Part shown: in pieces, positions 1-57,985 of the stretch
Position numbering within the stretch: position 1 is the first letter of the stretch
How the letters are laid out: each line of letters begins with the position of its first letter
Source: Acidobacteriota bacterium
GTDB taxonomy: Bacteria; Acidobacteriota; Terriglobia; Acidiferrales; UBA7541
Direction: 5' to 3'
DNA: 57,985 nt
NCBI GenBank assembly: GCA_003225295.1
Contig: QHYZ01000071.1
Coordinates: 1-57,985, forward strand
Notes under the pieces: generated by a model
Told to the model about the DNA's origin: nothing
The model's input: the letters and a program-made list of their open reading frames with translations, nothing else
Database searches by the model: none
Translations under genes and position numbers: made by a program

Positions 1-180
1 GCTTTCTAGCTGCGCGCGATTCCCGAGATCTACTTGACAAAAGACAGCGCCAGAAGGGACGGCGGTGCGGTGGCCCTCGATGAGATTGTCGAGGGCAATA
101 ACGCGCATTCCGCGGGCCAGCAGGAATTCCGAACAGATGCTGCCGATGTAGCCTGCCGCTCCAGTGACCAGAATATTCAC
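1..180 (-). CDS. galE: UDP-glucose 4-epimerase family protein, N-terminal part (cut by window edge)
   Basis: Only the first 60 codons are present; the gene runs off the left edge. Read on the minus strand from a GTG at 180, the protein opens with the Rossmann nucleotide-binding motif GAAGYIG followed by the ALDNLIEGH stretch typical of GalE-like short-chain dehydrogenase/reductases, which interconvert UDP-glucose and UDP-galactose (or the GlcNAc pair) using bound NAD in the cytosol. Its place next to an EPS locus fits supply of nucleotide sugars. The fragment cannot separate GalE from other UDP-sugar epimerases of the extended SDR family. The GTG start is chosen because the NAD motif begins at once after it; no closer ATG fits. 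Confidence 0.8.
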   Translation of the reverse strand, partial: MNILVTGAAGYIGSICSEFLLARGMRVIALDNLIEGHRTAVPSGAVFCQVDLGNRAQLES

Positions 181-291
181 GGGTTCGTTCTCCTCGACTA
201 GGACGCGCCTAAGGCCGAATGGTGTTCAGGATTAGAGGATACATCACCGCGGTGGATGCAGCAGAGCCGCAACCGGGGGACTCCCCAAGAG

Positions 292-966
292 CTACGCCTG
301 CGACAAGCGGCGCTGGAAGGTAAGAAGAATCAAGTCGGCGCGCCGGCGGACGCCGAATTTATTCAGTAAGTTCGAAACATGAAATTTCACGGTCCGTTCC
401 GCGATGTTCAGCTTGCTGGCGATCTCTTTGTTGGAAAGATTTTCCAGCAGCGAATCGAGGACTTCCTGTTCGCGGCGGCTGAGGTTCGTGACGGAATCGG
501 TCTTCAGCCGGCGGCCCTGGCCGGTGAGAATGGAATCTACGAATCCGGAGAGAAGTTGCCGCGGAACCCAGAATCCTCCGCTGGCAACGAGCGGGAGCGC
601 GCGAATCAATTGCTCGCGGGCTTCCACGTAGGTCAAAAGCCCCTTGACTCCAAGGCGCAAAAGAGAAAAACAGTTCGCTTCATTGTGCTGCTCCCCGACG
701 ACGATGAGGCGGGCTTCGGGATAGCGTTCCATAAGATTGGCCAGAAGCGCACCGGTAGCGGGTTTGGCGGCGTGGGCGTCGATGACGTAGACCTGGGCGC
801 GGGGCGGCTCCACCGTTCGCAGGTCGGGCGCCAGCGTGGATTCAAGCTGCTTGGAGAATACCTTGAATGGTGCTTTCGCCAGAATGCGTTCGAACTCGCT
901 CAGCACCAAGGGGTGGGGCGAGAGGATGCAAACGGCAAGTTTAGAAGAAGCACGTTTGGTAGTCAC
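292..966 (-). CDS. LuxR/NarL-type response regulator-like transcription factor
   Basis: This 224-residue protein has a C-terminal LuxR-type helix-turn-helix at about residues 160-215 (LSRREQEVLDSLLENLSNKE, then the recognition helix RTVKFHVSNLL), which binds DNA. The N-terminal 120 residues look like a receiver domain: a hydrophobic beta strand ends at Asp63 (VYVIDAH), in the place of the phosphoacceptor, and a Lys occurs in GVKGLLTY. The acidic pair that normally chelates magnesium near the N-terminus is absent (ILSPHPLVL), so phosphorylation by a classic histidine kinase is doubtful. No kinase gene lies beside it. It stands alone between galE and the wecB remnant on the same strand. A role in controlling the polysaccharide genes is an inference from location only. 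Confidence 0.82.
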   Translation of the reverse strand: MTTKRASSKLAVCILSPHPLVLSEFERILAKAPFKVFSKQLESTLAPDLRTVEPPRAQVYVIDAHAAKPATGALLANLMERYPEARLIVVGEQHNEANCFSLLRLGVKGLLTYVEAREQLIRALPLVASGGFWVPRQLLSGFVDSILTGQGRRLKTDSVTNLSRREQEVLDSLLENLSNKEIASKLNIAERTVKFHVSNLLNKFGVRRRADLILLTFQRRLSQA

Positions 967-1042
967 TGTTTGCCAGGGTATTGAAAACTGGCCAAAGGGG
1001 CAAGTCCCTTTGACGGACCTGTCCTCGAATTGCTACTGACCG

Positions 1043-1267
1043 CTACGATGCATGTCCCCGGGGCACTTCCTTCAATAGGATAGCGACTATACGCCCTGCC
1101 GTATGGCCGTCCCAGAGTGGAGGAATGCGGCCGGCTTTGCCCTGGCCTGCTAGCCTATCACGGGCGGCGACAGGATGGCGCTGCATCTCCTGCATGAGCG
1201 GGGCGATTCTTGGGAGCTTCGGGCGGGTCCCGGCGATATTCAGAATTTCAGGCCTTGGCTCATGCAT
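1043..1267 (-). pseudogene. wecB: UDP-N-acetylglucosamine 2-epimerase remnant with a large internal deletion
   Basis: Within an otherwise gene-free stretch (967-1463), the minus strand encodes 74 residues that look like the two ends of a WecB-type epimerase joined together. The first part, ILNIAGTRPKLPRIAPLMQE, matches the family N-terminus (ILxxxGTRPxxxKxAPL). The second, KAGRIPPLWDGHTAGRIVAI, matches the family C-terminus (PPLWDGxAAxRIV). About 300 residues that should lie between, including the catalytic core, are missing. No good ribosome-binding site precedes the ATG at 1267. I take it as a deletion derivative without enzyme activity. It shares strand with the galE fragment, so both may descend from a sugar-nucleotide operon. 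Confidence 0.6.
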
Positions 1268-1463
1268 TGTTTCTGGTGACGTGGAATCGGACACTTCAGT
1301 GCCGCCAATTCGCCATTCGCGCGAAAAAAGCACTACTTCAATGCCTGAGATAGGTATCCACCGCAAAACCTGGGTAAAATAGAGGTGTCCGGAAACGCCA
1401 GATTTCTTCGGTACTTGCACCATTTCGTCCGGCGAACCGGTAAGGAGCAGCACCTTCCAGCGG

Positions 1464-4400
1464 ATGCGCAACCTGAACGAATCGGCCAAAGCCTTGCGTG
1501 AGCTGCTTGCGCACAGGATCCTCGTGCTCGACGGCGCGATGGGGACAATGTTGCAGCAGCGGAACCTGACGGCGACGGATTTCGGTGGCGCCGCGCTGGA
1601 AGGCTGCAATGAAAATCTGGTTCGAACCAGGCCGGACGTGGTGCTGGACATTCACCGGAAATATCTTGAGGCGGGAGCGGACCTCATCGAGACAGATACT
1701 TTCGGCGGAGCGCCGCTCGTGCTGGGGGAGTACGGCCTGGCCGCAGACGCGCACGAACTGAACAAAAGAGCGGCAGAATTGGCGCGGCAGGCGGCCGATG
1801 AGCTCAGCACGCCGCAAAAGCCACGGTATGTCGCAGGCTCCATGGGTCCGACAACGAAAGCGATTACGGTTACCGGCGGCGTCACGTTTGAGCAATTGCG
1901 TGAGGCTTATTACGTCCAAGCCAAAGGATTGGTCGAAGGCGGAGTCGACGTGTTGCTGGTGGAAACCTGCCAGGACACTCGGAACATCAAAGCGGCGACC
2001 CTGGCTATTCGGCAGCTCTCCGAGACGATTGGCGCCGAGGTGCCGTTCATCATTTCGGTGACCATCGAGCCGATGGGCACAATGCTGGCGGGCCAGACGG
2101 TGGAGGCGATGTGGGCTTCGCTGCGCCATGCGCATCCGCTGGCCTTCGGAATGAATTGCGCGACTGGGCCGGAGTTCATGACAGACCACATTCGAACGCT
2201 GAGCCAACTGACGCTAGAGTTTGTCTCGTGCTACCCAAATGCGGGCTTGCCGGATGAAGAAGGCAAGTATTTGGAGACACCGACGTCGCTAGCGGCTCAA
2301 CTTGAGAAATTCGTGGATCATGGCTGGCTGAATATCGTGGGCGGATGCTGCGGAACAACGGAAAAGCATATCCGCGCGCTCGCCCAGATGGTGGAGGGGA
2401 AAAAACCCCGGCAGCGCCCCGCTGAAGCGCACCGTGCAGTGTACTCCGGAATCGAAACTATCGAAGCCGAGGAAAGCACGCGGCCGTTGCTGGTAGGCGA
2501 AAGGACAAACGTCATCGGGTCGCGACTGTTCAAGAACCTGGTGGCGGAAGAAAAGTGGGAAGAGGCAAGCGAGATTGCGCGGCGGCAGGTGCGCGGCGGC
2601 GCGCATATCGTGGACGTATGCCTGCAAAGCACGGAGCGCGACGAGAAAAAAGACATACCGCCGTTTTACGAAAAGCTGATTCGCAAGGTGAAGACACCGG
2701 TGATGATCGATACCACTGACCCCACGGCGATCGAACTTGCGCTGACCTATTGCCAGGGCAAGGCGATCATCAACTCGATCAACCTGGAAGACCGCGAAGA
2801 AAAGTTTGAACGCGTTGTACCGATTGCGCGCAGATTCGGCGCGGCCGTGGTGGCCGGGTGCATTGATGAAGATCCGCTGCAAGCACAGGCGTTCACGCGC
2901 GAACGAAAACTGGCGATTGCGCAGCGTTCTTACAAGTTGCTGACGGAAAAATATGGCCTCGAGCCGGAAGACATCATATTCGATCCATTGGTATTTCCCT
3001 GCGCGACCGGCGATAAAAACTATATCGGCGGAGCAGTGGAAACCATCGAAGGTATCCGGCTGATCAAACAGGCCTTGCCGAATGTGCGCACGATTCTGGG
3101 CATCTCAAACGTTTCGTTCGGATTGCCGGCAGGCGCGAGGGAGGTAGTGAACTCGGTTTTCCTCTATTACTGCACGAAGGCCGGGTTGGATCTGGCCATA
3201 GTGAATGCGGAGAAACTCGAGCGGTTCGCTTCGATCCCTACTCAGGAGAGAGAGCTCGCCGAGAATCTGCTGTTTTCGCACCCGCCGAAAGCCGGGCTTG
3301 CAGATCAAGCCGCCCTGCTCGGAACTGTTCCGGCGGACTGGCGCGAACAGAACGAGGAACAGCGCGCGGCAGTCAATCAATTTCATATCGCGGCAATTAC
3401 CGAGCATTTTCGCACTGCAAAAAAGAAAGAGAAGGCGCGTGCGGCGGACCTCCCACTGGACGAGCGCCTGGCAAATTACATCATTGAGGGCACGCGCGAT
3501 GGGCTGATCGACGACCTTGAAAAGAAGCGGGCCGAAGGAGCCCCGCCGTTAGACATTGTGAATGGGCCGCTGATGACGGGGATGGCGGAAGTCGGCCGGC
3601 TGTTTAACGCCAATGAATTGATTGTCGCCGAAGTATTACAGTCGGCCGAAGCGATGAAGGCGGCCGTCAGCCACCTCGAGCAGTTCATGGAAAAAGCCGA
3701 CACTGCCAAACGCGGCAAGGTGGTGCTGGCAACTGTTAAGGGTGATGTCCACGACATCGGGAAAAACCTCGTCGAAATCATTTTGAAGAACAACGGCTAT
3801 GAGGTGGTGAACCTTGGGATCAAGGTGCCGCCCGAAGAGCTAATCAAGGCGTATCAAGAGCACAAGCCAGACGCGATTGGATTGTCCGGGCTATTGGTGA
3901 AAAGCGCGCTGCAGATGGTGATAACGGCGAGCGATCTGAAGGATGCCGGGATCCAAGTACCTTTGCTTGTGGGGGGAGCGGCACTCTCCGCGAAATTCAC
4001 GCAAACGAAGATTGCACCCAGCTACGGTAAGGCAGTGTGCTACGCGAAAGATGCCATGACTGGCCTGCGTTTGATGAATGAGTTGATGAATCCGACGACG
4101 CGGGAAAACGTTGTGCGTGCGCACACGGCATCGGGGAACGGGTATGCCGTAAGCATAACGATAAGTGCGGCAGAAATTCCAAAAGTGACTCGCTCGCCGC
4201 GCGTTCGAACCGACCTACCGATTCCCCGCGTGGCGTCGGTCGAACGTAAAGTGCGGCTGGTCCCCGATCTGCGCGACATCTGGAGTTACATCAATCCCTT
4301 CATGCTCTATGGACGACATATGGGTTTCCGCGGCGATTTTGAAAAGCGCCTCGCGGAACGAGATTCGAAAGCCGTCGAACTCTTCGAAAACATGGAGGAG

Positions 4401-5024
4401 GTAAAAAAAGAGGCGGCGGAATTCATGAAGATCCGGGCGGTTTGGCAATTCTTCGAAACCGAGGCGGAGGGAGAGTTACTTCACCTGTTTGTGGGTGGAA
4501 CGCAGGAGCCGGTGCACACGTTCCGGTTTGCCAGGCAGCGGCAGGGCGATTATCTGTGCTTGAGCGATTATGTCTTGCCGCAGCAGAATGGCCGGCGCGA
4601 TCACCTGGCCATGTTCGTTGTGACGGCGGGAGAAGGAGTGCGCGAGCGCTCGGAAAAAGCGAAGAATGAAGGGTACTATTTCAAATCGCATGGCTTGCAA
4701 GCGCTCGCGATTGAGACGGCCGAAGCGTGCGCGGAGTGGCTGCACCGGAGGATTCGCGAAGACTGGGGATTCCCTGATCCGCCGGAGAGGACCATGGCGC
4801 AGCGCTTTACTTCACGCTATCGCGGGAAACGCTACAGCTTTGGTTATCCGGCGTGTCCCAATCTGGAGGATCAAGCGGGGATCTGGAAACTGCTGAGACC
4901 TGAAGAAATTGGCGTTCAGCTGACGGAAGGTTTTATGATGGATCCGGAAGCGAGCGTCAGCGCAGTCGTCTTTCACCACCCGGATTGCACGTATTTCTCT
5001 CTGGGGGAGGCCACAGAATCCTAG
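1464..5024 (+). CDS. metH: Cobalamin-dependent methionine synthase
   Basis: The 1186-residue product has full MetH length and domain order. The homocysteine-binding barrel (about 1-320) has the zinc ligands Cys232 (GMNCATG) and Cys295-Cys296 (GGCCGTT). The pterin/methyl-tetrahydrofolate domain follows (about 340-620, with GERTNVIGSR at its start). The cobalamin-binding region has the DxHxxG motif around His763 (GDVHDIGKN). The C-terminal reactivation domain, which binds S-adenosylmethionine, ends with the GYPACPNLEDQ motif. The cytosolic enzyme moves a methyl group from methyl-tetrahydrofolate to homocysteine through methylcob(I)alamin. It stands alone; I saw no cobalamin or SAM riboswitch in the 450 bases upstream. 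The ATG at 1464 places the family N-terminus (LRELLAHRILVLDGAMGTML) correctly. An opposite-strand open frame at 1338-2207 is a shadow of this gene. Confidence 0.97.
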   Translation: MRNLNESAKALRELLAHRILVLDGAMGTMLQQRNLTATDFGGAALEGCNENLVRTRPDVVLDIHRKYLEAGADLIETDTFGGAPLVLGEYGLAADAHELNKRAAELARQAADELSTPQKPRYVAGSMGPTTKAITVTGGVTFEQLREAYYVQAKGLVEGGVDVLLVETCQDTRNIKAATLAIRQLSETIGAEVPFIISVTIEPMGTMLAGQTVEAMWASLRHAHPLAFGMNCATGPEFMTDHIRTLSQLTLEFVSCYPNAGLPDEEGKYLETPTSLAAQLEKFVDHGWLNIVGGCCGTTEKHIRALAQMVEGKKPRQRPAEAHRAVYSGIETIEAEESTRPLLVGERTNVIGSRLFKNLVAEEKWEEASEIARRQVRGGAHIVDVCLQSTERDEKKDIPPFYEKLIRKVKTPVMIDTTDPTAIELALTYCQGKAIINSINLEDREEKFERVVPIARRFGAAVVAGCIDEDPLQAQAFTRERKLAIAQRSYKLLTEKYGLEPEDIIFDPLVFPCATGDKNYIGGAVETIEGIRLIKQALPNVRTILGISNVSFGLPAGAREVVNSVFLYYCTKAGLDLAIVNAEKLERFASIPTQERELAENLLFSHPPKAGLADQAALLGTVPADWREQNEEQRAAVNQFHIAAITEHFRTAKKKEKARAADLPLDERLANYIIEGTRDGLIDDLEKKRAEGAPPLDIVNGPLMTGMAEVGRLFNANELIVAEVLQSAEAMKAAVSHLEQFMEKADTAKRGKVVLATVKGDVHDIGKNLVEIILKNNGYEVVNLGIKVPPEELIKAYQEHKPDAIGLSGLLVKSALQMVITASDLKDAGIQVPLLVGGAALSAKFTQTKIAPSYGKAVCYAKDAMTGLRLMNELMNPTTRENVVRAHTASGNGYAVSITISAAEIPKVTRSPRVRTDLPIPRVASVERKVRLVPDLRDIWSYINPFMLYGRHMGFRGDFEKRLAERDSKAVELFENMEEVKKEAAEFMKIRAVWQFFETEAEGELLHLFVGGTQEPVHTFRFARQRQGDYLCLSDYVLPQQNGRRDHLAMFVVTAGEGVRERSEKAKNEGYYFKSHGLQALAIETAEACAEWLHRRIREDWGFPDPPERTMAQRFTSRYRGKRYSFGYPACPNLEDQAGIWKLLRPEEIGVQLTEGFMMDPEASVSAVVFHHPDCTYFSLGEATES

Positions 5025-5230
5025 CGTGTATTGCTCAACCTGGCTAAGTTTGGGCTAAGTTAAGTTATTGATTTCGTTGGGCGGAAATTGGGTTGTGCAG
5101 CAGCGTCTAGCCCAGGATAACAGGTGCCGAGCCAGGAGAAGCCTAATTTCCGTTGACCCCGTTAAAGGCCCGGGGAGGCTCCCTGCCCGCTACACCTGCT
5201 TGTGAAGACGACCTACGAAGGGGACACCCC

Positions 5231-5251
5231 GTACAGGAACATTACCTGTAC
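5231..5251. repeat. Perfect 21-base palindrome (GTACAGG-N7-CCTGTAC), possible operator
   Basis: The gap between metH and the lipoprotein gene (5025-5334) holds no gene I can recognise. It contains this inverted repeat with 7-base perfect arms and a 7-base centre. There is no T-run after it, so it is not a typical terminator. A sequence with the same GTACA-N11-TGTAC frame lies at 30591-30611, before another secreted-protein gene. It may be a regulator binding site; that is inference. Confidence 0.35.
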
Positions 5252-5334
5252 TTAAATTGGCCCCCCAGACGGTATTTTCAAGCCCCACGCACGGGTATTC
5301 TACGCTACGGGTAGACTCTGGAGCTGCCTGGGGC

Positions 5335-6249
5335 ATGAGACTTGGATCGCCTGATCAGCGATTGGGCCAGCGTAGTTTTCCTCGGAAACCAGGTCTTCGT
5401 GTGCGGCCAGCGCTCTTGCTCACGGGAATGCTCGCCTCGATGGCTTGGTCCTGGGGTTGTACCGGTGCTGTCAGCGGAAATTCACCCCCCCCGCCGCTCC
5501 CGCAAACGTACGACATCTCCGGGACGATCAGTCCGGCTGTGGGCGGAAATGGTGCGAGGCTCACGCTAAGTGGAGCAGCTAGCGCTACGACAACGGCGGA
5601 TAGCTCCGGCTCTTACACCTTCACTGGATTGGCAAACGGGACTTACGCGATTATTCCCAGCCACAGCGGTTACACGTTTAGTCCGACCAGCCAATCTGCA
5701 ACGGTCAGCGGCGCCAACGTCACCGCAATAAATTTCACGGACACTCCGCAAAGCGCCACGTATTCCATTTCCGGGACGATCAGTCCAGCTGCGGGTGGTA
5801 GTGGAGCCACGGTGATCTTGAGCGGGGCCGCCGGGGCGACGACGCTTACGAACGCGTCAGGCAGCTACAGCTTCTCTGCTTTGACAAACGGGACATATAC
5901 CGTAACTCCCAGCAATACCGGATATATGTTTTCTCCTGCCAGCACGAATGTGACGATAAACGCCGGAAATGTTCCCGGTGTGAATTTCACCGCGACGGTG
6001 CAGTCAGCGCATTCCGTAGCGCTGTCTTGGATCGCCAGCACTTCGACAGTGGCTGGATACAACGTGTATCGCAGCACCGTGAGTGGCACTCAATACGCCA
6101 AGGTGAATTCTTCGTTGGTGGTGGGCAGCCTGGCTTATACCGATACGACCGTGCTTGGTGGTATTGTCTATTACTACGTGACGACGGCGGTGGACGCCAG
6201 CGGTAACGAGAGCGTTCATTCCAACGAAGTGTCTGCCAACATCCCATAG
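5335..6249 (+). CDS. Surface lipoprotein with two CNA-B-like repeats and a fibronectin type III domain
   Basis: The protein has a lipoprotein-type signal: a basic stretch, the hydrophobic segment ALLLTGMLASMAW and a lipobox ending SWGC, so it should be lipid-anchored after signal peptidase II cleavage. A proline-rich spacer follows. Then come two tandem repeats of about 80 residues, each starting with ISGTISPAxGG and containing a GSYTFTGLANGTY-like core, as in CNA-B/carboxypeptidase-regulatory beta-sandwich domains. The last 85 residues look like a fibronectin III domain (ALSWIAS, then GYNVYRS and YYYVTTAVDASGNES). Function is probably adhesive or structural at the cell surface. The start is uncertain: ATG at 5335 is chosen, but a GTG at 5401 would give a more usual signal peptide and an open frame also extends up to 5257. 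No partner gene is in the same operon. Confidence 0.75.
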   Translation: MRLGSPDQRLGQRSFPRKPGLRVRPALLLTGMLASMAWSWGCTGAVSGNSPPPPLPQTYDISGTISPAVGGNGARLTLSGAASATTTADSSGSYTFTGLANGTYAIIPSHSGYTFSPTSQSATVSGANVTAINFTDTPQSATYSISGTISPAAGGSGATVILSGAAGATTLTNASGSYSFSALTNGTYTVTPSNTGYMFSPASTNVTINAGNVPGVNFTATVQSAHSVALSWIASTSTVAGYNVYRSTVSGTQYAKVNSSLVVGSLAYTDTTVLGGIVYYYVTTAVDASGNESVHSNEVSANIP

Positions 6250-6265
6250 CCGCGCGCAGAACAAC

Positions 6266-6778
6266 CTAGCGAGTGATTTCCTCCTGCTTCTCTGCCGGAT
6301 CAGCTTTCCCTCGAAAAAAGGCCGAGAAGGGCCGCCTGCGGGTCGCATAGCCCCAGACAAAACATTGCGCCAGCACTGCGCCAAAGGCGTCAATCGCTGC
6401 ATCGCGCGGTGTCGCTTCCCGTAGCGGAACGAATGACTGGTGCCATTCGTCGAGCGCCGCATACAAGACCGCGATCACCAGGGTCGTAAAAGCCCAGTTG
6501 AATTTCCAACCAGACCTTCCTGCACGGATCCCGCGAAACACCGTAATACTGAAGATCCCAAACTCCGTCACGTGGGCCGTCTTGCGGATGCCGAAGTGGA
6601 TGAGACGCAACATTCCGCGTGTGGCTCGCGGGAAGAGCCAGCGTAAGACTGGGAGGATGACGCTGACGGTCCGCTCAGCGGCAAAGGATTGTGTTGACAA
6701 GACCGAAATCAGGAGGGCGGCAAGAATTGCAGGAAACCAATAGCTCAATTGCGCTGTTCCGTGGGGTTGCTCAGACAT
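6266..6778 (-). CDS. VanZ-like family membrane protein
   Basis: The 170-residue protein matches the VanZ-like family: an N-terminal membrane segment, the RKTAHVTEFGIFS motif (about residues 65-80), and the DEWHQSFVPLREATPRDA motif (about 109-126) followed by a last membrane helix. About four membrane segments are predicted by eye. VanZ itself gives low-level teicoplanin resistance; other members occur often in polysaccharide and exosortase loci, with unknown chemistry. Its ATG lies 3 bases after the rfbD stop, so it is the last gene of the TPR-rfbC-rfbD-vanZ operon. That tight coupling suggests an envelope or EPS role rather than antibiotic resistance. Confidence 0.85.
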   Translation of the reverse strand: MSEQPHGTAQLSYWFPAILAALLISVLSTQSFAAERTVSVILPVLRWLFPRATRGMLRLIHFGIRKTAHVTEFGIFSITVFRGIRAGRSGWKFNWAFTTLVIAVLYAALDEWHQSFVPLREATPRDAAIDAFGAVLAQCFVWGYATRRRPFSAFFRGKADPAEKQEEITR

Positions 6779-6781
6779 AGC

Positions 6782-7636
6782 TCACCGGAGATCGCCCATC
6801 TCCCGCAATTCTTTTAGGTAGGCACTCAAGGCGTCACGCCAAGGCCTCATTCTCAGGCCCAGGGTGTTCAGGCTCGCAGGCGAGAGGACCGAGTAAGGTG
6901 GGCGTCTTGCAGGACGGCGCGCCTCTGCAGTAGTGATCGGCGATACGCGAACGGAATCGCGGCCTGCCTGGCGCAAAGTTTCCTGGGCGAATTCAAACCA
7001 GGAGCAGGAGCCTTCATTTGTTACATGCAAGGTTCCTCGCGCGTCCATGCGGACAAGATCGCGAATCATCCTGGCCAGGTCGCGTGTGAAGGTGGGAGAT
7101 CCCAGCTGATCGGCGACAACTGTGAGTTCTGAACGTGTCTCGCAGGCACGAAGAATTTTCTCTGGAAAACAGGCACGAGCGGCGCCAAAAAGCCAGGAAG
7201 TGCGTGCGATGCACCACTCTGAATGGTGTTCGCGGATCGCTTTTTCACCTGCCGCCTTGGATTGCCCATATACGTTGAGCGGTGCGATCGGATCCCCGGG
7301 TTCGTATGGCCGAGCGGAAGTTCCGTCGAAAAGATAGTCCGTACTCACGAAAAATAAGCGCGAGCCAACCTCTTTCACGGCACGAGCCACATTCTCGGTA
7401 CCACGGGCATTCACCGCGAAGGCGTTTTCCGGATGGCCCTCGCTCCCATCGACGTCGGTATACGCTGCCGTCAGCACGGTCCAGTCAGGTCGCGTACGAG
7501 CAAGTAAACTATGCACTTGTTCGGGGACCCGGATGTCGGCATCTCGCGAACTGGCAGGGATGAGCTCGTCAGTCGTCCATTCCTTCAGCAAGTCGGTACC
7601 GAGCATGCCCCGCGCACCGATGATCAAGACACGCAT
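6782..7636 (-). CDS. rfbD: dTDP-4-dehydrorhamnose reductase
   Basis: This enzyme catalyses the last step of dTDP-L-rhamnose synthesis: NAD(P)H-dependent reduction of dTDP-4-keto-L-rhamnose in the cytosol. The 284 residues start with the dinucleotide motif IGARGMLG (6-13). They carry the catalytic set STDY (98-101) and YGQSK (Tyr123, Lys127) of the extended SDR fold, as well as the family signature DYLFDG. Length is normal. The ATG lies 5 bases after the rfbC stop, showing an operon. The other rhamnose genes, rfbA and rfbB, lie in a separate minus-strand operon at 14.6-16.5 kb, so the four-gene pathway is complete but split. Confidence 0.94.
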   Translation of the reverse strand: MRVLIIGARGMLGTDLLKEWTTDELIPASSRDADIRVPEQVHSLLARTRPDWTVLTAAYTDVDGSEGHPENAFAVNARGTENVARAVKEVGSRLFFVSTDYLFDGTSARPYEPGDPIAPLNVYGQSKAAGEKAIREHHSEWCIARTSWLFGAARACFPEKILRACETRSELTVVADQLGSPTFTRDLARMIRDLVRMDARGTLHVTNEGSCSWFEFAQETLRQAGRDSVRVSPITTAEARRPARRPPYSVLSPASLNTLGLRMRPWRDALSAYLKELREMGDLR

Positions 7637-7641
7637 TGGGC

Positions 7642-8259
7642 TTATTTGTGCTGCGTTTCCCAGTCGTAGGCAATGTTGGGGTCGTTGTAAGGCAGTCGGA
7701 GCTCATCCGCTGGGTTGTAGTGGCGGTCGGTCAAATAAAGAAGTTGAATCGGTTCAACTCCTAAGGCTTTGTATCCATGGCCGATGCCGGGCGGAATTAG
7801 AATTTCCCAGGGGCGGAATCGTCCGACATAGATCGTGTTGATTAAGCCAAACGTCTTCGAATGACGCCGCAAGTCGTAGAGAAAAACTTGCACCATCCCG
7901 GTAACGGGAGCCCACAGATCGGTTTGCTCCGAATGGTAGTGGATCGCCTTAATCGTGTTGGGATAAGTGAGCGTCAGGGAAATCTGAATCTTTCGTGTGT
8001 TGTCCGGCACCATATCGCTGGCGAGCCCTCGGCCAAGCCGCGCAATTTCGGTGAAAAAACCCCGGTCATCGGGATAGATCTGGAGCGGCTCGATTCTGAC
8101 ACCGTCAATGAGGTCAGTCGAGTCCAGCTTGGCAATAATTTTGCCCATGGATTTCTCGGTTCGTTTGAGAATTGCCAACTCAATTCCGTTCCGTGTACCG
8201 AGGGAGACAATTTCTTCATCGCTTCTCTGCGTTGCGGACACTTCGGCCATCATTTTCAT
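7642..8259 (-). CDS. rfbC: dTDP-4-dehydrorhamnose 3,5-epimerase family protein (RmlC-like cupin)
   Basis: The core (from about residue 45) follows RmlC: PDDRGFFTEIARLG near the start, the catalytic-histidine region KAIHYHSEQTDLWAP, then VQVFLYDLR, and the cupin end PPGIGHGYKALG. The enzyme epimerises C3 and C5 of dTDP-4-keto-6-deoxyglucose, the third step of dTDP-rhamnose synthesis. The chosen ATG at 8259 has a strong ribosome-binding site (GAGGAGAG, 2 bases from the ATG). This gives a 37-residue N-terminal extension over usual RmlC; an inner ATG at 8148 would give the normal length but has a poor site. The motif is IHYH where classical RmlC has LHYQ, so a related epimerase specificity is possible. 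Second gene of the TPR-rfbC-rfbD-vanZ operon. Confidence 0.86.
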   Translation of the reverse strand: MKMMAEVSATQRSDEEIVSLGTRNGIELAILKRTEKSMGKIIAKLDSTDLIDGVRIEPLQIYPDDRGFFTEIARLGRGLASDMVPDNTRKIQISLTLTYPNTIKAIHYHSEQTDLWAPVTGMVQVFLYDLRRHSKTFGLINTIYVGRFRPWEILIPPGIGHGYKALGVEPIQLLYLTDRHYNPADELRLPYNDPNIAYDWETQHK

Positions 8260-8311
8260 GCCTCTCCTCGATTAAATCAGAGATTCTCCTCGCACGCACT
8301 GAGAAATGCAC

Positions 8312-10624
8312 CTACGAGCCCGCGGTTTGGCTCAGTGCCCGGCGCGCCTCGTTGGCAAGTGGCGATTTCGGGTCGAGGCTAATCGTTTTCTCGAACTCTG
8401 TGCGAGCTCTGCCCAAATCGTTGAGTCTTTGATAAGTCAAACCGAGGTGATAGTGGTAAGTCAAGTTCCCTGGGGCTTTCTTGACGGCATCTTCGAAGAA
8501 GGGCACGGCGACCGAGTAGGCTCCGTTATGGTAATACGCCCAGCCAAGCGTATCTGCGGAATTCGGCAGGTTTGGCAGGCCGCGCCGAGCGGTCTGAGCG
8601 AGTGTAAGAGCTACATTCACGCTTTCCTTGTGCTCGATCATGATGTAGGCCAAGTTGTTCGCTGCCAGCGCGTCTTCGGGTTGGATCGCCAACGCCTTCT
8701 GGTAGAGGGTCTGGGCTTGCTGCCAATCGCCCTGGCTCTCATGGAGCCTGCCCAAAGCGACATAGAGCCGGACCTCATGGGGCGCAACTCCTATGGCTCG
8801 TTGATAGTTTGCAATCGACCGATCAAACTTTCCAAGCGATGATTCTATTTCTGCCAGCAGGACAAGCGCACTGACGTTTTGTCCGTCCATTTCCACGGTC
8901 CGTTCCAGGGAGTGTTCGGCTTCTTCCGGCTGCTTGTTTTGAAGCAGTGCTTTTCCCTGCAATAAGTAGAGAGCCGCCTGTTGGGAATTGGAGTCGAGTT
9001 GCTCTTGAATCAGCCGCAAAGCCTGGGCAGGCTTCTTGTTGAGGAGATCCAGGTCCACCAGTCCCTCGAGAGCCGCTAAGGAATGGGGATATCGAGCAAG
9101 ACCTTGGCGGTACATTTTTTCCGCCTCGTCCAGGCGTTTTTGTGCCACACGCAGCTGGCCTAGCTTGACGTATCCAAGCGCACTGTTTGGCGCGATCACG
9201 AGCAGTTGATTCAAATCCGCTTCCGCAGCCGCGGCATCGCCTTGATTCATTCTAGCCGTTGCATGGAACAGATAGCCCTCTGCGGCGCGCGGCGCGATTG
9301 TCTTGAGTTGATCAGCGATGGACTCGAGCTCTCTCCAGTCTCCGTGTTGCAAAGCATTCACGCCGAGTGCCTTCCACGCCTCAGAAAAGTTGGGACGCAA
9401 TCGTACCGCTTCGCGCCACTCGCTTTTAGCCTGCTGAGTGCTGCCCTTCTGCTGGAATGCGGAGCCGAGTTGGTAATGCCCCATGGCGTCTTCGGGGGCG
9501 TACTTGAGAGCTTGTTCTAACGATGGAATGCTCTCATCCACTTTCTTCTGCTGGAGCTGGATCTGCCCTTTCAGGATCAGCGCCTCGGCATCCTGCGGTG
9601 TTTTCTTTAGAATCGCGTCATTGAGCGGGTTGGCTTCGTCGATCCTGCTATTCGAGATCAGCAGCTGAATGTAAGTCTTTCTTACGGTCAGATCATTCTG
9701 ATGTGCCGCAGAGAGGGCGCCGAATTCCGCGAGGGCTTTGGCATTTTCTCCACGCCTCAGATAATAATCACCGAGCATACGGTACGCCGCTGGATCGTCA
9801 CTCAATTGTTGTTTGGCGTCCGTCAGAACTTTTTCCGCAAGCGAGTCTTGCCCTTGAGCGAGATAGAGACCCGCGAGCCCCATGCGTGGCGCGGTGGACT
9901 TGGGCGTGAGGCTAGTCGCCGCCTGAAATTCTTTCTCTGCGTCGGCCCACCGTCCCTGCCGCTCGTAGAGATTCGCTAGAGCTAACAGCGGAGTGATCGA
10001 TCCAGGATCGAGGGATTGTGCTTTCTTGAGACTGGCCTCTGCGTCGTCAAAGGCGCTGGTTCTCGCCTGGATCAGACCCAAATTAATAAGACTTGCGGAA
10101 CGATCCGGGGCCATTTCTGTGGCTGTTCTTGCTTCCTCGAGAGCGTCCTCCAGATTCCCCAATGCGGCATCCGCGTCAGACAAGAGTATTTGTGCGTCCG
10201 CGTGTTTTGGGTTTCCCTGAAGGATGAGAATAGCGCGATCTTTGGCTTCCTGAGATTTACCACCAACGAGCAAGAGTTGACCCAGGTCTAGATGGGCGGG
10301 CCAGTTTTGCGGCTGGAGATCAACGGTGCGGGAGAGCTCCTGGAAGGCCGCCGCCCAACTGCTCTGCCTGAGGAGGCACTGGGCGCGTTTGTAGTGCGCC
10401 TCGACGAACCGCGGGTCGATCTGCAAGGCACGGCTGTAAGAGATGTTGGCCTCGGCGTACTTACCTTTCTCGAAATAGAGGTCGCCCTGCTGCAGGAACT
10501 TCAGTTTGCGCACATGGGGATCAAGCGAGCAGCCAGCCACAAGGGCGGCCAGGAGCAGGAAAAACGCATAAGACCACAGCAAACTGGCCTTGCGCCTGAT
10601 AGGCACTGATCTACAAGAATGCAC
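8312..10624 (-). CDS. TPR-repeat lipoprotein, PrsT-like, of the exosortase/EPS system
   Basis: From the GTG at 10624 the protein is 770 residues long. It opens with a lipoprotein signal (RRKASLLWSYAFFLLLAALV, then the lipobox AGC) and continues as an almost unbroken array of about 18-20 tetratricopeptide repeats (for example YFEKGKYAEANISYSRALQ and ALAIQPEDALAANNLAYIM). Large TPR lipoproteins of this form (PrsT family) accompany exosortase/PEP-CTERM polysaccharide loci and probably act as periplasmic or outer-membrane scaffolds. An open frame reaches back to 10717, but GTG 10624 has GAGGTG as ribosome-binding site, starts the signal peptide properly, and lies just inside a sigma-54-type promoter at 10653-10668. 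First gene of the operon with rfbC, rfbD and the VanZ-like gene. I infer a role in polymer export or assembly. Confidence 0.85.
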   Translation of the reverse strand: MHSCRSVPIRRKASLLWSYAFFLLLAALVAGCSLDPHVRKLKFLQQGDLYFEKGKYAEANISYSRALQIDPRFVEAHYKRAQCLLRQSSWAAAFQELSRTVDLQPQNWPAHLDLGQLLLVGGKSQEAKDRAILILQGNPKHADAQILLSDADAALGNLEDALEEARTATEMAPDRSASLINLGLIQARTSAFDDAEASLKKAQSLDPGSITPLLALANLYERQGRWADAEKEFQAATSLTPKSTAPRMGLAGLYLAQGQDSLAEKVLTDAKQQLSDDPAAYRMLGDYYLRRGENAKALAEFGALSAAHQNDLTVRKTYIQLLISNSRIDEANPLNDAILKKTPQDAEALILKGQIQLQQKKVDESIPSLEQALKYAPEDAMGHYQLGSAFQQKGSTQQAKSEWREAVRLRPNFSEAWKALGVNALQHGDWRELESIADQLKTIAPRAAEGYLFHATARMNQGDAAAAEADLNQLLVIAPNSALGYVKLGQLRVAQKRLDEAEKMYRQGLARYPHSLAALEGLVDLDLLNKKPAQALRLIQEQLDSNSQQAALYLLQGKALLQNKQPEEAEHSLERTVEMDGQNVSALVLLAEIESSLGKFDRSIANYQRAIGVAPHEVRLYVALGRLHESQGDWQQAQTLYQKALAIQPEDALAANNLAYIMIEHKESVNVALTLAQTARRGLPNLPNSADTLGWAYYHNGAYSVAVPFFEDAVKKAPGNLTYHYHLGLTYQRLNDLGRARTEFEKTISLDPKSPLANEARRALSQTAGS

Positions 10625-10652
10625 TGATGACACCTCGTTCCGCCAGTACGGG

Positions 10653-10668
10653 TGCAATTTTAAGCCCT
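10653..10668 (-). promoter_or_regulatory. Sigma-54-type promoter for the TPR-rfbC-rfbD-vanZ operon
   Basis: On the minus strand the sequence is AGGGCTTAAAATTGCA: GG and GC are separated by exactly ten bases, and the -12 part is a consensus TTGCA. The predicted start of transcription near 10642 leaves about 18 bases before the GTG at 10624. The -24 element is imperfect (AGGGC for TGGCA). Confidence 0.5.
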
Positions 10669-10966
10669 GAGAAGGAGCGCATGGATTGAAGTCTCGGGGC
10701 TTATGTAACTCGATCATTACAAAGGCTTTTCATTCCTCCACCGGAGGCATCCAAGTAAGTTCGGGCCGGCACAGAGTCAATCTCTTGGGCGATGCGCCTC
10801 GGTCAAGGAGAATTATGCGGATAATTTGGGTACAATAGTTCCACTTCGTGGGCTTGAAGGAAGAGACAAACTTGCCCGTAAGGAAAACTGCCCATGATGC
10901 CTTCCATAAGTGTATGATAGAAAACAACTTAATTACGACATAGGCGGAGCGAAGGGCTGTGCTAGC

Positions 10967-10982
10967 TGGCATAACCCGTGCT
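10967..10982 (+). promoter_or_regulatory. Sigma-54-type promoter for the wzz-kinase operon
   Basis: TGGCATAACCCGTGCT has the -24 TGGCA and -12 GTGC elements with canonical spacing. It lies 112 bases before the chain-length gene, in a 470-base divergent gap (10625-11094) that holds no gene; an open frame at 10730-11053 on the minus strand has no recognisable product. Confidence 0.6.
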
Positions 10983-11094
10983 TCCCAAATCTTGGTGCAG
11001 GAGCCTCGAGTATTGCAGTGGGCGATCTTCAGGATTGCCGGGTCCGGGGACAAAGCTGCTGCGGGGATCTAGGCAAAGTTAGGAAGAGGTCATC

Positions 11095-12609
11095 ATGGTC
11101 CGGAATGGCGAGATTGGCTTGGCAGAGGCGAAACGCACCTTGCGTCGCTACTGGTGGATTCTCCCGCTTTCCACGCTCTTTCTAGGCGGACTGGGCCTGG
11201 TGGCCACCTTTGTCCTTCCCAAGCGATATACATCGCAAACCATGGTGCTGGTTGAGCAGCCTACGGTTGGCCCAGATTACGTGAAGCCGGTCGTGACCGA
11301 AGACCTGAATCACCGTCTTGCGTCCATGAAAGAGCAGATCCTCAGCCGCACACGACTGCAGCCCATCATTGAGAAATTCGGCCTGTACGCCGAGGTCCGA
11401 AGCCGGGTTCACATAGAAGATCTTGTCGAACGGTTGCGGATCGCGGTGGAAATCAAGCCACTGGAGCCGACGCCTGGCACGCAGAGCCGGCAACTACCGG
11501 GTTTCTACGTAAGCGTGACCTTCGATAACCCGCAAATTGCGCAACAAATATGTACCGAAATCACCTCGATGTTCCTGGAGCAGAACGCGCGCGAGCGCAA
11601 GCAACAGGCAAATGAAACCACCAGCTTTCTAAGTAAACAACTCGAGGAGGCCAAGAAGAACTTAGATGACCAAGATGCGAAACTGGCCCAGTTCAAGCAA
11701 CAATATCTGGGGTCTCTGCCGGAACAAGAGCAAAGCAACCTAAGTATTTTGACGGGGATGAACGCCCAGCTAGAGGCCAATACTCAGGCGCTGAGTCGCG
11801 CGCACCAAGATAAAGCGTTTAATGAATCCCTGATGGGCCAGCAAGAAGCGACCTGGAAGGCATCACAGACCGGGCAAAACCCTGAGACCACGGAACAGCA
11901 GTTGGGCACTTTGCAAGAGCAGCTTACCAGTTTGCAGGCGCGCTACACTTCCGAGCATCCAGATGTCGTCAAGCTGAGAGGACAGATTGAAGAACTGAAA
12001 AAACGGATGGCAGGAGGGCCGAAGAATAATCCATCCGCGAATGGTTCGACGCAAGCTTCAACGGCGGAACCTCCACAGATTCAGCAACTCCGAGCAAAAC
12101 TACGGCAGGACGATATGAACATCGCAGATTTGACCGAGCGACAAGGTCAAATCCAAGATGGAATTCGCCAGTTACAAGGCCGCGTTCAGGCTAGTCCCAT
12201 GGTCGAGCAGCAGTTGAAAGAATTGACCCGCAGCTACCAGACGGCGCAGGACTTCTACAACGATCTCCTGAAGAAGCGGCAGAACGCAGGCGTAGCCGGC
12301 GATCTCGAGAGCCAGCAGCAGAGCGAGCAGTTCCGGGTGTACGATCCACCGAGCCTACCGGATCGACCCTCGTTTCCGAAGAAAGTCTATTTTGCTGGTG
12401 GAGGTTTGAGCGGCGGACTCGCTCTCGGGCTAGCGCTTCTCTACTTGATCGCCATCGGTGACAAGTCCATGCATACTGAACGCGATGTCGAACTTGCGCT
12501 CAAACTTCCCGTGCTTGCGTTGGTGCCGGTTCTCGAAGCGCTGTCTCGAGGAAAGAGCGAGGCGCCGAAGAAGCAACCAAGCTTGGGCGCAGTCGGGACG
12601 CGTGTTTGA
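11095..12609 (+). CDS. Polysaccharide chain-length determinant (Wzz/GumC type)
   Basis: The 504-residue protein has the polysaccharide co-polymerase layout: a membrane segment at about 22-42 (ILPLSTLFLGGLGLVATFVL), a periplasmic Wzz domain, a long coiled coil at about 165-310 (KQLEEAKKNLDDQDAKLAQ), the late GNVR-like region, and a second membrane helix at about 424-446. It controls polymer chain length in the inner membrane together with a BY-kinase. The kinase is the next gene, 36 bases downstream, giving the usual split pair of Gram-negative bacteria. The ATG at 11095 follows AGGAAGAGG at good distance. It resembles the exosortase-associated chain-length family; a second Wzz-like gene lies at 54103-55671. 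Expression is probably sigma-54 dependent (promoter at 10967). Confidence 0.9.
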   Translation: MVRNGEIGLAEAKRTLRRYWWILPLSTLFLGGLGLVATFVLPKRYTSQTMVLVEQPTVGPDYVKPVVTEDLNHRLASMKEQILSRTRLQPIIEKFGLYAEVRSRVHIEDLVERLRIAVEIKPLEPTPGTQSRQLPGFYVSVTFDNPQIAQQICTEITSMFLEQNARERKQQANETTSFLSKQLEEAKKNLDDQDAKLAQFKQQYLGSLPEQEQSNLSILTGMNAQLEANTQALSRAHQDKAFNESLMGQQEATWKASQTGQNPETTEQQLGTLQEQLTSLQARYTSEHPDVVKLRGQIEELKKRMAGGPKNNPSANGSTQASTAEPPQIQQLRAKLRQDDMNIADLTERQGQIQDGIRQLQGRVQASPMVEQQLKELTRSYQTAQDFYNDLLKKRQNAGVAGDLESQQQSEQFRVYDPPSLPDRPSFPKKVYFAGGGLSGGLALGLALLYLIAIGDKSMHTERDVELALKLPVLALVPVLEALSRGKSEAPKKQPSLGAVGTRV

Positions 12610-12645
12610 TCGTTAACGGTTGAGTGGATAGAAGAAAGGTAAAAG

Positions 12646-13548
12646 ATGAGTCGGATACATGATGCGTTAAAGAAGGCTGCGGAGGAAAAGGCGTCGCAAT
12701 CACCGGCAAGCCCAGCGCAGACTTTTGTCGATGTGAGGGAAGGAATTAGCCGCTTTGCCCAAGCGAGGAATGAAGTGGGCACAGCTCCGAAAAACGGGAG
12801 TGGCAACGCTGTTAAGCAGCCTTGCGTCCGATTCGAACAGCTCTTGAAGCGGTGCGCCCATCCGAAATGGACACTGGATCCCGCCAGGAGCGTGTTCGGA
12901 GGCCCCGACAGCAAGAAATTCGGGGCCGAGCCTTTTCGAACTCTCCGATCGCGGCTGTCTCAGATTGCTGGTACACACGTGTTGAAGCGCATCGTTATTA
13001 CCAGCAGCGTTCCCGCAGAGGGCAAGACGTTTGTGGCTGCAAATCTCGCACAGTCTATTATCCGCCAGCCTGACCGTCGCGTTCTTCTGATTGACGCTGA
13101 CCTCCGAGCGTCGCGACTTCACGTAGCCCTAGGGGCGCCTTCCACGCCCGGCTTGACTGACTATCTCCGCGGGGAAGTTGATGAGTATGCGATTATTCAA
13201 AGCGGCCCGGATGAGAACCTGTGCTTCATTCCGGGAGGCAACGACGTATCAAATCCAAGTGAACTTCTACCCAGCGACAGGATGCGACACCTGTTGGACG
13301 TCGTCACACCAATGTTTGACTTTGTGATCCTGGATTCTCCGCCGGCTACTCCAGTGCATGATCCGATCGTGTTGGCGGATTTGTGCGACGGGGTGCTGTT
13401 CGTCGTGAGGGCGGGAGTTACGGATTTCGAGGTAGCGGAGAGGGCCGTGGCCGAGTTCCGAGAGAAAAACCTATTGGGAGTAGTACTAAACGGAGCCGAA
13501 CAGGGGGCCGCTTACGGGGAGTATTATAACCACTACACGGGCCGCTAA
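12646..13548 (+). CDS. CpsD/CapB-type bacterial tyrosine kinase, exosortase-system type
   Basis: The 300-residue protein starts MSRIHDALKKAAEEK, as the tyrosine autokinases of exosortase loci do. The P-loop ATPase has Walker A SSVPAEGKT (120-128), Walker A' VLLIDADLR (146-154) and Walker B FVILDSPP (226-233). A short tail with clustered tyrosines (YGEYYNHYTGR) ends the protein and is the likely autophosphorylation site. The kinase works at the cytosolic face with the Wzz-like protein just upstream to set polymer length. It faces the exosortase gene tail to tail across 82 bases with no clear terminator. A second kinase at 52125-52958 lacks the tyrosine cluster, so this is the better candidate for the regulated kinase. 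Confidence 0.92.
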   Translation: MSRIHDALKKAAEEKASQSPASPAQTFVDVREGISRFAQARNEVGTAPKNGSGNAVKQPCVRFEQLLKRCAHPKWTLDPARSVFGGPDSKKFGAEPFRTLRSRLSQIAGTHVLKRIVITSSVPAEGKTFVAANLAQSIIRQPDRRVLLIDADLRASRLHVALGAPSTPGLTDYLRGEVDEYAIIQSGPDENLCFIPGGNDVSNPSELLPSDRMRHLLDVVTPMFDFVILDSPPATPVHDPIVLADLCDGVLFVVRAGVTDFEVAERAVAEFREKNLLGVVLNGAEQGAAYGEYYNHYTGR

Positions 13549-13630
13549 CCCCCTGCGGTTGGGCTGTGGACTTGTTTCCGTGATGCTGTTCGAGACTCCT
13601 ATGATAGCCACTGGCGACAACTCCACAGCG

Positions 13631-14566
13631 TCAGTTCCTTGGTTCAGAAGATGCGGCCAATTCCTTCTTTCCCGCCAGGGCCGGTGATTCTCCGCGCTGC
13701 AACAGTAAGAAAACCGGCAGCAACAAGAGTAAGCCCAGCAGGAAGAACAAAATTCCACCATCACGGTGAAGTGTCCCAAACAGAAAGCTCGGATCTACGT
13801 ACATCGCTAACAGAGTCAGGGTAACGATGCGCACGCCGTTTTTCAGAATCATCATGAAGAATGCGCACGTCAAGAAGAACAACTTCTTCCAGAGAGAGTG
13901 CAAGCCGTAATGTACAGCCGGTAGCGCCAGAATGAAAAGTGCTATGGTGGAGCGGATTCCGCTGCATTCTCTTGCCACTTCGATGTTAACGCGAGCCAGG
14001 TGGAAGACCAGCCCCTCTCTCAGAACGGGAACTCCGGTCAAGTTAAAGAGAACTTCGGTGATTTCTGCGGAACCAGTCTGCAACAAGGAGATGATGCGTT
14101 CCAGTAGGAAATTTGGCACCGGCACCATGAGAAACAGAAAAAGAAAAGAGAAGTAGGCCGATTTTACGGCAGCCATCCCGAAGGAAAAAGCAAATCCCGC
14201 TATCCAAAGCAAAATGACCGCCAGGACATTGCCTGTCAGCCGGAGATCGGGAGTCATTATGTCTCCGGCCAGGCGCACACTGATGGCGATGATGACAGAC
14301 AAGAAAAGGAAAATGGCGCCACCCGCTTGGAAGGAAAGATTGTTGAAAACAGTGCGGCGTTCGATGAATAGCAGGCCAGCCGTGAGGAAGGGAATCAGGA
14401 TGAGGTGGGAGGCATTTTCATTCGTGAGCGATAAGCGAACGAGAGCAATCAGAGGTTTGGCGAAGAGCAGCGAACTAACCATAATCCAAAAGCTAAACAA
14501 CAGCCAGCGCTTTAAAACATTGTTCCGCTTGTCATCCAATGCATTTGACTCCGTTACGTTTGCCAC
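13631..14566 (-). CDS. Exosortase (EpsH/XrtA-like transpeptidase)
   Basis: The 311-residue integral membrane protein has about eight hydrophobic helices and the exosortase catalytic triad: Cys201 in RECSGIRST, Arg246 in NGVRIVTL and His267 in LHRDGG. Exosortases cleave PEP-CTERM sorting tails and transfer the protein to an envelope acceptor. A matching substrate, ending PEPATAVLLL plus a basic tail, is encoded at 45111-45791. There is no C-terminal EpsI domain and no epsI gene was seen. The start is GTG at 14566. It is the third gene of the minus-strand rfbA-rfbB-exosortase set (gaps 56 and 74 bases). The XrtA subtype is not fixed by what I can see; the neighbouring TPR protein, kinase, FemAB and ExeA-like ATPase support XrtA. 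Confidence 0.93.
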   Translation of the reverse strand: MANVTESNALDDKRNNVLKRWLLFSFWIMVSSLLFAKPLIALVRLSLTNENASHLILIPFLTAGLLFIERRTVFNNLSFQAGGAIFLFLSVIIAISVRLAGDIMTPDLRLTGNVLAVILLWIAGFAFSFGMAAVKSAYFSFLFLFLMVPVPNFLLERIISLLQTGSAEITEVLFNLTGVPVLREGLVFHLARVNIEVARECSGIRSTIALFILALPAVHYGLHSLWKKLFFLTCAFFMMILKNGVRIVTLTLLAMYVDPSFLFGTLHRDGGILFFLLGLLLLLPVFLLLQRGESPALAGKKELAASSEPRN

Positions 14567-14640
14567 AGCTTTACATTTCTTTTATACAGAGTCAGGAGAC
14601 AGCGCATGGCAGGCTGGCTGCTTTTGGTTCGCTCCCTTGC

Positions 14641-15666
14641 TTACTGGCTGAATGTCTCTGCCCGTCGCGTGTAGTGCCGCTCATAGTAATTCCGATATTC
14701 GCCCGTTCGTGCGTGCTCGAGCCACTCGTTGTTGGCCTGGTACCACTCAATCGTTCGGCGAATTCCGTCCTCGAAACTCACCTCTGGCCGCCAACCTAGT
14801 TCCCTTTGAATTTTGGAGCAATCCAGGGCATAGCGTCGATCGTGACCGGGTCGGTCTTGCACGGAACGCATCAATGAATCCGGCTTTCCTAGGTGATGCA
14901 GGATGGTTCTTACGATCTTCAGGTTAGGTTGGGGCATACCGGCCGAAACGTTGTAGACGGAACCCGACTTGGCCTTTTCGAGGGCCAGCGCGATGGCGCG
15001 ACAATAGTCTTCCACGAAGAGCCAGTCGCGTTCCTGCAGCCCATCGCCATAGATAGGTAGCGGCTTGTCTTCCCGCGCATTGGCGATCATTAACGGAACA
15101 AGTTTCTCGGGAAACTGAAAGGGGCCATAGTTGTTGGTGCAACGCAAGACGATGGCCGAAATGCCGAAGGTGTTCGCATAAGCGGAAACAAGATGATCCG
15201 CCGAAGCCTTGCTAGCAGCGTAGGGGCTGCGCGGATCAAGCGTTGCTTCTTCATTGAAACTGACGTCTGCAGGCGCGCTTCCGTACACTTCGTCTGTGCT
15301 TATGTGCACAAATCGTGGAAGATGGAATTTCCGGGCAGCCTCAAGCAGGCAATGAGTCCCCAGGACGTTTGTTCGCAGAAAGGGAGAGGCGTCTTCTATG
15401 CTGCGATCCACGTGTGTCTCCGCCGCGAAATTCACTAAGGCATCTATGCCCTTCGTAAAGACGTCATTCACAATTCGCGAGTCAACGATGTCGCCACATA
15501 CGAGCGAATACCGATGATCGCTGGCAATGTCGGCAAGGCTCTCCGGATTGCCCGCGTACGTCAGCTTGTCGAAATTCACGATCTCCACATCACGCTGGGA
15601 CCTTAGCAGGTGCCGAATGAAATTCGACCCGATAAAGCCCGCACCACCGGTTACAAGAATCTTCAC
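14641..15666 (-). CDS. rfbB: dTDP-glucose 4,6-dehydratase
   Basis: The second step of dTDP-rhamnose synthesis: NAD-dependent conversion of dTDP-glucose to dTDP-4-keto-6-deoxyglucose. The 341 residues have GGAGFIG (7-13) for NAD, the TDE triad at 124-126 (HISTDEVYGS), and the YxxxK pair Tyr149/Lys153 (SPYAASKAS). The signature NNYGP and the C-terminal ELGWRP motif are also present. Length is normal. The ATG at 15666 lies 56 bases after rfbA on the same strand. The product is used by the epimerase and reductase encoded at 6782-8259. Confidence 0.96.
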   Translation of the reverse strand: MKILVTGGAGFIGSNFIRHLLRSQRDVEIVNFDKLTYAGNPESLADIASDHRYSLVCGDIVDSRIVNDVFTKGIDALVNFAAETHVDRSIEDASPFLRTNVLGTHCLLEAARKFHLPRFVHISTDEVYGSAPADVSFNEEATLDPRSPYAASKASADHLVSAYANTFGISAIVLRCTNNYGPFQFPEKLVPLMIANAREDKPLPIYGDGLQERDWLFVEDYCRAIALALEKAKSGSVYNVSAGMPQPNLKIVRTILHHLGKPDSLMRSVQDRPGHDRRYALDCSKIQRELGWRPEVSFEDGIRRTIEWYQANNEWLEHARTGEYRNYYERHYTRRAETFSQ

Positions 15667-15722
15667 GCCGTCTCTCCTATTTGTTCCACGCGGTCGCTCA
15701 CGTCCATAATCGATGCCCCGTT

Positions 15723-16493
15723 CTATTCGCCGTCACGTCCATGTCGCGGCGGAGCCCCACGACCTGGGATTTTGTTTGCTCCGGATTGTGCCACCATGTT
15801 GGTGGCACGAAGCAACGATTCAAAGGTGCCGGCATCCGTCCACCAACCTTCGAGGTCGCTGTGGCTGAGGGTACCCTCCCCAAGATACATATTGTTCACG
15901 TCGGTGATCTCCAGTTCATTACGCCAGCTGGGCTTGGTTTTTCCTATCTTTTCGAACACGCTTTGATCGTAAAAGTAGATGCCGGTAACGGCATACTTTG
16001 ATTTCGGCTTCTTGGGTTTTTCCTCGATGCCAAGAATTTGTCCGCTTGCGATCTCAGGGCAACCGAATCTTTCAGGGTCGGGAACTTCTTTCAAGATAAT
16101 GTGGGCGCCGCGCTCCTGCTTCTCAAAAGCCTGTTTGGAGGCAATGATGTTGTTTTCGATGATGTTGTCGCCAAGGACAACGCAGATCTTTTCCCCTTCG
16201 ACAAAGGGTTCGGCGAGACGTAGGGCATCGGCGATGCCGCCCTCGCCTTCCTGATACGTGTAGTGAATGCGATGGAGATCAAAATCCTTGCCGTTGGAGA
16301 GCAGTCGCAGGAAATCGCCAGAATTCTGACCCCCGGTGACAATGATAATGTCTTTAATGCCCGCGTCCACGAGGGTTTGGATCGGATAGAATACCATCGG
16401 TCGGTCATACACTGGCAGGAGATGCTTGTTAGTTACTCGTGTGAGCGGATAAAGCCGCGAGCCTTTTCCACCCGCCAAGACCACACCTTTCAT
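15723..16493 (-). CDS. rfbA: Glucose-1-phosphate thymidylyltransferase
   Basis: The first step of dTDP-rhamnose synthesis: dTTP plus glucose-1-phosphate gives dTDP-glucose. The 256-residue protein starts MKGVVLAGGKGSRLYPLT, the nucleotidyltransferase signature, and continues with NKHLLPVYDRPM, LGDNI and EEKPKKPKS, all typical of RfbA. The ATG at 16493 has a strong ribosome-binding site (AAGGAGAAAGG, 5 bases from the ATG); the longer open frame back to 16715 has no homologous content. First gene of the rfbA-rfbB-exosortase operon. It is slightly shorter than RmlA of enterobacteria (about 290), like the shorter form often seen beside EPS genes. Confidence 0.95.
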   Translation of the reverse strand: MKGVVLAGGKGSRLYPLTRVTNKHLLPVYDRPMVFYPIQTLVDAGIKDIIIVTGGQNSGDFLRLLSNGKDFDLHRIHYTYQEGEGGIADALRLAEPFVEGEKICVVLGDNIIENNIIASKQAFEKQERGAHIILKEVPDPERFGCPEIASGQILGIEEKPKKPKSKYAVTGIYFYDQSVFEKIGKTKPSWRNELEITDVNNMYLGEGTLSHSDLEGWWTDAGTFESLLRATNMVAQSGANKIPGRGAPPRHGRDGE

Positions 16494-17191
16494 GGAATCC
16501 TTTCTCCTTACTTGAAAATCAAAGCCACGCTTGTTACAGACTAACACAGCCATTTCATGGGCTCGGCACCGCTTTCCTGTGGGCAACGCAGACCCGCCTT
16601 CGTTCGCTTCAGCTGGCAAAACCAAAAGACGCCCAAGCCGGCCGGCTAAGGTCTGAAAGCAAACTGAAAAGAAATCCGTGACAGCATTTGTCAGCCGATA
16701 AGGGGAGCCGATCATCTACGTGCACTCGTGCGACCAAGCTGAAAGTAGCCATTCTCGCGCGTCAAAAACAGCGCAGTTAAGGTGGCACAGTAAAGAGAGC
16801 GGCGGCGCGCTCCTTGCATCGGCGCAGAATTCAACTGTCCCTACGCGAGTCTTATGGAGGCCGAGAATCGATAACACCGGAGTTGACTCTTCCGGTCCCC
16901 CGTGATCGTCTCAAATCGGATCATCTGGCTGTGGGGTGATACGCCTTGTGCTGCGGATGCGTTTGGGACATGTAAGTTACTGTAAACAAATATATTACAG
17001 TCCCTCAAGGCGCCTGCCCTGCTGGAACTAGTTTGGAACATTGTGGTAGCCCCTTTCTCCCCTGCCGAACTTCTGAGACTTCCTCAGATCAGTCCACCCG
17101 GAAGGGAGCATGAGTTCGCAATAACTACCGCATTATCAGTAGCTTAAAATAGGTTCGCATCACTCCCTTGGACCATTTCTCGACTCAGTTA
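16494..17191. other. Divergent intergenic region without recognisable gene
   Basis: About 700 bases separate rfbA from the NusG-like transcription unit. I find no open frame with family features on either strand. The region must hold the rfbA promoter, but I could not point to a convincing one; I saw no -24/-12 element facing rfbA. Confidence 0.5.
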
Positions 17192-17207
17192 TGGCAAGGG
17201 AATTGCG
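17192..17207 (+). promoter_or_regulatory. Sigma-54-type promoter before the NusG-like gene
   Basis: TGGCAAGGGAATTGCG matches the sigma-54 consensus (TGGCA, then TTGC) with exact spacing. The predicted start near 17218 gives a leader of about 95 bases that includes the ops-like element at 17251. Confidence 0.7.
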
Positions 17208-17250
17208 CTACCTATAGGAAGGAAGGGTCGCAGTTGTATGTGAGTGTAAT

Positions 17251-17262
17251 GGCGGTAGCTTG
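17251..17262 (+). promoter_or_regulatory. ops-like element (GGCGGTAGCTTG) in the leader of the NusG-like operon
   Basis: The sequence differs from the Escherichia coli ops core GGCGGTAGCGTG at one base of twelve. ops pauses RNA polymerase and recruits the NusG paralogue RfaH to the non-template strand. Here it lies in the predicted transcribed leader, between the sigma-54 promoter and a NusG-paralogue start codon, the position expected of a working element. Whether this paralogue uses such a site is unknown. Confidence 0.45.
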
Positions 17263-17312
17263 TCCGCACACACCAGGTGATGGCAACCTGCAACCCTCGA
17301 GGATGAACTAAG

Positions 17313-17846
17313 TTGAGAGATGCGCTTCTCCCGATTCCAACTTTTGACTCGCAACTACCTTGGTTTGCGTTGCAGGTTAACTCCCGCAAGGAGAATTGGA
17401 TATTCGCCCATCTTGTAGGGCAGGGCTATGAATGCTTCCTTCCGAAATACAAATCGGTTCGGCAGTGGTCCGATAGAAGGAAGGAGATCGAATCGCCGCT
17501 CTTTCCCGGATACCTTTTCTGCCGATTTAATCCCTTGGAGCGCCTACCCATTCTGAAGACTCCGGGAGTAATGGAGATCGTGGGCTGCAATCGAAAGCCA
17601 ATAGCGATCGACGAACAAGAGATTCAAGCAATTCAAAGAATGATGGAATCCAGTCTCGTCAGACAGCCCTGGCCATATCTCGAGGTCGGACAACAGGTCC
17701 GAATCCAGTCGGGCGCGCTTCGTGGATTGGTGGGTATCCTGGTCGCATTGAAAGGCAATTACCGACTCGTGCTCTCCGTGACGCTTCTCAAGAGATCCGT
17801 TGCTTGTGGAGATAGATGCGGCTGCAGTTCAGGCGTGGAGAGCTAG
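17313..17846 (+). CDS. NusG-family transcription antiterminator (UpxY/RfaH-like), frameshifted near the C-terminus
   Basis: The N-terminal NGN domain is clear (WFALQVNSRKE at about 16-26, then RWSDRRKE-like and SPLFPGYLFCRF). The KOW domain follows (YLEVGQQVRIQSGALRGLVG, then RLVLSVTLLKRSVA). Such paralogues travel with RNA polymerase and prevent premature termination in long polysaccharide operons. The last 13 residues are out of character. Skipping one T at 17804-17805 restores the usual ending: SVAVEIDAAAVQAWRA, with a stop at 17911-17913. So either the gene has a natural one-base insertion or the base is a sequencing error. The start is TTG at 17313; no ATG fits. It heads the plus-strand assembly region and has its own sigma-54-type promoter and an ops-like leader element. 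Confidence 0.85.
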   Translation: MRDALLPIPTFDSQLPWFALQVNSRKENWIFAHLVGQGYECFLPKYKSVRQWSDRRKEIESPLFPGYLFCRFNPLERLPILKTPGVMEIVGCNRKPIAIDEQEIQAIQRMMESSLVRQPWPYLEVGQQVRIQSGALRGLVGILVALKGNYRLVLSVTLLKRSVACGDRCGCSSGVES

Positions 17847-18222
17847 CCCCACTGTGAGATCACCTGAAAGCGTGGCGCCGCGGCCTCTCTGTTTGGGAGT
17901 TGTCGCGTCTTGACCGGTAGAAGCCCTATGAGAGTCTGCAGTCACTGACTGGTCTAGAAGCAAGCTGACGGCAAGCGCGGGAAAAAACCTGATTGCCGCA
18001 ACCAAATCATGGACGGCATGACTGCCATCGGCTGAGCAAGTTTCGAAAAGACCGGGAACAACGCTGGACGTAACGAGCGAGGGAGCAAAGGCCATCCAAA
18101 CTAACGGAACAGGTTGGAAGGAGACCACTGCTTGTTGCGCAACGTCGCGCGCAGTCCATCTGGTTTCCCCGATAGACGACCCGCGATGGGATGAGTACCT
18201 TAAACGGAGTTCGGGGGCATCT

Positions 18223-19203
18223 TTGTTCCATTGCGCGGCATGGCTCGAGGCCCTGCGGCAGACCTACGGGTATGAGCCGGTGGTCTATACGACTGCTTCC
18301 CCGGGTGAGCGACTGGAAAACGGCGTTGTTTGTTGCCGAGTACAGAGTCGGCTGACAGGCCGCCGCTTAGTGTCACTTCCCTTTTCTGACCATTGCCAAC
18401 CATTGGCGGACGATGCCGAGGACCTAGCTGCTTTACTAACTGCACTTGAAGATGAACTCTGCACTAAAGGATGGCGCTATTTTGAGGTGCGACCGCTCAT
18501 TCCGCTCGGACTGCACGGTTCTGGTTGGCACACCGCAGCAGTCTATCTGCACCACCAGATTGACCTTCAGCCCGATCTCGCGCAGCTTTTCAGCAATTTG
18601 CACAGAGATTCAGTGCAAAGAAAGATTCGCAGAGCGGAGCGGGAAGGGCTTACATATTTGGCCGGGGCGACCGAATCGTTGCTCGATTCGTTTTATGGAC
18701 TGATGGTTAAAACCCGGCGACGACATGGCGTGCCGCCCCAGCCGAAGAAATGGTTCCAGTCTCTGATGGACTGTTTTGGGGACGCGCTGCAGATTCGGAT
18801 TGCTCTGCAAGGAACGAAGCCGATAGCGGCGATGCTCACGATCCGGTACAAAAACACGCTGGTGTATAAGTACGGTGGCTCGGACGTGTCATACAACAGG
18901 CTTGGCGGAATGCACTTGTTGTATTGGAACTCGATACAGGATGCAAAGAGGTGGGGATTACGTTTTTTTGATTTGGGCCGCACAGATGTGCAGCAGGCAG
19001 GTCTGGTTATCTTCAAGAAACGCTGGGGCGCCGTCGAATCGGCAATCTCCTATTCCAGATATACGAATTCTGCAGGCTGGGCGCACAGTTTTGAGTTGGC
19101 AAGACCGAACTGGAAAACCAAAACGGCCCAGTTTGTCTTTTCACATTCACCCGACAGACTTCTTGCAATTTTGGGTAACCTTTTGTACCGACATTTTGGC
19201 TGA
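18223..19203 (+). CDS. FemAB-like (GNAT-fold) protein of the exosortase/EPS system; 5' end unclear
   Basis: The 326-residue open part resembles FemAB proteins associated with PEP-CTERM systems: FHCAAWLEALRQTYGYEP at the start, then VQRKIRRAEREGL, and the acetyltransferase-like end KPIAAMLTIRYKNTLVYKYGG, LYWNSIQDAKRWG and FDLGRTD. FemAB enzymes transfer aminoacyl or acyl groups; the substrate here is unknown. The annotated TTG at 18223 is only where a start codon occurs. Family-like sequence continues upstream in frame (HLVSPIDDPRWDEYL from about 18160) without ATG, GTG or TTG. A TTG at 18132 with an excellent ribosome-binding site (AAGGAG) would join this frame if one base near 18150 were removed. 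The real gene is probably 18132-19203 with a one-base indel. Confidence 0.8.
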   Translation: MFHCAAWLEALRQTYGYEPVVYTTASPGERLENGVVCCRVQSRLTGRRLVSLPFSDHCQPLADDAEDLAALLTALEDELCTKGWRYFEVRPLIPLGLHGSGWHTAAVYLHHQIDLQPDLAQLFSNLHRDSVQRKIRRAEREGLTYLAGATESLLDSFYGLMVKTRRRHGVPPQPKKWFQSLMDCFGDALQIRIALQGTKPIAAMLTIRYKNTLVYKYGGSDVSYNRLGGMHLLYWNSIQDAKRWGLRFFDLGRTDVQQAGLVIFKKRWGAVESAISYSRYTNSAGWAHSFELARPNWKTKTAQFVFSHSPDRLLAILGNLLYRHFG

Positions 19204-19536
19204 GGATTCTCCTGCCCCAGGCGGACCAAACCAAGATCAGGATCTCCAAACAGTCAACCCGGCCAGCTAAGCAACTTGCTTCCCCAAAAAAGCTCACCTC
19301 TGCTTTACAACCTGGCCGAACCCAGCTCTTTTGCCTTTAATGACACGAACGTCCCGGCGAGGTGTCCGGGAATAGCTTTACAGCACTAGAGAATAGATTT
19401 TCCCATCCGGAGGGCAAAGCATGATAACCGTTACCCAGCTCGGTCACAGCGAGCGGCGGCGGCAAGATAAGATGTTCATTCTTAATCAGATAGCGCCGTT
19501 CTTGGGGAAGCACGATAGCTCTTGGTTCCTTCGGGC

Positions 19537-19552
19537 TGGTCAACGAATTGCA
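19537..19552 (+). promoter_or_regulatory. Sigma-54-type promoter before the initiating sugar transferase
   Basis: TGGTCAACGAATTGCA has canonical -24/-12 spacing with a perfect TTGCA. It lies in a 474-base gap (19204-19677) in which I recognise no gene; the predicted start near 19563 leaves a leader of about 115 bases before the ATG at 19678. Confidence 0.6.
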
Positions 19553-19677
19553 CTTACACACGATGGATGATGATTTCAAGATTATAGATAGCCTCCGGAG
19601 AACTGTGGATCCTTCCAAGATTCCCGCTACCGTCCCACAGGACACTTACCGCAGGAACCGACCGGCTGAAAGAGAAA

Positions 19678-20862
19678 ATGGCGACAGACACCCATAACGC
19701 ACAATTGCTCATGGAGCTTCCTCCGGCTCGGCAAGCCAATCCAAAACAAGCGAAGGAGCGGCCAGTTCTGAAAGCATCAGATTTGATGCAGGACATTTTG
19801 CCGGAAGACCTTTTCCTTGGGATTCTTTCCCTCGAACGAAAGCGAGCTGAGCGTTCCAACAGAAGGTTTTTGTTGCTCCTTCTGGAGGTGGGCGACAATG
19901 CGGAGAGTGGTCGGTATCCGGAGATCGTGAAGGGCCTGATCAAAGCTGCGAATGAAGCGCGCCGTGAGACTGATCCAGCGGGATGGTACGAACAAGACAG
20001 CACCTTGGGAATTATCTTCACGGAGCTGGGACTTCAGGATGATTCTGAGGTCACCAAGAAGCTGCTCGCCAAGGTCAATCAGCTGCTTGCCGTTCATTTG
20101 AGCCCAGATGACCTGCGGCGCGTACGTGTCGCCGCCCACATTTTTTCGGATGAGTCAAGCGATGACGATTCCGGCATCTCGGCGAATCCCACGCTTTATC
20201 CTGACATCCAGCAATTGCATGAGACGAAAAAGGTATCTTTCATGCTGAAGAGAGCGATTGATATCTTTGGTAGTCTTTTGGCGTTGATCGTTCTCTCGCC
20301 AGTATTTCTTGCCATTGCTCTACTCATAAAACTAACTTCGAAAGGGCCCGTGCTTTTCAGGCAGGGGCGTCTTGGGCAGTTCGGGAAGGCGTTCGATTGT
20401 TTGAAATTCCGGTCCATGTATGCGAATAACGATCCCAAGATTCACGAAGCCTTCATGAAAGAGATGATCGGCGGCAATGCCCGAAAGAACGGGGAAGGCA
20501 AGCCCGTTTACAAAATGAAGGACGACCCGCGGATCACCAGCATCGGCAAATTCATTCGTCGAACGAGTTTGGACGAATTTCCTCAATTCATCAACGTATT
20601 GAAAGGCGAGATGTCCCTTGTGGGACCGCGGCCTCCGCTCGCCTATGAGTACAGGGAATACGACGTGTGGCATCGCAGGAGAGTTCTCGAAATCAAGCCG
20701 GGAATTACAGGTCTTTGGCAGGTGCACGGCCGCAGTCGCGTAAGTTTCGACGAAATGGTGCGGCTCGATCTTCGGTACGCCCGCCGGTGGTCTCTCGGAC
20801 TGGATCTCCAGATTTTGCTGAAGACCCCGGCCGCCGTGGTTTCCGGTGATGGAGCCTATTAG
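19678..20862 (+). CDS. Undecaprenyl-phosphate sugar-1-phosphate transferase with N-terminal cyclase-like domain
   Basis: The C-terminal half (about 190-394) is a bacterial sugar transferase of the WcaJ/ExoY type: one membrane helix (RAIDIFGSLLALIVLSP), then GPVLFRQGRLG, FKFRSM-like LKFRSMYAN, RRTSLDEFPQFINVLKGEMS, LVGPRPP and KPGITGLWQV. It starts repeat-unit synthesis by placing a sugar-1-phosphate on the lipid carrier at the inner membrane. The first 170 residues resemble a GGDEF-fold domain that has lost the GGDEF signature (FLGILSLERKRAERSNRRF, then RRETDPAGWYEQDSTLGIIF). This suggests a sensory or binding role rather than cyclic di-GMP synthesis. The gene begins a new transcription unit with its own sigma-54-type promoter. 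Confidence 0.92.
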   Translation: MATDTHNAQLLMELPPARQANPKQAKERPVLKASDLMQDILPEDLFLGILSLERKRAERSNRRFLLLLLEVGDNAESGRYPEIVKGLIKAANEARRETDPAGWYEQDSTLGIIFTELGLQDDSEVTKKLLAKVNQLLAVHLSPDDLRRVRVAAHIFSDESSDDDSGISANPTLYPDIQQLHETKKVSFMLKRAIDIFGSLLALIVLSPVFLAIALLIKLTSKGPVLFRQGRLGQFGKAFDCLKFRSMYANNDPKIHEAFMKEMIGGNARKNGEGKPVYKMKDDPRITSIGKFIRRTSLDEFPQFINVLKGEMSLVGPRPPLAYEYREYDVWHRRRVLEIKPGITGLWQVHGRSRVSFDEMVRLDLRYARRWSLGLDLQILLKTPAAVVSGDGAY

Positions 20863-21048
20863 CCTTCTCGACCTCAATCATGTTTGATGGGGAGTCATTG
20901 AGAGCAACGGCCCGGTGAGACTATTCCCCGGCCCACGTTGTAGGACGTGCACAAGAGTGTTTGCTTGCGATCTCGGAGTGCGAATCCTGATCGGTCAATC
21001 TATTATTGTTCGTGGGATGCTCTGTCAAGGGAGCAGGTTTTATTCTGT

Positions 21049-22944
21049 ATGCTAGTAAACAAAATGCCTCCGACTAGCGCCAAACCGCTGATCTCGGTCG
21101 TGATCGTGGTGTGGAACGCAAAGGAATACATCGCGACGTGCCTGAGATCTCTGGAAGAAGTCTGTACGGACTCACGCCTTGAGACCATCGTCGTCGACAA
21201 TGCATCCTCCGACGGCGCCCCCGATTTGATCGCACGAGAATTTCCCTGGGTAAAACTGATTCGCAACCCTGATAACTACGGGTTCGCCAAGGCCAACAAC
21301 ATGGGGATTCGGGAGAGCGTCGGGGATTACATTTGCCTAGTGAATTCGGACGTAAAATTCACCAGCAATTGTTTCGAACCCATGCTTCGATACATGCAGG
21401 ATCATGCCGATATCGGACTTCTCGGTCCCATATCCAAGACTGGAGACGGAATAGCGGCGCGATCCACCATGCGGCTACCGACAATCCGGAACTCTTTCAT
21501 TCGCGCTTTGGGGCTCGACGTGGCCTTCGGCAGGTTGCAGATTTTAAGAAGCCAACTGATGACGGATTTCGACCACACTACCACTCGTGATGTCGAAGTC
21601 TTGAATGGCTGGTTCTGGATGGTTCCGCGCAAAGCTCTCGAAAGAGTGGGATTGCTCGACGAGCGGTTCTTTATCTATGGAGAAGATGTCGATTGGTGTC
21701 TGCGCTTTCATGAAGCTGGAATGCGAATCGTCTTCTTTGCGGGAGCTGAGGCCATTCACTATGGCGGGGCTAGTTCCGCGGCGGCACCGAAGCGCTTTTC
21801 GATTGAAATGCTCCGTGCCACCTGGCAGTACTTTTGTAAGCATCACACCCTAATGCAAAGAGTGGGCCTGTTCATCACCGGAGTGTTGAACGTTGGAATC
21901 CGAGCAGCAGGCTACGGGCTTGGTTCCATTTTTACAAGGGATCGAAAAGCAGAGAGGGTTCAGAAATTCCAGCGCAGTACCGCTTGTCTGATCTGGTTGT
22001 TACAGAATTCTGTTCTTCTCCGTGGTGATTTTCAAGAGAGCCGATCCGTTGAGAAGCAAAACGGTCAAAATAATCCAGCGAGTGTGGAGCCCATGGCGCT
22101 CCGAAACTTCCTCAAGAACGGGATCGCACTCTGTAAGCGCTGCCTGAAGCTGCTCGTGAGCTTGAGTTATTACTGCGGACAGTGGTTGCGGCGCCGCTGG
22201 CAACAAATGAAAGGCAAAAAGGTGCCGGGAACCTGCGTGGTCCTCTACTATCACTCGGTTGGCCCCGGGGAGCGGGCGAATTTTGCTAGGCAAATGACCA
22301 TGCTCTCACACCTTGCCAAGCCGACTAGAGCCGACCGAACGGGCCAGTTTGAGAATGGCGTCCATCACGCGGCGGTTTCGTTCCATGATGCATTCGAAAG
22401 CGTCTGTGATAATGCGCTCCCGGAAATGGCTGAGCGCGGAATTCCCTCGACTCTGTTCGTGCCGTCAGGCTATGTTGGTCGTCACCCCGGTTGGGACATG
22501 GAAGTTGGACATCGTGATTGCCAGGAAGTAGTGATCGGAGTTGACCGCTTGAGGTCTCTAAACACCGAGTTGGTGTCTATCGGTTCTCACACGGTCACCC
22601 ACCCAGACATGACATCCTTAAGCGAGGAAGCGGCCACGGCCGAACTCCGGAAGTCTCGAATTGACCTCGAGGCAATCTTAGGTCGCCCCGTAGCGCTGTT
22701 TGCGTTTCCGTATGGGCGTCACAATGAATCGCTCGTGCGATGGTGCAAGGAAGCTGGATATCAGCGGGTCTTCACCATCCAGCCCAAGCTGGCTTTCTCC
22801 GAAGCAGGCGAATTTGTGACCGGTTCCTGCGCGGTTTCCCCGACGGACTGGCCTCTGGAATTCAAGCTTAAATTGTTGGGGGCCTACCAGTGGCTTTATC
22901 AGCTGCAAAAAGGTCGACGGAATAATGGTTCCTCATCGCACTGA
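21049..22944 (+). CDS. Glycosyltransferase family 2 fused to a polysaccharide-deacetylase-like domain
   Basis: The N-terminal 260 residues are a GT2 rhamnosyltransferase-like domain: PLISVVIVVWNAKEYI, VDNASSDGAPDLI, NYGFAKANNMGI and NSDVKF, with GWFWMVPRKAL and FIYGEDVDWCLR later. From about residue 385 a NodB-like deacetylase follows (CVVLYYHSVGPGE, then IPSTLFVPSGYVGRHPGW). Metal motif 2 is intact (SHTVTH, His514 and His518) and FAFPYGRHNES is present. But motif 1, normally TFDDG, reads SFHDAF: the catalytic-base Asp is His446, only the metal-binding Asp447 remains. The deacetylase half may be inactive or changed. ATG 21049 was chosen, since the open frame back to 20947 has no homologous content. 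The gene follows the sugar transferase and probably shares its transcript. Confidence 0.85.
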   Translation: MLVNKMPPTSAKPLISVVIVVWNAKEYIATCLRSLEEVCTDSRLETIVVDNASSDGAPDLIAREFPWVKLIRNPDNYGFAKANNMGIRESVGDYICLVNSDVKFTSNCFEPMLRYMQDHADIGLLGPISKTGDGIAARSTMRLPTIRNSFIRALGLDVAFGRLQILRSQLMTDFDHTTTRDVEVLNGWFWMVPRKALERVGLLDERFFIYGEDVDWCLRFHEAGMRIVFFAGAEAIHYGGASSAAAPKRFSIEMLRATWQYFCKHHTLMQRVGLFITGVLNVGIRAAGYGLGSIFTRDRKAERVQKFQRSTACLIWLLQNSVLLRGDFQESRSVEKQNGQNNPASVEPMALRNFLKNGIALCKRCLKLLVSLSYYCGQWLRRRWQQMKGKKVPGTCVVLYYHSVGPGERANFARQMTMLSHLAKPTRADRTGQFENGVHHAAVSFHDAFESVCDNALPEMAERGIPSTLFVPSGYVGRHPGWDMEVGHRDCQEVVIGVDRLRSLNTELVSIGSHTVTHPDMTSLSEEAATAELRKSRIDLEAILGRPVALFAFPYGRHNESLVRWCKEAGYQRVFTIQPKLAFSEAGEFVTGSCAVSPTDWPLEFKLKLLGAYQWLYQLQKGRRNNGSSSH

Positions 22945-22949
22945 GGAGT

Positions 22950-22965
22950 TTCCGAAACATCGGAA
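22950..22965. repeat. Short perfect hairpin (TTCCGA-AACA-TCGGAA) after the fusion gene
   Basis: A 6-base inverted repeat with a 4-base loop lies 5 bases after the stop codon, flanked by two copies of CCTCATCGC (one inside the gene end). No T-run follows. It may slow transcription or protect the mRNA end; weak evidence. Confidence 0.25.
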
Positions 22966-23108
22966 CCTCATCGCGAAAGAAATTGGACCGATCAAGAGAT
23001 GGACCGAATCTCCTATGTGCCACTTGCTTTTTCCTGGAAGTGCCGCAAACAAAGCGCTGACTCGCGCAACCTGAGCCTGCCCGACGCAGGAAAAAGGCCG
23101 TTCCGCAG

Positions 23109-24203
23109 ATGAGTCCAGTGCGTGCATTTGTCCCAGACGACATTCCACAGGCCGCAGATTTGAACTGGAACGTCTTACGTCGCGGTAAGGGGCCTGCTCC
23201 GGCAGCACTCCGCTCCTACTTTGAAAGGCTGTATTTTCACAACCCCTGGGTTGACGAATCGCTTCCTTCTCTCGTTTTCGAAGATGCCACACAAAAAATA
23301 GTTGGGTTCCTCGGCGTCATTCCGCGACCAATGTCGGTGCGAGGAGAACCGCTGCGGGCTGCTTTCGGAAGCAATCTTGTCGTCCACCCCGACAGCCGTT
23401 CCACTCTTGCGGGTTTGCACCTAGTCAAGACATATCTTGCAGGTAAGCAAGACATATCTCTGAGCGATTCAGCAAACGAGCTGACTGCAAAGGTTCAGAA
23501 GGGATTGGGTGCCGTTACGCTCTTGCTCGATAGCATCCACTGGTCACGCCCCCTTCGGCCGTCGCTTTACGCTCTTGACGCAATATGCCGCTTAAGCAAG
23601 AACAAACTCACGGCGGCTCTGAAGTCCCTTGCTAAACCGTTTGGAATGCTTGCTGACAATGTCGTCACGAAGATCTCTTCGAGTCCTTTCCATCAGGATG
23701 TTCCTCGGCTCAAAGGCGAAAATCTACGTGTCGACACGTTGCTTAAGTGTTATTCCGATTTTTCAAGTAGGTACGCGTTGCGCCCCGAATACGATCTCGG
23801 CTCGCTGAAATGGCTTCTCGATTTTATGGATCAAATGAAGGCTTATGGTGAGGTCCAGCGGACCCTTCTGCGAAATGACAGAAATGAGATCGTTGGTTGG
23901 TACATATACTACTTGAAGCGGGGAGGTGTGGGAGAAGTCGTGCAAATTGGCGGTGCGAAGCCGTTCACCGCAGATATTCTGCGTCATCTTTTTTTTGATG
24001 CCTGGAAGCAGGGAGCAATCGGACTGCACGGACGGCTCGAGGCGCGATGGGTTGAAGAACTGTCCAGCACGGGTTGCTTTTTTTACCGTAGGGGCGGCTG
24101 GATGCAAGCCCACTCCCGCAGACCAGAATTACTCAGGCTCATCCAAGACGGCGACGCTTTCCTAACTCGACTTGACGGGGAGTGGTGCCTTACCAGTAAT
24201 TAG
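23109..24203 (+). CDS. GNAT-like N-acetyltransferase family protein
   Basis: The 364-residue protein starts with a GNAT-style N-terminus (VRAFVPDDIPQAADLNW) and has the strand-turn-helix core FLGVIPRPMSVRGEPLRAA followed by SNLVVHPDSR and AGLHLVKTYL, as in acetyltransferases of polysaccharide loci. A second, less clear GNAT-like half follows (NEIVGWYIYYLKRGGVGEV). Probably it acylates a sugar or sugar-lipid in the cytosol; the acceptor cannot be told. No membrane helix or signal is seen. It lies between the GT2-deacetylase gene and the ACP gene in the plus-strand assembly region, so acetyl-CoA or acyl-ACP may be donor. Confidence 0.7.
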   Translation: MSPVRAFVPDDIPQAADLNWNVLRRGKGPAPAALRSYFERLYFHNPWVDESLPSLVFEDATQKIVGFLGVIPRPMSVRGEPLRAAFGSNLVVHPDSRSTLAGLHLVKTYLAGKQDISLSDSANELTAKVQKGLGAVTLLLDSIHWSRPLRPSLYALDAICRLSKNKLTAALKSLAKPFGMLADNVVTKISSSPFHQDVPRLKGENLRVDTLLKCYSDFSSRYALRPEYDLGSLKWLLDFMDQMKAYGEVQRTLLRNDRNEIVGWYIYYLKRGGVGEVVQIGGAKPFTADILRHLFFDAWKQGAIGLHGRLEARWVEELSSTGCFFYRRGGWMQAHSRRPELLRLIQDGDAFLTRLDGEWCLTSN

Positions 24204-24293
24204 CAGGCGCAATGCTAATAAATCACTTCGTGAGAGCCTTATGGCCAAAAGATGCGGCAAACCACCGCGACACTGACTTTCTGGATTTCTTGC

Positions 24294-24309
24294 TGGTGTG
24301 CGGGTTGCG
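24294..24309 (+). promoter_or_regulatory. Possible sigma-54-type promoter before the ACP gene
   Basis: TGGTGTGCGGGTTGCG has the right GG-N10-GC spacing and a TTGC box, 170 bases before the ACP start. It sits within a short open frame (24212-24394) that has no recognisable family, which I do not annotate. Confidence 0.4.
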
Positions 24310-24478
24310 CATCATTCAAGGGTCGGGCTTCAGAGCGAACTTTTCTCTTGGACCTGCCCTATGCACTATTGTCTGTTTGACTGTGACGAGTTAATCAGAA
24401 TCGGCGAGAGAGATTGCCTTACGGCATAGAGTGGTGGATATTGGAGGAGTAACTAGGCAGTGTGTGCCAGGAGACTCG

Positions 24479-24739
24479 ATGAGTAACGAAAAGAATCTGG
24501 AAGCGACCATCAAGGTAATCATGGCACGAATTTTCGAAGTTCGTCCGGAGGAGATCACGGACAAAACTCGCCGCCGAGAGCTGGAACGCTGGGATTCACT
24601 AAGTCATCTAACGCTGTTAGTTGCTTTGCAAGAGGAATTTCATATCGAAATCCCTCAGGATCAGGCCCTGGAAATGGAAACCCTGGAAGATATCAAACGT
24701 GCGGTATCATGTTCTGATAGAATCGCTTCTCCGAACTAG
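24479..24739 (+). CDS. Acyl carrier protein
   Basis: This 86-residue acidic protein has the ACP fold. Helix 1 is followed by the RWDSLSHLTLL motif, in which Ser40 (DSL) is the site for the 4'-phosphopantetheine arm; the next segment VALQEEFHIEIP is typical of stand-alone carrier proteins. It carries acyl groups as thioesters in the cytosol. No phosphopantetheinyl transferase or ketosynthase gene is nearby, so it is unlikely to serve bulk fatty-acid synthesis. Possible loaders are the acyl-CoA-ligase-like enzymes at 37924 and 42572; possible users are the GNAT-like and FemAB-like proteins. ATG 24479 fits the domain start better than the upstream GTG-type frame. Confidence 0.9.
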   Translation: MSNEKNLEATIKVIMARIFEVRPEEITDKTRRRELERWDSLSHLTLLVALQEEFHIEIPQDQALEMETLEDIKRAVSCSDRIASPN

Positions 24740-24870
24740 GCACATCTGATTCAACCTGAGAATCGAGCGTTTCACGATAGAAGTCGTGAAGTTTCACTCC
24801 CAGCATGGTTCTGTTCTAGTGATTTCCCGAGCGTGCCCTTAAGCGTCATATACACCAGAGAGGCTTCTTG

Positions 24871-25047
24871 ATGAGCGTATTCAAATCCATCTTCCCTGAT
24901 CACCGGGAGTTTCTCGCCTCGCTTGAAATGACTGCAGAAACTGGCTCTCCTTCTCCTATCCATCTGGCACATTCTACCGATAGGGTTCCCCTGTGCATCA
25001 AGAAAACTCCAAGATACGCTGGATCCGAATGCAGTAACCTATCATGA
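24871..25047 (+). CDS. Small translationally coupled ORF (58 residues), unknown
   Basis: The gap between the ACP and the next glycosyltransferase holds a 58-codon frame starting MSVFKSIFPDHREFLASLEM. It has a ribosome-binding site (GAGAGG, 7 bases before the ATG), and its stop overlaps the start of the glycosyltransferase gene in an ATGA arrangement, which is typical of coupled translation. The sequence is mixed and soluble, with no signal peptide and no family I recognise. It may be a true small protein, a leader peptide aiding translation of the next gene, or a truncated gene. Confidence 0.4.
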   Translation: MSVFKSIFPDHREFLASLEMTAETGSPSPIHLAHSTDRVPLCIKKTPRYAGSECSNLS

Positions 25048-25889
25048 TTTCCGTTATTGTTCCCGCTCATAACGAACACTCCGTAATCTCACGGACGCTG
25101 AAGACCATGACGGCTAGAGCTATTCCGGGCGAGTTGGATGTAATCGTTGTTTGCAATGGATGTACTGACGATACTGCGGCTGTCGCCGGAAGCTTTGGGC
25201 CACCCGTTCGAGTCATCGAGACCGGGCTTGCCGGTAAGACTTTGGCCCTAAATCTCGGCGACAAGGCAGCGACTTTTTTTCCGCGCATTTACGCTGATGC
25301 CGACGTACATATAACAATAGAGACTATGAGAACTTTGGCCAATCGACTGGAAACCGGCGATGTCCTGGCGGTTGCGCCTATCGCAAACATCGACCTGAAA
25401 GATTGTTCCTGGCTGGTTCGAGCCTACTACGAGATCCGATCCCTTCTGCCCTCGGGTCGCGAAGGGATCGGCGGCTCTGGCGTGTATGCTTTATCGGAGG
25501 CCGGGCGCGGCAGGTTTCGCGAATTCCCAAAACTTACCGCAGACGACGGCTACGTTAGAATTCAGTTTAAGCCTGAGGAGCGGGAGACCTTGACCTCCGC
25601 TAGTTCCACGGTGTTTGCTCCTCGCACGGTTTGGGATTTGATTACAACAAAGACTAGATCCCATTACGGCAGCCTTGAACTGGCCAGTCGATTTCCTGAT
25701 CTTTGGAAAAACAAGGGCGATAACAATGACACTGCCCTCGTAGAACTGTTCAGACGCCCCCTGTTATGGCATAAGTTATCGGTCTACTGCATTGTTACAA
25801 TCATTGCCAAACGTCGAGCAAGAATTCGCATGCGTACTGGCAACACGACCTGGTTGCGCGATGAAACCTCACGCGTTGCGGCGGAGTGA
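25044..25889 (+). CDS. Glycosyltransferase family 2
   Basis: The 281-residue protein begins with the GT2 fold: MISVIVPAHNEHSVISRTL, VIVVCNGCTDDTAAVAGSF, LAGKTLALNLG and the DxD-like YADADVHI. It adds a sugar from a nucleotide donor during repeat-unit assembly at the cytosolic side of the membrane. No membrane helix is evident. The start overlaps the preceding small ORF (ATGA), and the next gene follows 27 bases after the stop, so all are probably one operon. Donor and acceptor cannot be told from sequence. Confidence 0.9.
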   Translation: MISVIVPAHNEHSVISRTLKTMTARAIPGELDVIVVCNGCTDDTAAVAGSFGPPVRVIETGLAGKTLALNLGDKAATFFPRIYADADVHITIETMRTLANRLETGDVLAVAPIANIDLKDCSWLVRAYYEIRSLLPSGREGIGGSGVYALSEAGRGRFREFPKLTADDGYVRIQFKPEERETLTSASSTVFAPRTVWDLITTKTRSHYGSLELASRFPDLWKNKGDNNDTALVELFRRPLLWHKLSVYCIVTIIAKRRARIRMRTGNTTWLRDETSRVAAE

Positions 25890-25916
25890 ACTCTGGTTCA
25901 GTCATAGGTCGTACTC

Positions 25917-26606
25917 ATGATCGCATCTCTAACTGCTGTTTCTCTAGGACTCCTCGGATCGGCGGCCTACTTTTCGCCCGTCGTATGGCGGCGTAGGCGT
26001 ATGAACGCAGCCCGGATGGAAGTGACCCGAGATCGTATCCTTGCTCTGACCTTTGATGACGGGCCGAGCGGGACACTGACTGCTCGACTCCTGGATTTGC
26101 TCCTAGAGTATGAGGCTCCTGCCACCTTTTTTGTGCTGGGGCGAAACGCTGGGCGATTCCCGCACATCGTCGATCGGGCAGTCCGGGAAGGTCACGACAT
26201 TGGCTGTCATTCTGATCAGCACCTGAACGCATGGAGAACGCTGCCGTGGCGTGCCGTGAGCGACATTGATGCCGGCTACGAAACGCTCTCTCCTTGGGTT
26301 CCTCCTGATGGGATGTTTCGACCTCCCTACGGCAAGATGACACTTCTCACTTACATGGCAATTCGGCGCCGGGATGCTCCTGTCTGGTGGTGGACGATTG
26401 ATTCCGGAGACACTGAACAGCAGCTGCCAAGTACAAATCAAGTCTTGGATGCGGTACGGCGCCAGAACGGTGGGGTCGTCTTGCTGCACGATCTGGAGCG
26501 TTCCCAGGAACGAGATGAATTCGTTTTCGCAACGACGGCCGCTCTATTGGAACTCGCAAAGCAGGAGTCTCTGAAGATCACACCGCTGAGCAAACTATGT
26601 CGCTAG
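25917..26606 (+). CDS. Polysaccharide deacetylase (NodB homology domain)
   Basis: After one N-terminal hydrophobic segment, the 229-residue protein has a complete NodB domain: LTFDDGPSG (Asp47 base, Asp48 metal ligand), CHSDQH (His98 and His102 metal ligands), and RPPYGK for substrate binding; the late LLHD motif is also present. It removes N-acetyl (or O-acetyl) groups from polysaccharide or lipid-linked sugar, probably outside the cytosol, held by the N-terminal helix. Unlike the fused domain at 21049-22944, this one keeps all catalytic residues. The stop lies 10 bases inside the next gene (Alg14-like). Confidence 0.92.
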   Translation: MIASLTAVSLGLLGSAAYFSPVVWRRRRMNAARMEVTRDRILALTFDDGPSGTLTARLLDLLLEYEAPATFFVLGRNAGRFPHIVDRAVREGHDIGCHSDQHLNAWRTLPWRAVSDIDAGYETLSPWVPPDGMFRPPYGKMTLLTYMAIRRRDAPVWWWTIDSGDTEQQLPSTNQVLDAVRRQNGGVVLLHDLERSQERDEFVFATTAALLELAKQESLKITPLSKLCR

Positions 26607-27067
26607 CCGCGTCACCAAATCGAAAGAAGATTCTAGCGGTTGCCTCGGGAGGTGGCCACTGGGTTCAGCTGCTGCGTCTCGCTCCGGCCTTTGTCGATTT
26701 CGATGTTACTTTTGTGGGCGTTAGTCAGGCGTATCGTTCCGACGTGTCTGACCACAAGTTCTATTCCGTCACGGATGCCACTCGGTGGGACAAGATCGGA
26801 TTACTCAAGGCAGCTGTTCGGCTGGTCTGGATCAATTGGAAGGTAAGACCGGACGTTGTCATCTCCACCGGCGCAGCTCCCGGCTACCTCGCCATCCGCT
26901 TGGGACGACTGTTCGGAGCGCGAACAATTTGGCTCGATAGCATCGCCAATGTCGATTGTTTGTCGATGTCTGGAGAGCTTGTTGGCCCTCACGCTGACCT
27001 TTGGCTCACGCAGTGGCCCCATCTGGAAAGGGCGGAAGGCCCGTACTATCGAGGTGCTGTTCTGTGA
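26597..27067 (+). CDS. Alg14/PssD-like glycosyltransferase membrane subunit
   Basis: The 156-residue protein matches the Alg14/PssD/EpsE family, the membrane-anchoring subunit of a two-part GT28-type transferase: ILAVASGGGHWVQLLRL at the start, then PDVVISTGAAPGYLAI and the ARTIWLDSIANVD segment. The catalytic partner (Alg13/PssE) is the next gene, overlapping by 4 bases. Together they would add one sugar to the lipid-linked intermediate. It overlaps the deacetylase gene by 10 bases, which shows an operon. Confidence 0.9.
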   Translation: MSLAASPNRKKILAVASGGGHWVQLLRLAPAFVDFDVTFVGVSQAYRSDVSDHKFYSVTDATRWDKIGLLKAAVRLVWINWKVRPDVVISTGAAPGYLAIRLGRLFGARTIWLDSIANVDCLSMSGELVGPHADLWLTQWPHLERAEGPYYRGAVL

Positions 27068-27555
27068 TTTTCGTTACCGTCGGTTCGTCGATGGCGTTTG
27101 ACCGTCTCGTCCGTGCCGTGGATGAATGGGCCGGATTTCACGGTAGGACTGACGTTTTTGCTCAAATTGGCCAATCTGACTATCAGCCGAAACACATAAA
27201 GGCTGCCCGATTCATGGATCCGCCCGAGTTTCGCGAACTGGTTCGCTCCGCAAACCTGATTGTGGCTCACGCCGGCATGGGTTCGATCATCACTGCCCTC
27301 GAACTCGGCAAGCCCATTGTCGTGATGCCCCGCCGCGAACATCTTGGAGAAACTCGCAGTGACCATCAGGTGGCGACAGCCAAGCACTTTGAACAGCAGC
27401 CCAATATTACTGTCGCCTATGACGAAACGGAACTTCCTGCGAAGATCGACCGGGCCGAAACGCTGCCGTTGGCTAATCAGGGCCTGCCCGGTGCCTCTCC
27501 ACGCCTCATATCCACTGTCCGGGAGTTCATCGAACACTCAAGCGCGTCCCGCTGA
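27064..27555 (+). CDS. Alg13/PssE-like glycosyltransferase catalytic subunit
   Basis: Starting at GTG 27064 (GTGA overlap with the previous stop), the 163-residue protein opens IFVTVGSSMAFDRLVRAVDE and contains the GT28 C-terminal signature VAHAGMGSIITALELGKPIVVMPR, the UDP-sugar-binding loop. It is the catalytic half of a two-subunit glycosyltransferase with the preceding Alg14-like protein. The open frame extends upstream to 27001, but the conserved N-terminus begins at the GTG. Confidence 0.9.
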   Translation: MIFVTVGSSMAFDRLVRAVDEWAGFHGRTDVFAQIGQSDYQPKHIKAARFMDPPEFRELVRSANLIVAHAGMGSIITALELGKPIVVMPRREHLGETRSDHQVATAKHFEQQPNITVAYDETELPAKIDRAETLPLANQGLPGASPRLISTVREFIEHSSASR

Positions 27556-27710
27556 AGGTGGAATGTTGCAGCTGCGGCCCGGGGTTGCATGTCACGTGGA
27601 CTTCTAAGTAGGGCCGCGGATTCATCTGCCGGCGCAGCGTGCGGGGGAGTTTGCACGGTTGAGTCCCAAGCCACTGCAGCAAAAAAGTCTTGTTAACTGA
27701 AAGAAATCAT

Positions 27711-28679
27711 ATGCGCCTCGGAGTCTTTTCTAATCAGAACCTGAATCCATGGGTGAATTGGACGACGCTGGGCCCGCCATTACTTAAGCCCCTAGCCGCA
27801 CACGACGGTGCACGTCTCATTGCCCCTCCGCCTCTTCAGTGGCGAAATCGTCGTGAATTATGGCAAGTTCTGCAGGACGTGAACTCTACCGATACGCTTT
27901 TCTGGATGCAAGGAGCTGTTAGACCAGAAGTACCAATCCATATAGCTTCTCTCCTGCGCGGGCGTGTTCGACGCTCTGCATTTGTGGTTGATGCGTGGAG
28001 ATACCTCGTTGCTAAGATCGGTACGCTCGCGGTTTTGCAGAATCTGAACCCATGCTTCGTCCCTTTTAGAGAGGGATACATAGATCTGAAAAACCGGTTT
28101 CCAAAAGGGCGATTTGAGTGGTTGCCCTTTGGCGTCGATACGGGTGTCTTTGATTCCGTACCAGGTGAGCGGCCTATTTTCGCTTACTGGATGGGACGTC
28201 GTTACGAGCCTCTGCATCAAGCCATGATTCGTTATTGCTCAGAGCGTGGTCTGACATACCGATATACGTTGCGCTCTGGAGAATTTTCTGACCCCTCCGA
28301 GCTTGGAAAGGTGGTTGGAAGCTCTCAGTATTTCCTCGTGGCTCCTCCTGATTATACTGATCCTGCTCGCACCGGTGGGTATAGCCCCTTCGTAATGCGC
28401 TACTTGGAAGGGCTTTCTGCGGGAGCGCGGCCTTTGGGACTTCTACCAAAAAGTGGCGAGTACGACATGTTGTTGCCGAGAGACGCGATGCTTGTGGTGG
28501 CACCAGACGGCTCCGACCTTGCCGCCAAATTAGATGCTGACCGCGCCAGGGCGGAGGTCCGTTTGGCCGTAGAGCGTGCGCGAATCTTTGTCAGAGAACA
28601 CCATTCCTGGGAAAGGCGCGCCGAACAGATCTTTGACCGCTTGAATACAGGAAAGGCGACGTGCTTTAGCGACAAATGA
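27711..28679 (+). CDS. Glycosyltransferase-like protein (GT-B type, family uncertain)
   Basis: The 322-residue protein starts MRLGVFSNQNLNPWVNWTTL. It has a GT-B feel in its C-terminal half: PFGVDTGVFD, then a GYSPFVMRYLEGLSAGARPLG stretch that resembles the donor-binding region of group 1 glycosyltransferases, and a last helix HHSWERRAEQIFDRL typical of their ends. Many similar proteins lack tested function. ATG 27711 is chosen over an upstream TTG at 27690. It ends the tightly packed set that starts at the ACP; a convergent secreted-protein gene follows. Confidence 0.72.
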   Translation: MRLGVFSNQNLNPWVNWTTLGPPLLKPLAAHDGARLIAPPPLQWRNRRELWQVLQDVNSTDTLFWMQGAVRPEVPIHIASLLRGRVRRSAFVVDAWRYLVAKIGTLAVLQNLNPCFVPFREGYIDLKNRFPKGRFEWLPFGVDTGVFDSVPGERPIFAYWMGRRYEPLHQAMIRYCSERGLTYRYTLRSGEFSDPSELGKVVGSSQYFLVAPPDYTDPARTGGYSPFVMRYLEGLSAGARPLGLLPKSGEYDMLLPRDAMLVVAPDGSDLAAKLDADRARAEVRLAVERARIFVREHHSWERRAEQIFDRLNTGKATCFSDK

Positions 28680-28767
28680 TTGCCCCGGCCTTGGAGTACC
28701 CATTGGGAACGGTGAATCGTTTCTGGGGCAACACTGTCGCAGACGGAAACGCTGTCAGATCGCCTAA

Positions 28768-30480
28768 TCAATTGACTGTTGCTGTAAGCCCTGATGGAGG
28801 GGCAACGGACGAAGTGCCTGAGCCATACTCATAGGCCCCATTGGTCCAGGCGGTTGTTCCTGTCGGACGTGGCACGGGAGGGCGGTTCGGCCAGGACACG
28901 GTATGGTTTGAAGCGTCGTACGCTACCCCCAAAGTGGTGTCGCTTAGGCACGCTCTTCCCGCCGCTGCATTAATCGCCGATACTGCTGCGCAAAGGGCCG
29001 ACTTGTTCTGACCAGTGCCCACCTTCGCCGCCGCTGTCGCATCCATGGGGGCAAATGGATACGTCTCGGAAATGTTCAGATTGCCAGTTCCGTTACCCGA
29101 GCCGATGGGCGCGCAAATCTGCGTGGCTCCGAAGTTGCTCTGCGCTCCCCTCCCTGTATGGCAGTCAATACTGAATGTGGGTGAGGGAAAACTGACCGAC
29201 CCTGTGAAAGTATAGTTTCCGTAGGAGGTCGAATTGTTGTTATTGGTAATGCAGAAATTATCCAGGAAGGTCCCGACGGAGTTGTATCCGAGGTTGTAGC
29301 ATTGGGATCCTGGGGTTGAGGTCGCGTCGTAAGTATCCACCGTGTTGTTGAAAACATAATACACGTTTGCCGCTTGACCACTTTTGGCGGCGCTTGGTGT
29401 AATTCCCGATGGTTGGCCGAGGGTGACGATGTTGTTGAAGATGTACGCGGTCACACCGTTTGTCTCAAAAAGTAATCCTTCCGCCTGCGTTCCGGCATCC
29501 TTGCAGTCAATGTAGTTGTCGTAGACGAGGAACGTTCCACCTGATGTCGTTAAACCTGCCGCGAAACTGTGAAAGCAGTTCGAGTGCACGCCGTTGTTCC
29601 CTAACGTCCCTGTTTGGTGGACGATGTAATTGTCGTGGAAAACCGAGACCTGATTGCTCGGAGCCTGCTGGAAGTACATGTTATTTAGATAGGCGTAGTA
29701 ATTGTTGTAGGTGATGGCCGCATCGCTCGCTGCACAGCAATCCTTGGTCGTGTCGCTCCCGTCAAAAATCGAATCATGGATGCTGCTCTGCGTTCCTGCC
29801 GCCGCCTGCATTCCCACGCCAATGAGATATTGATAATTTCCTGGGTCGGAGAACGAACCAGTTGGGTGTGACCAACCGTGGACATGGAGGTTCTTCGCTT
29901 CCCAGTTTGTCACGCCATTGAAGCTGTGTGTTGCAAGGTAGGCGCAAGCATATTGCGTAGACGGACCGCAATTCCCGCTCCAGTAGAGACCCGTAAACTC
30001 GATGCTATCAATGATAAAGTAGTTCGTATTGTGGGTTACATCGGTCAGCATTGCCCGTGAGTTTGAATCGTAGCCCGTAGAGCCGCCACCGCTAAAAATG
30101 GGCCGCACCCACGATGTTCCTGTGTGCCAGGTGGGGTCTACGCCAATGTAAGTCGGATTGGAGGCCGTGCCACCCCAAGGCACGTTGGCAGGCCAAGCGT
30201 GATAATCAACAGTCACACCACCCTTGAAAATCCAGCCTTCTCCTGCGGAAGGGGTGTGCGCAAGAGGCGTTCCAGTTGCATTGGCAAATCCGGGAGCGTG
30301 TTGCCAGGGAGCACTGTCCGTGGTGCCGTTGTTTGCATCACTGCCGCCAGCGTAGTCGATGAAGTAGCACTTCGTCACTCCGGCAGGAACGTTGGAAGGG
30401 CAAGTGCCCTGCGCCATTAGACTGTCTGTGACAAAAAAGAGGAAAACAGATCCTATTAGAAAAAGGATTAACCTGCGCAT
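28768..30480 (-). CDS. Secreted protein, probably right-handed beta-helix, unknown function
   Basis: An N-terminal signal peptide (MRRLILFLIGSVFLFFVTDS, cleavage near LMAQG) is followed by about 540 residues rich in Asn, Gly, Thr and Ser, with many short beta-strand runs such as NYFIIDSIEFTGL, YNNYYAYLNNMYF and VYYVFNNTVDTYD. This pattern suits a pectate-lyase-like parallel beta-helix that binds or cleaves polysaccharide. Several Cys residues may form disulfides. No PEP-CTERM tail is present; the end PPSGLTATV looks like the first strand of a lost fibronectin III domain. It stands alone between plus-strand glycan genes. A GTG at 30513 is an alternative start. A role as EPS-modifying lyase is inference. 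Confidence 0.75.
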   Translation of the reverse strand: MRRLILFLIGSVFLFFVTDSLMAQGTCPSNVPAGVTKCYFIDYAGGSDANNGTTDSAPWQHAPGFANATGTPLAHTPSAGEGWIFKGGVTVDYHAWPANVPWGGTASNPTYIGVDPTWHTGTSWVRPIFSGGGSTGYDSNSRAMLTDVTHNTNYFIIDSIEFTGLYWSGNCGPSTQYACAYLATHSFNGVTNWEAKNLHVHGWSHPTGSFSDPGNYQYLIGVGMQAAAGTQSSIHDSIFDGSDTTKDCCAASDAAITYNNYYAYLNNMYFQQAPSNQVSVFHDNYIVHQTGTLGNNGVHSNCFHSFAAGLTTSGGTFLVYDNYIDCKDAGTQAEGLLFETNGVTAYIFNNIVTLGQPSGITPSAAKSGQAANVYYVFNNTVDTYDATSTPGSQCYNLGYNSVGTFLDNFCITNNNNSTSYGNYTFTGSVSFPSPTFSIDCHTGRGAQSNFGATQICAPIGSGNGTGNLNISETYPFAPMDATAAAKVGTGQNKSALCAAVSAINAAAGRACLSDTTLGVAYDASNHTVSWPNRPPVPRPTGTTAWTNGAYEYGSGTSSVAPPSGLTATVN

Positions 30481-30590
30481 CGCCAAAGAAAGCGCTCCCT
30501 CCGCGATCGGCACCCTAACCCACGCGCCATTTGTATCCCTAGAATAAATCGTAGGTGGCTTTTCCTCCTACTGGATAGAAGGGCAAAGAG

Positions 30591-30611
30591 GTACAGTGTG
30601 TTGAATTGTAC
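30591..30611. repeat. 21-base palindrome (GTACA-N11-TGTAC) in divergent promoter region
   Basis: The 450-base gap between the beta-helix gene and the Wzy-like gene (30481-30929) holds no gene. It contains this palindrome, 110 bases before the beta-helix gene, with the same arm frame and total length as the one at 5231-5251 before the surface lipoprotein. A shared repressor or activator site is possible. Confidence 0.35.
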
Positions 30612-30929
30612 CGAAGGACAGTGTCCGTGCCGAGTCACCTTATCTATCTCTATTTAGGAACACTAAGGGTCTGCGCAAGAATAACTTCACAGTCTTGAGT
30701 CAACGTGTAGTTCCGCCCAGGCAGAGTCTTGTGGCCAGTGAGCATGACTTGTTTCAAGTCTCTTTCGGATATGGCTGAGCGACGCCTAAGACCTGGCCCA
30801 GGGATTGGTTAATGAGCTACCGAAAACAGTTGACATCCCGCTTCTACTCGAACGCAAGGTAAAATACTGATGCGTCCTTACAAGATTGCGTCCTTCTTTG
30901 ACAGGAATCATCGAGTGTGAGGGTCGAAA

Positions 30930-32363
30930 ATGAATGACGTGAGCGGCCCGGAAAACCTCCGCTACGGAGGAACAGTGGCGGCTGCGCACCCCGCTTATAT
31001 TCTGGCAATGCTTTTGGCCGGTTTGTTAATTCTCTTTCTCCGTCGAGAGAAGGCCGTCTATCCCCTAATCATCTTTGGGATGATCATCCCCTTTGGGCAA
31101 GCCATCATTATTTTTGGCGCCCATTTTCAGATGATCCGCTTTCTCATTCTCTTCGGTTGGACAAGCATGCTCTGGAGTAAGTTTCGGAAGATGCGCGGAG
31201 AGGATAAGTCGCACGGACTGCATCCCATCGATAAAGCATTTATTGCCTTGATCGCTGTGACTCTGATCACCGCGATTATCCTCACTCCTAAATGGCCCGC
31301 GGCTCTCAATGCGCTTGGAGAAGCCTACACCGCCATAGGAATCTACTTTCTGCTTCGGTACCTGGTGCGGGACGAGGAGGGTATCCTCCGGAGTGTTAAA
31401 GCGTTGGTCCTGGTCTCGGTTGTCGCAGCCATTGTCATGATTTTGGAGCAAACCAACCATATCAATTTTTTTGGCTATTTAGGCGGTGAATTGCTACATC
31501 CTGCGATTCGAGAGGGTCGCATCCGCTCCCAGGCCTTTTTTGGCCACTCCATCATTGCAGGCTGTTACGGAGCCACTCTATTGCCCTTGTGTGTTTGGCT
31601 CTGGTCGAAGGGACGAACCTCCAAGGCGTACATTCTGGTCGGGGTGGTCACTTCTCTGATCATGATTCTCACTTCCGCCTCGAGTACTCCAATTATGGCT
31701 ATGGGGGGCGCCATCCTGGCTTTTGGATTCTGGCCTCTGCGGCGGCAGATGCGCTGGGTGCGCTGGGGGTTTGTCGCGACGTTGATCCTTCTCCACCTGG
31801 TTATGCATGGCCCAGTATGGTCTCTGATTGAGCATATCGATCTTGTTGGCGGCAACTCCGGCTATCATCGGTACCAGCTCATCGATCAGTGCATTCGCCA
31901 CTTTTCGGACTGGTGGCTGCTTGGAACACTGGCAAACGGCTCGTGGGGCTGGGACATGTGGGACACAGCCAACGTGTTCGTCGGTACCGCCGAAGCATCG
32001 GGCCTCTTGGCCCTGATACTTTTTATGGCTCTCTTTAGCCGGGCGTTTCGCGCGATCGGAAATGCGCGGGCCACCTTTGAGGCGGATAGGGCGAAACAAT
32101 TTGAACTCTGGACCATTGGGTGCGTGGTGTTTACTCAACTCATGATCTTTGCCGGCGTGGACTATTTTGATCAAACGAGGATCGTGTGGTTTCTCATTCT
32201 GTGCATCGTCATCGCGATGACGGGTGAGTACGGCCTGGCGCGGGTTAGCCTTAGTCAACCCGAGTCCACAAGCGTAAAACCAGCGATATTGCGACCCGCG
32301 ACCGTTCCAGAAGGCTCCGGGCTAAGTCGCTTTGGTCTTCGAAGGTCTGAAAAAAATCGCTGA
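30930..32363 (+). CDS. O-antigen ligase/polymerase-like membrane protein (Wzy type)
   Basis: The 477-residue protein has about 11-12 hydrophobic segments and a long periplasmic-type loop around residues 295-345 (LVGGNSGYHRYQLIDQCIRH, then the Trp/Gly-rich WWLLGTLANGSWGWD). This is the layout of the Wzy_C/O-antigen ligase family, which joins lipid-linked repeat units at the periplasmic face. Sequence identity in this family is always low, so the call rests on topology and neighbours (Wzx, Wzz, glycosyltransferases). A cytosolic tail of about 45 residues ends the protein. A methyltransferase gene follows after 41 bases. Confidence 0.8.
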   Translation: MNDVSGPENLRYGGTVAAAHPAYILAMLLAGLLILFLRREKAVYPLIIFGMIIPFGQAIIIFGAHFQMIRFLILFGWTSMLWSKFRKMRGEDKSHGLHPIDKAFIALIAVTLITAIILTPKWPAALNALGEAYTAIGIYFLLRYLVRDEEGILRSVKALVLVSVVAAIVMILEQTNHINFFGYLGGELLHPAIREGRIRSQAFFGHSIIAGCYGATLLPLCVWLWSKGRTSKAYILVGVVTSLIMILTSASSTPIMAMGGAILAFGFWPLRRQMRWVRWGFVATLILLHLVMHGPVWSLIEHIDLVGGNSGYHRYQLIDQCIRHFSDWWLLGTLANGSWGWDMWDTANVFVGTAEASGLLALILFMALFSRAFRAIGNARATFEADRAKQFELWTIGCVVFTQLMIFAGVDYFDQTRIVWFLILCIVIAMTGEYGLARVSLSQPESTSVKPAILRPATVPEGSGLSRFGLRRSEKNR

Positions 32364-32404
32364 TTTCAACAGGAGAAGTCTCCCTACGCTGAGGATTGTG
32401 ATTT

Positions 32405-33133
32405 ATGAGTCTTTCAATACCAGAAATACGGCAATTGGCAGACGTTTCGAATCCAAGTTCGTTTTCGAACCGCATGCGCTTCCGGCGATTCCAATTATTT
32501 GAATCTCTAATTGCGACGTTGCCGCGTCCGCTGCGCATCCTGGACGTTGGGGGTACAAATCTGTTTTGGGAAAACCGGGGTTGGGTGAATCGAGATGACA
32601 TCCAAATCGTTACTCTCAATCTGCAGGCCGAACCAAAGTCTTTCTCCAACATCGAATCTGTTATTGGTGATGCAACGGATCTGAGCCAATTTGCCGATGC
32701 TAGCTTTGATATAGTCTTCAGCAACTCCGTAATCGAACACCTCTTTACGCTTGAGAATCAGCGACGGATGGCAGCGGAGGTACAACGAGTGGGGAAAGCC
32801 ATCTGGGTGCAAACACCGAATTTTTGGTTTCCTATAGAACCTCACTTTCTTGTGCCAGGGTGGCAATGGCTGCCGACGGAGGTGCGTGTGAGGCTGATTC
32901 GCAGGTGGCGCTGCGGCCATCGCGGACCGTGTACGGAGCCTGTGCGGGCCAGACAGCTCGTTACAGAAGTTCGGCTGATGACAAGGGCGGAGCTGCGCCA
33001 AGCATTTCCAGGCGCAGACTTGGTGCCGGAACGCTTCCTGGGGCTCGCTAAATCATGGGTCGTCATATATGGATTTCCTCTAGATCTCCAAGGTCGGCCT
33101 AAACTGAATCTCCACAACCTCGGCAATAGGTAA
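32405..33133 (+). CDS. Class I SAM-dependent methyltransferase
   Basis: The 242-residue protein has the Rossmann methyltransferase core: motif I ILDVGGTNLFWE (about 45-56), the acidic loop VIGDATDLSQF and motif IV SFDIVFSNSVIEHL (about 101-114). It transfers a methyl group from S-adenosylmethionine, probably to a sugar or lipid-linked glycan. The C-terminal half contains PNFWFPIEPHFLVPGWQWLP, common in small methyltransferases of polysaccharide loci. It lies between the Wzy-like and Wzx genes in one direction. The acceptor is unknown. Confidence 0.85.
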   Translation: MSLSIPEIRQLADVSNPSSFSNRMRFRRFQLFESLIATLPRPLRILDVGGTNLFWENRGWVNRDDIQIVTLNLQAEPKSFSNIESVIGDATDLSQFADASFDIVFSNSVIEHLFTLENQRRMAAEVQRVGKAIWVQTPNFWFPIEPHFLVPGWQWLPTEVRVRLIRRWRCGHRGPCTEPVRARQLVTEVRLMTRAELRQAFPGADLVPERFLGLAKSWVVIYGFPLDLQGRPKLNLHNLGNR

Positions 33134-33294
33134 GCTAGCCCCGCTTACTGTGGTAGAAACGTAGAGGAATCGAAAACTGAAAGTGTGGTTGGCTTCTCAT
33201 TTGGAAACATGGGTTAAGACAGAAGGTAAGAGCCGGGGTTTCTCACCTATACTATCCTTCTGATTTGCTTGCGAAAGTAATCCTCTAGACCTAT

Positions 33295-34914
33295 ATGCCC
33301 TCTGAGATACAAGAACATGCGTCGAGCACTCCCCCGGGAGAAGTGCCTGCTGCTGCACAGACGCCGGAACCATCTCTCGCTGTTATGATCGGCACGAACA
33401 CCGTCTTTGGTGTAATTGCTCGCCTGGCCCAAGCCGGAACTCGCCTTATTACGGTGCCCATTGTGATTACTCATCTGGGCCTTGGCGGTTACGGGATCTG
33501 GGCGATTATCATGACGGCCGCGGCCTACATGCGGTTTGGAAGCATCGGTGTAAAGTCGGCGTTTCAGAAGTACGTGGCAGAAGCCACGGGCAACGGGAAT
33601 TATGAGCGCGCGAATCAACTCCTGAGTACGGGTACGGCCGTGTTGCTTGTGATTTCCTGCTTGGGTCTGGTGCCGATTTCGTTGTGGTCGCGGCAACTGG
33701 CGCGGGCTGCCGGAGTGCCGCCCCAGTTTTTGGAATCGGCCGCGCACGCCATCTCCATGCTGGCTGTAATCATGCTGCTCTCCAATTTTGGAGCGGCGTT
33801 TGAAGCCATCGTCATGGGGGGGCACCGAATTGATCTTGCCCGGAAATTTGTGACTCTCTTTACGATTGCAGAGGCTGTGGCCATCATCTTTGTCCTGCAT
33901 TTTGGCTTCGGTCTGTTCGCCATGGCCACCGTTATGGGCGTCTCGGAAATCGGATTTGTCGCTTGTTGTTACGTGGCCTCCAAGAAGGTGGTGCCAAAGA
34001 TTCATGTTGGCAGGAAGTACGTCAGTAAGACGGTTTTGCATGAACTATTTCGCTATGCAGGGAGCTACCAACTCGTGAACGTAATGGAGGTAGTGTACGC
34101 GGCGATTATTCCCGTCGCGATGCTTCGCGTATTTGGGGATGAAGTCGCGGGCGTGTACGCGCTCGCGAGCCGACTGCAAGGGGCCGCACAGATGCTCCCC
34201 GAAGCCTTACTTCTGCCGATTTTGTCTGGAGGCGCGAAGGTATTCAGCGCTGGTTCTACCGACGAGATGCAGCGACTCATCAAGAAATCGTTCAAGGTAA
34301 CTCTTGGTTTAACACTCTTTCCGCTCGCCTTTCTTTCTATTTTTGGCAGGTCCATTGTGTACGCTTGGACCGGTCAGTCTCCCCACGCCCTGCAGGAAAC
34401 TCTGTGGCTGCTCTGCATAACTGGACTCTTCTATTCTTTTGCACATCTCAGTTTGGTGCTCTACCGAACCTCTGGACATGCACTGTATGACAATGTTCGA
34501 CAGGCCCTGGGAATCCTGGTTCTCCTTACCGTCGCCGTATTTGCTTCTACGGTGGGATATCTCGGCCTTCTGTCCGGCCTTGCCTTCTCGGAATTAATCG
34601 GAATGGTGTTCATGATTATTGCGATAGGGAAGACGTACCCTGGTTTCCGCGTGCGGTCTATGCTGCCGGATATTGGCAAACTAATCTCCGCGACTATTGC
34701 CGCGCTGGCGGTCGGGTTGGCTCTCAGCATGGTGCCACTACCAGCCATGGATAATCAGAGAATCATGGCACTTGTCCGAATGACGATTGCCATCGTGGGA
34801 TGTGTGCTCGCGGCGGGACCGGCATTGTGGTTCACGAAGTCTTTGACCAGGAAAGAAGGGCAGGCGCTTCTGCAAGTTTTTGTTCCACGCAACTTTCGTG
34901 CGCCGAATCCGTAG
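33295..34914 (+). CDS. Polysaccharide flippase (Wzx/MOP superfamily)
   Basis: The 539-residue protein has about 12-14 membrane helices with the MOP/Wzx layout. The N-terminal helix has TVFGVIARLAQAGTRLITVP, followed by GLGGYGIWAIIMTAAAYMRFG, and a central AGVYALASRLQGAAQMLPEA segment. It would move undecaprenyl-linked repeat units across the inner membrane. With the Wzy-like and Wzz-like proteins it makes the locus a Wzx/Wzy-dependent pathway. The first 30 residues are Pro/Ala/Gly-rich and cytosolic. The start at ATG 33295 has no good ribosome-binding site, so a later start is possible. Confidence 0.88.
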   Translation: MPSEIQEHASSTPPGEVPAAAQTPEPSLAVMIGTNTVFGVIARLAQAGTRLITVPIVITHLGLGGYGIWAIIMTAAAYMRFGSIGVKSAFQKYVAEATGNGNYERANQLLSTGTAVLLVISCLGLVPISLWSRQLARAAGVPPQFLESAAHAISMLAVIMLLSNFGAAFEAIVMGGHRIDLARKFVTLFTIAEAVAIIFVLHFGFGLFAMATVMGVSEIGFVACCYVASKKVVPKIHVGRKYVSKTVLHELFRYAGSYQLVNVMEVVYAAIIPVAMLRVFGDEVAGVYALASRLQGAAQMLPEALLLPILSGGAKVFSAGSTDEMQRLIKKSFKVTLGLTLFPLAFLSIFGRSIVYAWTGQSPHALQETLWLLCITGLFYSFAHLSLVLYRTSGHALYDNVRQALGILVLLTVAVFASTVGYLGLLSGLAFSELIGMVFMIIAIGKTYPGFRVRSMLPDIGKLISATIAALAVGLALSMVPLPAMDNQRIMALVRMTIAIVGCVLAAGPALWFTKSLTRKEGQALLQVFVPRNFRAPNP

Positions 34915-34980
34915 TGGCGGGCAATCCGGCTAAGCTGACAAAGTCTTATCTCCCTGAGAGTGGGAACTGGAGCAAACCCC

Positions 34981-36003
34981 GTGAGTGAGCATGAAACTGT
35001 GAAGGGCAGTGAAGTCTGGATATCGGGCAACGCACAAAGGGAACCCGCGAAGACAGCACTCCAGTGCCCTCTTTGCGAAGGGAATGAGATATCAGAGTTC
35101 TCGAGTGCTCCCGACCGATTTCACCTCAGGACGCAGAGATACAGACTCACGCGTTGTAATCACTGTACTTGCGTCTGGCTGGTCAGCCCCCCGCTGCCCG
35201 GGGAAATGTCCCATCACTATAGCGGGGATTATCACAACGCGATCGTCAAGGCGGGTGAAACCTCTGCCGCAGCACGGTGGGAGCAACAACGCGCCATGAT
35301 TTCAAGATTCAAGAAGGGTGGAAATATCCTTGATATCGGTTGCAGCTCCGGTGGGTTTCTCAGCACTTTAAACGCTGCCAACTGGAGGCTTCATGGAATC
35401 GAGATTGCCCCCGAGACGGCTGAAAAGGCCAGGCTTGCCACGGGTGCTGAGGTTTTTACAGGTGAGGCCACCGAAGCGCCCTTCTTACCCGATAGCTTTG
35501 ATGTCATCACTTGTTTTGATGTCCTGGAGCATGTCTATGATCCACGGCAGTTCCTGAGCAAAGTTCAGGAATGGCTCAGGCCTGGTGGCATTTATTACGT
35601 GATGCTTCCCAACATCGATTCATGGGAGTCGCATATGTTCGGTTCCTATTGGTACGGATTGGAGTTGCCAAGACATCTATTCCATTTCTCGCCCAAATCC
35701 CTCGGGTATGTCATGAATTCCCTCGGTTTTTGTGAATTGAGTCTTCTGACTCCGCGCACCTGTTATGTGGAGCGCAGTGTTAATTATCTGGGTGCGGGAA
35801 TCGCTAGCAAATTTGGATTCGAACCCACGTCACAAGCGCAAGCGAAGGAAAGAAGCATTGCCTGGAGAGCCATTCGCAAAGTTGTGCGTCTGTCCTTCAT
35901 CTTCCCGTTCAGCCAGGTGGCGTCCTGGGCGGGCGCAGGCGGAAGTATGGAAGCAGTTTTCGCCAAATCCACAGAGACTCGCTCGGTCGGGGGAGCAGTC
36001 TAG
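34981..36003 (+). CDS. SAM-dependent methyltransferase with N-terminal zinc ribbon
   Basis: From GTG 34981 the 340-residue protein has a likely zinc-binding ribbon (CPLCEGN, then CNHC) at about residues 22-60 and then a class I methyltransferase core: NILDIGCSSGGFL (motif I), GIEIAPETAEKAR (motif II) and FDVITCFDVLEHVYDP (motif IV). The end PRHLFHFSPKSLGYVMNSLG is frequent in this family. This combination is common among C- and O-methyltransferases acting on nucleotide-linked or lipid-linked sugars. The substrate is not known. It lies 66 bases after the flippase gene in the same direction. Confidence 0.87.
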   Translation: MSEHETVKGSEVWISGNAQREPAKTALQCPLCEGNEISEFSSAPDRFHLRTQRYRLTRCNHCTCVWLVSPPLPGEMSHHYSGDYHNAIVKAGETSAAARWEQQRAMISRFKKGGNILDIGCSSGGFLSTLNAANWRLHGIEIAPETAEKARLATGAEVFTGEATEAPFLPDSFDVITCFDVLEHVYDPRQFLSKVQEWLRPGGIYYVMLPNIDSWESHMFGSYWYGLELPRHLFHFSPKSLGYVMNSLGFCELSLLTPRTCYVERSVNYLGAGIASKFGFEPTSQAQAKERSIAWRAIRKVVRLSFIFPFSQVASWAGAGGSMEAVFAKSTETRSVGGAV

Positions 36004-36173
36004 AATGCCGTACTTGAACACTTCAGAAGGCTGTTCTGAATCATACTGAGAATCATGAGAGAAAGCGTGATCTTCAAGCCCCGCATGTTAATGTGTGCCT
36101 GTTCGCGGGAAGGGCCGTCCAGTGGTTTCTCGGGCTGACTCATGAGCACCGCGCACAGCAGAGAGGGTTTTTG

Positions 36174-37709
36174 ATGAGCGCTCTTCCAGTAGCCCCGTTC
36201 GTTGATCTAAGTTCTTTCCTCTCCCACCTTGAACGCACTGGGCGTTTGCACCGAGTCTCCAAACTCGTTGATAAAGATTGGGAAATTGCCTGCCTGGCTC
36301 GCTGGGCCATGGAATCCACACCGGAAAAGGATTCCTACGCTCTCCTGTTTGAGAATGTGAAGAATCAGTCCGTGCCTGTGGCCGTCAACCTGTTTTCCAC
36401 CCCCGAGATGTACGGAGCGGCGCTCGGCGTTCATTCGGACGAGTTGCTTATGGCTTGGGCCAAGGCCCTGGATCGACCGTACAAGCCCGTTGAGGTTGCC
36501 AATGGTCCGGTATTCGATGTCATCGGCACTGACTCGCAGCTCAGCCTTCTGAAGCTCCCCGCTCCCATTTGGACTCCTGGCCGTGACGGCGGACCATATC
36601 TCAGTGCCGCGAGTGTGATCACCAAAGACCCGGATACTGGTATCCAGAATATGGGCATCTACCGGATGCAAATCCATGACCAGAACCATGTCGGCCTCTC
36701 CTTCGGCAGTAAATTGCAGCACGGTGCCATCCATTATTCGAAATACTCTAAACGTCAGCTGCCCATGCCGGTGGCGGCGGTGATCGGCGCTCCACCGGTT
36801 ATCAGTTTTGCCGCGGCTGCCAAGACTGCTTACGGTGTCGACGAAATGGAGATCGCGGGAGGTCTCGCCGGTTCTGCTTTGCAGGTGGTGCGCGGAAAAA
36901 CCGTGGATTTAGCCATCCCTGCCCAGGCCGAGTGTGTAATCGAAGGTTTTGTGCGCTGCGACGCGCTGCGAATGGAAGGTCCGTTCGGGGAAGTCTTGGG
37001 TTACCTGAACCAATCTTCTCCGGCACCCGTCGTTGATGTCACCGCCATCTATCACCGAGCGGCCCCTATACACCATGGGTATGTGCAACAGATGCCTCCC
37101 TCGGATGGCCACCTGGTCATGGAGATGGGATTCCTCGGGCCACTCTGGTTTTACCTCACCCGCAAGCTCGGGCTGAAGGGTGTTCGCAATCTCGCCATCG
37201 CGCGTGGTAGCGCCAGTTTGGCAATTCTTGTTGCTCAGATCGAAAAAGCGCATGTGTCGGAGAGTGCCCGCATCGGTCGCGCGCTGGCTAAGTTCAATTT
37301 GGGGCAGAAATTCATCTACCTGGTAGACGAAGACATTGACATTCGAGATCAAGAAACCCTCAACTGGGCGTTGAGCTCGCGCGTAGACCCCGAGCGCGAT
37401 ATTGAATTCATCAAGGACTTTCCCACATTTCAGTACGACCCCTCCACTCTCGCGCGTGCAGCCAAGGACGGCAGAGAGCTCGGCGCTCCCCCGTATCCTT
37501 CATCTGTGGCCATCGTCAACGCGACCGTAAAGTGTGCCGTGCCGGAGATCTCGCTGCCCGGGCGCTCAGTGATGTTCAAGGCATTGGAGAATTGGGGTGA
37601 AACAGGGCTCCCACCCATCACTCCGCGAAAGCGTCTGGATCGATTGCTCCATACTCATTCAGACCCTGTTCCTGCCTCAGACCAGAACTTTGATTCGCAC
37701 CAGGGTTGA
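36174..37709 (+). CDS. UbiD-family decarboxylase (prenylated-FMN dependent)
   Basis: The 511-residue protein is a full-length UbiD homologue: LSSFLSHLERTGRLHRVSK at the start, the cofactor region NMGIYRMQIHD, the central ASVITKDPDTG, DEMEIAGGLAGSALQVVRGK and EGPFGEVLGYL, which holds the conserved acidic residue, then DEDIDIRDQETLNWALSSR near the end. UbiD enzymes reversibly decarboxylate aromatic or alpha,beta-unsaturated acids with prenylated FMN. A UbiX flavin prenyltransferase is not in this window. ATG 36174 has GAGAGGG as ribosome-binding site. Here it sits between methyltransferase and ligase genes, not with quinone genes, so it could act on a special acid; ubiquinone or menaquinone synthesis remains possible. 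Confidence 0.9.
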   Translation: MSALPVAPFVDLSSFLSHLERTGRLHRVSKLVDKDWEIACLARWAMESTPEKDSYALLFENVKNQSVPVAVNLFSTPEMYGAALGVHSDELLMAWAKALDRPYKPVEVANGPVFDVIGTDSQLSLLKLPAPIWTPGRDGGPYLSAASVITKDPDTGIQNMGIYRMQIHDQNHVGLSFGSKLQHGAIHYSKYSKRQLPMPVAAVIGAPPVISFAAAAKTAYGVDEMEIAGGLAGSALQVVRGKTVDLAIPAQAECVIEGFVRCDALRMEGPFGEVLGYLNQSSPAPVVDVTAIYHRAAPIHHGYVQQMPPSDGHLVMEMGFLGPLWFYLTRKLGLKGVRNLAIARGSASLAILVAQIEKAHVSESARIGRALAKFNLGQKFIYLVDEDIDIRDQETLNWALSSRVDPERDIEFIKDFPTFQYDPSTLARAAKDGRELGAPPYPSSVAIVNATVKCAVPEISLPGRSVMFKALENWGETGLPPITPRKRLDRLLHTHSDPVPASDQNFDSHQG

Positions 37710-37815
37710 GACCGAATTAGGCCAGGAGCTCCCCTCTAAGATCCTGCCGACATGCTCCGTAACTTATTGACAATTAATAGGTTACAGAACACTCTCGACA
37801 TCGTTCCTCATACTA

Positions 37816-37831
37816 AGGCAGCGAAATTGCT
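37816..37831 (+). promoter_or_regulatory. Sigma-54-type promoter before the HTH-acyl-CoA ligase gene
   Basis: AGGCAGCGAAATTGCT differs from the consensus only at the first base, with exact GG-N10-GC spacing and TTGCT. The predicted start near 37842 is about 80 bases before the ATG. Confidence 0.6.
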
Positions 37832-37923
37832 CTCCCTGCGGCTTATTCCGGGATGCAGAGAGAATTATAAAGATTGGCGCAGGCGATAAAAACACTGAAA
37901 ATATCTGGTAGGGGAGCTCCTTG

Positions 37924-39702
37924 ATGGTCAAATTGTTCACGGCGCCCGAAACAGCGGCACAGCTGCAGATCGAACTCGACACGCTGTATCGCTACGCACG
38001 CAGCGGAGACTTGCGGGGTGTAAAGGTCGGGAAAGTGTGGCGTTTCACCGCGGATGACATTCGGGACTTCATCAGTGCCCGGGGACACCATCCACCAACC
38101 GAGGATCACGCTCCTCGCCTGCTACAGGACGCCCTCCGCAATGCCGCCAAGGAGTCCGGGGACCAGACTAAGTTCATCTGTGGTACTGAACGTCTGTCTT
38201 ATGCCGAAATTGATCGTTATTCGGATGGCCTTGCCAATCGGTTGGTCGCGCGTCATGTCCGCTCGGGCGATCGTATAATCCTCGGCCTGCCCAATTCAGC
38301 CGCGTTCGTTATTGCCTGTTTCGCAATATGGAAAGCTCGGGCTGTCGTAGTCGCGCTTGATCCCGCCATGCGCTCCACAAATCTGCAGCATATTTTGGAG
38401 AGAGCGGAGCCGACGGCGCTAATTGCGGAGCCGAGTTTTGTGGAAAGGGTTCAGGAAATGCCGGGGGTTCTCCGTTTCTTCCGCGTTTTTTTCTTGAAAG
38501 ACCCTTCTGCAGCTCTACCGGAAACTGCCCAGATCGCCGTGGAGTCCTTGCAAACGGCAATTGCCGGCGATCTCGAAACGGGAGCACTGCCGGCCGGTGC
38601 ACGGCCGGATGACTTGGCAACCATCACCTTCACCAGCGGCTCGACCGGCGTGCCGAAAGGTGTCATGCACACGCACGAGAGTACGCTGGCGTGCGCATCG
38701 TTTACGCTCAATTTCCTGGAGTTGTCGAAGACCGACGTCATGGTGGTGCCCCTTCCTTTGCATCATATTCTTGCCTTTCGTCGGTTTCTTACCTGCTTTT
38801 TGGCACAATCGACCGCGCTGATTGCGCCCGACATTTTTGTGGCTTTGAGCCAATTCCCAGTGTTGCGTCCCACCGGCTTGGTCTTGGTTCCAGCGGCTTG
38901 CAATATGATCATCGACACTTTCGCTTCCTTTTTCCGTCACAACGGTAACTCCCTGCGCTATGTCGAAATCGGTTCTGAACCCATGTCTCCAGAAAGGCTG
39001 AGCGCCTTGCAAGCCATCTTGCCCAACACACAGATCCACTTGACCTATGGACTTACAGAGGGGCGCGTTGGATACCTCAAGCGCGGCCCCCGCGGTGTCT
39101 TTAACCGCCTCGCGGGTTCAAATGATGGCTTGCAAGTACAAGTCGTGGATGGTCAGGGCCAGCCGGTTGCCCCCGGTGAGACCGGCGAAATCCTGCTCCG
39201 AGGGTCCGGACTTTTGAAGGGCTACTTGGGTGATTCTCAAGAGGCGCTCACCAGTATAAGGAACAATGGATTCCGAACAGGTGACATGGGAATGATGGAA
39301 GCCAACGGTGACATCCAATTGATGGGTCGCATGGATGACATCCTTAAGGTTGGCGGCCACAAAATCAATCCGCGCGAAGTGGAGGCGGTCCTGCAGCGGC
39401 ACCCGAACGTGGCAGAAGCGGTTCTTGTAGGACTTGCGGACCCACGAAAAATCATGGAGGTAAAACTCCATGCGTTTGTAGTCCCCAGAAAAGACGCCGT
39501 CCCCACTGCCGCAGAGCTGGTGGCCCATTGCCGGCTCCATTTGGAACCCTACAAAGTGCCTGCAAGTATCCAGTTTCGCGCCTCATTCCCGAAAACGACG
39601 CTTGGTAAGATCCAGCGCCACTTGGTGACCCAAGAAGCACAGGGGGCCGCGGTGGAAGAGGGTGATCCTTCTCAGGGCCCAAACAATCCAGTTGGTGCCT
39701 GA
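37924..39702 (+). CDS. Acyl-CoA/acyl-ACP ligase with N-terminal excisionase-type helix-turn-helix
   Basis: Residues 4-52 are an excisionase-family (MerR-like) winged helix-turn-helix: TAPETAAQLQIELDTLYRYA, then GVKVGKVWRFTADDIRDFI. After a short linker, residues 65-570 form a complete adenylate-forming enzyme: P-loop TFTSGSTGVPKG (235-246), YGLTEG (375-380), RTGD (Asp454), GRMDDILKVGGHKINPREVE and the catalytic Lys562 (LGKIQRH). It would activate a carboxylic acid as acyl-AMP and pass it to CoA or a carrier protein such as the ACP encoded at 24479. The two domains are in one uninterrupted frame; the ATG at 37924 follows AGGGGAG at good spacing and precedes the DNA-binding domain. I know of no characterised protein of this form. 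It may sense its own substrate while bound to DNA, or the HTH may target it to a partner. Confidence 0.88.
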   Translation: MVKLFTAPETAAQLQIELDTLYRYARSGDLRGVKVGKVWRFTADDIRDFISARGHHPPTEDHAPRLLQDALRNAAKESGDQTKFICGTERLSYAEIDRYSDGLANRLVARHVRSGDRIILGLPNSAAFVIACFAIWKARAVVVALDPAMRSTNLQHILERAEPTALIAEPSFVERVQEMPGVLRFFRVFFLKDPSAALPETAQIAVESLQTAIAGDLETGALPAGARPDDLATITFTSGSTGVPKGVMHTHESTLACASFTLNFLELSKTDVMVVPLPLHHILAFRRFLTCFLAQSTALIAPDIFVALSQFPVLRPTGLVLVPAACNMIIDTFASFFRHNGNSLRYVEIGSEPMSPERLSALQAILPNTQIHLTYGLTEGRVGYLKRGPRGVFNRLAGSNDGLQVQVVDGQGQPVAPGETGEILLRGSGLLKGYLGDSQEALTSIRNNGFRTGDMGMMEANGDIQLMGRMDDILKVGGHKINPREVEAVLQRHPNVAEAVLVGLADPRKIMEVKLHAFVVPRKDAVPTAAELVAHCRLHLEPYKVPASIQFRASFPKTTLGKIQRHLVTQEAQGAAVEEGDPSQGPNNPVGA

Positions 39703-40108
39703 CTGGCTGTGTGCCCTCCAATGATGGGAAGCCAAGCTCAAGGCTGTCGCGCGCAAAACTCGGTGACGGCTTGACCGAACTTCTCTCCACAAAACACGAT
39801 GGCGCGTCAAACCTAGGCGTCATGCATGGTTTTTCCTGACTTGCTCCGATCCTCTCTGAGTAAGAACGCTGTCACACGACCTTTGCCAAAGTTTCCAAAG
39901 GATTGGCCTTGGCCCCTCCGATCGAACTCCAGCGACTTTGCGGTTGAAACCCTCGGCACTCATCGTGTTCCAGAGGGCATGGAACGATACCGATTGGATT
40001 CCGAAGCTAGCGAACTTCCCTCTAGCGGGGACAACCAAGGGCGACAGTATATTGGGGCGCCGCTCCGCGCGAGAACACACTTCGTATGCTTATAGGCTTG
40101 GGGCGATT
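39703..40108. other. Convergent intergenic region, nothing recognised
   Basis: Four hundred bases between the converging HTH-ligase and hemA genes. Open frames here (for example 39820-40080 minus, 39826-40095 plus) have no family features. No convincing terminator hairpin was found. Confidence 0.4.
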
Positions 40109-41335
40109 CTAGGACTTACCGTGGGCTTCCGCGATCGCGTGAGAATATTCAATCGAGTGATTTCCCGAGCCATTGAGAAATTTGTCCAGCAGGCACGTGA
40201 AATGCAACCGCTCAGGCTCAGTGAGATGAGGCATTGCGGCAAGATGCTGGCGGAGCAAGGCTTCGCGTTTATGCTCGGGCACGGCTCGCAGTTGGGCGTA
40301 CGCCGCACACGCCGCCACACCAGCCTGCCAGCGCATGAAGCCCTCGATCTGCTCTTCGATCAGAGCGGTGGCGCGTGGAATCTCCTCTTCGCGCGCTCTC
40401 TTGTTTTGTTCAACAACCTCAGTGAGGTTATCGATATCGGAAAGATGGACTTGCGGGAGCGATTTTACAGCGGGATCCACGTTTCGTGGCACCCCCAAGT
40501 CCATGATCACTATTGGTCGGTTCCCCCGGACAGTCATAGCTGCTTCGAGATGCGTGCGCGTGAGAATTGGTTCCGGACTACTGACCGAAGTCACGATGAG
40601 GTCGGGCCAGTCCAGCACCTCAGGAAGCTTTTCCCAGGGCAAGACCTCGCCCCCATAGCGCGCCACGAGTGTTCTGGCATTTTCAGTCGTGCGATTCAAA
40701 ATCCGCAGTTGCGGAACGCCCCGGGCACACAGGTGTTTCACTACCTGTTCGCTCGTCGCACCCGCCCCCACAATCATGATCCGCTGATTCTCCAAGCCTG
40801 ACAAAAGGACCTCTGCCTGTTTCACGCCCGCAAACGCCACGGACATCGGCCTCGAACCGATCTGCGTTTCCGTCCGAATGCGCTTGCCAACTTCCAGCGC
40901 CGACTGGAACAGTCGATTCAGGACACGACCGGTCGACCCGTAATCCATTGCCACACGATACGCTTCCCGAACTTGGCCGAGGATTTCCGACTCCCCCAAC
41001 AGCAAGGAATCCAGCCCGGCTGCCACGCGATAAAGGTGACGAACGAGATCGCGGTCACTGTGGCGGTAGACGGCTGAGCCCATCTCGGCAGGCGCCAACC
41101 GGTGGTAAGAAGCGACGAACATCTCCATCGCCTGGAGGATGTCGCCGGAGCGCTCTCGCGCCACGCCGTAAACCTCCGTGCGATTGCAAGTCGAGAGGAT
41201 CACAGCTTCCTTGAGGACGCCGCGGGCACGCAGTTGGTCGGTGGCTTCGCAAGCCTGCTCAACGCGAAACGCAATTCGTTCGCGCAGTGCGAGGCCCGCG
41301 GTGCGGTGGCTAATTCCTATGACGGCGAGTTCCAT
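40109..41335 (-). CDS. hemA: Glutamyl-tRNA reductase
   Basis: The 408-residue protein has the features of GluTR: N-terminal VIGISHRTAGLALRER, the nucleophile Cys50 in LSTCNRTEVY, the RVAAGLDSLLLGESEILGQV signature, the NADPH site IVGAGATSEQ and the C-terminal helical dimerisation domain. It reduces glutamyl-tRNA to glutamate-1-semialdehyde, the first committed step to 5-aminolevulinate in the C5 pathway. It lies 151 bases after hemB on the same strand, not with hemC/hemD as in many core haem operons. No hemL aminotransferase is in the window. It could be the housekeeping copy or a second copy feeding a special product; the sigma-54-type promoter in front of the operon favours the second. Confidence 0.95.
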   Translation of the reverse strand: MELAVIGISHRTAGLALRERIAFRVEQACEATDQLRARGVLKEAVILSTCNRTEVYGVARERSGDILQAMEMFVASYHRLAPAEMGSAVYRHSDRDLVRHLYRVAAGLDSLLLGESEILGQVREAYRVAMDYGSTGRVLNRLFQSALEVGKRIRTETQIGSRPMSVAFAGVKQAEVLLSGLENQRIMIVGAGATSEQVVKHLCARGVPQLRILNRTTENARTLVARYGGEVLPWEKLPEVLDWPDLIVTSVSSPEPILTRTHLEAAMTVRGNRPIVIMDLGVPRNVDPAVKSLPQVHLSDIDNLTEVVEQNKRAREEEIPRATALIEEQIEGFMRWQAGVAACAAYAQLRAVPEHKREALLRQHLAAMPHLTEPERLHFTCLLDKFLNGSGNHSIEYSHAIAEAHGKS

Positions 41336-41486
41336 GTTGATAGCTAGTGCGCAGCCTTTCGCCCTTGGTGTGTTTCACGGTGTCACTGCGGGCAAACCCT
41401 GTTTCACGATTGCACATCTCGGGGACGTGAACCTTCTCTGCGATGGTCCAGCAATACACCAGCTGGCGGGACAGCCGCGAGGGCGT

Positions 41487-42575
41487 CTACTTCAGCTCAT
41501 TCGCCACTTCCTTTGCAAAATAGGTGATGATGATGTCTGCACCGGCGCGTTTCATCGAGATCAGCGCTTCCATCATGATCAGCTTTTTGTCGAGACGGCC
41601 AATCCGTGCTGCGGCGTCGATCATGGCGTACTCGCCGCTCACGTTGTACGTGGCCAACGGCATCTGGAATTCCGTCTTCGCTCGGTACACGATATCCAGG
41701 TAATAAAGCGCGGGCTTCACCATCACAATGTCCGCGCCCTCTTCGATATCCATCGCAATTTCCCGCATCGCTTCATTGGAATTGCTGAAATCCATCTGGT
41801 GCGTCTTCTTGTCGCCATGCGACAACGTCGACTGCGTGCCTTCCTTGAAGAATGGATCGTAGAGCTTCGAAGCATATTTCGCCGAGTACGCCATGATGGG
41901 CGTGTTCACGAAGCCGTCGTCGTCCAGCGTTTGTCTCAGTGCGCGAATCTGTCCATCCAGCATCGCTGCCGGCGCCACCATGTCGCTGCCTGCTTGCACG
42001 TGCGAAAGAGCGGTTCTCGCCAGCACGTCTTTAGAAGCGTCGTTCAACAAGTACCCGTCCTGGAGGATCCCGCAATGGCTGTGTGTCGTGTATTCGCACA
42101 GGCATACGTCGGTCACGACCAGAAGTTCGGGCACATTCTTTTTCAGCGCGCGAACTGCTTCCTGAACGATTCCGTTGGGCGCGTAGGCGCCCGTGGCAAG
42201 CAAATCTTTTTCCTTGGGGTCCGGTACCCCAAACAAGAGAATCCCGGGAATTCCGAGGTCGCGAATTTCTTTTGCTTCCTCGATCAATTTATCGATGGAA
42301 AGATGATAGTTGCCTGGGATCGCATTGATTTCGTGCTTTATGCCGTGGCCGGGCACCACGAACAAAGGCAAGATCAAATCGTCAATCGACAGTGAATGTT
42401 CGCGCACCAAGCGCCGGAATCGGTCGTTCTGCCTGAGCCTTCTCAGTCTTCGGGCAGGAAATCCTGTTCCGGCTTCCCTTCCGTACGATGGCGCTGGTCC
42501 GCCAATCGTCTGAGTCCTCTGCTGTGGCATATTCTCTTCAAGCAAGGTCACTGCTGATTTATTGTTCATAGTCAT
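41487..42575 (-). CDS. hemB: Delta-aminolevulinic acid dehydratase (porphobilinogen synthase)
   Basis: The 362-residue enzyme joins two 5-aminolevulinates to porphobilinogen. The zinc-type active site is present: Cys158, Cys160 and Cys168 in DVCLCEYTTHSHCG, and the Schiff-base lysines Lys233 (YSAKYAS) and Lys287 (MVKPALYYLD). Length is normal apart from about 35 extra N-terminal residues. The ATG at 42575 overlaps the stop of the PaaK-like ligase gene (ATGA), so the two are translationally coupled; the open frame further upstream lies inside that gene. The HSHC spelling replaces the usual HGHC. The operon order ligase-hemB-hemA is unusual and ties porphobilinogen supply to an acid-activating enzyme. 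Confidence 0.95.
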   Translation of the reverse strand: MTMNNKSAVTLLEENMPQQRTQTIGGPAPSYGREAGTGFPARRLRRLRQNDRFRRLVREHSLSIDDLILPLFVVPGHGIKHEINAIPGNYHLSIDKLIEEAKEIRDLGIPGILLFGVPDPKEKDLLATGAYAPNGIVQEAVRALKKNVPELLVVTDVCLCEYTTHSHCGILQDGYLLNDASKDVLARTALSHVQAGSDMVAPAAMLDGQIRALRQTLDDDGFVNTPIMAYSAKYASKLYDPFFKEGTQSTLSHGDKKTHQMDFSNSNEAMREIAMDIEEGADIVMVKPALYYLDIVYRAKTEFQMPLATYNVSGEYAMIDAAARIGRLDKKLIMMEALISMKRAGADIIITYFAKEVANELK

Positions 42576-44212
42576 ATTTTTTGGCTCGCTGTACTGCGTT
42601 CCTCGCTGGGAACACTTTTGGGCTTCGAAACAAAGAAAGGCATGATCTTTCCGCTTACCGTCGGAACAGGAAATTCCCGGACGATTTGCAGCATGTTGGA
42701 CTGTTTCCACATCTCCGTGCCGGATTGCGACCAGGAATCAGGGCTGGCTTCCGCTCGTCGGAGGAGATTCAAGAATCGATCCAAGACCTCGGTTTCCTGG
42801 ATTTCTCCCACTCGAGGACTCACAAGCAGTTGCAGGTGGGTGAACCCGCGCGAATCTTCCTTCTCGACCAACTGATAATCGGTGCTTCTGCCGCCAAAGC
42901 GCTCCGGGAGATCTCTTTCAACTATGCGGATGAAGTCGGTGTCAACAAAGGTCACACCTTCCCCTGTTAGCTTCTCGTAACTCCGTATGTTGTTCAGGCA
43001 CGCATCAAATCCGACTTGCCCAAAGACGCAGGCGCAACTTTCGGAAGAGATCTCGCCATAATCCCCCATGCCCACATTGAGGAGAATCTTGGGGGATTCG
43101 TAAAGAAGCGAAGTGAACAAATAAGATTCAACGAACAAGTCCGAATGTGGAACGTTTTGACGATGGGAAATGATCGCGGTCGTATCTTTGTACAGGTGAC
43201 AATGGTCGCTCTGCGGATGGTTTTGGTCACAGCCGGCGGCAATCACCCCGGCCTCTGAGATCCCGTATACGGGAACTGGTGCCCCGCCCACGGCTTCGAT
43301 CTCCGTCCTCTTTTGCGGAGTGAGGGGCTCGCCCGTCACCAGGAATTTCGTGCCTTTGATGTTGAGATTTTTTTCTGCCGCTGCAATGCAGACGCGGACG
43401 GCCGAGGAAGCGAACGTATAAACGACACAGTTCTCGTGTTGTTGTAGCGCTGCTGCGGCCCACTCCGCGACTTTCAGAGCATCCTCCAGCCCCACATACT
43501 CGGGCTCGGCCAAACGACAGCCATGCAGTTTGCCAAGGGTGAAGATGAGCTTCGTGCCCCATTTCTTCTCCCAGTTGACGTTGAGCTGATCTTCTGGCAC
43601 CTGGGAAAACCATCTTTGAACCGGATTGCCGATATCTGCGAACCGCAGGCTCGAATTGATGCCTGGTGCGCCAGGAAAGATCGGAAACCAGTTCGCGATG
43701 GGCGCCTTCAAGCAGCCATGCATGTTCAGGAAAAGAGCGTCGTAGAGCGATCGCTGATGTAAGTAGTCAAAGTCGATTCGGACTCTCGTGCCCGCGCTCC
43801 GTGTAGCGCCGCTTCGCACTTCGTAAACGTAGGAGAGAAAAGGATTATCGAACATGCCTTCTTGGCACCAGAACTCGATGCCATTGCGCACCACCGGCAC
43901 TTTGCCTTTGAATTCGTCAACGGTGAAATACACTCCCTCGTTTTCCAGAGTGCGCAGCGCTCGCTCGATTCCGTCTTTTCCCACCCAGGTTTTCAAGTCA
44001 TTGAACTGGATTCGCTTGCGCTCAAGTAACTTCAGATATGGGCTGCAGGCGTATTGGAAGATTCCTTTTTCGACAAAACTCAGGAAGTTTTCCTCGCGCG
44101 CCAAGACCCGTTTTCGGATGGAATCATTTGCCTTGGCGAGCGCTTCGTCGGGCGTCATTCGCTGTTCAGCGAATCTTCGAAATCCCTCCACGAATCGGTC
44201 GTACTTTCTCAT
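42572..44212 (-). CDS. PaaK-like adenylate-forming enzyme (phenylacetate-CoA ligase family)
   Basis: The 546-residue protein resembles PaaK-type AMP ligases: a Ser/Gly/Thr-rich phosphate loop (RSGATRSAGTRVRI at about residue 133), the central FLVTGEPLTPQKRTEIEAVG and VYGISEAG motifs, and a C-terminal SGKIMPFF that carries the likely catalytic lysine. Extra N- and C-terminal stretches make it longer than PaaK (about 430). Such enzymes activate aryl or acyl acids to acyl-AMP and pass them to CoA, a carrier protein or an amine. It is first in an operon with hemB and hemA and has a sigma-54-type promoter 110 bases upstream. The phosphate loop deviates from the usual SSGTTG form, so activity needs caution. 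Coupling an aminolevulinate-derived unit to an acid is a possible role, by inference. Confidence 0.75.
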   Translation of the reverse strand: MRKYDRFVEGFRRFAEQRMTPDEALAKANDSIRKRVLAREENFLSFVEKGIFQYACSPYLKLLERKRIQFNDLKTWVGKDGIERALRTLENEGVYFTVDEFKGKVPVVRNGIEFWCQEGMFDNPFLSYVYEVRSGATRSAGTRVRIDFDYLHQRSLYDALFLNMHGCLKAPIANWFPIFPGAPGINSSLRFADIGNPVQRWFSQVPEDQLNVNWEKKWGTKLIFTLGKLHGCRLAEPEYVGLEDALKVAEWAAAALQQHENCVVYTFASSAVRVCIAAAEKNLNIKGTKFLVTGEPLTPQKRTEIEAVGGAPVPVYGISEAGVIAAGCDQNHPQSDHCHLYKDTTAIISHRQNVPHSDLFVESYLFTSLLYESPKILLNVGMGDYGEISSESCACVFGQVGFDACLNNIRSYEKLTGEGVTFVDTDFIRIVERDLPERFGGRSTDYQLVEKEDSRGFTHLQLLVSPRVGEIQETEVLDRFLNLLRRAEASPDSWSQSGTEMWKQSNMLQIVREFPVPTVSGKIMPFFVSKPKSVPSEERSTASQKI

Positions 44213-44335
44213 CTAGAAATGAGTCGGGCATTCACGCCGACTGTCTCCTCTGGGGCTCGTCGCTCTCCCAAAGCTGTTTGGGAGGCTGAACTGTTTGTAG
44301 GGGCCTTTTACTGTCTGCACCACATGGAGGAGAGA

Positions 44336-44351
44336 GGCACCTTTGTGACCA
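44336..44351 (-). promoter_or_regulatory. Sigma-54-type promoter for the ligase-hemB-hemA operon
   Basis: Read on the minus strand, TGGTCACAAAGGTGCC has -24 and -12 elements (TGG, GTGC) with exact spacing. Predicted start near 44325, leader about 113 bases to the ATG at 44212. Confidence 0.5.
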
Positions 44352-44534
44352 ATAATCAGCCTCCAGACCCCACCGTAAGTCGTTTGTTTTATATATGTTA
44401 TGAAAATTCCGGTCTCCAAGCTCCTCTCTTCAGCGAATCCTAAGGGCAAAAGTGGAAACGGCTTTCCATGCGTCTCTGGCGCATAAAACCCCAATCATTG
44501 ACAGTTTCGGTCACTTCATACGGATTTTGGGGGA

Positions 44535-44908
44535 CAGTGATCAACGCCTTCCGAACGAAGGCGATAGCGATTCCCGAGATGATCATGATCCGTGTTCCGA
44601 CCGAAGATGATCAGTGATTCCCGAATGATCGTGATCAGTTACTGGTGATCTCTCTGGAACGGTGATCACGGAATCCTTCCCACAGGCCGAGGTGACGCTG
44701 GACATCGCAGTAGGCAAGCCATTCTCTCGAAGTAACGCAGAGAAGCGAAAGCGTCCCAACCAGGAGAATGTCCATGGGCGAGATCAAGGAAGTCCCCCTC
44801 CTCGCCTTGGCGCTGAGGCTGGGGCAACGGGAGATCGCCCGAGGTTATTCGATCAGCCAAAGGGACGCACGGGACTGCCTGAAGTGGGCCTCGGGGGGCA
44901 TGAACTAG
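44535..44908 (+). mobile_element. IS21-family insertion sequence remnant (terminal repeats plus istA start)
   Basis: From 44535 to about 44680 there are several imperfect copies of a TGATCA-plus-TTCCCGA motif (for example GTGATCAACGCCTTCCGA and TGATCAGTGATTCCCGA), as in the multi-repeat ends of IS21-like elements. After them an ORF at 44774-44908 (44 residues) resembles the IstA transposase N-terminal HTH: MGEIKEVPLLALALRL, GQREIARGYSISQRDAR. It has a good ribosome-binding site (AGGAG) but stops after the first helix-turn-helix, and no istB or second end is seen. The element is therefore a dead left end. It lies between the ligase operon promoter and the PEP-CTERM gene. Confidence 0.6.
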
Positions 44909-45037
44909 GGCAATGACCCCTCACGAAAAGCCTACGATGGCACTGGAATGTCTCCTTTCAGAAAAACATTGCCGTGTGACACGTCCTGTCATAGAGCTAA
45001 CGCTTTTAGTTACAATGACATATGATGATATGCTATT

Positions 45038-45053
45038 TGGTAGCAGAATTGCC
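45038..45053 (+). promoter_or_regulatory. Sigma-54-type promoter for the PEP-CTERM gene
   Basis: TGGTAGCAGAATTGCC has exact -24/-12 spacing and a TTGCC box, 58 bases before the ATG at 45111. PEP-CTERM genes of XrtA systems are often sigma-54 controlled, which supports it. Confidence 0.65.
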
Positions 45054-45110
45054 TTTACCAACTTCAGCGTCGCCGCAGCGATGTCTATCAGGGTGAATAC
45101 GGAGAATTGG

Positions 45111-45791
45111 ATGAAGCTCTTACGGGCAATTGGGGTTCTAGTTGCACTCATGATCGTGACGCCGCTGGCGCAGGCCGACGGCACGACAAAAATGGAGTTC
45201 ACTGGTGTGAATGGCGCGAATAATGGCGTGTATTACGTCAGCCCATACACCGGGATAATGAACTACGGGACATCCAACGCGCAGACGGTGGTCTTGTTTT
45301 GCGACGATATCAATAATGAAGTTTCTATGAACCAGGTTTGGAATGCCAACGTGACCGGTCTGGCGTCGGGCAATTTCTCGAACACGCGCTACGGGAATGG
45401 CTCCGTCAACCCCAATCTCGGTGGCACGAATCCTCAAACTCTGTATGAAGAAGCCGCTTGGCTGGTAACTCAATTCGCTTCTCATTCTGGGGACTACGTC
45501 AGCCTGCAATATGCTCTGTGGGATCTTATGACTCCTGGGGCGGAGCCCACGAATTTCGCCAATGCTGATGGCACTACGGTGGCGCAGTGGCTGGCTCTGG
45601 CCGCGGCTAATTACGGCCAAATCAATCCCGCGAGCTTCATAATCATCACCAACACAGGGACACTCACCTATAAAGGTCAAGTCCAGGAATTCATCGTGCA
45701 GACCCCGGAGCCGGCCACGGCCGTTCTTTTGCTGATCGGAGTCGTCTCGATGTTCCTTCTCATCCGGCGGAGCCAACAGCAGTCGGCCTAA
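45111..45791 (+). CDS. PEP-CTERM sorting-domain protein (exosortase substrate)
   Basis: The 226-residue protein has a signal peptide (MKLLRAIGVLVALMIV, cleavage near AQADG) and a typical C-terminal sorting tail: TPEPATAVLLLIGVV, more hydrophobic residues, then a basic end (IRRSQQQ). The exosortase encoded at 13631-14566 should cleave at PEP and attach the protein to the envelope or release it into the EPS matrix. The middle part is Asn/Gly/Thr-rich with few cysteines, as in many such matrix proteins; no enzyme motif is seen. The ATG at 45111 has GGAG at ideal spacing; the longer frame from 44913 overlaps the promoter and is rejected. A terminator-like hairpin follows at 45817. Confidence 0.92.
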   Translation: MKLLRAIGVLVALMIVTPLAQADGTTKMEFTGVNGANNGVYYVSPYTGIMNYGTSNAQTVVLFCDDINNEVSMNQVWNANVTGLASGNFSNTRYGNGSVNPNLGGTNPQTLYEEAAWLVTQFASHSGDYVSLQYALWDLMTPGAEPTNFANADGTTVAQWLALAAANYGQINPASFIIITNTGTLTYKGQVQEFIVQTPEPATAVLLLIGVVSMFLLIRRSQQQSA

Positions 45792-45816
45792 TTCTGCCCA
45801 TCCTCTTATTTTGATT

Positions 45817-45858
45817 CTGCCTCCGGACCTCGGTGCGGAGGCAGTTCTCTCTCTCTCT
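45817..45858 (+). terminator. Rho-independent terminator after the PEP-CTERM gene
   Basis: A perfect 9-base stem (CTGCCTCCG with CGGAGGCAG) and a 10-base loop are followed by a pyrimidine-rich run (TTCTCTCTCTCTCT). It begins 25 bases after the stop codon. The tract is CT-alternating, not pure T, so strength is uncertain. Confidence 0.65.
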
Positions 45859-46031
45859 AACGCTGGTAATCCTGCCCGAACTGATTCTGCAGCAGTGCGG
45901 TCTGGCGGATGCTCCGAATAGAACAGCGATTGGTTAGCTCAGTCGCATCCTAGCAGCATCCCCGTGCCTCCGCTCTTCTCTGCTGTTTGCCCGTCGACTA
46001 CGATCCTGGTGGGGCACGAGCCGAGCATTGG

Positions 46032-46712
46032 TCATCGTAAAGAGCGCATCACCGAAGCGCCATAGTAGATGGTGTTATTGAAATATGCGGGTGTCGCCCA
46101 AGACCGCCAGAGTCTAACCCGTTCGAAGCGACCTCCCCGGTAGACGTAGTCGTTGTTCGGGTTGAACTCGCCCAAGGAGTGGGGATTCACGACGTAAATG
46201 ATGGCGTCTTTTCCGGTCTCCAGGGCTAGATGCCAGGTATTACCCGCACTATCCTACAGATCAGGCAACACCGGCGCACCGCAGGAGCCCCAATCCGAAT
46301 CGGCGCTGGATTCCGAAACGGTGTTGTGCACGGTGAAGTAATCGGCCACGTTGAGGGCGTTGCAGCTGGCCGCGGTCTTCCAATTGATGTTTCCCGGCGT
46401 ATCTGCAGTCATACCGCCGCGCTAGACGCCCCACCAAGCCCTCGCTACCGTTGTGCGTAAAGTGAGCACTCCGAGCCGTTGCAGAGTGGGCACCGTGCCA
46501 AGCCCGCCTCAGATAGATCACGCCCTTAAGTAACAACAGATTGCGCGTTCTTTGTACTGCGCAGGATTGAACGTCACCTGACTCGTTGCGTTGCGCAAGG
46601 TTGCGTGGATTGTCGTCGGGCTGCCGCTCTGCTCCAAGCCTGTCGTGGGTCCAGAACATGTAAGCGCTGATAGTGACTCCCATTGGCGTTCTTGGACATG
46701 GCTACAGGCTCG
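46032..46712 (-). pseudogene. Decayed secreted beta-propeller (PQQ-like repeat) gene
   Basis: Read on the minus strand, broken pieces of a protein family common in acidobacterial genomes can be followed. In one frame: SKNANGSHYQRLHVLD; then in another QVTFNPAQYKERA; then GLLLLKGVIYL-like; then a continuous piece from 46412 to 46032 (NVADYFTVHN, APVLPDL, a stop codon at 46254-46256, GNTWHLALETGKDAIIYVV, FNPNNDYVY, PAYFNNTIYYG). At least two frame changes and one internal stop are needed, so it is not functional. The original protein was probably an extracellular beta-propeller. The remnant occupies much of the 1.4-kb gene-free stretch after the PEP-CTERM gene. Confidence 0.55.
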
Positions 46713-47251
46713 AAAGACGCCGTGCCCGTGCTGAAAACAAGGCAGTTACAGACACGATTTTCGTGAGATTTCGCGGGCCGAAGGCCCTGCGGCCCAGCAT
46801 TGACGCGAAACCCATGGTGGCCTGGCACCCTTTGATGGCCTCGTGGATCAGGTCATGACGCGCCGTCCCTACCGTGGTGCACGGAGCGTCTTCTGGATCG
46901 TCGGCAGCGGTTCTGCGCATCAAGGCTCCACGGCAGCCCAAAGACTCCGGAATAGGCACGGCAATCCGGTTGTCGTTCATGGGCTCATTCATGCCAGCTG
47001 GCTCAACCAGATAGAAATCTATTCCCGATTGTCCCACAGAAGCTTCTCGCACCGAACGATTTCACTCCGCTGATGGACTTGCCTCAGCGCCTCATGGCAT
47101 CCTCGCATCACTGCAATAGAATACGTTTATATGAAACGGCCTGCAAAGTCGGTGTCAAAGTCTGGCAGAGGGGGGAAAGGCTTGCACGCATCAGCCGGAA
47201 GAAAGGGCACTGCTGCAGTGTGGTGCGGCGAATCGTCGCAATTTCATGTGT
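46713..47251. other. Gene-free stretch, possibly the decayed upstream part of the propeller gene
   Basis: Open frames exist on both strands (for example 46702-47052 minus), but I recognise no family in them. They may be further debris of the propeller gene or of the element that disrupted it. Confidence 0.3.
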
Positions 47252-48205
47252 TTACTTTCTTCCGCGGGACGGTGTCGTCCCTGAAGAGCCCATCCGGAAC
47301 CGCGAAAGCGCTTGTCCTAAATTCTGAATGAATCTTTCCGAATCATAAACATCCGACTCCATGCCTGTACTTTCCGCGGGTGCAGTTGGTTCGACCTGAT
47401 CGAGCTGAAATTCATGTGCGACCTCTTCAACGATTTTGGGTGAGATCGGTCGCTGGTGTTCAGCGTAAGCATTGATGAGCGAGTGTTCGCAAAGCAGATT
47501 CACCACGCGTGGAATACCTAAAGAATACAAATGGATAGTGTCAACGGTTTGCGGGCTGAAAATCAGTTCACCGCATGCTCCAGCGATCCTTAGCCGCTCG
47601 GCGATGTAGTCATGGGTCTGCTCTTTCGTCAGAGGGGTCGTCTTACAGCGGAGCATGATGCGTTGCCGGAGTTGTCGCAGTTGAGGCAGCTTCAGCTTCT
47701 CTTCCAGCTCTTGCTGTCCGGACAACACGATCTGTAGCAGCTTCTCCGTGGATGTCTCGAGGTTAGTCAACAGCCGAATCTCTTCAAGCACAGCGTGGGT
47801 CAGGTTTTGCGCTTCGTCCACGATGAGCACGGTCGTTTCACCGGCACGGTAACGATCGAGAAGCCATTGATTGAGTCGCATCAACTGCTGACTCTTGTTC
47901 TGAGGTTCGCAGGAAATACCGAACTCCGCCAGAATGAAATCGAACATTTGATTCGTATTCATCCGGGAATTAAATAGAAACGCAGTCCTTGCCCGCCGTT
48001 GATGCAACCAGTCGAGAAGGCGGTTTATTAGCGTGGTTTTTCCTGTGCCGACTTCTCCGATGAGAGTAATGAAACCTTTGCGATTCTGGACGCCATACAT
48101 CAGTCCGCTTAGTGCTTCCTCAGCCTCTTTGGTAAGAAAGAGGTAGCGCGGATCTGGATTGACGTTGAACGGGTTTTCTTTTAGCCCGAAAAAGCTCTTG
48201 TACAT
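47252..48205 (-). CDS. ExeA-like AAA ATPase of the exosortase/EPS system
   Basis: The 317-residue protein starts MYKSFFGLKENPFNVNPDPR, the signature of ExeA/general-secretion-A ATPases. It has Walker A GEVGTGKTT (50-58), Walker B VLIVDEAQNL (about 126-135) and a sensor region QIVLSGQQEL. Related ATPases accompany PEP-CTERM loci; the function is thought to be energising envelope assembly or export. No membrane helix or peptidoglycan-binding domain is fused. The last 50 residues are a flexible tail. It ends the operon activator-wza-barrel-ATPase, 100 bases after the barrel gene. A paralogue lies at 52959-54095. Confidence 0.9.
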   Translation of the reverse strand: MYKSFFGLKENPFNVNPDPRYLFLTKEAEEALSGLMYGVQNRKGFITLIGEVGTGKTTLINRLLDWLHQRRARTAFLFNSRMNTNQMFDFILAEFGISCEPQNKSQQLMRLNQWLLDRYRAGETTVLIVDEAQNLTHAVLEEIRLLTNLETSTEKLLQIVLSGQQELEEKLKLPQLRQLRQRIMLRCKTTPLTKEQTHDYIAERLRIAGACGELIFSPQTVDTIHLYSLGIPRVVNLLCEHSLINAYAEHQRPISPKIVEEVAHEFQLDQVEPTAPAESTGMESDVYDSERFIQNLGQALSRFRMGSSGTTPSRGRK

Positions 48206-48305
48206 GGTTTCTAGACTCTCGCTATCTCCCGCGATGCTGCCCCATTGCTAGCTGTGTTCTGGCGAACAATTACCCGGCAAACGTCAGTATTTTCGCGAAT
48301 CAGGC

Positions 48306-49730
48306 CTATCGCAACACGAAGGGTCTAGGATGCCATCGGAGCCCGAGAGTAATCTGGTGCAAGGTGAAGTTCGTGCTGCAGGTACCCGCTGCGCAAACGG
48401 CTTGATTCGATGCTTGGATTTGGGCAGTGTAACCGATGGTAAAATCGGCATTTCGTCCAAACGGTCGGCTCAGCCCACCGCCCAGGTACCATGAATTATA
48501 TATCTGTGAAGAAGCGGGACTGACAACGCTCCCATTTCGCGAATAGCCCACGTTGAGACTGGCCGCCCATTCCCGGGAAAGTTGACGAGCAAGGCTAAAC
48601 TGCAGTTGATCTGTGATCGCTCCGGCAAAAACTCCGCTCCCACCACTAATACCGTGATCATAACTCAGAGCCATACTACCGCGATTCAAGGCGTAGGTGA
48701 GGCTGGCCCCCCCGGATCCCGAAACTCTGTTCGTAGAGTTGTCAATTGGCACCCGGAGAGTGGTCACGTCGGGTCCGCCAAATAGTTGCAGAGCAATCCT
48801 CCCACTGATCTTGTGACCGTACATGAACTGAACAACTTGATCGTTGATTGCTTGTGGATTGCCAAGATAGCGATAACTGCTAAAGCGGTACTGAACCCCG
48901 AGCGTGTCCGCGCTTGTCAACACATAGTCATAGCCGATATTCAAGTTGACGTTGTTACTTTCGATGTTTCCCGCTTCGACGAAACGGAGGATGCCATACG
49001 TGCCCGCTGCTGTGATTGATCCTCGGGGACTGACTGTGTAGGCCACTTGAGTTGCAAAGGCGTTGCTGTAACGGGGGCCAAAAGTCGTGAAAACGCTTTG
49101 GTTGGGTACATAACTACTCTGCAGACCCGGCAGCGGAGGAGCGAGAGGACCAGCCACACCAGGGATGGACAGAGCTGTTCCGGCACCGAAACCGAACTGG
49201 GTTTCGGGAAGATACGAAAACTGGTCGAGGAAGTGCAGCTGCCATCTCCCCCAATCGAACATTTCTATCAGGCCCAACTGCTGAAACTGAGAATTGCCTT
49301 GTGCGCTGTCCGAGGAAATGCTTGCGCCCCCCGAATAGTTCACGGCCAGCTGTGCCCGGCTCCAGGTTTCAAGCACACTTAAGTTCCCGGTGACAAGACT
49401 GGTCGTATTCCAGTCCAAAGCAGTTGCTTGGTTCAGCGCGCTTGACCGGACGGTATTGGCGTACTGGAAGCCTGGCAACCAGTAACTGTGACGAATTCCT
49501 GGCGTGCCCAGCGTAGGATTCTGCACGCCGGTCAACGGGCGGGTGTCCGGATTCAGGTTGATCGTTGATCCCTGATCGCCATTCGAATCCAGCTCGCCCA
49601 AACCTTGGATCACCGGCGGATACTCGCGGGCCGCAGGCCTTGGCTTGGAGTTATCCTCCTGTGCCGAGAGCAAAGAAGCGCTGAGGAAGAGAGCTGCCGA
49701 TGCTAGCAAAAATCGCATGTGTCGTTTCAT
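48306..49730 (-). CDS. Outer-membrane beta-barrel protein of the EPS/exosortase locus
   Basis: A signal peptide (RFLLASAALFLSASLLSAQ) leads into about 450 residues with alternating hydrophobic/polar beta strands, for example QLAVNYSGGASIS, LGVQYRFSSYRY and ADFTIGYTAQIQ. Strong aromatic girdles and Gly/Ser turns indicate a beta-barrel of perhaps 16-18 strands in the outer membrane. Proteins of this kind in exosortase loci probably serve polymer secretion. It lies 9 bases after the Wza-like gene in one operon, which suggests a joint export function. The precise family is not certain; the last residues (RWHPRPFVLR) do not end in the classical Phe. Confidence 0.8.
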   Translation of the reverse strand: MKRHMRFLLASAALFLSASLLSAQEDNSKPRPAAREYPPVIQGLGELDSNGDQGSTINLNPDTRPLTGVQNPTLGTPGIRHSYWLPGFQYANTVRSSALNQATALDWNTTSLVTGNLSVLETWSRAQLAVNYSGGASISSDSAQGNSQFQQLGLIEMFDWGRWQLHFLDQFSYLPETQFGFGAGTALSIPGVAGPLAPPLPGLQSSYVPNQSVFTTFGPRYSNAFATQVAYTVSPRGSITAAGTYGILRFVEAGNIESNNVNLNIGYDYVLTSADTLGVQYRFSSYRYLGNPQAINDQVVQFMYGHKISGRIALQLFGGPDVTTLRVPIDNSTNRVSGSGGASLTYALNRGSMALSYDHGISGGSGVFAGAITDQLQFSLARQLSREWAASLNVGYSRNGSVVSPASSQIYNSWYLGGGLSRPFGRNADFTIGYTAQIQASNQAVCAAGTCSTNFTLHQITLGLRWHPRPFVLR

Positions 49731-49739
49731 CTAAATCCC

Positions 49740-50378
49740 CTATGGCACTACAATTACGTCGCCAGATTGCAACAAAACATTTTGGTCAGGCCTCTTGCTG
49801 TTGACTGCATCTTTGTAGTTGAAGGGAAGCTTCACTTGTTTGCCATCTTCGATGCGCAAGACATAGATGTTCTTGAGCTTGGCAAATTGTGTGAACCCAC
49901 CGGAGCTCGAAAGCGCCTGCAATACGGTCATGTTAGGCAGCAGCGGAAAGGCACCTGCGCGGGTGACTTCCCCGGTCACATAGATCCGCCGACTATTAAT
50001 TTCCGATACGCTCACGGTAACCTGTGGATCATTCATGAATTTTTTCAGGCCATCAGCGATGACCGCGGAGAGCTGCATGGGCGTCAGGCCAGCGGCTTGC
50101 ACATCGTTCAACAAAGGCAAAGAAATTTTTCCATCCGGTCGGACAGGAACCGCCCGCGAAACCTCGGTCTCTTTCCAAACATCGATACGCAGAACGTCTT
50201 GCGGACCAATCTTGTACTCCGCATCATTCAACTTCCCCCGCGATGTCGTCTCAGACTTCTCACTGGCCGCCGTTTTCTGAGCTGGCGTTTCCGTAGCAGC
50301 CGGCTGTGGCACTTCCTGCGTCTGCCCGAAAGCAAGAGCCAGCCAAGCTGCCATAACCAGGGCGGTTGAGAAATTCAT
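49740..50378 (-). CDS. Polysaccharide export protein (Wza/GumB type, SLBB domain)
   Basis: From ATG 50378 (GGGGAGGA site, 5 bases before) the 212-residue protein has a signal peptide (MNFSTALVMAAWLALAFGQ) and the Poly_export and SLBB domains: YKIGPQDVLRIDVWKE, VRPDGKISLPLLNDVQAAG, VTVSVSEINSRRIYVTGEV and VLQALSSSGGFTQFA. It forms or anchors the periplasmic/outer-membrane export channel. Unlike Wza it has no lipobox cysteine and only one SLBB repeat, as in short BexD/EpsE-type proteins. It lies 13 bases after the activator-like gene and directly before the barrel gene. Confidence 0.92.
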   Translation of the reverse strand: MNFSTALVMAAWLALAFGQTQEVPQPAATETPAQKTAASEKSETTSRGKLNDAEYKIGPQDVLRIDVWKETEVSRAVPVRPDGKISLPLLNDVQAAGLTPMQLSAVIADGLKKFMNDPQVTVSVSEINSRRIYVTGEVTRAGAFPLLPNMTVLQALSSSGGFTQFAKLKNIYVLRIEDGKQVKLPFNYKDAVNSKRPDQNVLLQSGDVIVVP

Positions 50379-50391
50379 TGGATCCTCCCCA

Positions 50392-51351
50392 CTACTCATC
50401 AGACTCGGATACCCGTAAGCCAGTTTGCCTAATTTTGTACAACAAGGCCTTATAGCTGATCTGTAATTCTCGAGCAGCGCGCTTGCGGTTCCACTGCGTG
50501 CGTTCGAGCGCTTTCAGAATCAGCTCACGCTCCGTACTCCGTGACGCAGCGCGGGCAGCCACCTTGAGCGAGCAAACCCGCGGTCCGTCAATCACCTGCG
50601 GAAATCTCTGTGGCGCGGCTCGCAGATCGTCGAGCGCCACCTGGGCATCCCCGACAGCCACAATCTTCTTTGCCACATTCTCTAGCTCGCGAATATTCCC
50701 CGGCCAGCTATAGGAGGCGAGAAGTGCAATCATTTCGGTGCTCAAAACCGGAGCCGACTTCTTCAATTCAGCCGCATGTCTGGTTAAAAAGCATTCCATC
50801 AGTGCGGGAATGTCTTCCTTGCGATTGCGCAGCGGCGGCAGGCGGAGGCACACCCCACTGATTCGGAAATACAACTCCCGGCGAAAGCGCTCCGCTTCGC
50901 TATCTTTTTCCAGGTTGCGGGTAGTGGAAGAGATCAGTCGGGCAGTCAGCTGACCGGATTCCCCGTTCCGCTCGCCGTCTGGGAGCAAGGAGAGCAGCAC
51001 GCGCTGACAGGCTAGGTCGAGCTCCTCCACTCCATCTAGAAATAAGGAGCTCGACCCGTGGTCCTCTGCTTCAGTTCGCAGGCAATCCTGAACCTGCCCA
51101 AGAAGGCGGCCGGGATCGAGTGTTGCGCAGCTAATTTTCTTCAACTGCGCTTCTTTTAGGCCAGAGAGACGATGTATGAGTCTGGCGTAGACTTCTTTAC
51201 CGCTGCCACTCTCTCCAATCAAGAGAACGGCGATGTCCGTACGCGCGATGTCGGCCACCATCGTGTTCAAGGCTTGGATGGCGGGACCTTGGCCAAAGAC
51301 AAAACCGGTCTTGGCGGCTAAACCCAGCGTATGATTGATTTCGGAGCTCAT
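50392..51351 (-). CDS. Sigma-54-activator-like AAA+ protein lacking GAFTGA, with Fis-type HTH
   Basis: The 319-residue protein has the AAA+ core of sigma-54 enhancer-binding proteins: Walker A GESGSGKE (46-53), the arginine-finger region RFRRELYFRI, the sensor II motif WPGNIRELEN, and a C-terminal Fis-type HTH (WNRKRAARELQISYKALLYK). There is no receiver, PAS or GAF domain. Two essential parts are altered: the L1 loop where GAFTGA should contact sigma-54 is absent (sequence around 85-100 is GQVQDCLRTEAEDHGS), and the Walker B reads LFLDG, not LFLDE. It therefore probably cannot open sigma-54 promoters itself and may be an inhibitor, partner or DNA-binding helper of the intact-looking activator at 56213. 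It heads an operon with the Wza-like gene. Confidence 0.88.
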   Translation of the reverse strand: MSSEINHTLGLAAKTGFVFGQGPAIQALNTMVADIARTDIAVLLIGESGSGKEVYARLIHRLSGLKEAQLKKISCATLDPGRLLGQVQDCLRTEAEDHGSSSLFLDGVEELDLACQRVLLSLLPDGERNGESGQLTARLISSTTRNLEKDSEAERFRRELYFRISGVCLRLPPLRNRKEDIPALMECFLTRHAAELKKSAPVLSTEMIALLASYSWPGNIRELENVAKKIVAVGDAQVALDDLRAAPQRFPQVIDGPRVCSLKVAARAASRSTERELILKALERTQWNRKRAARELQISYKALLYKIRQTGLRVSESDE

Positions 51352-51756
51352 GAATGGACAATTGCTCTACCGATACCCACATCTCCCTTGAATCGGAACC
51401 GCGAAACCTCTGAATTTGAAGGTGCAATTACGCTACCAGGAGCGTGTAAGATCTTAACAAGATGTCTTACAACGTATCCTATTCACAATACTATGCTTAT
51501 ATCCGCCTGTGGCCGGCGAATTTCACAGCTAAGTTGTTGGAATAGTCTCCACTTCCTTCCACTAAGTGGCAAAATCTTATCCCTTCTCATCTCTACCCGA
51601 CTCCGGCAACGGAGCCACTTCGCGAAGCTGCTAGAGAAGCACACTATAGCTCGTCTGCAGAGCCTGAGATCCGTGTGCTCATTCTCCGAACGCGCGCGCA
51701 ATTGCGGGCGATACCGGGCGAGGCCACCAAGAATCGAGGGAAGCGCGGACTGCAGC
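51352..51756. other. Intergenic region, nothing recognised
   Basis: Four hundred bases between the activator-like gene and the small HTH gene. No open frame has family features. A weak GG-N10-GC pattern near 51365 on the minus strand is too poor to call a promoter. Confidence 0.35.
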
Positions 51757-52017
51757 CTAGGTGATGTCTTCTTTCATTTTCTGGGGAGCGCCGTGATTGG
51801 CGGCCCAGCGCGTCGGCGAGGCGATCTCGAATTTTTCAAAGAGCCAGGTTTCTTCCACTGCCAGATAGTTTGCCAGCAACTGCCGCTGTTCTTTAGAAGG
51901 CTCACGATAGCCGTGAATGATCTTGCTCAAGATGCTCTCGTCGATGCCCACTTCGCGAGCTAGAAAGTTCTGGCGCACAGAGCTTCTGAAAAGCTGTAAT
52001 TTTAGATTCGGATACAT
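51757..52017 (-). CDS. Small XRE-type helix-turn-helix protein
   Basis: The 86-residue protein has a lambda-repressor-like HTH: QNFLAREVGIDESILSKIIH followed by YREPSKEQRQLLANYL. The N-terminus (MYPNLKLQLFRSSVR) and the late YLAVEETWLFEKF are as in small phage-like regulators, but no phage genes surround it. It has a fair ribosome-binding site (GAGGT, 7 bases). It lies 107 bases after the second BY-kinase on the same strand and may be its operon tail or an independent regulator of this locus. Confidence 0.8.
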   Translation of the reverse strand: MYPNLKLQLFRSSVRQNFLAREVGIDESILSKIIHGYREPSKEQRQLLANYLAVEETWLFEKFEIASPTRWAANHGAPQKMKEDIT

Positions 52018-52124
52018 CGCTTTACCTCAAACTGCCCCTTGCGGTGGATGCCGCAGGGTGCATGTAGGGCCTTCGAAACAAACGGAAACCCTTTTAAAAC
52101 TCGGGTTTGGCCCTATCAAGAGCC

Positions 52125-52958
52125 TTACTCGTGACCGTCGTAGTCCTTCACGCTGACATCCGTGGCGTTGAATACTACGCCAACAAGCTTCTTCTTATCG
52201 ACTGTGCTCGCCGTTTTCCGGAGCGTTTCCCGCTGACCGTGATGCGCTCGCACAACCATGACAATCCCGTCGCAGGCCGCGCTGATCAGCTCGAAATCTG
52301 CCAGCGGCCGAATGGGCGGCGCATCGATGAGAATGACTTTGAACATTTCGCCGCATTGACCCAGAAATTCCTGCCAGCGCGTCCCCGTGAAGAGTTCCGG
52401 CGAAGGCGAAGAAATGGTGCCGGCCGGAAGAATGAACAGATTTTTCTGATTGGTCGCCACAATGGCTTCGTCGGGGCCCACGTCGCCGGAAAGAATTTCT
52501 GCAAGCCCCGGAGAGTTCGGATGGTCGAGCATAGCAGTGAGCCCCCGGGTCCGCATATCACCATCAATCACCAGGACGCGCTGCTGCGGAAGCTGCGCAT
52601 AGCACAATCCAAGGTTCATGGTGGTGAGGGTTTTGCCTTCGCCGGGTAAAGAGCTGGTGATTACGATCGAGCGCAAACCGGATTTCGCCTGCGCGTGCAT
52701 CAACCTGGTGCGCAATCCGCGGTAGGCCTCTAAAGCAGCGATCAAAAAGTCGTCCTGGCGGAGAAGCAGACGCGCGGCATTTCCATTTCCCAGGGCCACG
52801 TGGCGGCAGTGGGCGAGACGCGCTCCGGCGGGGGGCGCATCGTTGGCCGGCCCTTGCTTGAGCGACGCCAATATCTGTCTGACGTCCAGATCCTGGTTCA
52901 CCAGCTTTTGCTGTGCCCACTGATGGGCTTTCTGCGTTTCATTGAAAAACTTGCTCAC
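52125..52958 (-). CDS. Second CpsD/CapB-type P-loop kinase, without tyrosine tail
   Basis: The 277-residue protein has Walker A SSLPGEGKT (102-110), Walker A' VLVIDGDMRTRG and Walker B VILIDAPP, which define the BY-kinase fold. The tail ends VKDYDGHE and lacks the tyrosine cluster, so autophosphorylation is less likely than in the kinase at 12646. The GTG start follows directly the stop of the ExeA-like ATPase gene (no spacer), and the Wzz-like gene is two upstream, so this is a Wzz-ATPase-kinase operon. The first 70 residues form a poorly conserved spacer. Confidence 0.9.
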   Translation of the reverse strand: MSKFFNETQKAHQWAQQKLVNQDLDVRQILASLKQGPANDAPPAGARLAHCRHVALGNGNAARLLLRQDDFLIAALEAYRGLRTRLMHAQAKSGLRSIVITSSLPGEGKTLTTMNLGLCYAQLPQQRVLVIDGDMRTRGLTAMLDHPNSPGLAEILSGDVGPDEAIVATNQKNLFILPAGTISSPSPELFTGTRWQEFLGQCGEMFKVILIDAPPIRPLADFELISAACDGIVMVVRAHHGQRETLRKTASTVDKKKLVGVVFNATDVSVKDYDGHE

Positions 52959-54095
52959 TTATAACTCCATGGAGTAACTGCGGCGCAGCTTCATCGCTTG
53001 AATCAAATCGCTGACGGCGGATTGTATGACCTGATCGCCGTCAGGATCTTTCCCGTGGATGGCATTCGCCGCCACGGCGACCTGTTCTTTGACGCTCATT
53101 TCGGGACGAATCTGATTTGCCTCGGGGACAAGAGCACGGCGCCTCTTCATGGCTTGGACCAGTAGATCCAGTGCCGAACCGATGACCGTGTCTCCAGCGA
53201 TCTCTCTCTCTCCGGCACCGTTTCGAGCCACCACACTTGTTTGCCTTACGACCGTCTCGACGTGCTTTTCGTTCAGACCCAGCTCGATGGCCGCATCTTC
53301 CAATATGTTCACATCGAGAATCGGGCGACGGGCCCTGCAGCCAAGTGCCAGACAAGCATCGCAAAGCAGGTTGATCAGCCGGGGAACACCTTCGGTAAGG
53401 CGGAAAATCTCTTCGAGCACGGGAATCGGAAACGGGGAATTTGCTCCGCGGAATCCTGCAGAATGCAGCCGTTCGGCAATGTAGGCGCGAACTTCCGGAA
53501 AGCTGAGTGGCCGGAGCGAGCAAGTGCCGGCCACTCGCTGCCGGAGCGCGCGCAGTTCTGGCTTATGCAAGATGCTCAAGAGTTCCGGCTGGCCGCACAA
53601 AACGATTTGGAGAAGCTTCTCTTGGTAGGTATCCGCATTACTCAGCAGGCGAATCTCTTCCAGAAGTTCGGGAGTCAGGAGATGAGCTTCGTCCACGAGG
53701 AGGAGCGATGTGCCGCCCTTTCTCTGGGTTTCCAGAAGCATGCGTTGGAGTGCCGAGAGACGCGCTGGCTTACTCGTCGCTGTGCAGGGAATTTCAAATT
53801 CCGTGAGGATCATCTCCAGGAATTCTTCGCGGCTGAGAGTTGGATTGAGAATGAATGCCGAAGAAATTGGATGCCCGGTCGCAGCTCTTTCGGTGAGGAT
53901 CTGCAGGGCCGTATGGACAACCGTCGTCTTTCCGGTTCCGATCGGACCCGTCATTAGGAGGAATCCCTTACGGCGCATGACCGCCTCGACGAGTGTGGCC
54001 AACGCAGCTGCGTGGGGTTCCGCAAGATGAAAGAACCTGGGGTCCGACGTTAGCCGGAAGGGCTCTTCGCGAAGATTGTAATAGGACGTGTACAT
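52959..54095 (-). CDS. ExeA-like AAA ATPase with duplicated C-terminal motif
   Basis: The 378-residue protein starts MYTSYYNLREEPFRLTSDPR and has Walker A GPIGTGKTT (50-58) and Walker B LLLVDEAHLL, as in ExeA-type ATPases. After the ATPase core there is a 100-residue tail with a short motif in two copies 52 residues apart: SALDLLVQAMKRRRA (about 307-321) and SAVSDLIQAMKLRRS (about 359-373). These look like two amphipathic basic helices that could bind a partner or the membrane. It lies 7 bases after the Wzz-like gene and abuts the kinase gene. A shorter paralogue is at 47252-48205. Confidence 0.9.
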   Translation of the reverse strand: MYTSYYNLREEPFRLTSDPRFFHLAEPHAAALATLVEAVMRRKGFLLMTGPIGTGKTTVVHTALQILTERAATGHPISSAFILNPTLSREEFLEMILTEFEIPCTATSKPARLSALQRMLLETQRKGGTSLLLVDEAHLLTPELLEEIRLLSNADTYQEKLLQIVLCGQPELLSILHKPELRALRQRVAGTCSLRPLSFPEVRAYIAERLHSAGFRGANSPFPIPVLEEIFRLTEGVPRLINLLCDACLALGCRARRPILDVNILEDAAIELGLNEKHVETVVRQTSVVARNGAGEREIAGDTVIGSALDLLVQAMKRRRALVPEANQIRPEMSVKEQVAVAANAIHGKDPDGDQVIQSAVSDLIQAMKLRRSYSMEL

Positions 54096-54102
54096 TTCGA
54101 AG

Positions 54103-55671
54103 TTAGACCACCAGCTTCGAGATTAGGAAGCCAAAAGCCGACGCCACAGCAGCGGTTCCGCCCGTCAAGCCGGCCATGCGGCAGCGCGCCCAGGCCCGTT
54201 CCCGCGAGCTGGTGATCTTGGGAATTCCCGCAAGGACGGCCTTTCCAAAAATTTGCGCTACTTCGCGTTCGTGTCTGACGGATTCATCGCTGATCTCAAC
54301 GAGCACGGCACCGCCAATGCCGCAGAGCAGTCCGATGAGAACGCCTCCAATAATGAGGATGGTTCTCTTGGGGCCATAGGGACTCCCGCCTGGAACCGCT
54401 GCGTCCAGAATCTCAAGTCGTTCGCCGGCGCTCTTTATCTCCAGTTCGCCCGCCACCCGGGCAGAACCCTTCTTTTCTTGCAACTGACTGTAGCGATTGC
54501 GGAGCGCATCGCAGTCGCGCGTGAGTTCAGCAATTTGCTCCTCGAAAACGGCCACCTGCTGCAACTTGCCAACATGATATTGAATTTGATTCTGAAGCTT
54601 GGCCTGAGCCTTGGTCTGATCCTCGATATCCTGGTCCAGTTGATTTACTTCTGCCTCCACGACCGGATTGCGCTTCTGCGGTGCTGGCTTGCCCGCTTGA
54701 GGCTCTGACGCATCTCCCACAGGTTTCTCGCTCTCGACTTTGACCTTAAGTTGGTTGATTTCATTGCGCAGCTTCCGGACGTCCACATAATCTGGACCGT
54801 AGTGAACCAACATGTCTTTCATCTGCGCTTCAAGCTTCTTCAGGCGCGCCTGGGAGGGCGAATTGGGATCCGCAGGCTGCGCGTCGAGACCAGTGGCGCG
54901 TGCAACTTTGCCGGCCATGGATTGCTGTAGGTCGACCTTGGTCCGGCGATCGCCGTCAACCCTTTCTTGGCTGATCCGTAGTTGATTTCGCAAGGCATTC
55001 ACGGCCTTGAGGTAATATTGCTTCGACTCGGGAAGATCCATGATGTTGCGGCTTTTAAGGTCTTGGAGAGTGTGCTCTTTCGCTTCGAGTTGTTGTTTTG
55101 TCTCCCCGAGTTCGCTCTCCAAGAACTGGGATGCTCCGTAGATCTCCTGTACTCTGGCCTGGAGGTTCCTCTCGATAAACAAGGCTGCGATTCGATTGGC
55201 GGCTCGCGCCGCCTGGTCTGGATCGGCATCGGTAAACGCAATGTGAATTGAGCTCAAACGCTGACGGCCGGAGTCCTGAAATTCGATGGCCGTGGCGCTT
55301 TGCATGCGCGCAACGAGTCCTTGAGCAGAAACTTTGCCGCGCAGCTCGGAATACATTTTCAGCTCGTCGACAAGCTGACCGAGTCGGGTTGGCGACATCA
55401 CCTCCCGACGGACCGTGGAGAGGCGGGCGCCGCTGTTTTCGCCCATGGTTGTCACAAAGTTTTCGTTGACCTTTGGCGGATTGACGAGAATGGTGGCTTC
55501 CGCTCGATAGACATTCGGCAGACGCATGGCCACCACCGCGATGCAAACGGAAATCCCCAGACAAATGAGGAGGATCCAGGACTTGCGGCGCCGCACAAGA
55601 TCTAAGTACTCTCGAATCTGTACGTTAAGCGCTGCATCGGCAGAATGGCTCAAGACCGGTTGCTCGTTCAA
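54103..55671 (-). CDS. Second polysaccharide chain-length determinant (Wzz/GumC type)
   Basis: The 522-residue protein has the co-polymerase layout: a membrane helix at about 32-50 (SWILLICLGISVCIAVVAM), a Wzz domain (NVYRAEATILVNPP), long coiled coils (about 175-260 and 290-420) and a GNVR-like end (SAGERLEILDAAVPG) before the second helix ILIIGGVLIGLLCGIGGAVL. Unlike the copy at 11095 it ends with a third hydrophobic segment (AGLTGGTAAVASAFGFLISKL). First gene of the Wzz-ATPase-kinase operon with a sigma-54-type promoter 58 bases upstream. Two Wzz/kinase pairs may serve two polymers or two stages. Confidence 0.9.
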   Translation of the reverse strand: MNEQPVLSHSADAALNVQIREYLDLVRRRKSWILLICLGISVCIAVVAMRLPNVYRAEATILVNPPKVNENFVTTMGENSGARLSTVRREVMSPTRLGQLVDELKMYSELRGKVSAQGLVARMQSATAIEFQDSGRQRLSSIHIAFTDADPDQAARAANRIAALFIERNLQARVQEIYGASQFLESELGETKQQLEAKEHTLQDLKSRNIMDLPESKQYYLKAVNALRNQLRISQERVDGDRRTKVDLQQSMAGKVARATGLDAQPADPNSPSQARLKKLEAQMKDMLVHYGPDYVDVRKLRNEINQLKVKVESEKPVGDASEPQAGKPAPQKRNPVVEAEVNQLDQDIEDQTKAQAKLQNQIQYHVGKLQQVAVFEEQIAELTRDCDALRNRYSQLQEKKGSARVAGELEIKSAGERLEILDAAVPGGSPYGPKRTILIIGGVLIGLLCGIGGAVLVEISDESVRHEREVAQIFGKAVLAGIPKITSSRERAWARCRMAGLTGGTAAVASAFGFLISKLVV

Positions 55672-55728
55672 AACCTTCCTCCAAGTACTTCCCGGGCCCG
55701 GTCAACAAATTTCAGACAACGTGTATGA

Positions 55729-55744
55729 AGCAAGCATTATTCCA
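55729..55744 (-). promoter_or_regulatory. Sigma-54-type promoter for the second Wzz operon
   Basis: On the minus strand TGGAATAATGCTTGCT has exact -24/-12 spacing with TGG and TTGCT. Predicted start near 55718, about 47 bases before the ATG at 55671. Confidence 0.65.
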
Positions 55745-56212
55745 CTGCTGCGAACGACACCGAACTGGAAGGACCGAGTATCTTGTTCATTCTTGACGTG
55801 TTATTGATTGTCGAACGGCACTTCGCGCCCTTCTGTGGCCAGACCTAGGTGGGGCTGGGCAAAATCGTATCCAAAATGTCCCTCCGACTATCGCAATTTC
55901 CCCTTGACGGCTGATTTACCAGAAGCAAGGTACAAGGTAGAGGTACAGGTGAGATCTCACTTGCGGTCGTGGTCGGCAGACTGGAGGGCTGAGTTCATCG
56001 CGGCACCCTGCGCGGTTGCCTAAGCATCTCAGAAGTTAAGGGGTCCTGAATTCCTATGCAGCGGGCCCGTTCCCCGCCACATTCTTGGGCAAGTAACTGC
56101 GAGTGGCAAAGAGGACGGCCCTAATCATCGGATCAAGTGTCAGTGGTGACTAGAGGCGGCGGCGATCTCCGACCAACTCACCTTCAGAGCATCCGGCCTT
56201 CCAGCCATTTTC
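55745..56212. other. Intergenic region upstream of the second Wzz operon
   Basis: No gene recognised. The stretch would have to hold activator-binding sites for the promoter at 55729. I saw no clear pair of inverted repeats by eye. Confidence 0.35.
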
Positions 56213-57280
56213 CTACTCCAGACCTTCTGCCTTGTCGCGTGGGACTTTTGCTTGGGGCGCTTTACGACTGTTTTTCGGTGAAAGCCCCGCTTCCCGAATC
56301 TTGTATATCAATGCCCGGTAGCTGATGTTCAGCGCGAGCGCCGCCTTTCGGCGGTTCCATTTGTTTTCACGCAACGCGTTGAGGATCAGGTTCCCTTCCA
56401 TCTCGCGGATCGCTTGCTTGGCAATTCGCTTCAGCGGGATGGTCCCGTCAAGAGCCACGCGGAACGGAGCTGCGGAGGAACGTCTCGGCGCCTCTGGCTC
56501 CAAGGTATCGAGTGAACCCAGAATCGCATATCGCGCAACCACATTCTCGAGTTCGCGAATGTTTCCTCGCCATTCCCGGGACGACAAGCTTTCTATGTTT
56601 TCCTCGGAAAAGGTCGGCATATCGCGCTCGAAACGCTTGTTCAGGTGTTCTAGGAAGTAGTTCGCAAGCAACGCGATGTCTTCGCGCCGTTCGCGCAGGC
56701 CCGGCAAATTGATGCTGATTACGTTAATCCGGTAGAACAAATCCCGCCGGAAGCGCCCGGCCTCGATCTCGGTCTGCAAATCTCGATTGGTGGCGCAAAT
56801 GATGCGCGTTTCGGCCTGTCTTTCTTGCTTATCCCCGATTCGGCTGAAATGTCCATCTTGGAGTAACTGCAAGACTTTGGCTTGCAGGCTCAAATCCAGA
56901 TCCGCGATCTCATCGAGAAACAGAGTTCCTCGGTGCGCCATCTCCACATAACCCGGCTTGGACGTATGGGCATCCGTAAATGATCCCTTTTGGTAACCGA
57001 ACAATTCACTCTCGAGAAGAGCTCCCGGGATTGCGGCACAGTTCACTTTTACAAACGCGCCCGAGGACATTGCCGAATGGAAGTGAATGTATTGCGCGAG
57101 TAGCCCCTTTCCTGTTCCGTTCTCGCCTTGAATCAGGATCGGCACATCGGTTGCCAGTACCTTCTGCACTTTTTGCCGAATAGAAGTCATGGCCGGGGAA
57201 CGGCCAAAGATAATTTCCTCAGGAGGCAACCCACCCGCTCTCGAAGCCAATCCACCGTTTGTGTGATCGGAAACGGCCAT
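56213..57280 (-). CDS. Sigma-54-dependent transcriptional activator (AAA+, Fis-type HTH), GSFTDA variant
   Basis: From ATG 57280 (site GAGGGG, 7 bases before) the 355-residue protein has an almost bare AAA+ activator: Walker A GENGTGKG (52-59), the L1 loop GSFTDA (99-104) in place of GAFTGA, Walker B LFLDE (120-124), arginine fingers (RFRRDLFYRINV), sensor II WRGNIRELEN and a Fis-type HTH (WNRRKAALALNISYRALIYK). No receiver or ligand domain precedes it. The loop keeps the key Thr and Phe but has Asp for the second Gly. It is the best candidate to activate the sigma-54-type promoters of this locus; one lies just before its own gene (57331), so autocontrol is likely. The open frame up to 57337 lies across that promoter. 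Confidence 0.9.
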   Translation of the reverse strand: MAVSDHTNGGLASRAGGLPPEEIIFGRSPAMTSIRQKVQKVLATDVPILIQGENGTGKGLLAQYIHFHSAMSSGAFVKVNCAAIPGALLESELFGYQKGSFTDAHTSKPGYVEMAHRGTLFLDEIADLDLSLQAKVLQLLQDGHFSRIGDKQERQAETRIICATNRDLQTEIEAGRFRRDLFYRINVISINLPGLRERREDIALLANYFLEHLNKRFERDMPTFSEENIESLSSREWRGNIRELENVVARYAILGSLDTLEPEAPRRSSAAPFRVALDGTIPLKRIAKQAIREMEGNLILNALRENKWNRRKAALALNISYRALIYKIREAGLSPKNSRKAPQAKVPRDKAEGLE

Positions 57281-57330
57281 GTTGATCCCCTCGTGTTGCA
57301 TGCAGGTAGGGACTCCCCTGCTTTCCTCGT

Positions 57331-57346
57331 TGCACACATAGAACCA
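57331..57346 (-). promoter_or_regulatory. Sigma-54-type promoter before the activator gene
   Basis: On the minus strand TGGTTCTATGTGTGCA shows TGG and GTGCA with exact spacing. The predicted start near 57320 gives a 40-base leader to ATG 57280. This supports that ATG over earlier start codons. The rest of the gap to 57605 holds no gene I can recognise. Confidence 0.55.
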
Positions 57347-57605
57347 AACTTGGAATCTCTATCCTCCGGGGGACAAGGACGAGCGACCTTGCCGTTTTTC
57401 ATTGTAAGTGCTTGAATATACATATCTTAATGAAGGGGGCGTATGCTGGGTTGATCGGCGAGGAGGGTCACCATTTCCGCGTCACGATGCTGGCGGGGTG
57501 CGAAAAAGGATTGCGCAAAGAAGACAAACTATTCCGCGTTACGCTCTTACTAGGAATGAAACAGAAGGGCAGATGCTCTCCCGTCAACAAATTGTTGCGG
57601 CACAC

Positions 57606-57985
57606 CTACCTGGGCGGGAATATGAACGCTTCTAACAGATCCGCGCGCGCCTTCTCGTCTGAGGCTACAACTCGCAAGATGTCGCTAATCGAGAGCATCC
57701 CCCGGAACTCTCCCAGTTCATCCAGAACGACCAGGTGAAAAATGCTGTTCTGCTCCATCAGCCGCAAGCAGTCGTCAAGCGGCTTGTCTGTGGTCACGGC
57801 AACGAGTTCGCGCGTCATGATATCCGAGGTTTTCATCCAGGCGGGACACTTGTTCTCTGCGGCGACCTTGTCGGACACGTCGCTCTGCGAGATCACCCCG
57901 GTAAGCTTTCCGCTCGCGTTCATCACCCCTACCGAGCGCACTTGTTTCTCGCGCAAATATTGCGCGGCTTGGTGCACACTCGTCT
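57606..57985 (-). CDS. CBS-domain protein (N-terminus cut by window edge)
   Basis: The visible 126 residues contain a CBS pair: AAQYLREKQVRSVGVMNASG and GVISQSDVSDKV in the first repeat, then SDIMTRELVAVTTDKPLDD, HLVVLDELGEFRGMLSISD in the second. CBS pairs bind adenosyl ligands such as AMP, ATP or S-adenosylmethionine. The frame stays open to the window end, and CBS domains usually have some 15 residues before the first visible helix, so the true start lies outside; an internal GTG at 57977 is less likely. The protein ends directly after the second CBS repeat. Role unknown; it may be a stand-alone stress or energy sensor. Confidence 0.85.
   Translation of the reverse strand, partial: TSVHQAAQYLREKQVRSVGVMNASGKLTGVISQSDVSDKVAAENKCPAWMKTSDIMTRELVAVTTDKPLDDCLRLMEQNSIFHLVVLDELGEFRGMLSISDILRVVASDEKARADLLEAFIFPPR

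Follow-up and report, generated by a model that had tools for sequence, protein, structure and literature searches.

The closest described parallel to the protein studied here is BirA, a group II biotin protein ligase in which, as we propose for our protein, an N-terminal HTH domain is joined to a C-terminal enzyme that first makes an acyl-adenylate and then hands its acyl group on to a carrier protein (PMC4016012; PMC6594144). According to the same two papers, the co-repressor is biotinoyl-AMP, which is made by BirA itself and accumulates once all of the acceptor protein has been modified. The catalytic fold of BirA is of the biotin-ligase type, whereas that of our protein belongs to the ANL family, and the carrier of BirA is the biotin carboxyl carrier protein and not a phosphopantetheine ACP. 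PMC6594144 lists the biotin protein ligases as a class of adenylate-forming enzymes separate from the ANL family; the likeness to BirA is therefore one of logic and not of descent.

Within the ANL family itself, FadD1 of P. aeruginosa, an acyl-CoA synthetase, was reported to bind promoters and to respond to a fatty acid signal; it has no HTH, and its authors place the binding in a leucine-zipper-like stretch of the AMP-binding domain (PMC12754631). In the open-access literature we found no described case of an ANL ligase with a fused HTH, nor one of gene control by the acyl-adenylate of such a protein. The preliminary description of this locus, according to which no characterised example is known, agrees with this result for the exact architecture but has to be qualified in a broader sense, as BirA and FadD1 (PMC12754631) are precedents.

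Winged helix proteins of the BldC, Xis and MerR types have the fold and the excisionase profile in common with the HTH of our protein but carry no fused acid ligase. ANL ligases are very common in bacteria. The aryl-acid:carrier ligases of siderophore pathways (EntE, DhbE, PchD, CahJ), which are among the solved structures nearest to our protein, likewise have the ANL fold, activate an acid and deliver it to a carrier, in these pathways the aryl carrier protein of NRPS systems; they are about 22–25% identical to our ligase, and their entry names give no HTH. The acyl-CoA ligases of exosortase A systems (TIGR03098) are likewise ANL ligases of exosortase/EPS loci, but our protein lies well outside this family (217.9 bits against a cut-off of 592.35), and the match begins at residue 67, after the HTH.

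The gene encoding the fusion was found in a contig of an Acidobacteriota bacterium [QHYZ01000071.1], whose 57,985 nucleotides were analyzed as a whole and are called the window below. It occupies positions 37924–39702 of the plus strand (ATG at 37924, stop at 39700–39702) and is a single open frame of 592 codons plus stop, without interruption. The excisionase-type winged HTH covers residues 4–53 (37933–38082, plus strand; HTH_17, PF12728, 42.3 bits against a Pfam cut-off of 27), with the recognition helix at about residues 17–28, and residues 1–60 also pass the NCBIfam model TIGR01764 'excisionase family' (33.6 bits, cut-off 28.8). A linker (residues 54–71; 38083–38136, plus strand) leads to the AMP-binding core (residues 72–435; 38137–39228, plus strand; PF00501, 240.8 bits, cut-off 29.9) and the AMP-binding C-terminal domain (residues 485–562; 39376–39609, plus strand; AMP-binding_C, PF13193, 61.4 bits, cut-off 24.5), whose last residue is the catalytic Lys562.

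These data agree with the first reading of the frame as a winged HTH, then placed at residues 4–52, joined to a ligase complete with core motifs and Lys562. The motifs TSGSTGxPKG, YGLTE, (T/S)GD and GK562 are present in this protein and in three further fusions described below, the only exceptions being a variable residue 243 and a replacement of T452 by Ser in one of them; K562 itself was found in all four fusions and in nine of nine aligned ligases. Judged by its sequence, the ligase half is an ANL acid:CoA/carrier ligase, with a predicted activity. At E up to 0.001 the protein matched AMP-binding, AMP-binding_C and HTH_17 and no biotin-ligase family; it may work like BirA, yet it is no member of BirA group II. 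With a catalytic and a DNA-binding-type domain in one polypeptide, both assigned by homology, it has the architecture of a trigger enzyme.

A scan of the genome_contigs collection seeded with six exact 8-residue words revealed a full-length fusion, 45% identical to the window copy, on contig L060 of an uncultured planctomycete. Two more were found in genomes G880 and G862, which we call planctomycetes since they come from the same order as G451, the genome of contig L060; in total, three of 114 genomes of this order gave a fusion. The three proteins are 43–46% identical to the window protein, and HTH_17, AMP-binding and AMP-binding_C were confirmed in all of them, with PF12728 above its cut-off in each. 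As the word-seeded scan recovered only one of the three planctomycete fusions, the count of known fusions is a lower bound. The recovery of the same domain order elsewhere also settles a doubt raised with the preliminary description, namely that these might be separate genes joined by a sequencing error. Sequencing or assembly error was rejected, as the junction is the same in four separate genomes; we found no point in favor of such an error and regard its probability as negligible.

In a FastTree phylogeny of 93 ligases taken from the loci collected in this analysis, the four fusion ligases formed one clade with a support of 1.0 and a long stem (0.94). A single fusion event with a patchy distribution fits this clade, and transfer between phyla was probably part of its history. 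The fusion was found in one of 61 relatives, one of 36 genomes of the genus, at least one of 299 genomes of the window's class and at least one of 396 of its phylum, and in at least two of 377 genomes of the planctomycete class and at least one of 392 of the planctomycete phylum; these sets overlap and include the query's own genome where it belongs to them, the larger ones are samples, and in the class and phylum sets the first three or four candidates per genome were scored. No viral relative was revealed by a word-seeded scan of viral contigs. Plasmids gave 3014 records matching the fusion, all below 60% identity; two of the best 20 of these 3014 (H1 and H7) have no HTH before the ligase, and among the plasmid matches listed, those of H5 and H17 likewise begin early in the query.

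The rarity of the fusion, both in the genus of the window's genome and in the planctomycete order, speaks for the view that the HTH is a neutral passenger left over from a chance gene fusion. Comparison of the four proteins points mostly the other way. The identity to the window protein in L060, G880 and G862, respectively, is 62, 60 and 50% for the HTH and 44, 46 and 42% for the ligase core (residues 72–435), so that the HTH is the better kept of the two; the corresponding values are 48, 45 and 51% for the C-terminal domain of the ligase and 29, 43 and 33% for the linker. The preliminary description was to be given up if the recognition helix proved not to be conserved in orthologues. This did not turn out to be so: residues 17–28 are 100, 92 and 67% identical to those of the window protein, with G862 as the weakest case. 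Residues R23, R26, R31 and K34 are invariant in all four fusions. It should be mentioned that many of these invariant positions of the HTH are characteristic of the whole HTH_17 family and are thus evidence of an intact domain, not of a particular operator. Between the planctomycete proteins the picture is mixed (70, 46 and 44% for the HTH, 54, 52 and 54% for the core, 60, 58 and 58% for the C-terminal domain), which indicates that the HTH of G862 has drifted more than its enzyme. This lower conservation relative to its order mates is a second point for a passenger. Nevertheless, in comparison with the window copy the HTH has changed less than the ligase core, and all four copies pass the HTH_17 cut-off, so that we consider a passenger very improbable; to judge from these alignments the HTH is under constraint, with G862 as the least convincing copy.

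The fusions also share partner genes. The gene of an acyl carrier protein, the proposed partner of the ligase, lies at 24479–24739 of the window (plus strand; PF00550), and its product shares 47–57% identity with its counterparts in the three other fusion genomes, the pairwise identity among all four being 47–62%. A profile built from the window and L060 ACPs, which were both found by construction, gave a single strong match in G862 (E 3.3e-31) and another in G880 (E 5.1e-29), so that the independent result is two of two; all other matches in the four fusion genomes were at 4.6e-10 or weaker. Thus, the subfamily of this ACP, at first taken for an orphan, is present in all four fusion genomes, and its link with the ligase is stronger than could be known when the locus was first described.

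Directly upstream of the fusion gene, at 36174–37709 (plus strand; alternative start GTG at 36093), is the gene of a UbiD-family decarboxylase (PF01977, PF20695, PF20696), 54% identical to the UbiD of G862 and 58% to that of G880. A close UbiD thus adjoins the fusion in the window and is grouped with ACP, aldehyde dehydrogenase (ALDH) and SDR genes in two of the three other genomes; in the third, the L060 contig ends inside the SDR gene, which precedes UbiD in the other planctomycete genomes. The gene order of L060 is HTH-ligase, MfnB, ACP, ALDH and the SDR gene cut by the contig end. G862 has the HTH-ligase and MfnB on one contig and consecutive ACP, ALDH, SDR and UbiD genes on another. In G880, the first contig carries the HTH-ligase, MfnB and a second ALDH, and the second contig carries ALDH, SDR, UbiD, then a GNAT gene on the opposite strand, then the ACP.

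MfnB (4-HFC-P synthase) directly follows the HTH-ligase in all three planctomycete genomes (L060, 5432–6187; L119, 731–1498, minus strand; L129, 11628–12365). In L060 and G862 there is a four-base overlap between the start of its gene and the ligase stop, whereas the MfnB ATG of G880 lies about 20 bases downstream of that stop. With PF04476, no MfnB was detected in the genome of the window; two of 14 control genomes were positive, as expected. A comparison of all window frames of at least 60 codons with eight planctomycete stretches (E up to 1e-4) gave matches of UbiD, the fusion and the ACP; the remaining matches were shadow frames of these three and one short match of a LuxR-type protein (292–966). 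In 18 neighborhoods of non-fused ligase relatives, some of them short, no such ACP and no such HTH were found (blastp, E up to 0.01), and a distant UbiD (30%) was present in one. In this connection we observed on contig L118 a non-fused ligase frame (27% identical; 6648–8345) overlapping the frame of a UbiD relative (30%; 8054–9853, minus strand), perhaps a distant variant of the UbiD–ligase pairing.

The planctomycete set of MfnB, ALDH, SDR, UbiD, ACP and HTH-ligase suggests a furan acid pathway. It is apparently without prior description, and in the open-access literature we found no paper that treats MfnB, furan and acyl carrier protein together. Among the solved ligases nearest to the fusion are enzymes that activate salicylate, dihydroxybenzoate, benzoate and coumarate, but a gramicidin synthetase domain, oxalate-CoA ligase and MatB are among the best structural matches as well. 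The substrates of UbiD enzymes are aromatic or heteroaromatic acids. According to PMC8141765, MfnB makes the furan ring of methanofuran-type coenzymes. On this basis we favor, on a weak foundation, an aromatic or furan acid that would be activated, loaded onto the ACP and passed on. Methylofuran synthesis was considered as the pathway and not adopted, because the gene set is unlike that in PMC8141765 and the window's genome has no MfnB; it is still conceivable in the planctomycetes.

In the window, the acid may end up as a decoration on an exopolysaccharide or a lipid of the surrounding exosortase/EPS locus. The EPS setting claimed for this locus was broadly borne out, as the exosortase passes PF09721 and TIGR04178, while the chain-length, sugar-transferase and FemAB-type neighbors fall just or well below their NCBIfam cut-offs. 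The exosortase (13631–14566, minus strand) reached no NCBIfam subtype cut-off, the best models being XrtW, XrtC and XrtA, and its type is therefore left unassigned. The 364-aa protein encoded directly before the ACP (23109–24203, plus strand) matched no family of Pfam or NCBIfam (E up to 0.001); from its position beside the ACP it is a candidate acyltransferase for the ACP-bound acid. Two further observations concern other genes of the window. A 546-aa protein encoded beside hemB (42572–44212, minus strand) had no Pfam or NCBIfam match at cut-off but contains the stretches GEPLTPQKR and YGISEAG and a weak AMP-binding match (13.3 bits), and we take it to resemble a diverged PaaK/CapK-type adenylating enzyme. 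Two genes of the EPS locus (50392–51351 and 56213–57337, both minus strand) read by eye as sigma-54 activators with no obvious receiver domain.

We next consider what the HTH might bind. AlphaFold modeled it as strand-helix-helix-strand-strand-helix, in which the second helix is the recognition helix and the two strands form the wing. Folded alone from two sequences, the domain had a mean pLDDT of 85; residues 54–63, before the ligase, were of low confidence (pLDDT below 50). The best fold matches were DNA-binding proteins, BldC (Z 7.8), the Pukovnik Xis (7.6) and RdfS (7.2), followed by RacA and MerR-type proteins, and the whole list ranged from Z 6 to 8. Values below 8 are modest for a 60-residue domain, and these matches may reflect no more than a common arrangement. 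Foldseek with the HTH gave no match at E below 0.001, and its sequence-profile matches to BldC and Xis chains were weak (E 0.007–0.03).

The structural list also contained the protein-contact complex CbpM/CbpA (Z 6.5) and a DafA complex. These matches favor an alternative in which the HTH has lost DNA binding and serves as a docking domain that tethers the ligase to a pathway protein such as the ACP or UbiD, much as the MerR-like CbpM binds a J-domain. The flexible linker that carries the HTH and the recurrence of the partner genes are in line with docking, as is the failure to find an operator (see below). However, relative to the window copy no part of the HTH is kept as well as the recognition helix, with R23 and R26, together with R31 and K34, the top fold matches are DNA binders, and the cut-offs of TIGR01764 and PF12728 are passed. 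On balance, docking appears rather unlikely, although it is the strongest of the alternatives.

Searches for regulatory sites gave little. The sigma-54-type promoter initially ascribed to the gene did not hold up, since the sole upstream candidate (37816–37831) has two mismatches and is at chance level, sites of that quality occurring 35 times in the window against 31.8 ± 5.1 expected by chance. No sigma-70-type site was found in 37600–40200. A weak possible operator is the 27-bp imperfect palindrome GTAACTTATTGACAATTAATAGGTTAC upstream of the fusion (37759–37785, plus strand). It is only marginally unusual: when the 214-bp region was shuffled 2000 times, an equally good palindrome arose in 93 cases. 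The whole window contains 32 such palindromes against 14–34 in five shuffles. In the genome we found one exact copy and two look-alikes with three mismatches (none for the reversed control), one before a gene that reads by eye as dnaK and the other inside another frame. No counterpart was seen before the partner genes. Among eight upstream regions, those of the ligase, ACP and UbiD genes in the four fusion genomes, no ungapped word of 8 to 10 bases with one mismatch was shared beyond the level of 30 shuffles. A two-copy 10-nt direct repeat was observed before the L060 fusion.

The HTH could also bind DNA and regulate genes independently of catalysis, as a fused autoregulator without sensing through the ligase. 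None of the neighboring window genes scanned (methyltransferase, UbiD, HemA, HemB and the 42572 protein) encodes a regulator, and this gap would suit such a role, as would the low-confidence and probably flexible linker. Against it, one fusion event has been retained at about 45% divergence across two phyla, though separate genes would suffice. We hold this version to be unlikely, and less probable than docking.

The explanation that we prefer, at about even chances, is a two-part trigger enzyme of an acid:ACP ligase pathway, which would follow the logic of BirA on an unrelated catalytic fold. In this scheme, the ANL half would convert a carboxylic acid, perhaps an aromatic or heteroaromatic one, to its acyl-AMP and load the acyl group onto the ACP whose gene lies at 24479, and the neighboring UbiD decarboxylase would act in the same pathway. 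The N-terminal winged helix of the BldC/Xis/MerR kind, on its flexible linker, would bind DNA and thereby feed the state of the pathway back on the pathway's own genes. When acid and ATP are plentiful and free carrier is short, the enzyme would stay loaded with acyl-AMP, change its assembly and bind its operators. Somewhat more doubtful, though still possible, is the full claim that the protein is an independently evolved counterpart of BirA in the ANL family, whose own acyl-AMP or carrier state decides the DNA binding of the HTH and so controls the UbiD and ACP pathway, together with MfnB in the planctomycetes. If this is true, the logic of BirA would have evolved twice, on unrelated folds, and acid sensors could be built on the ready-made design of this fusion.
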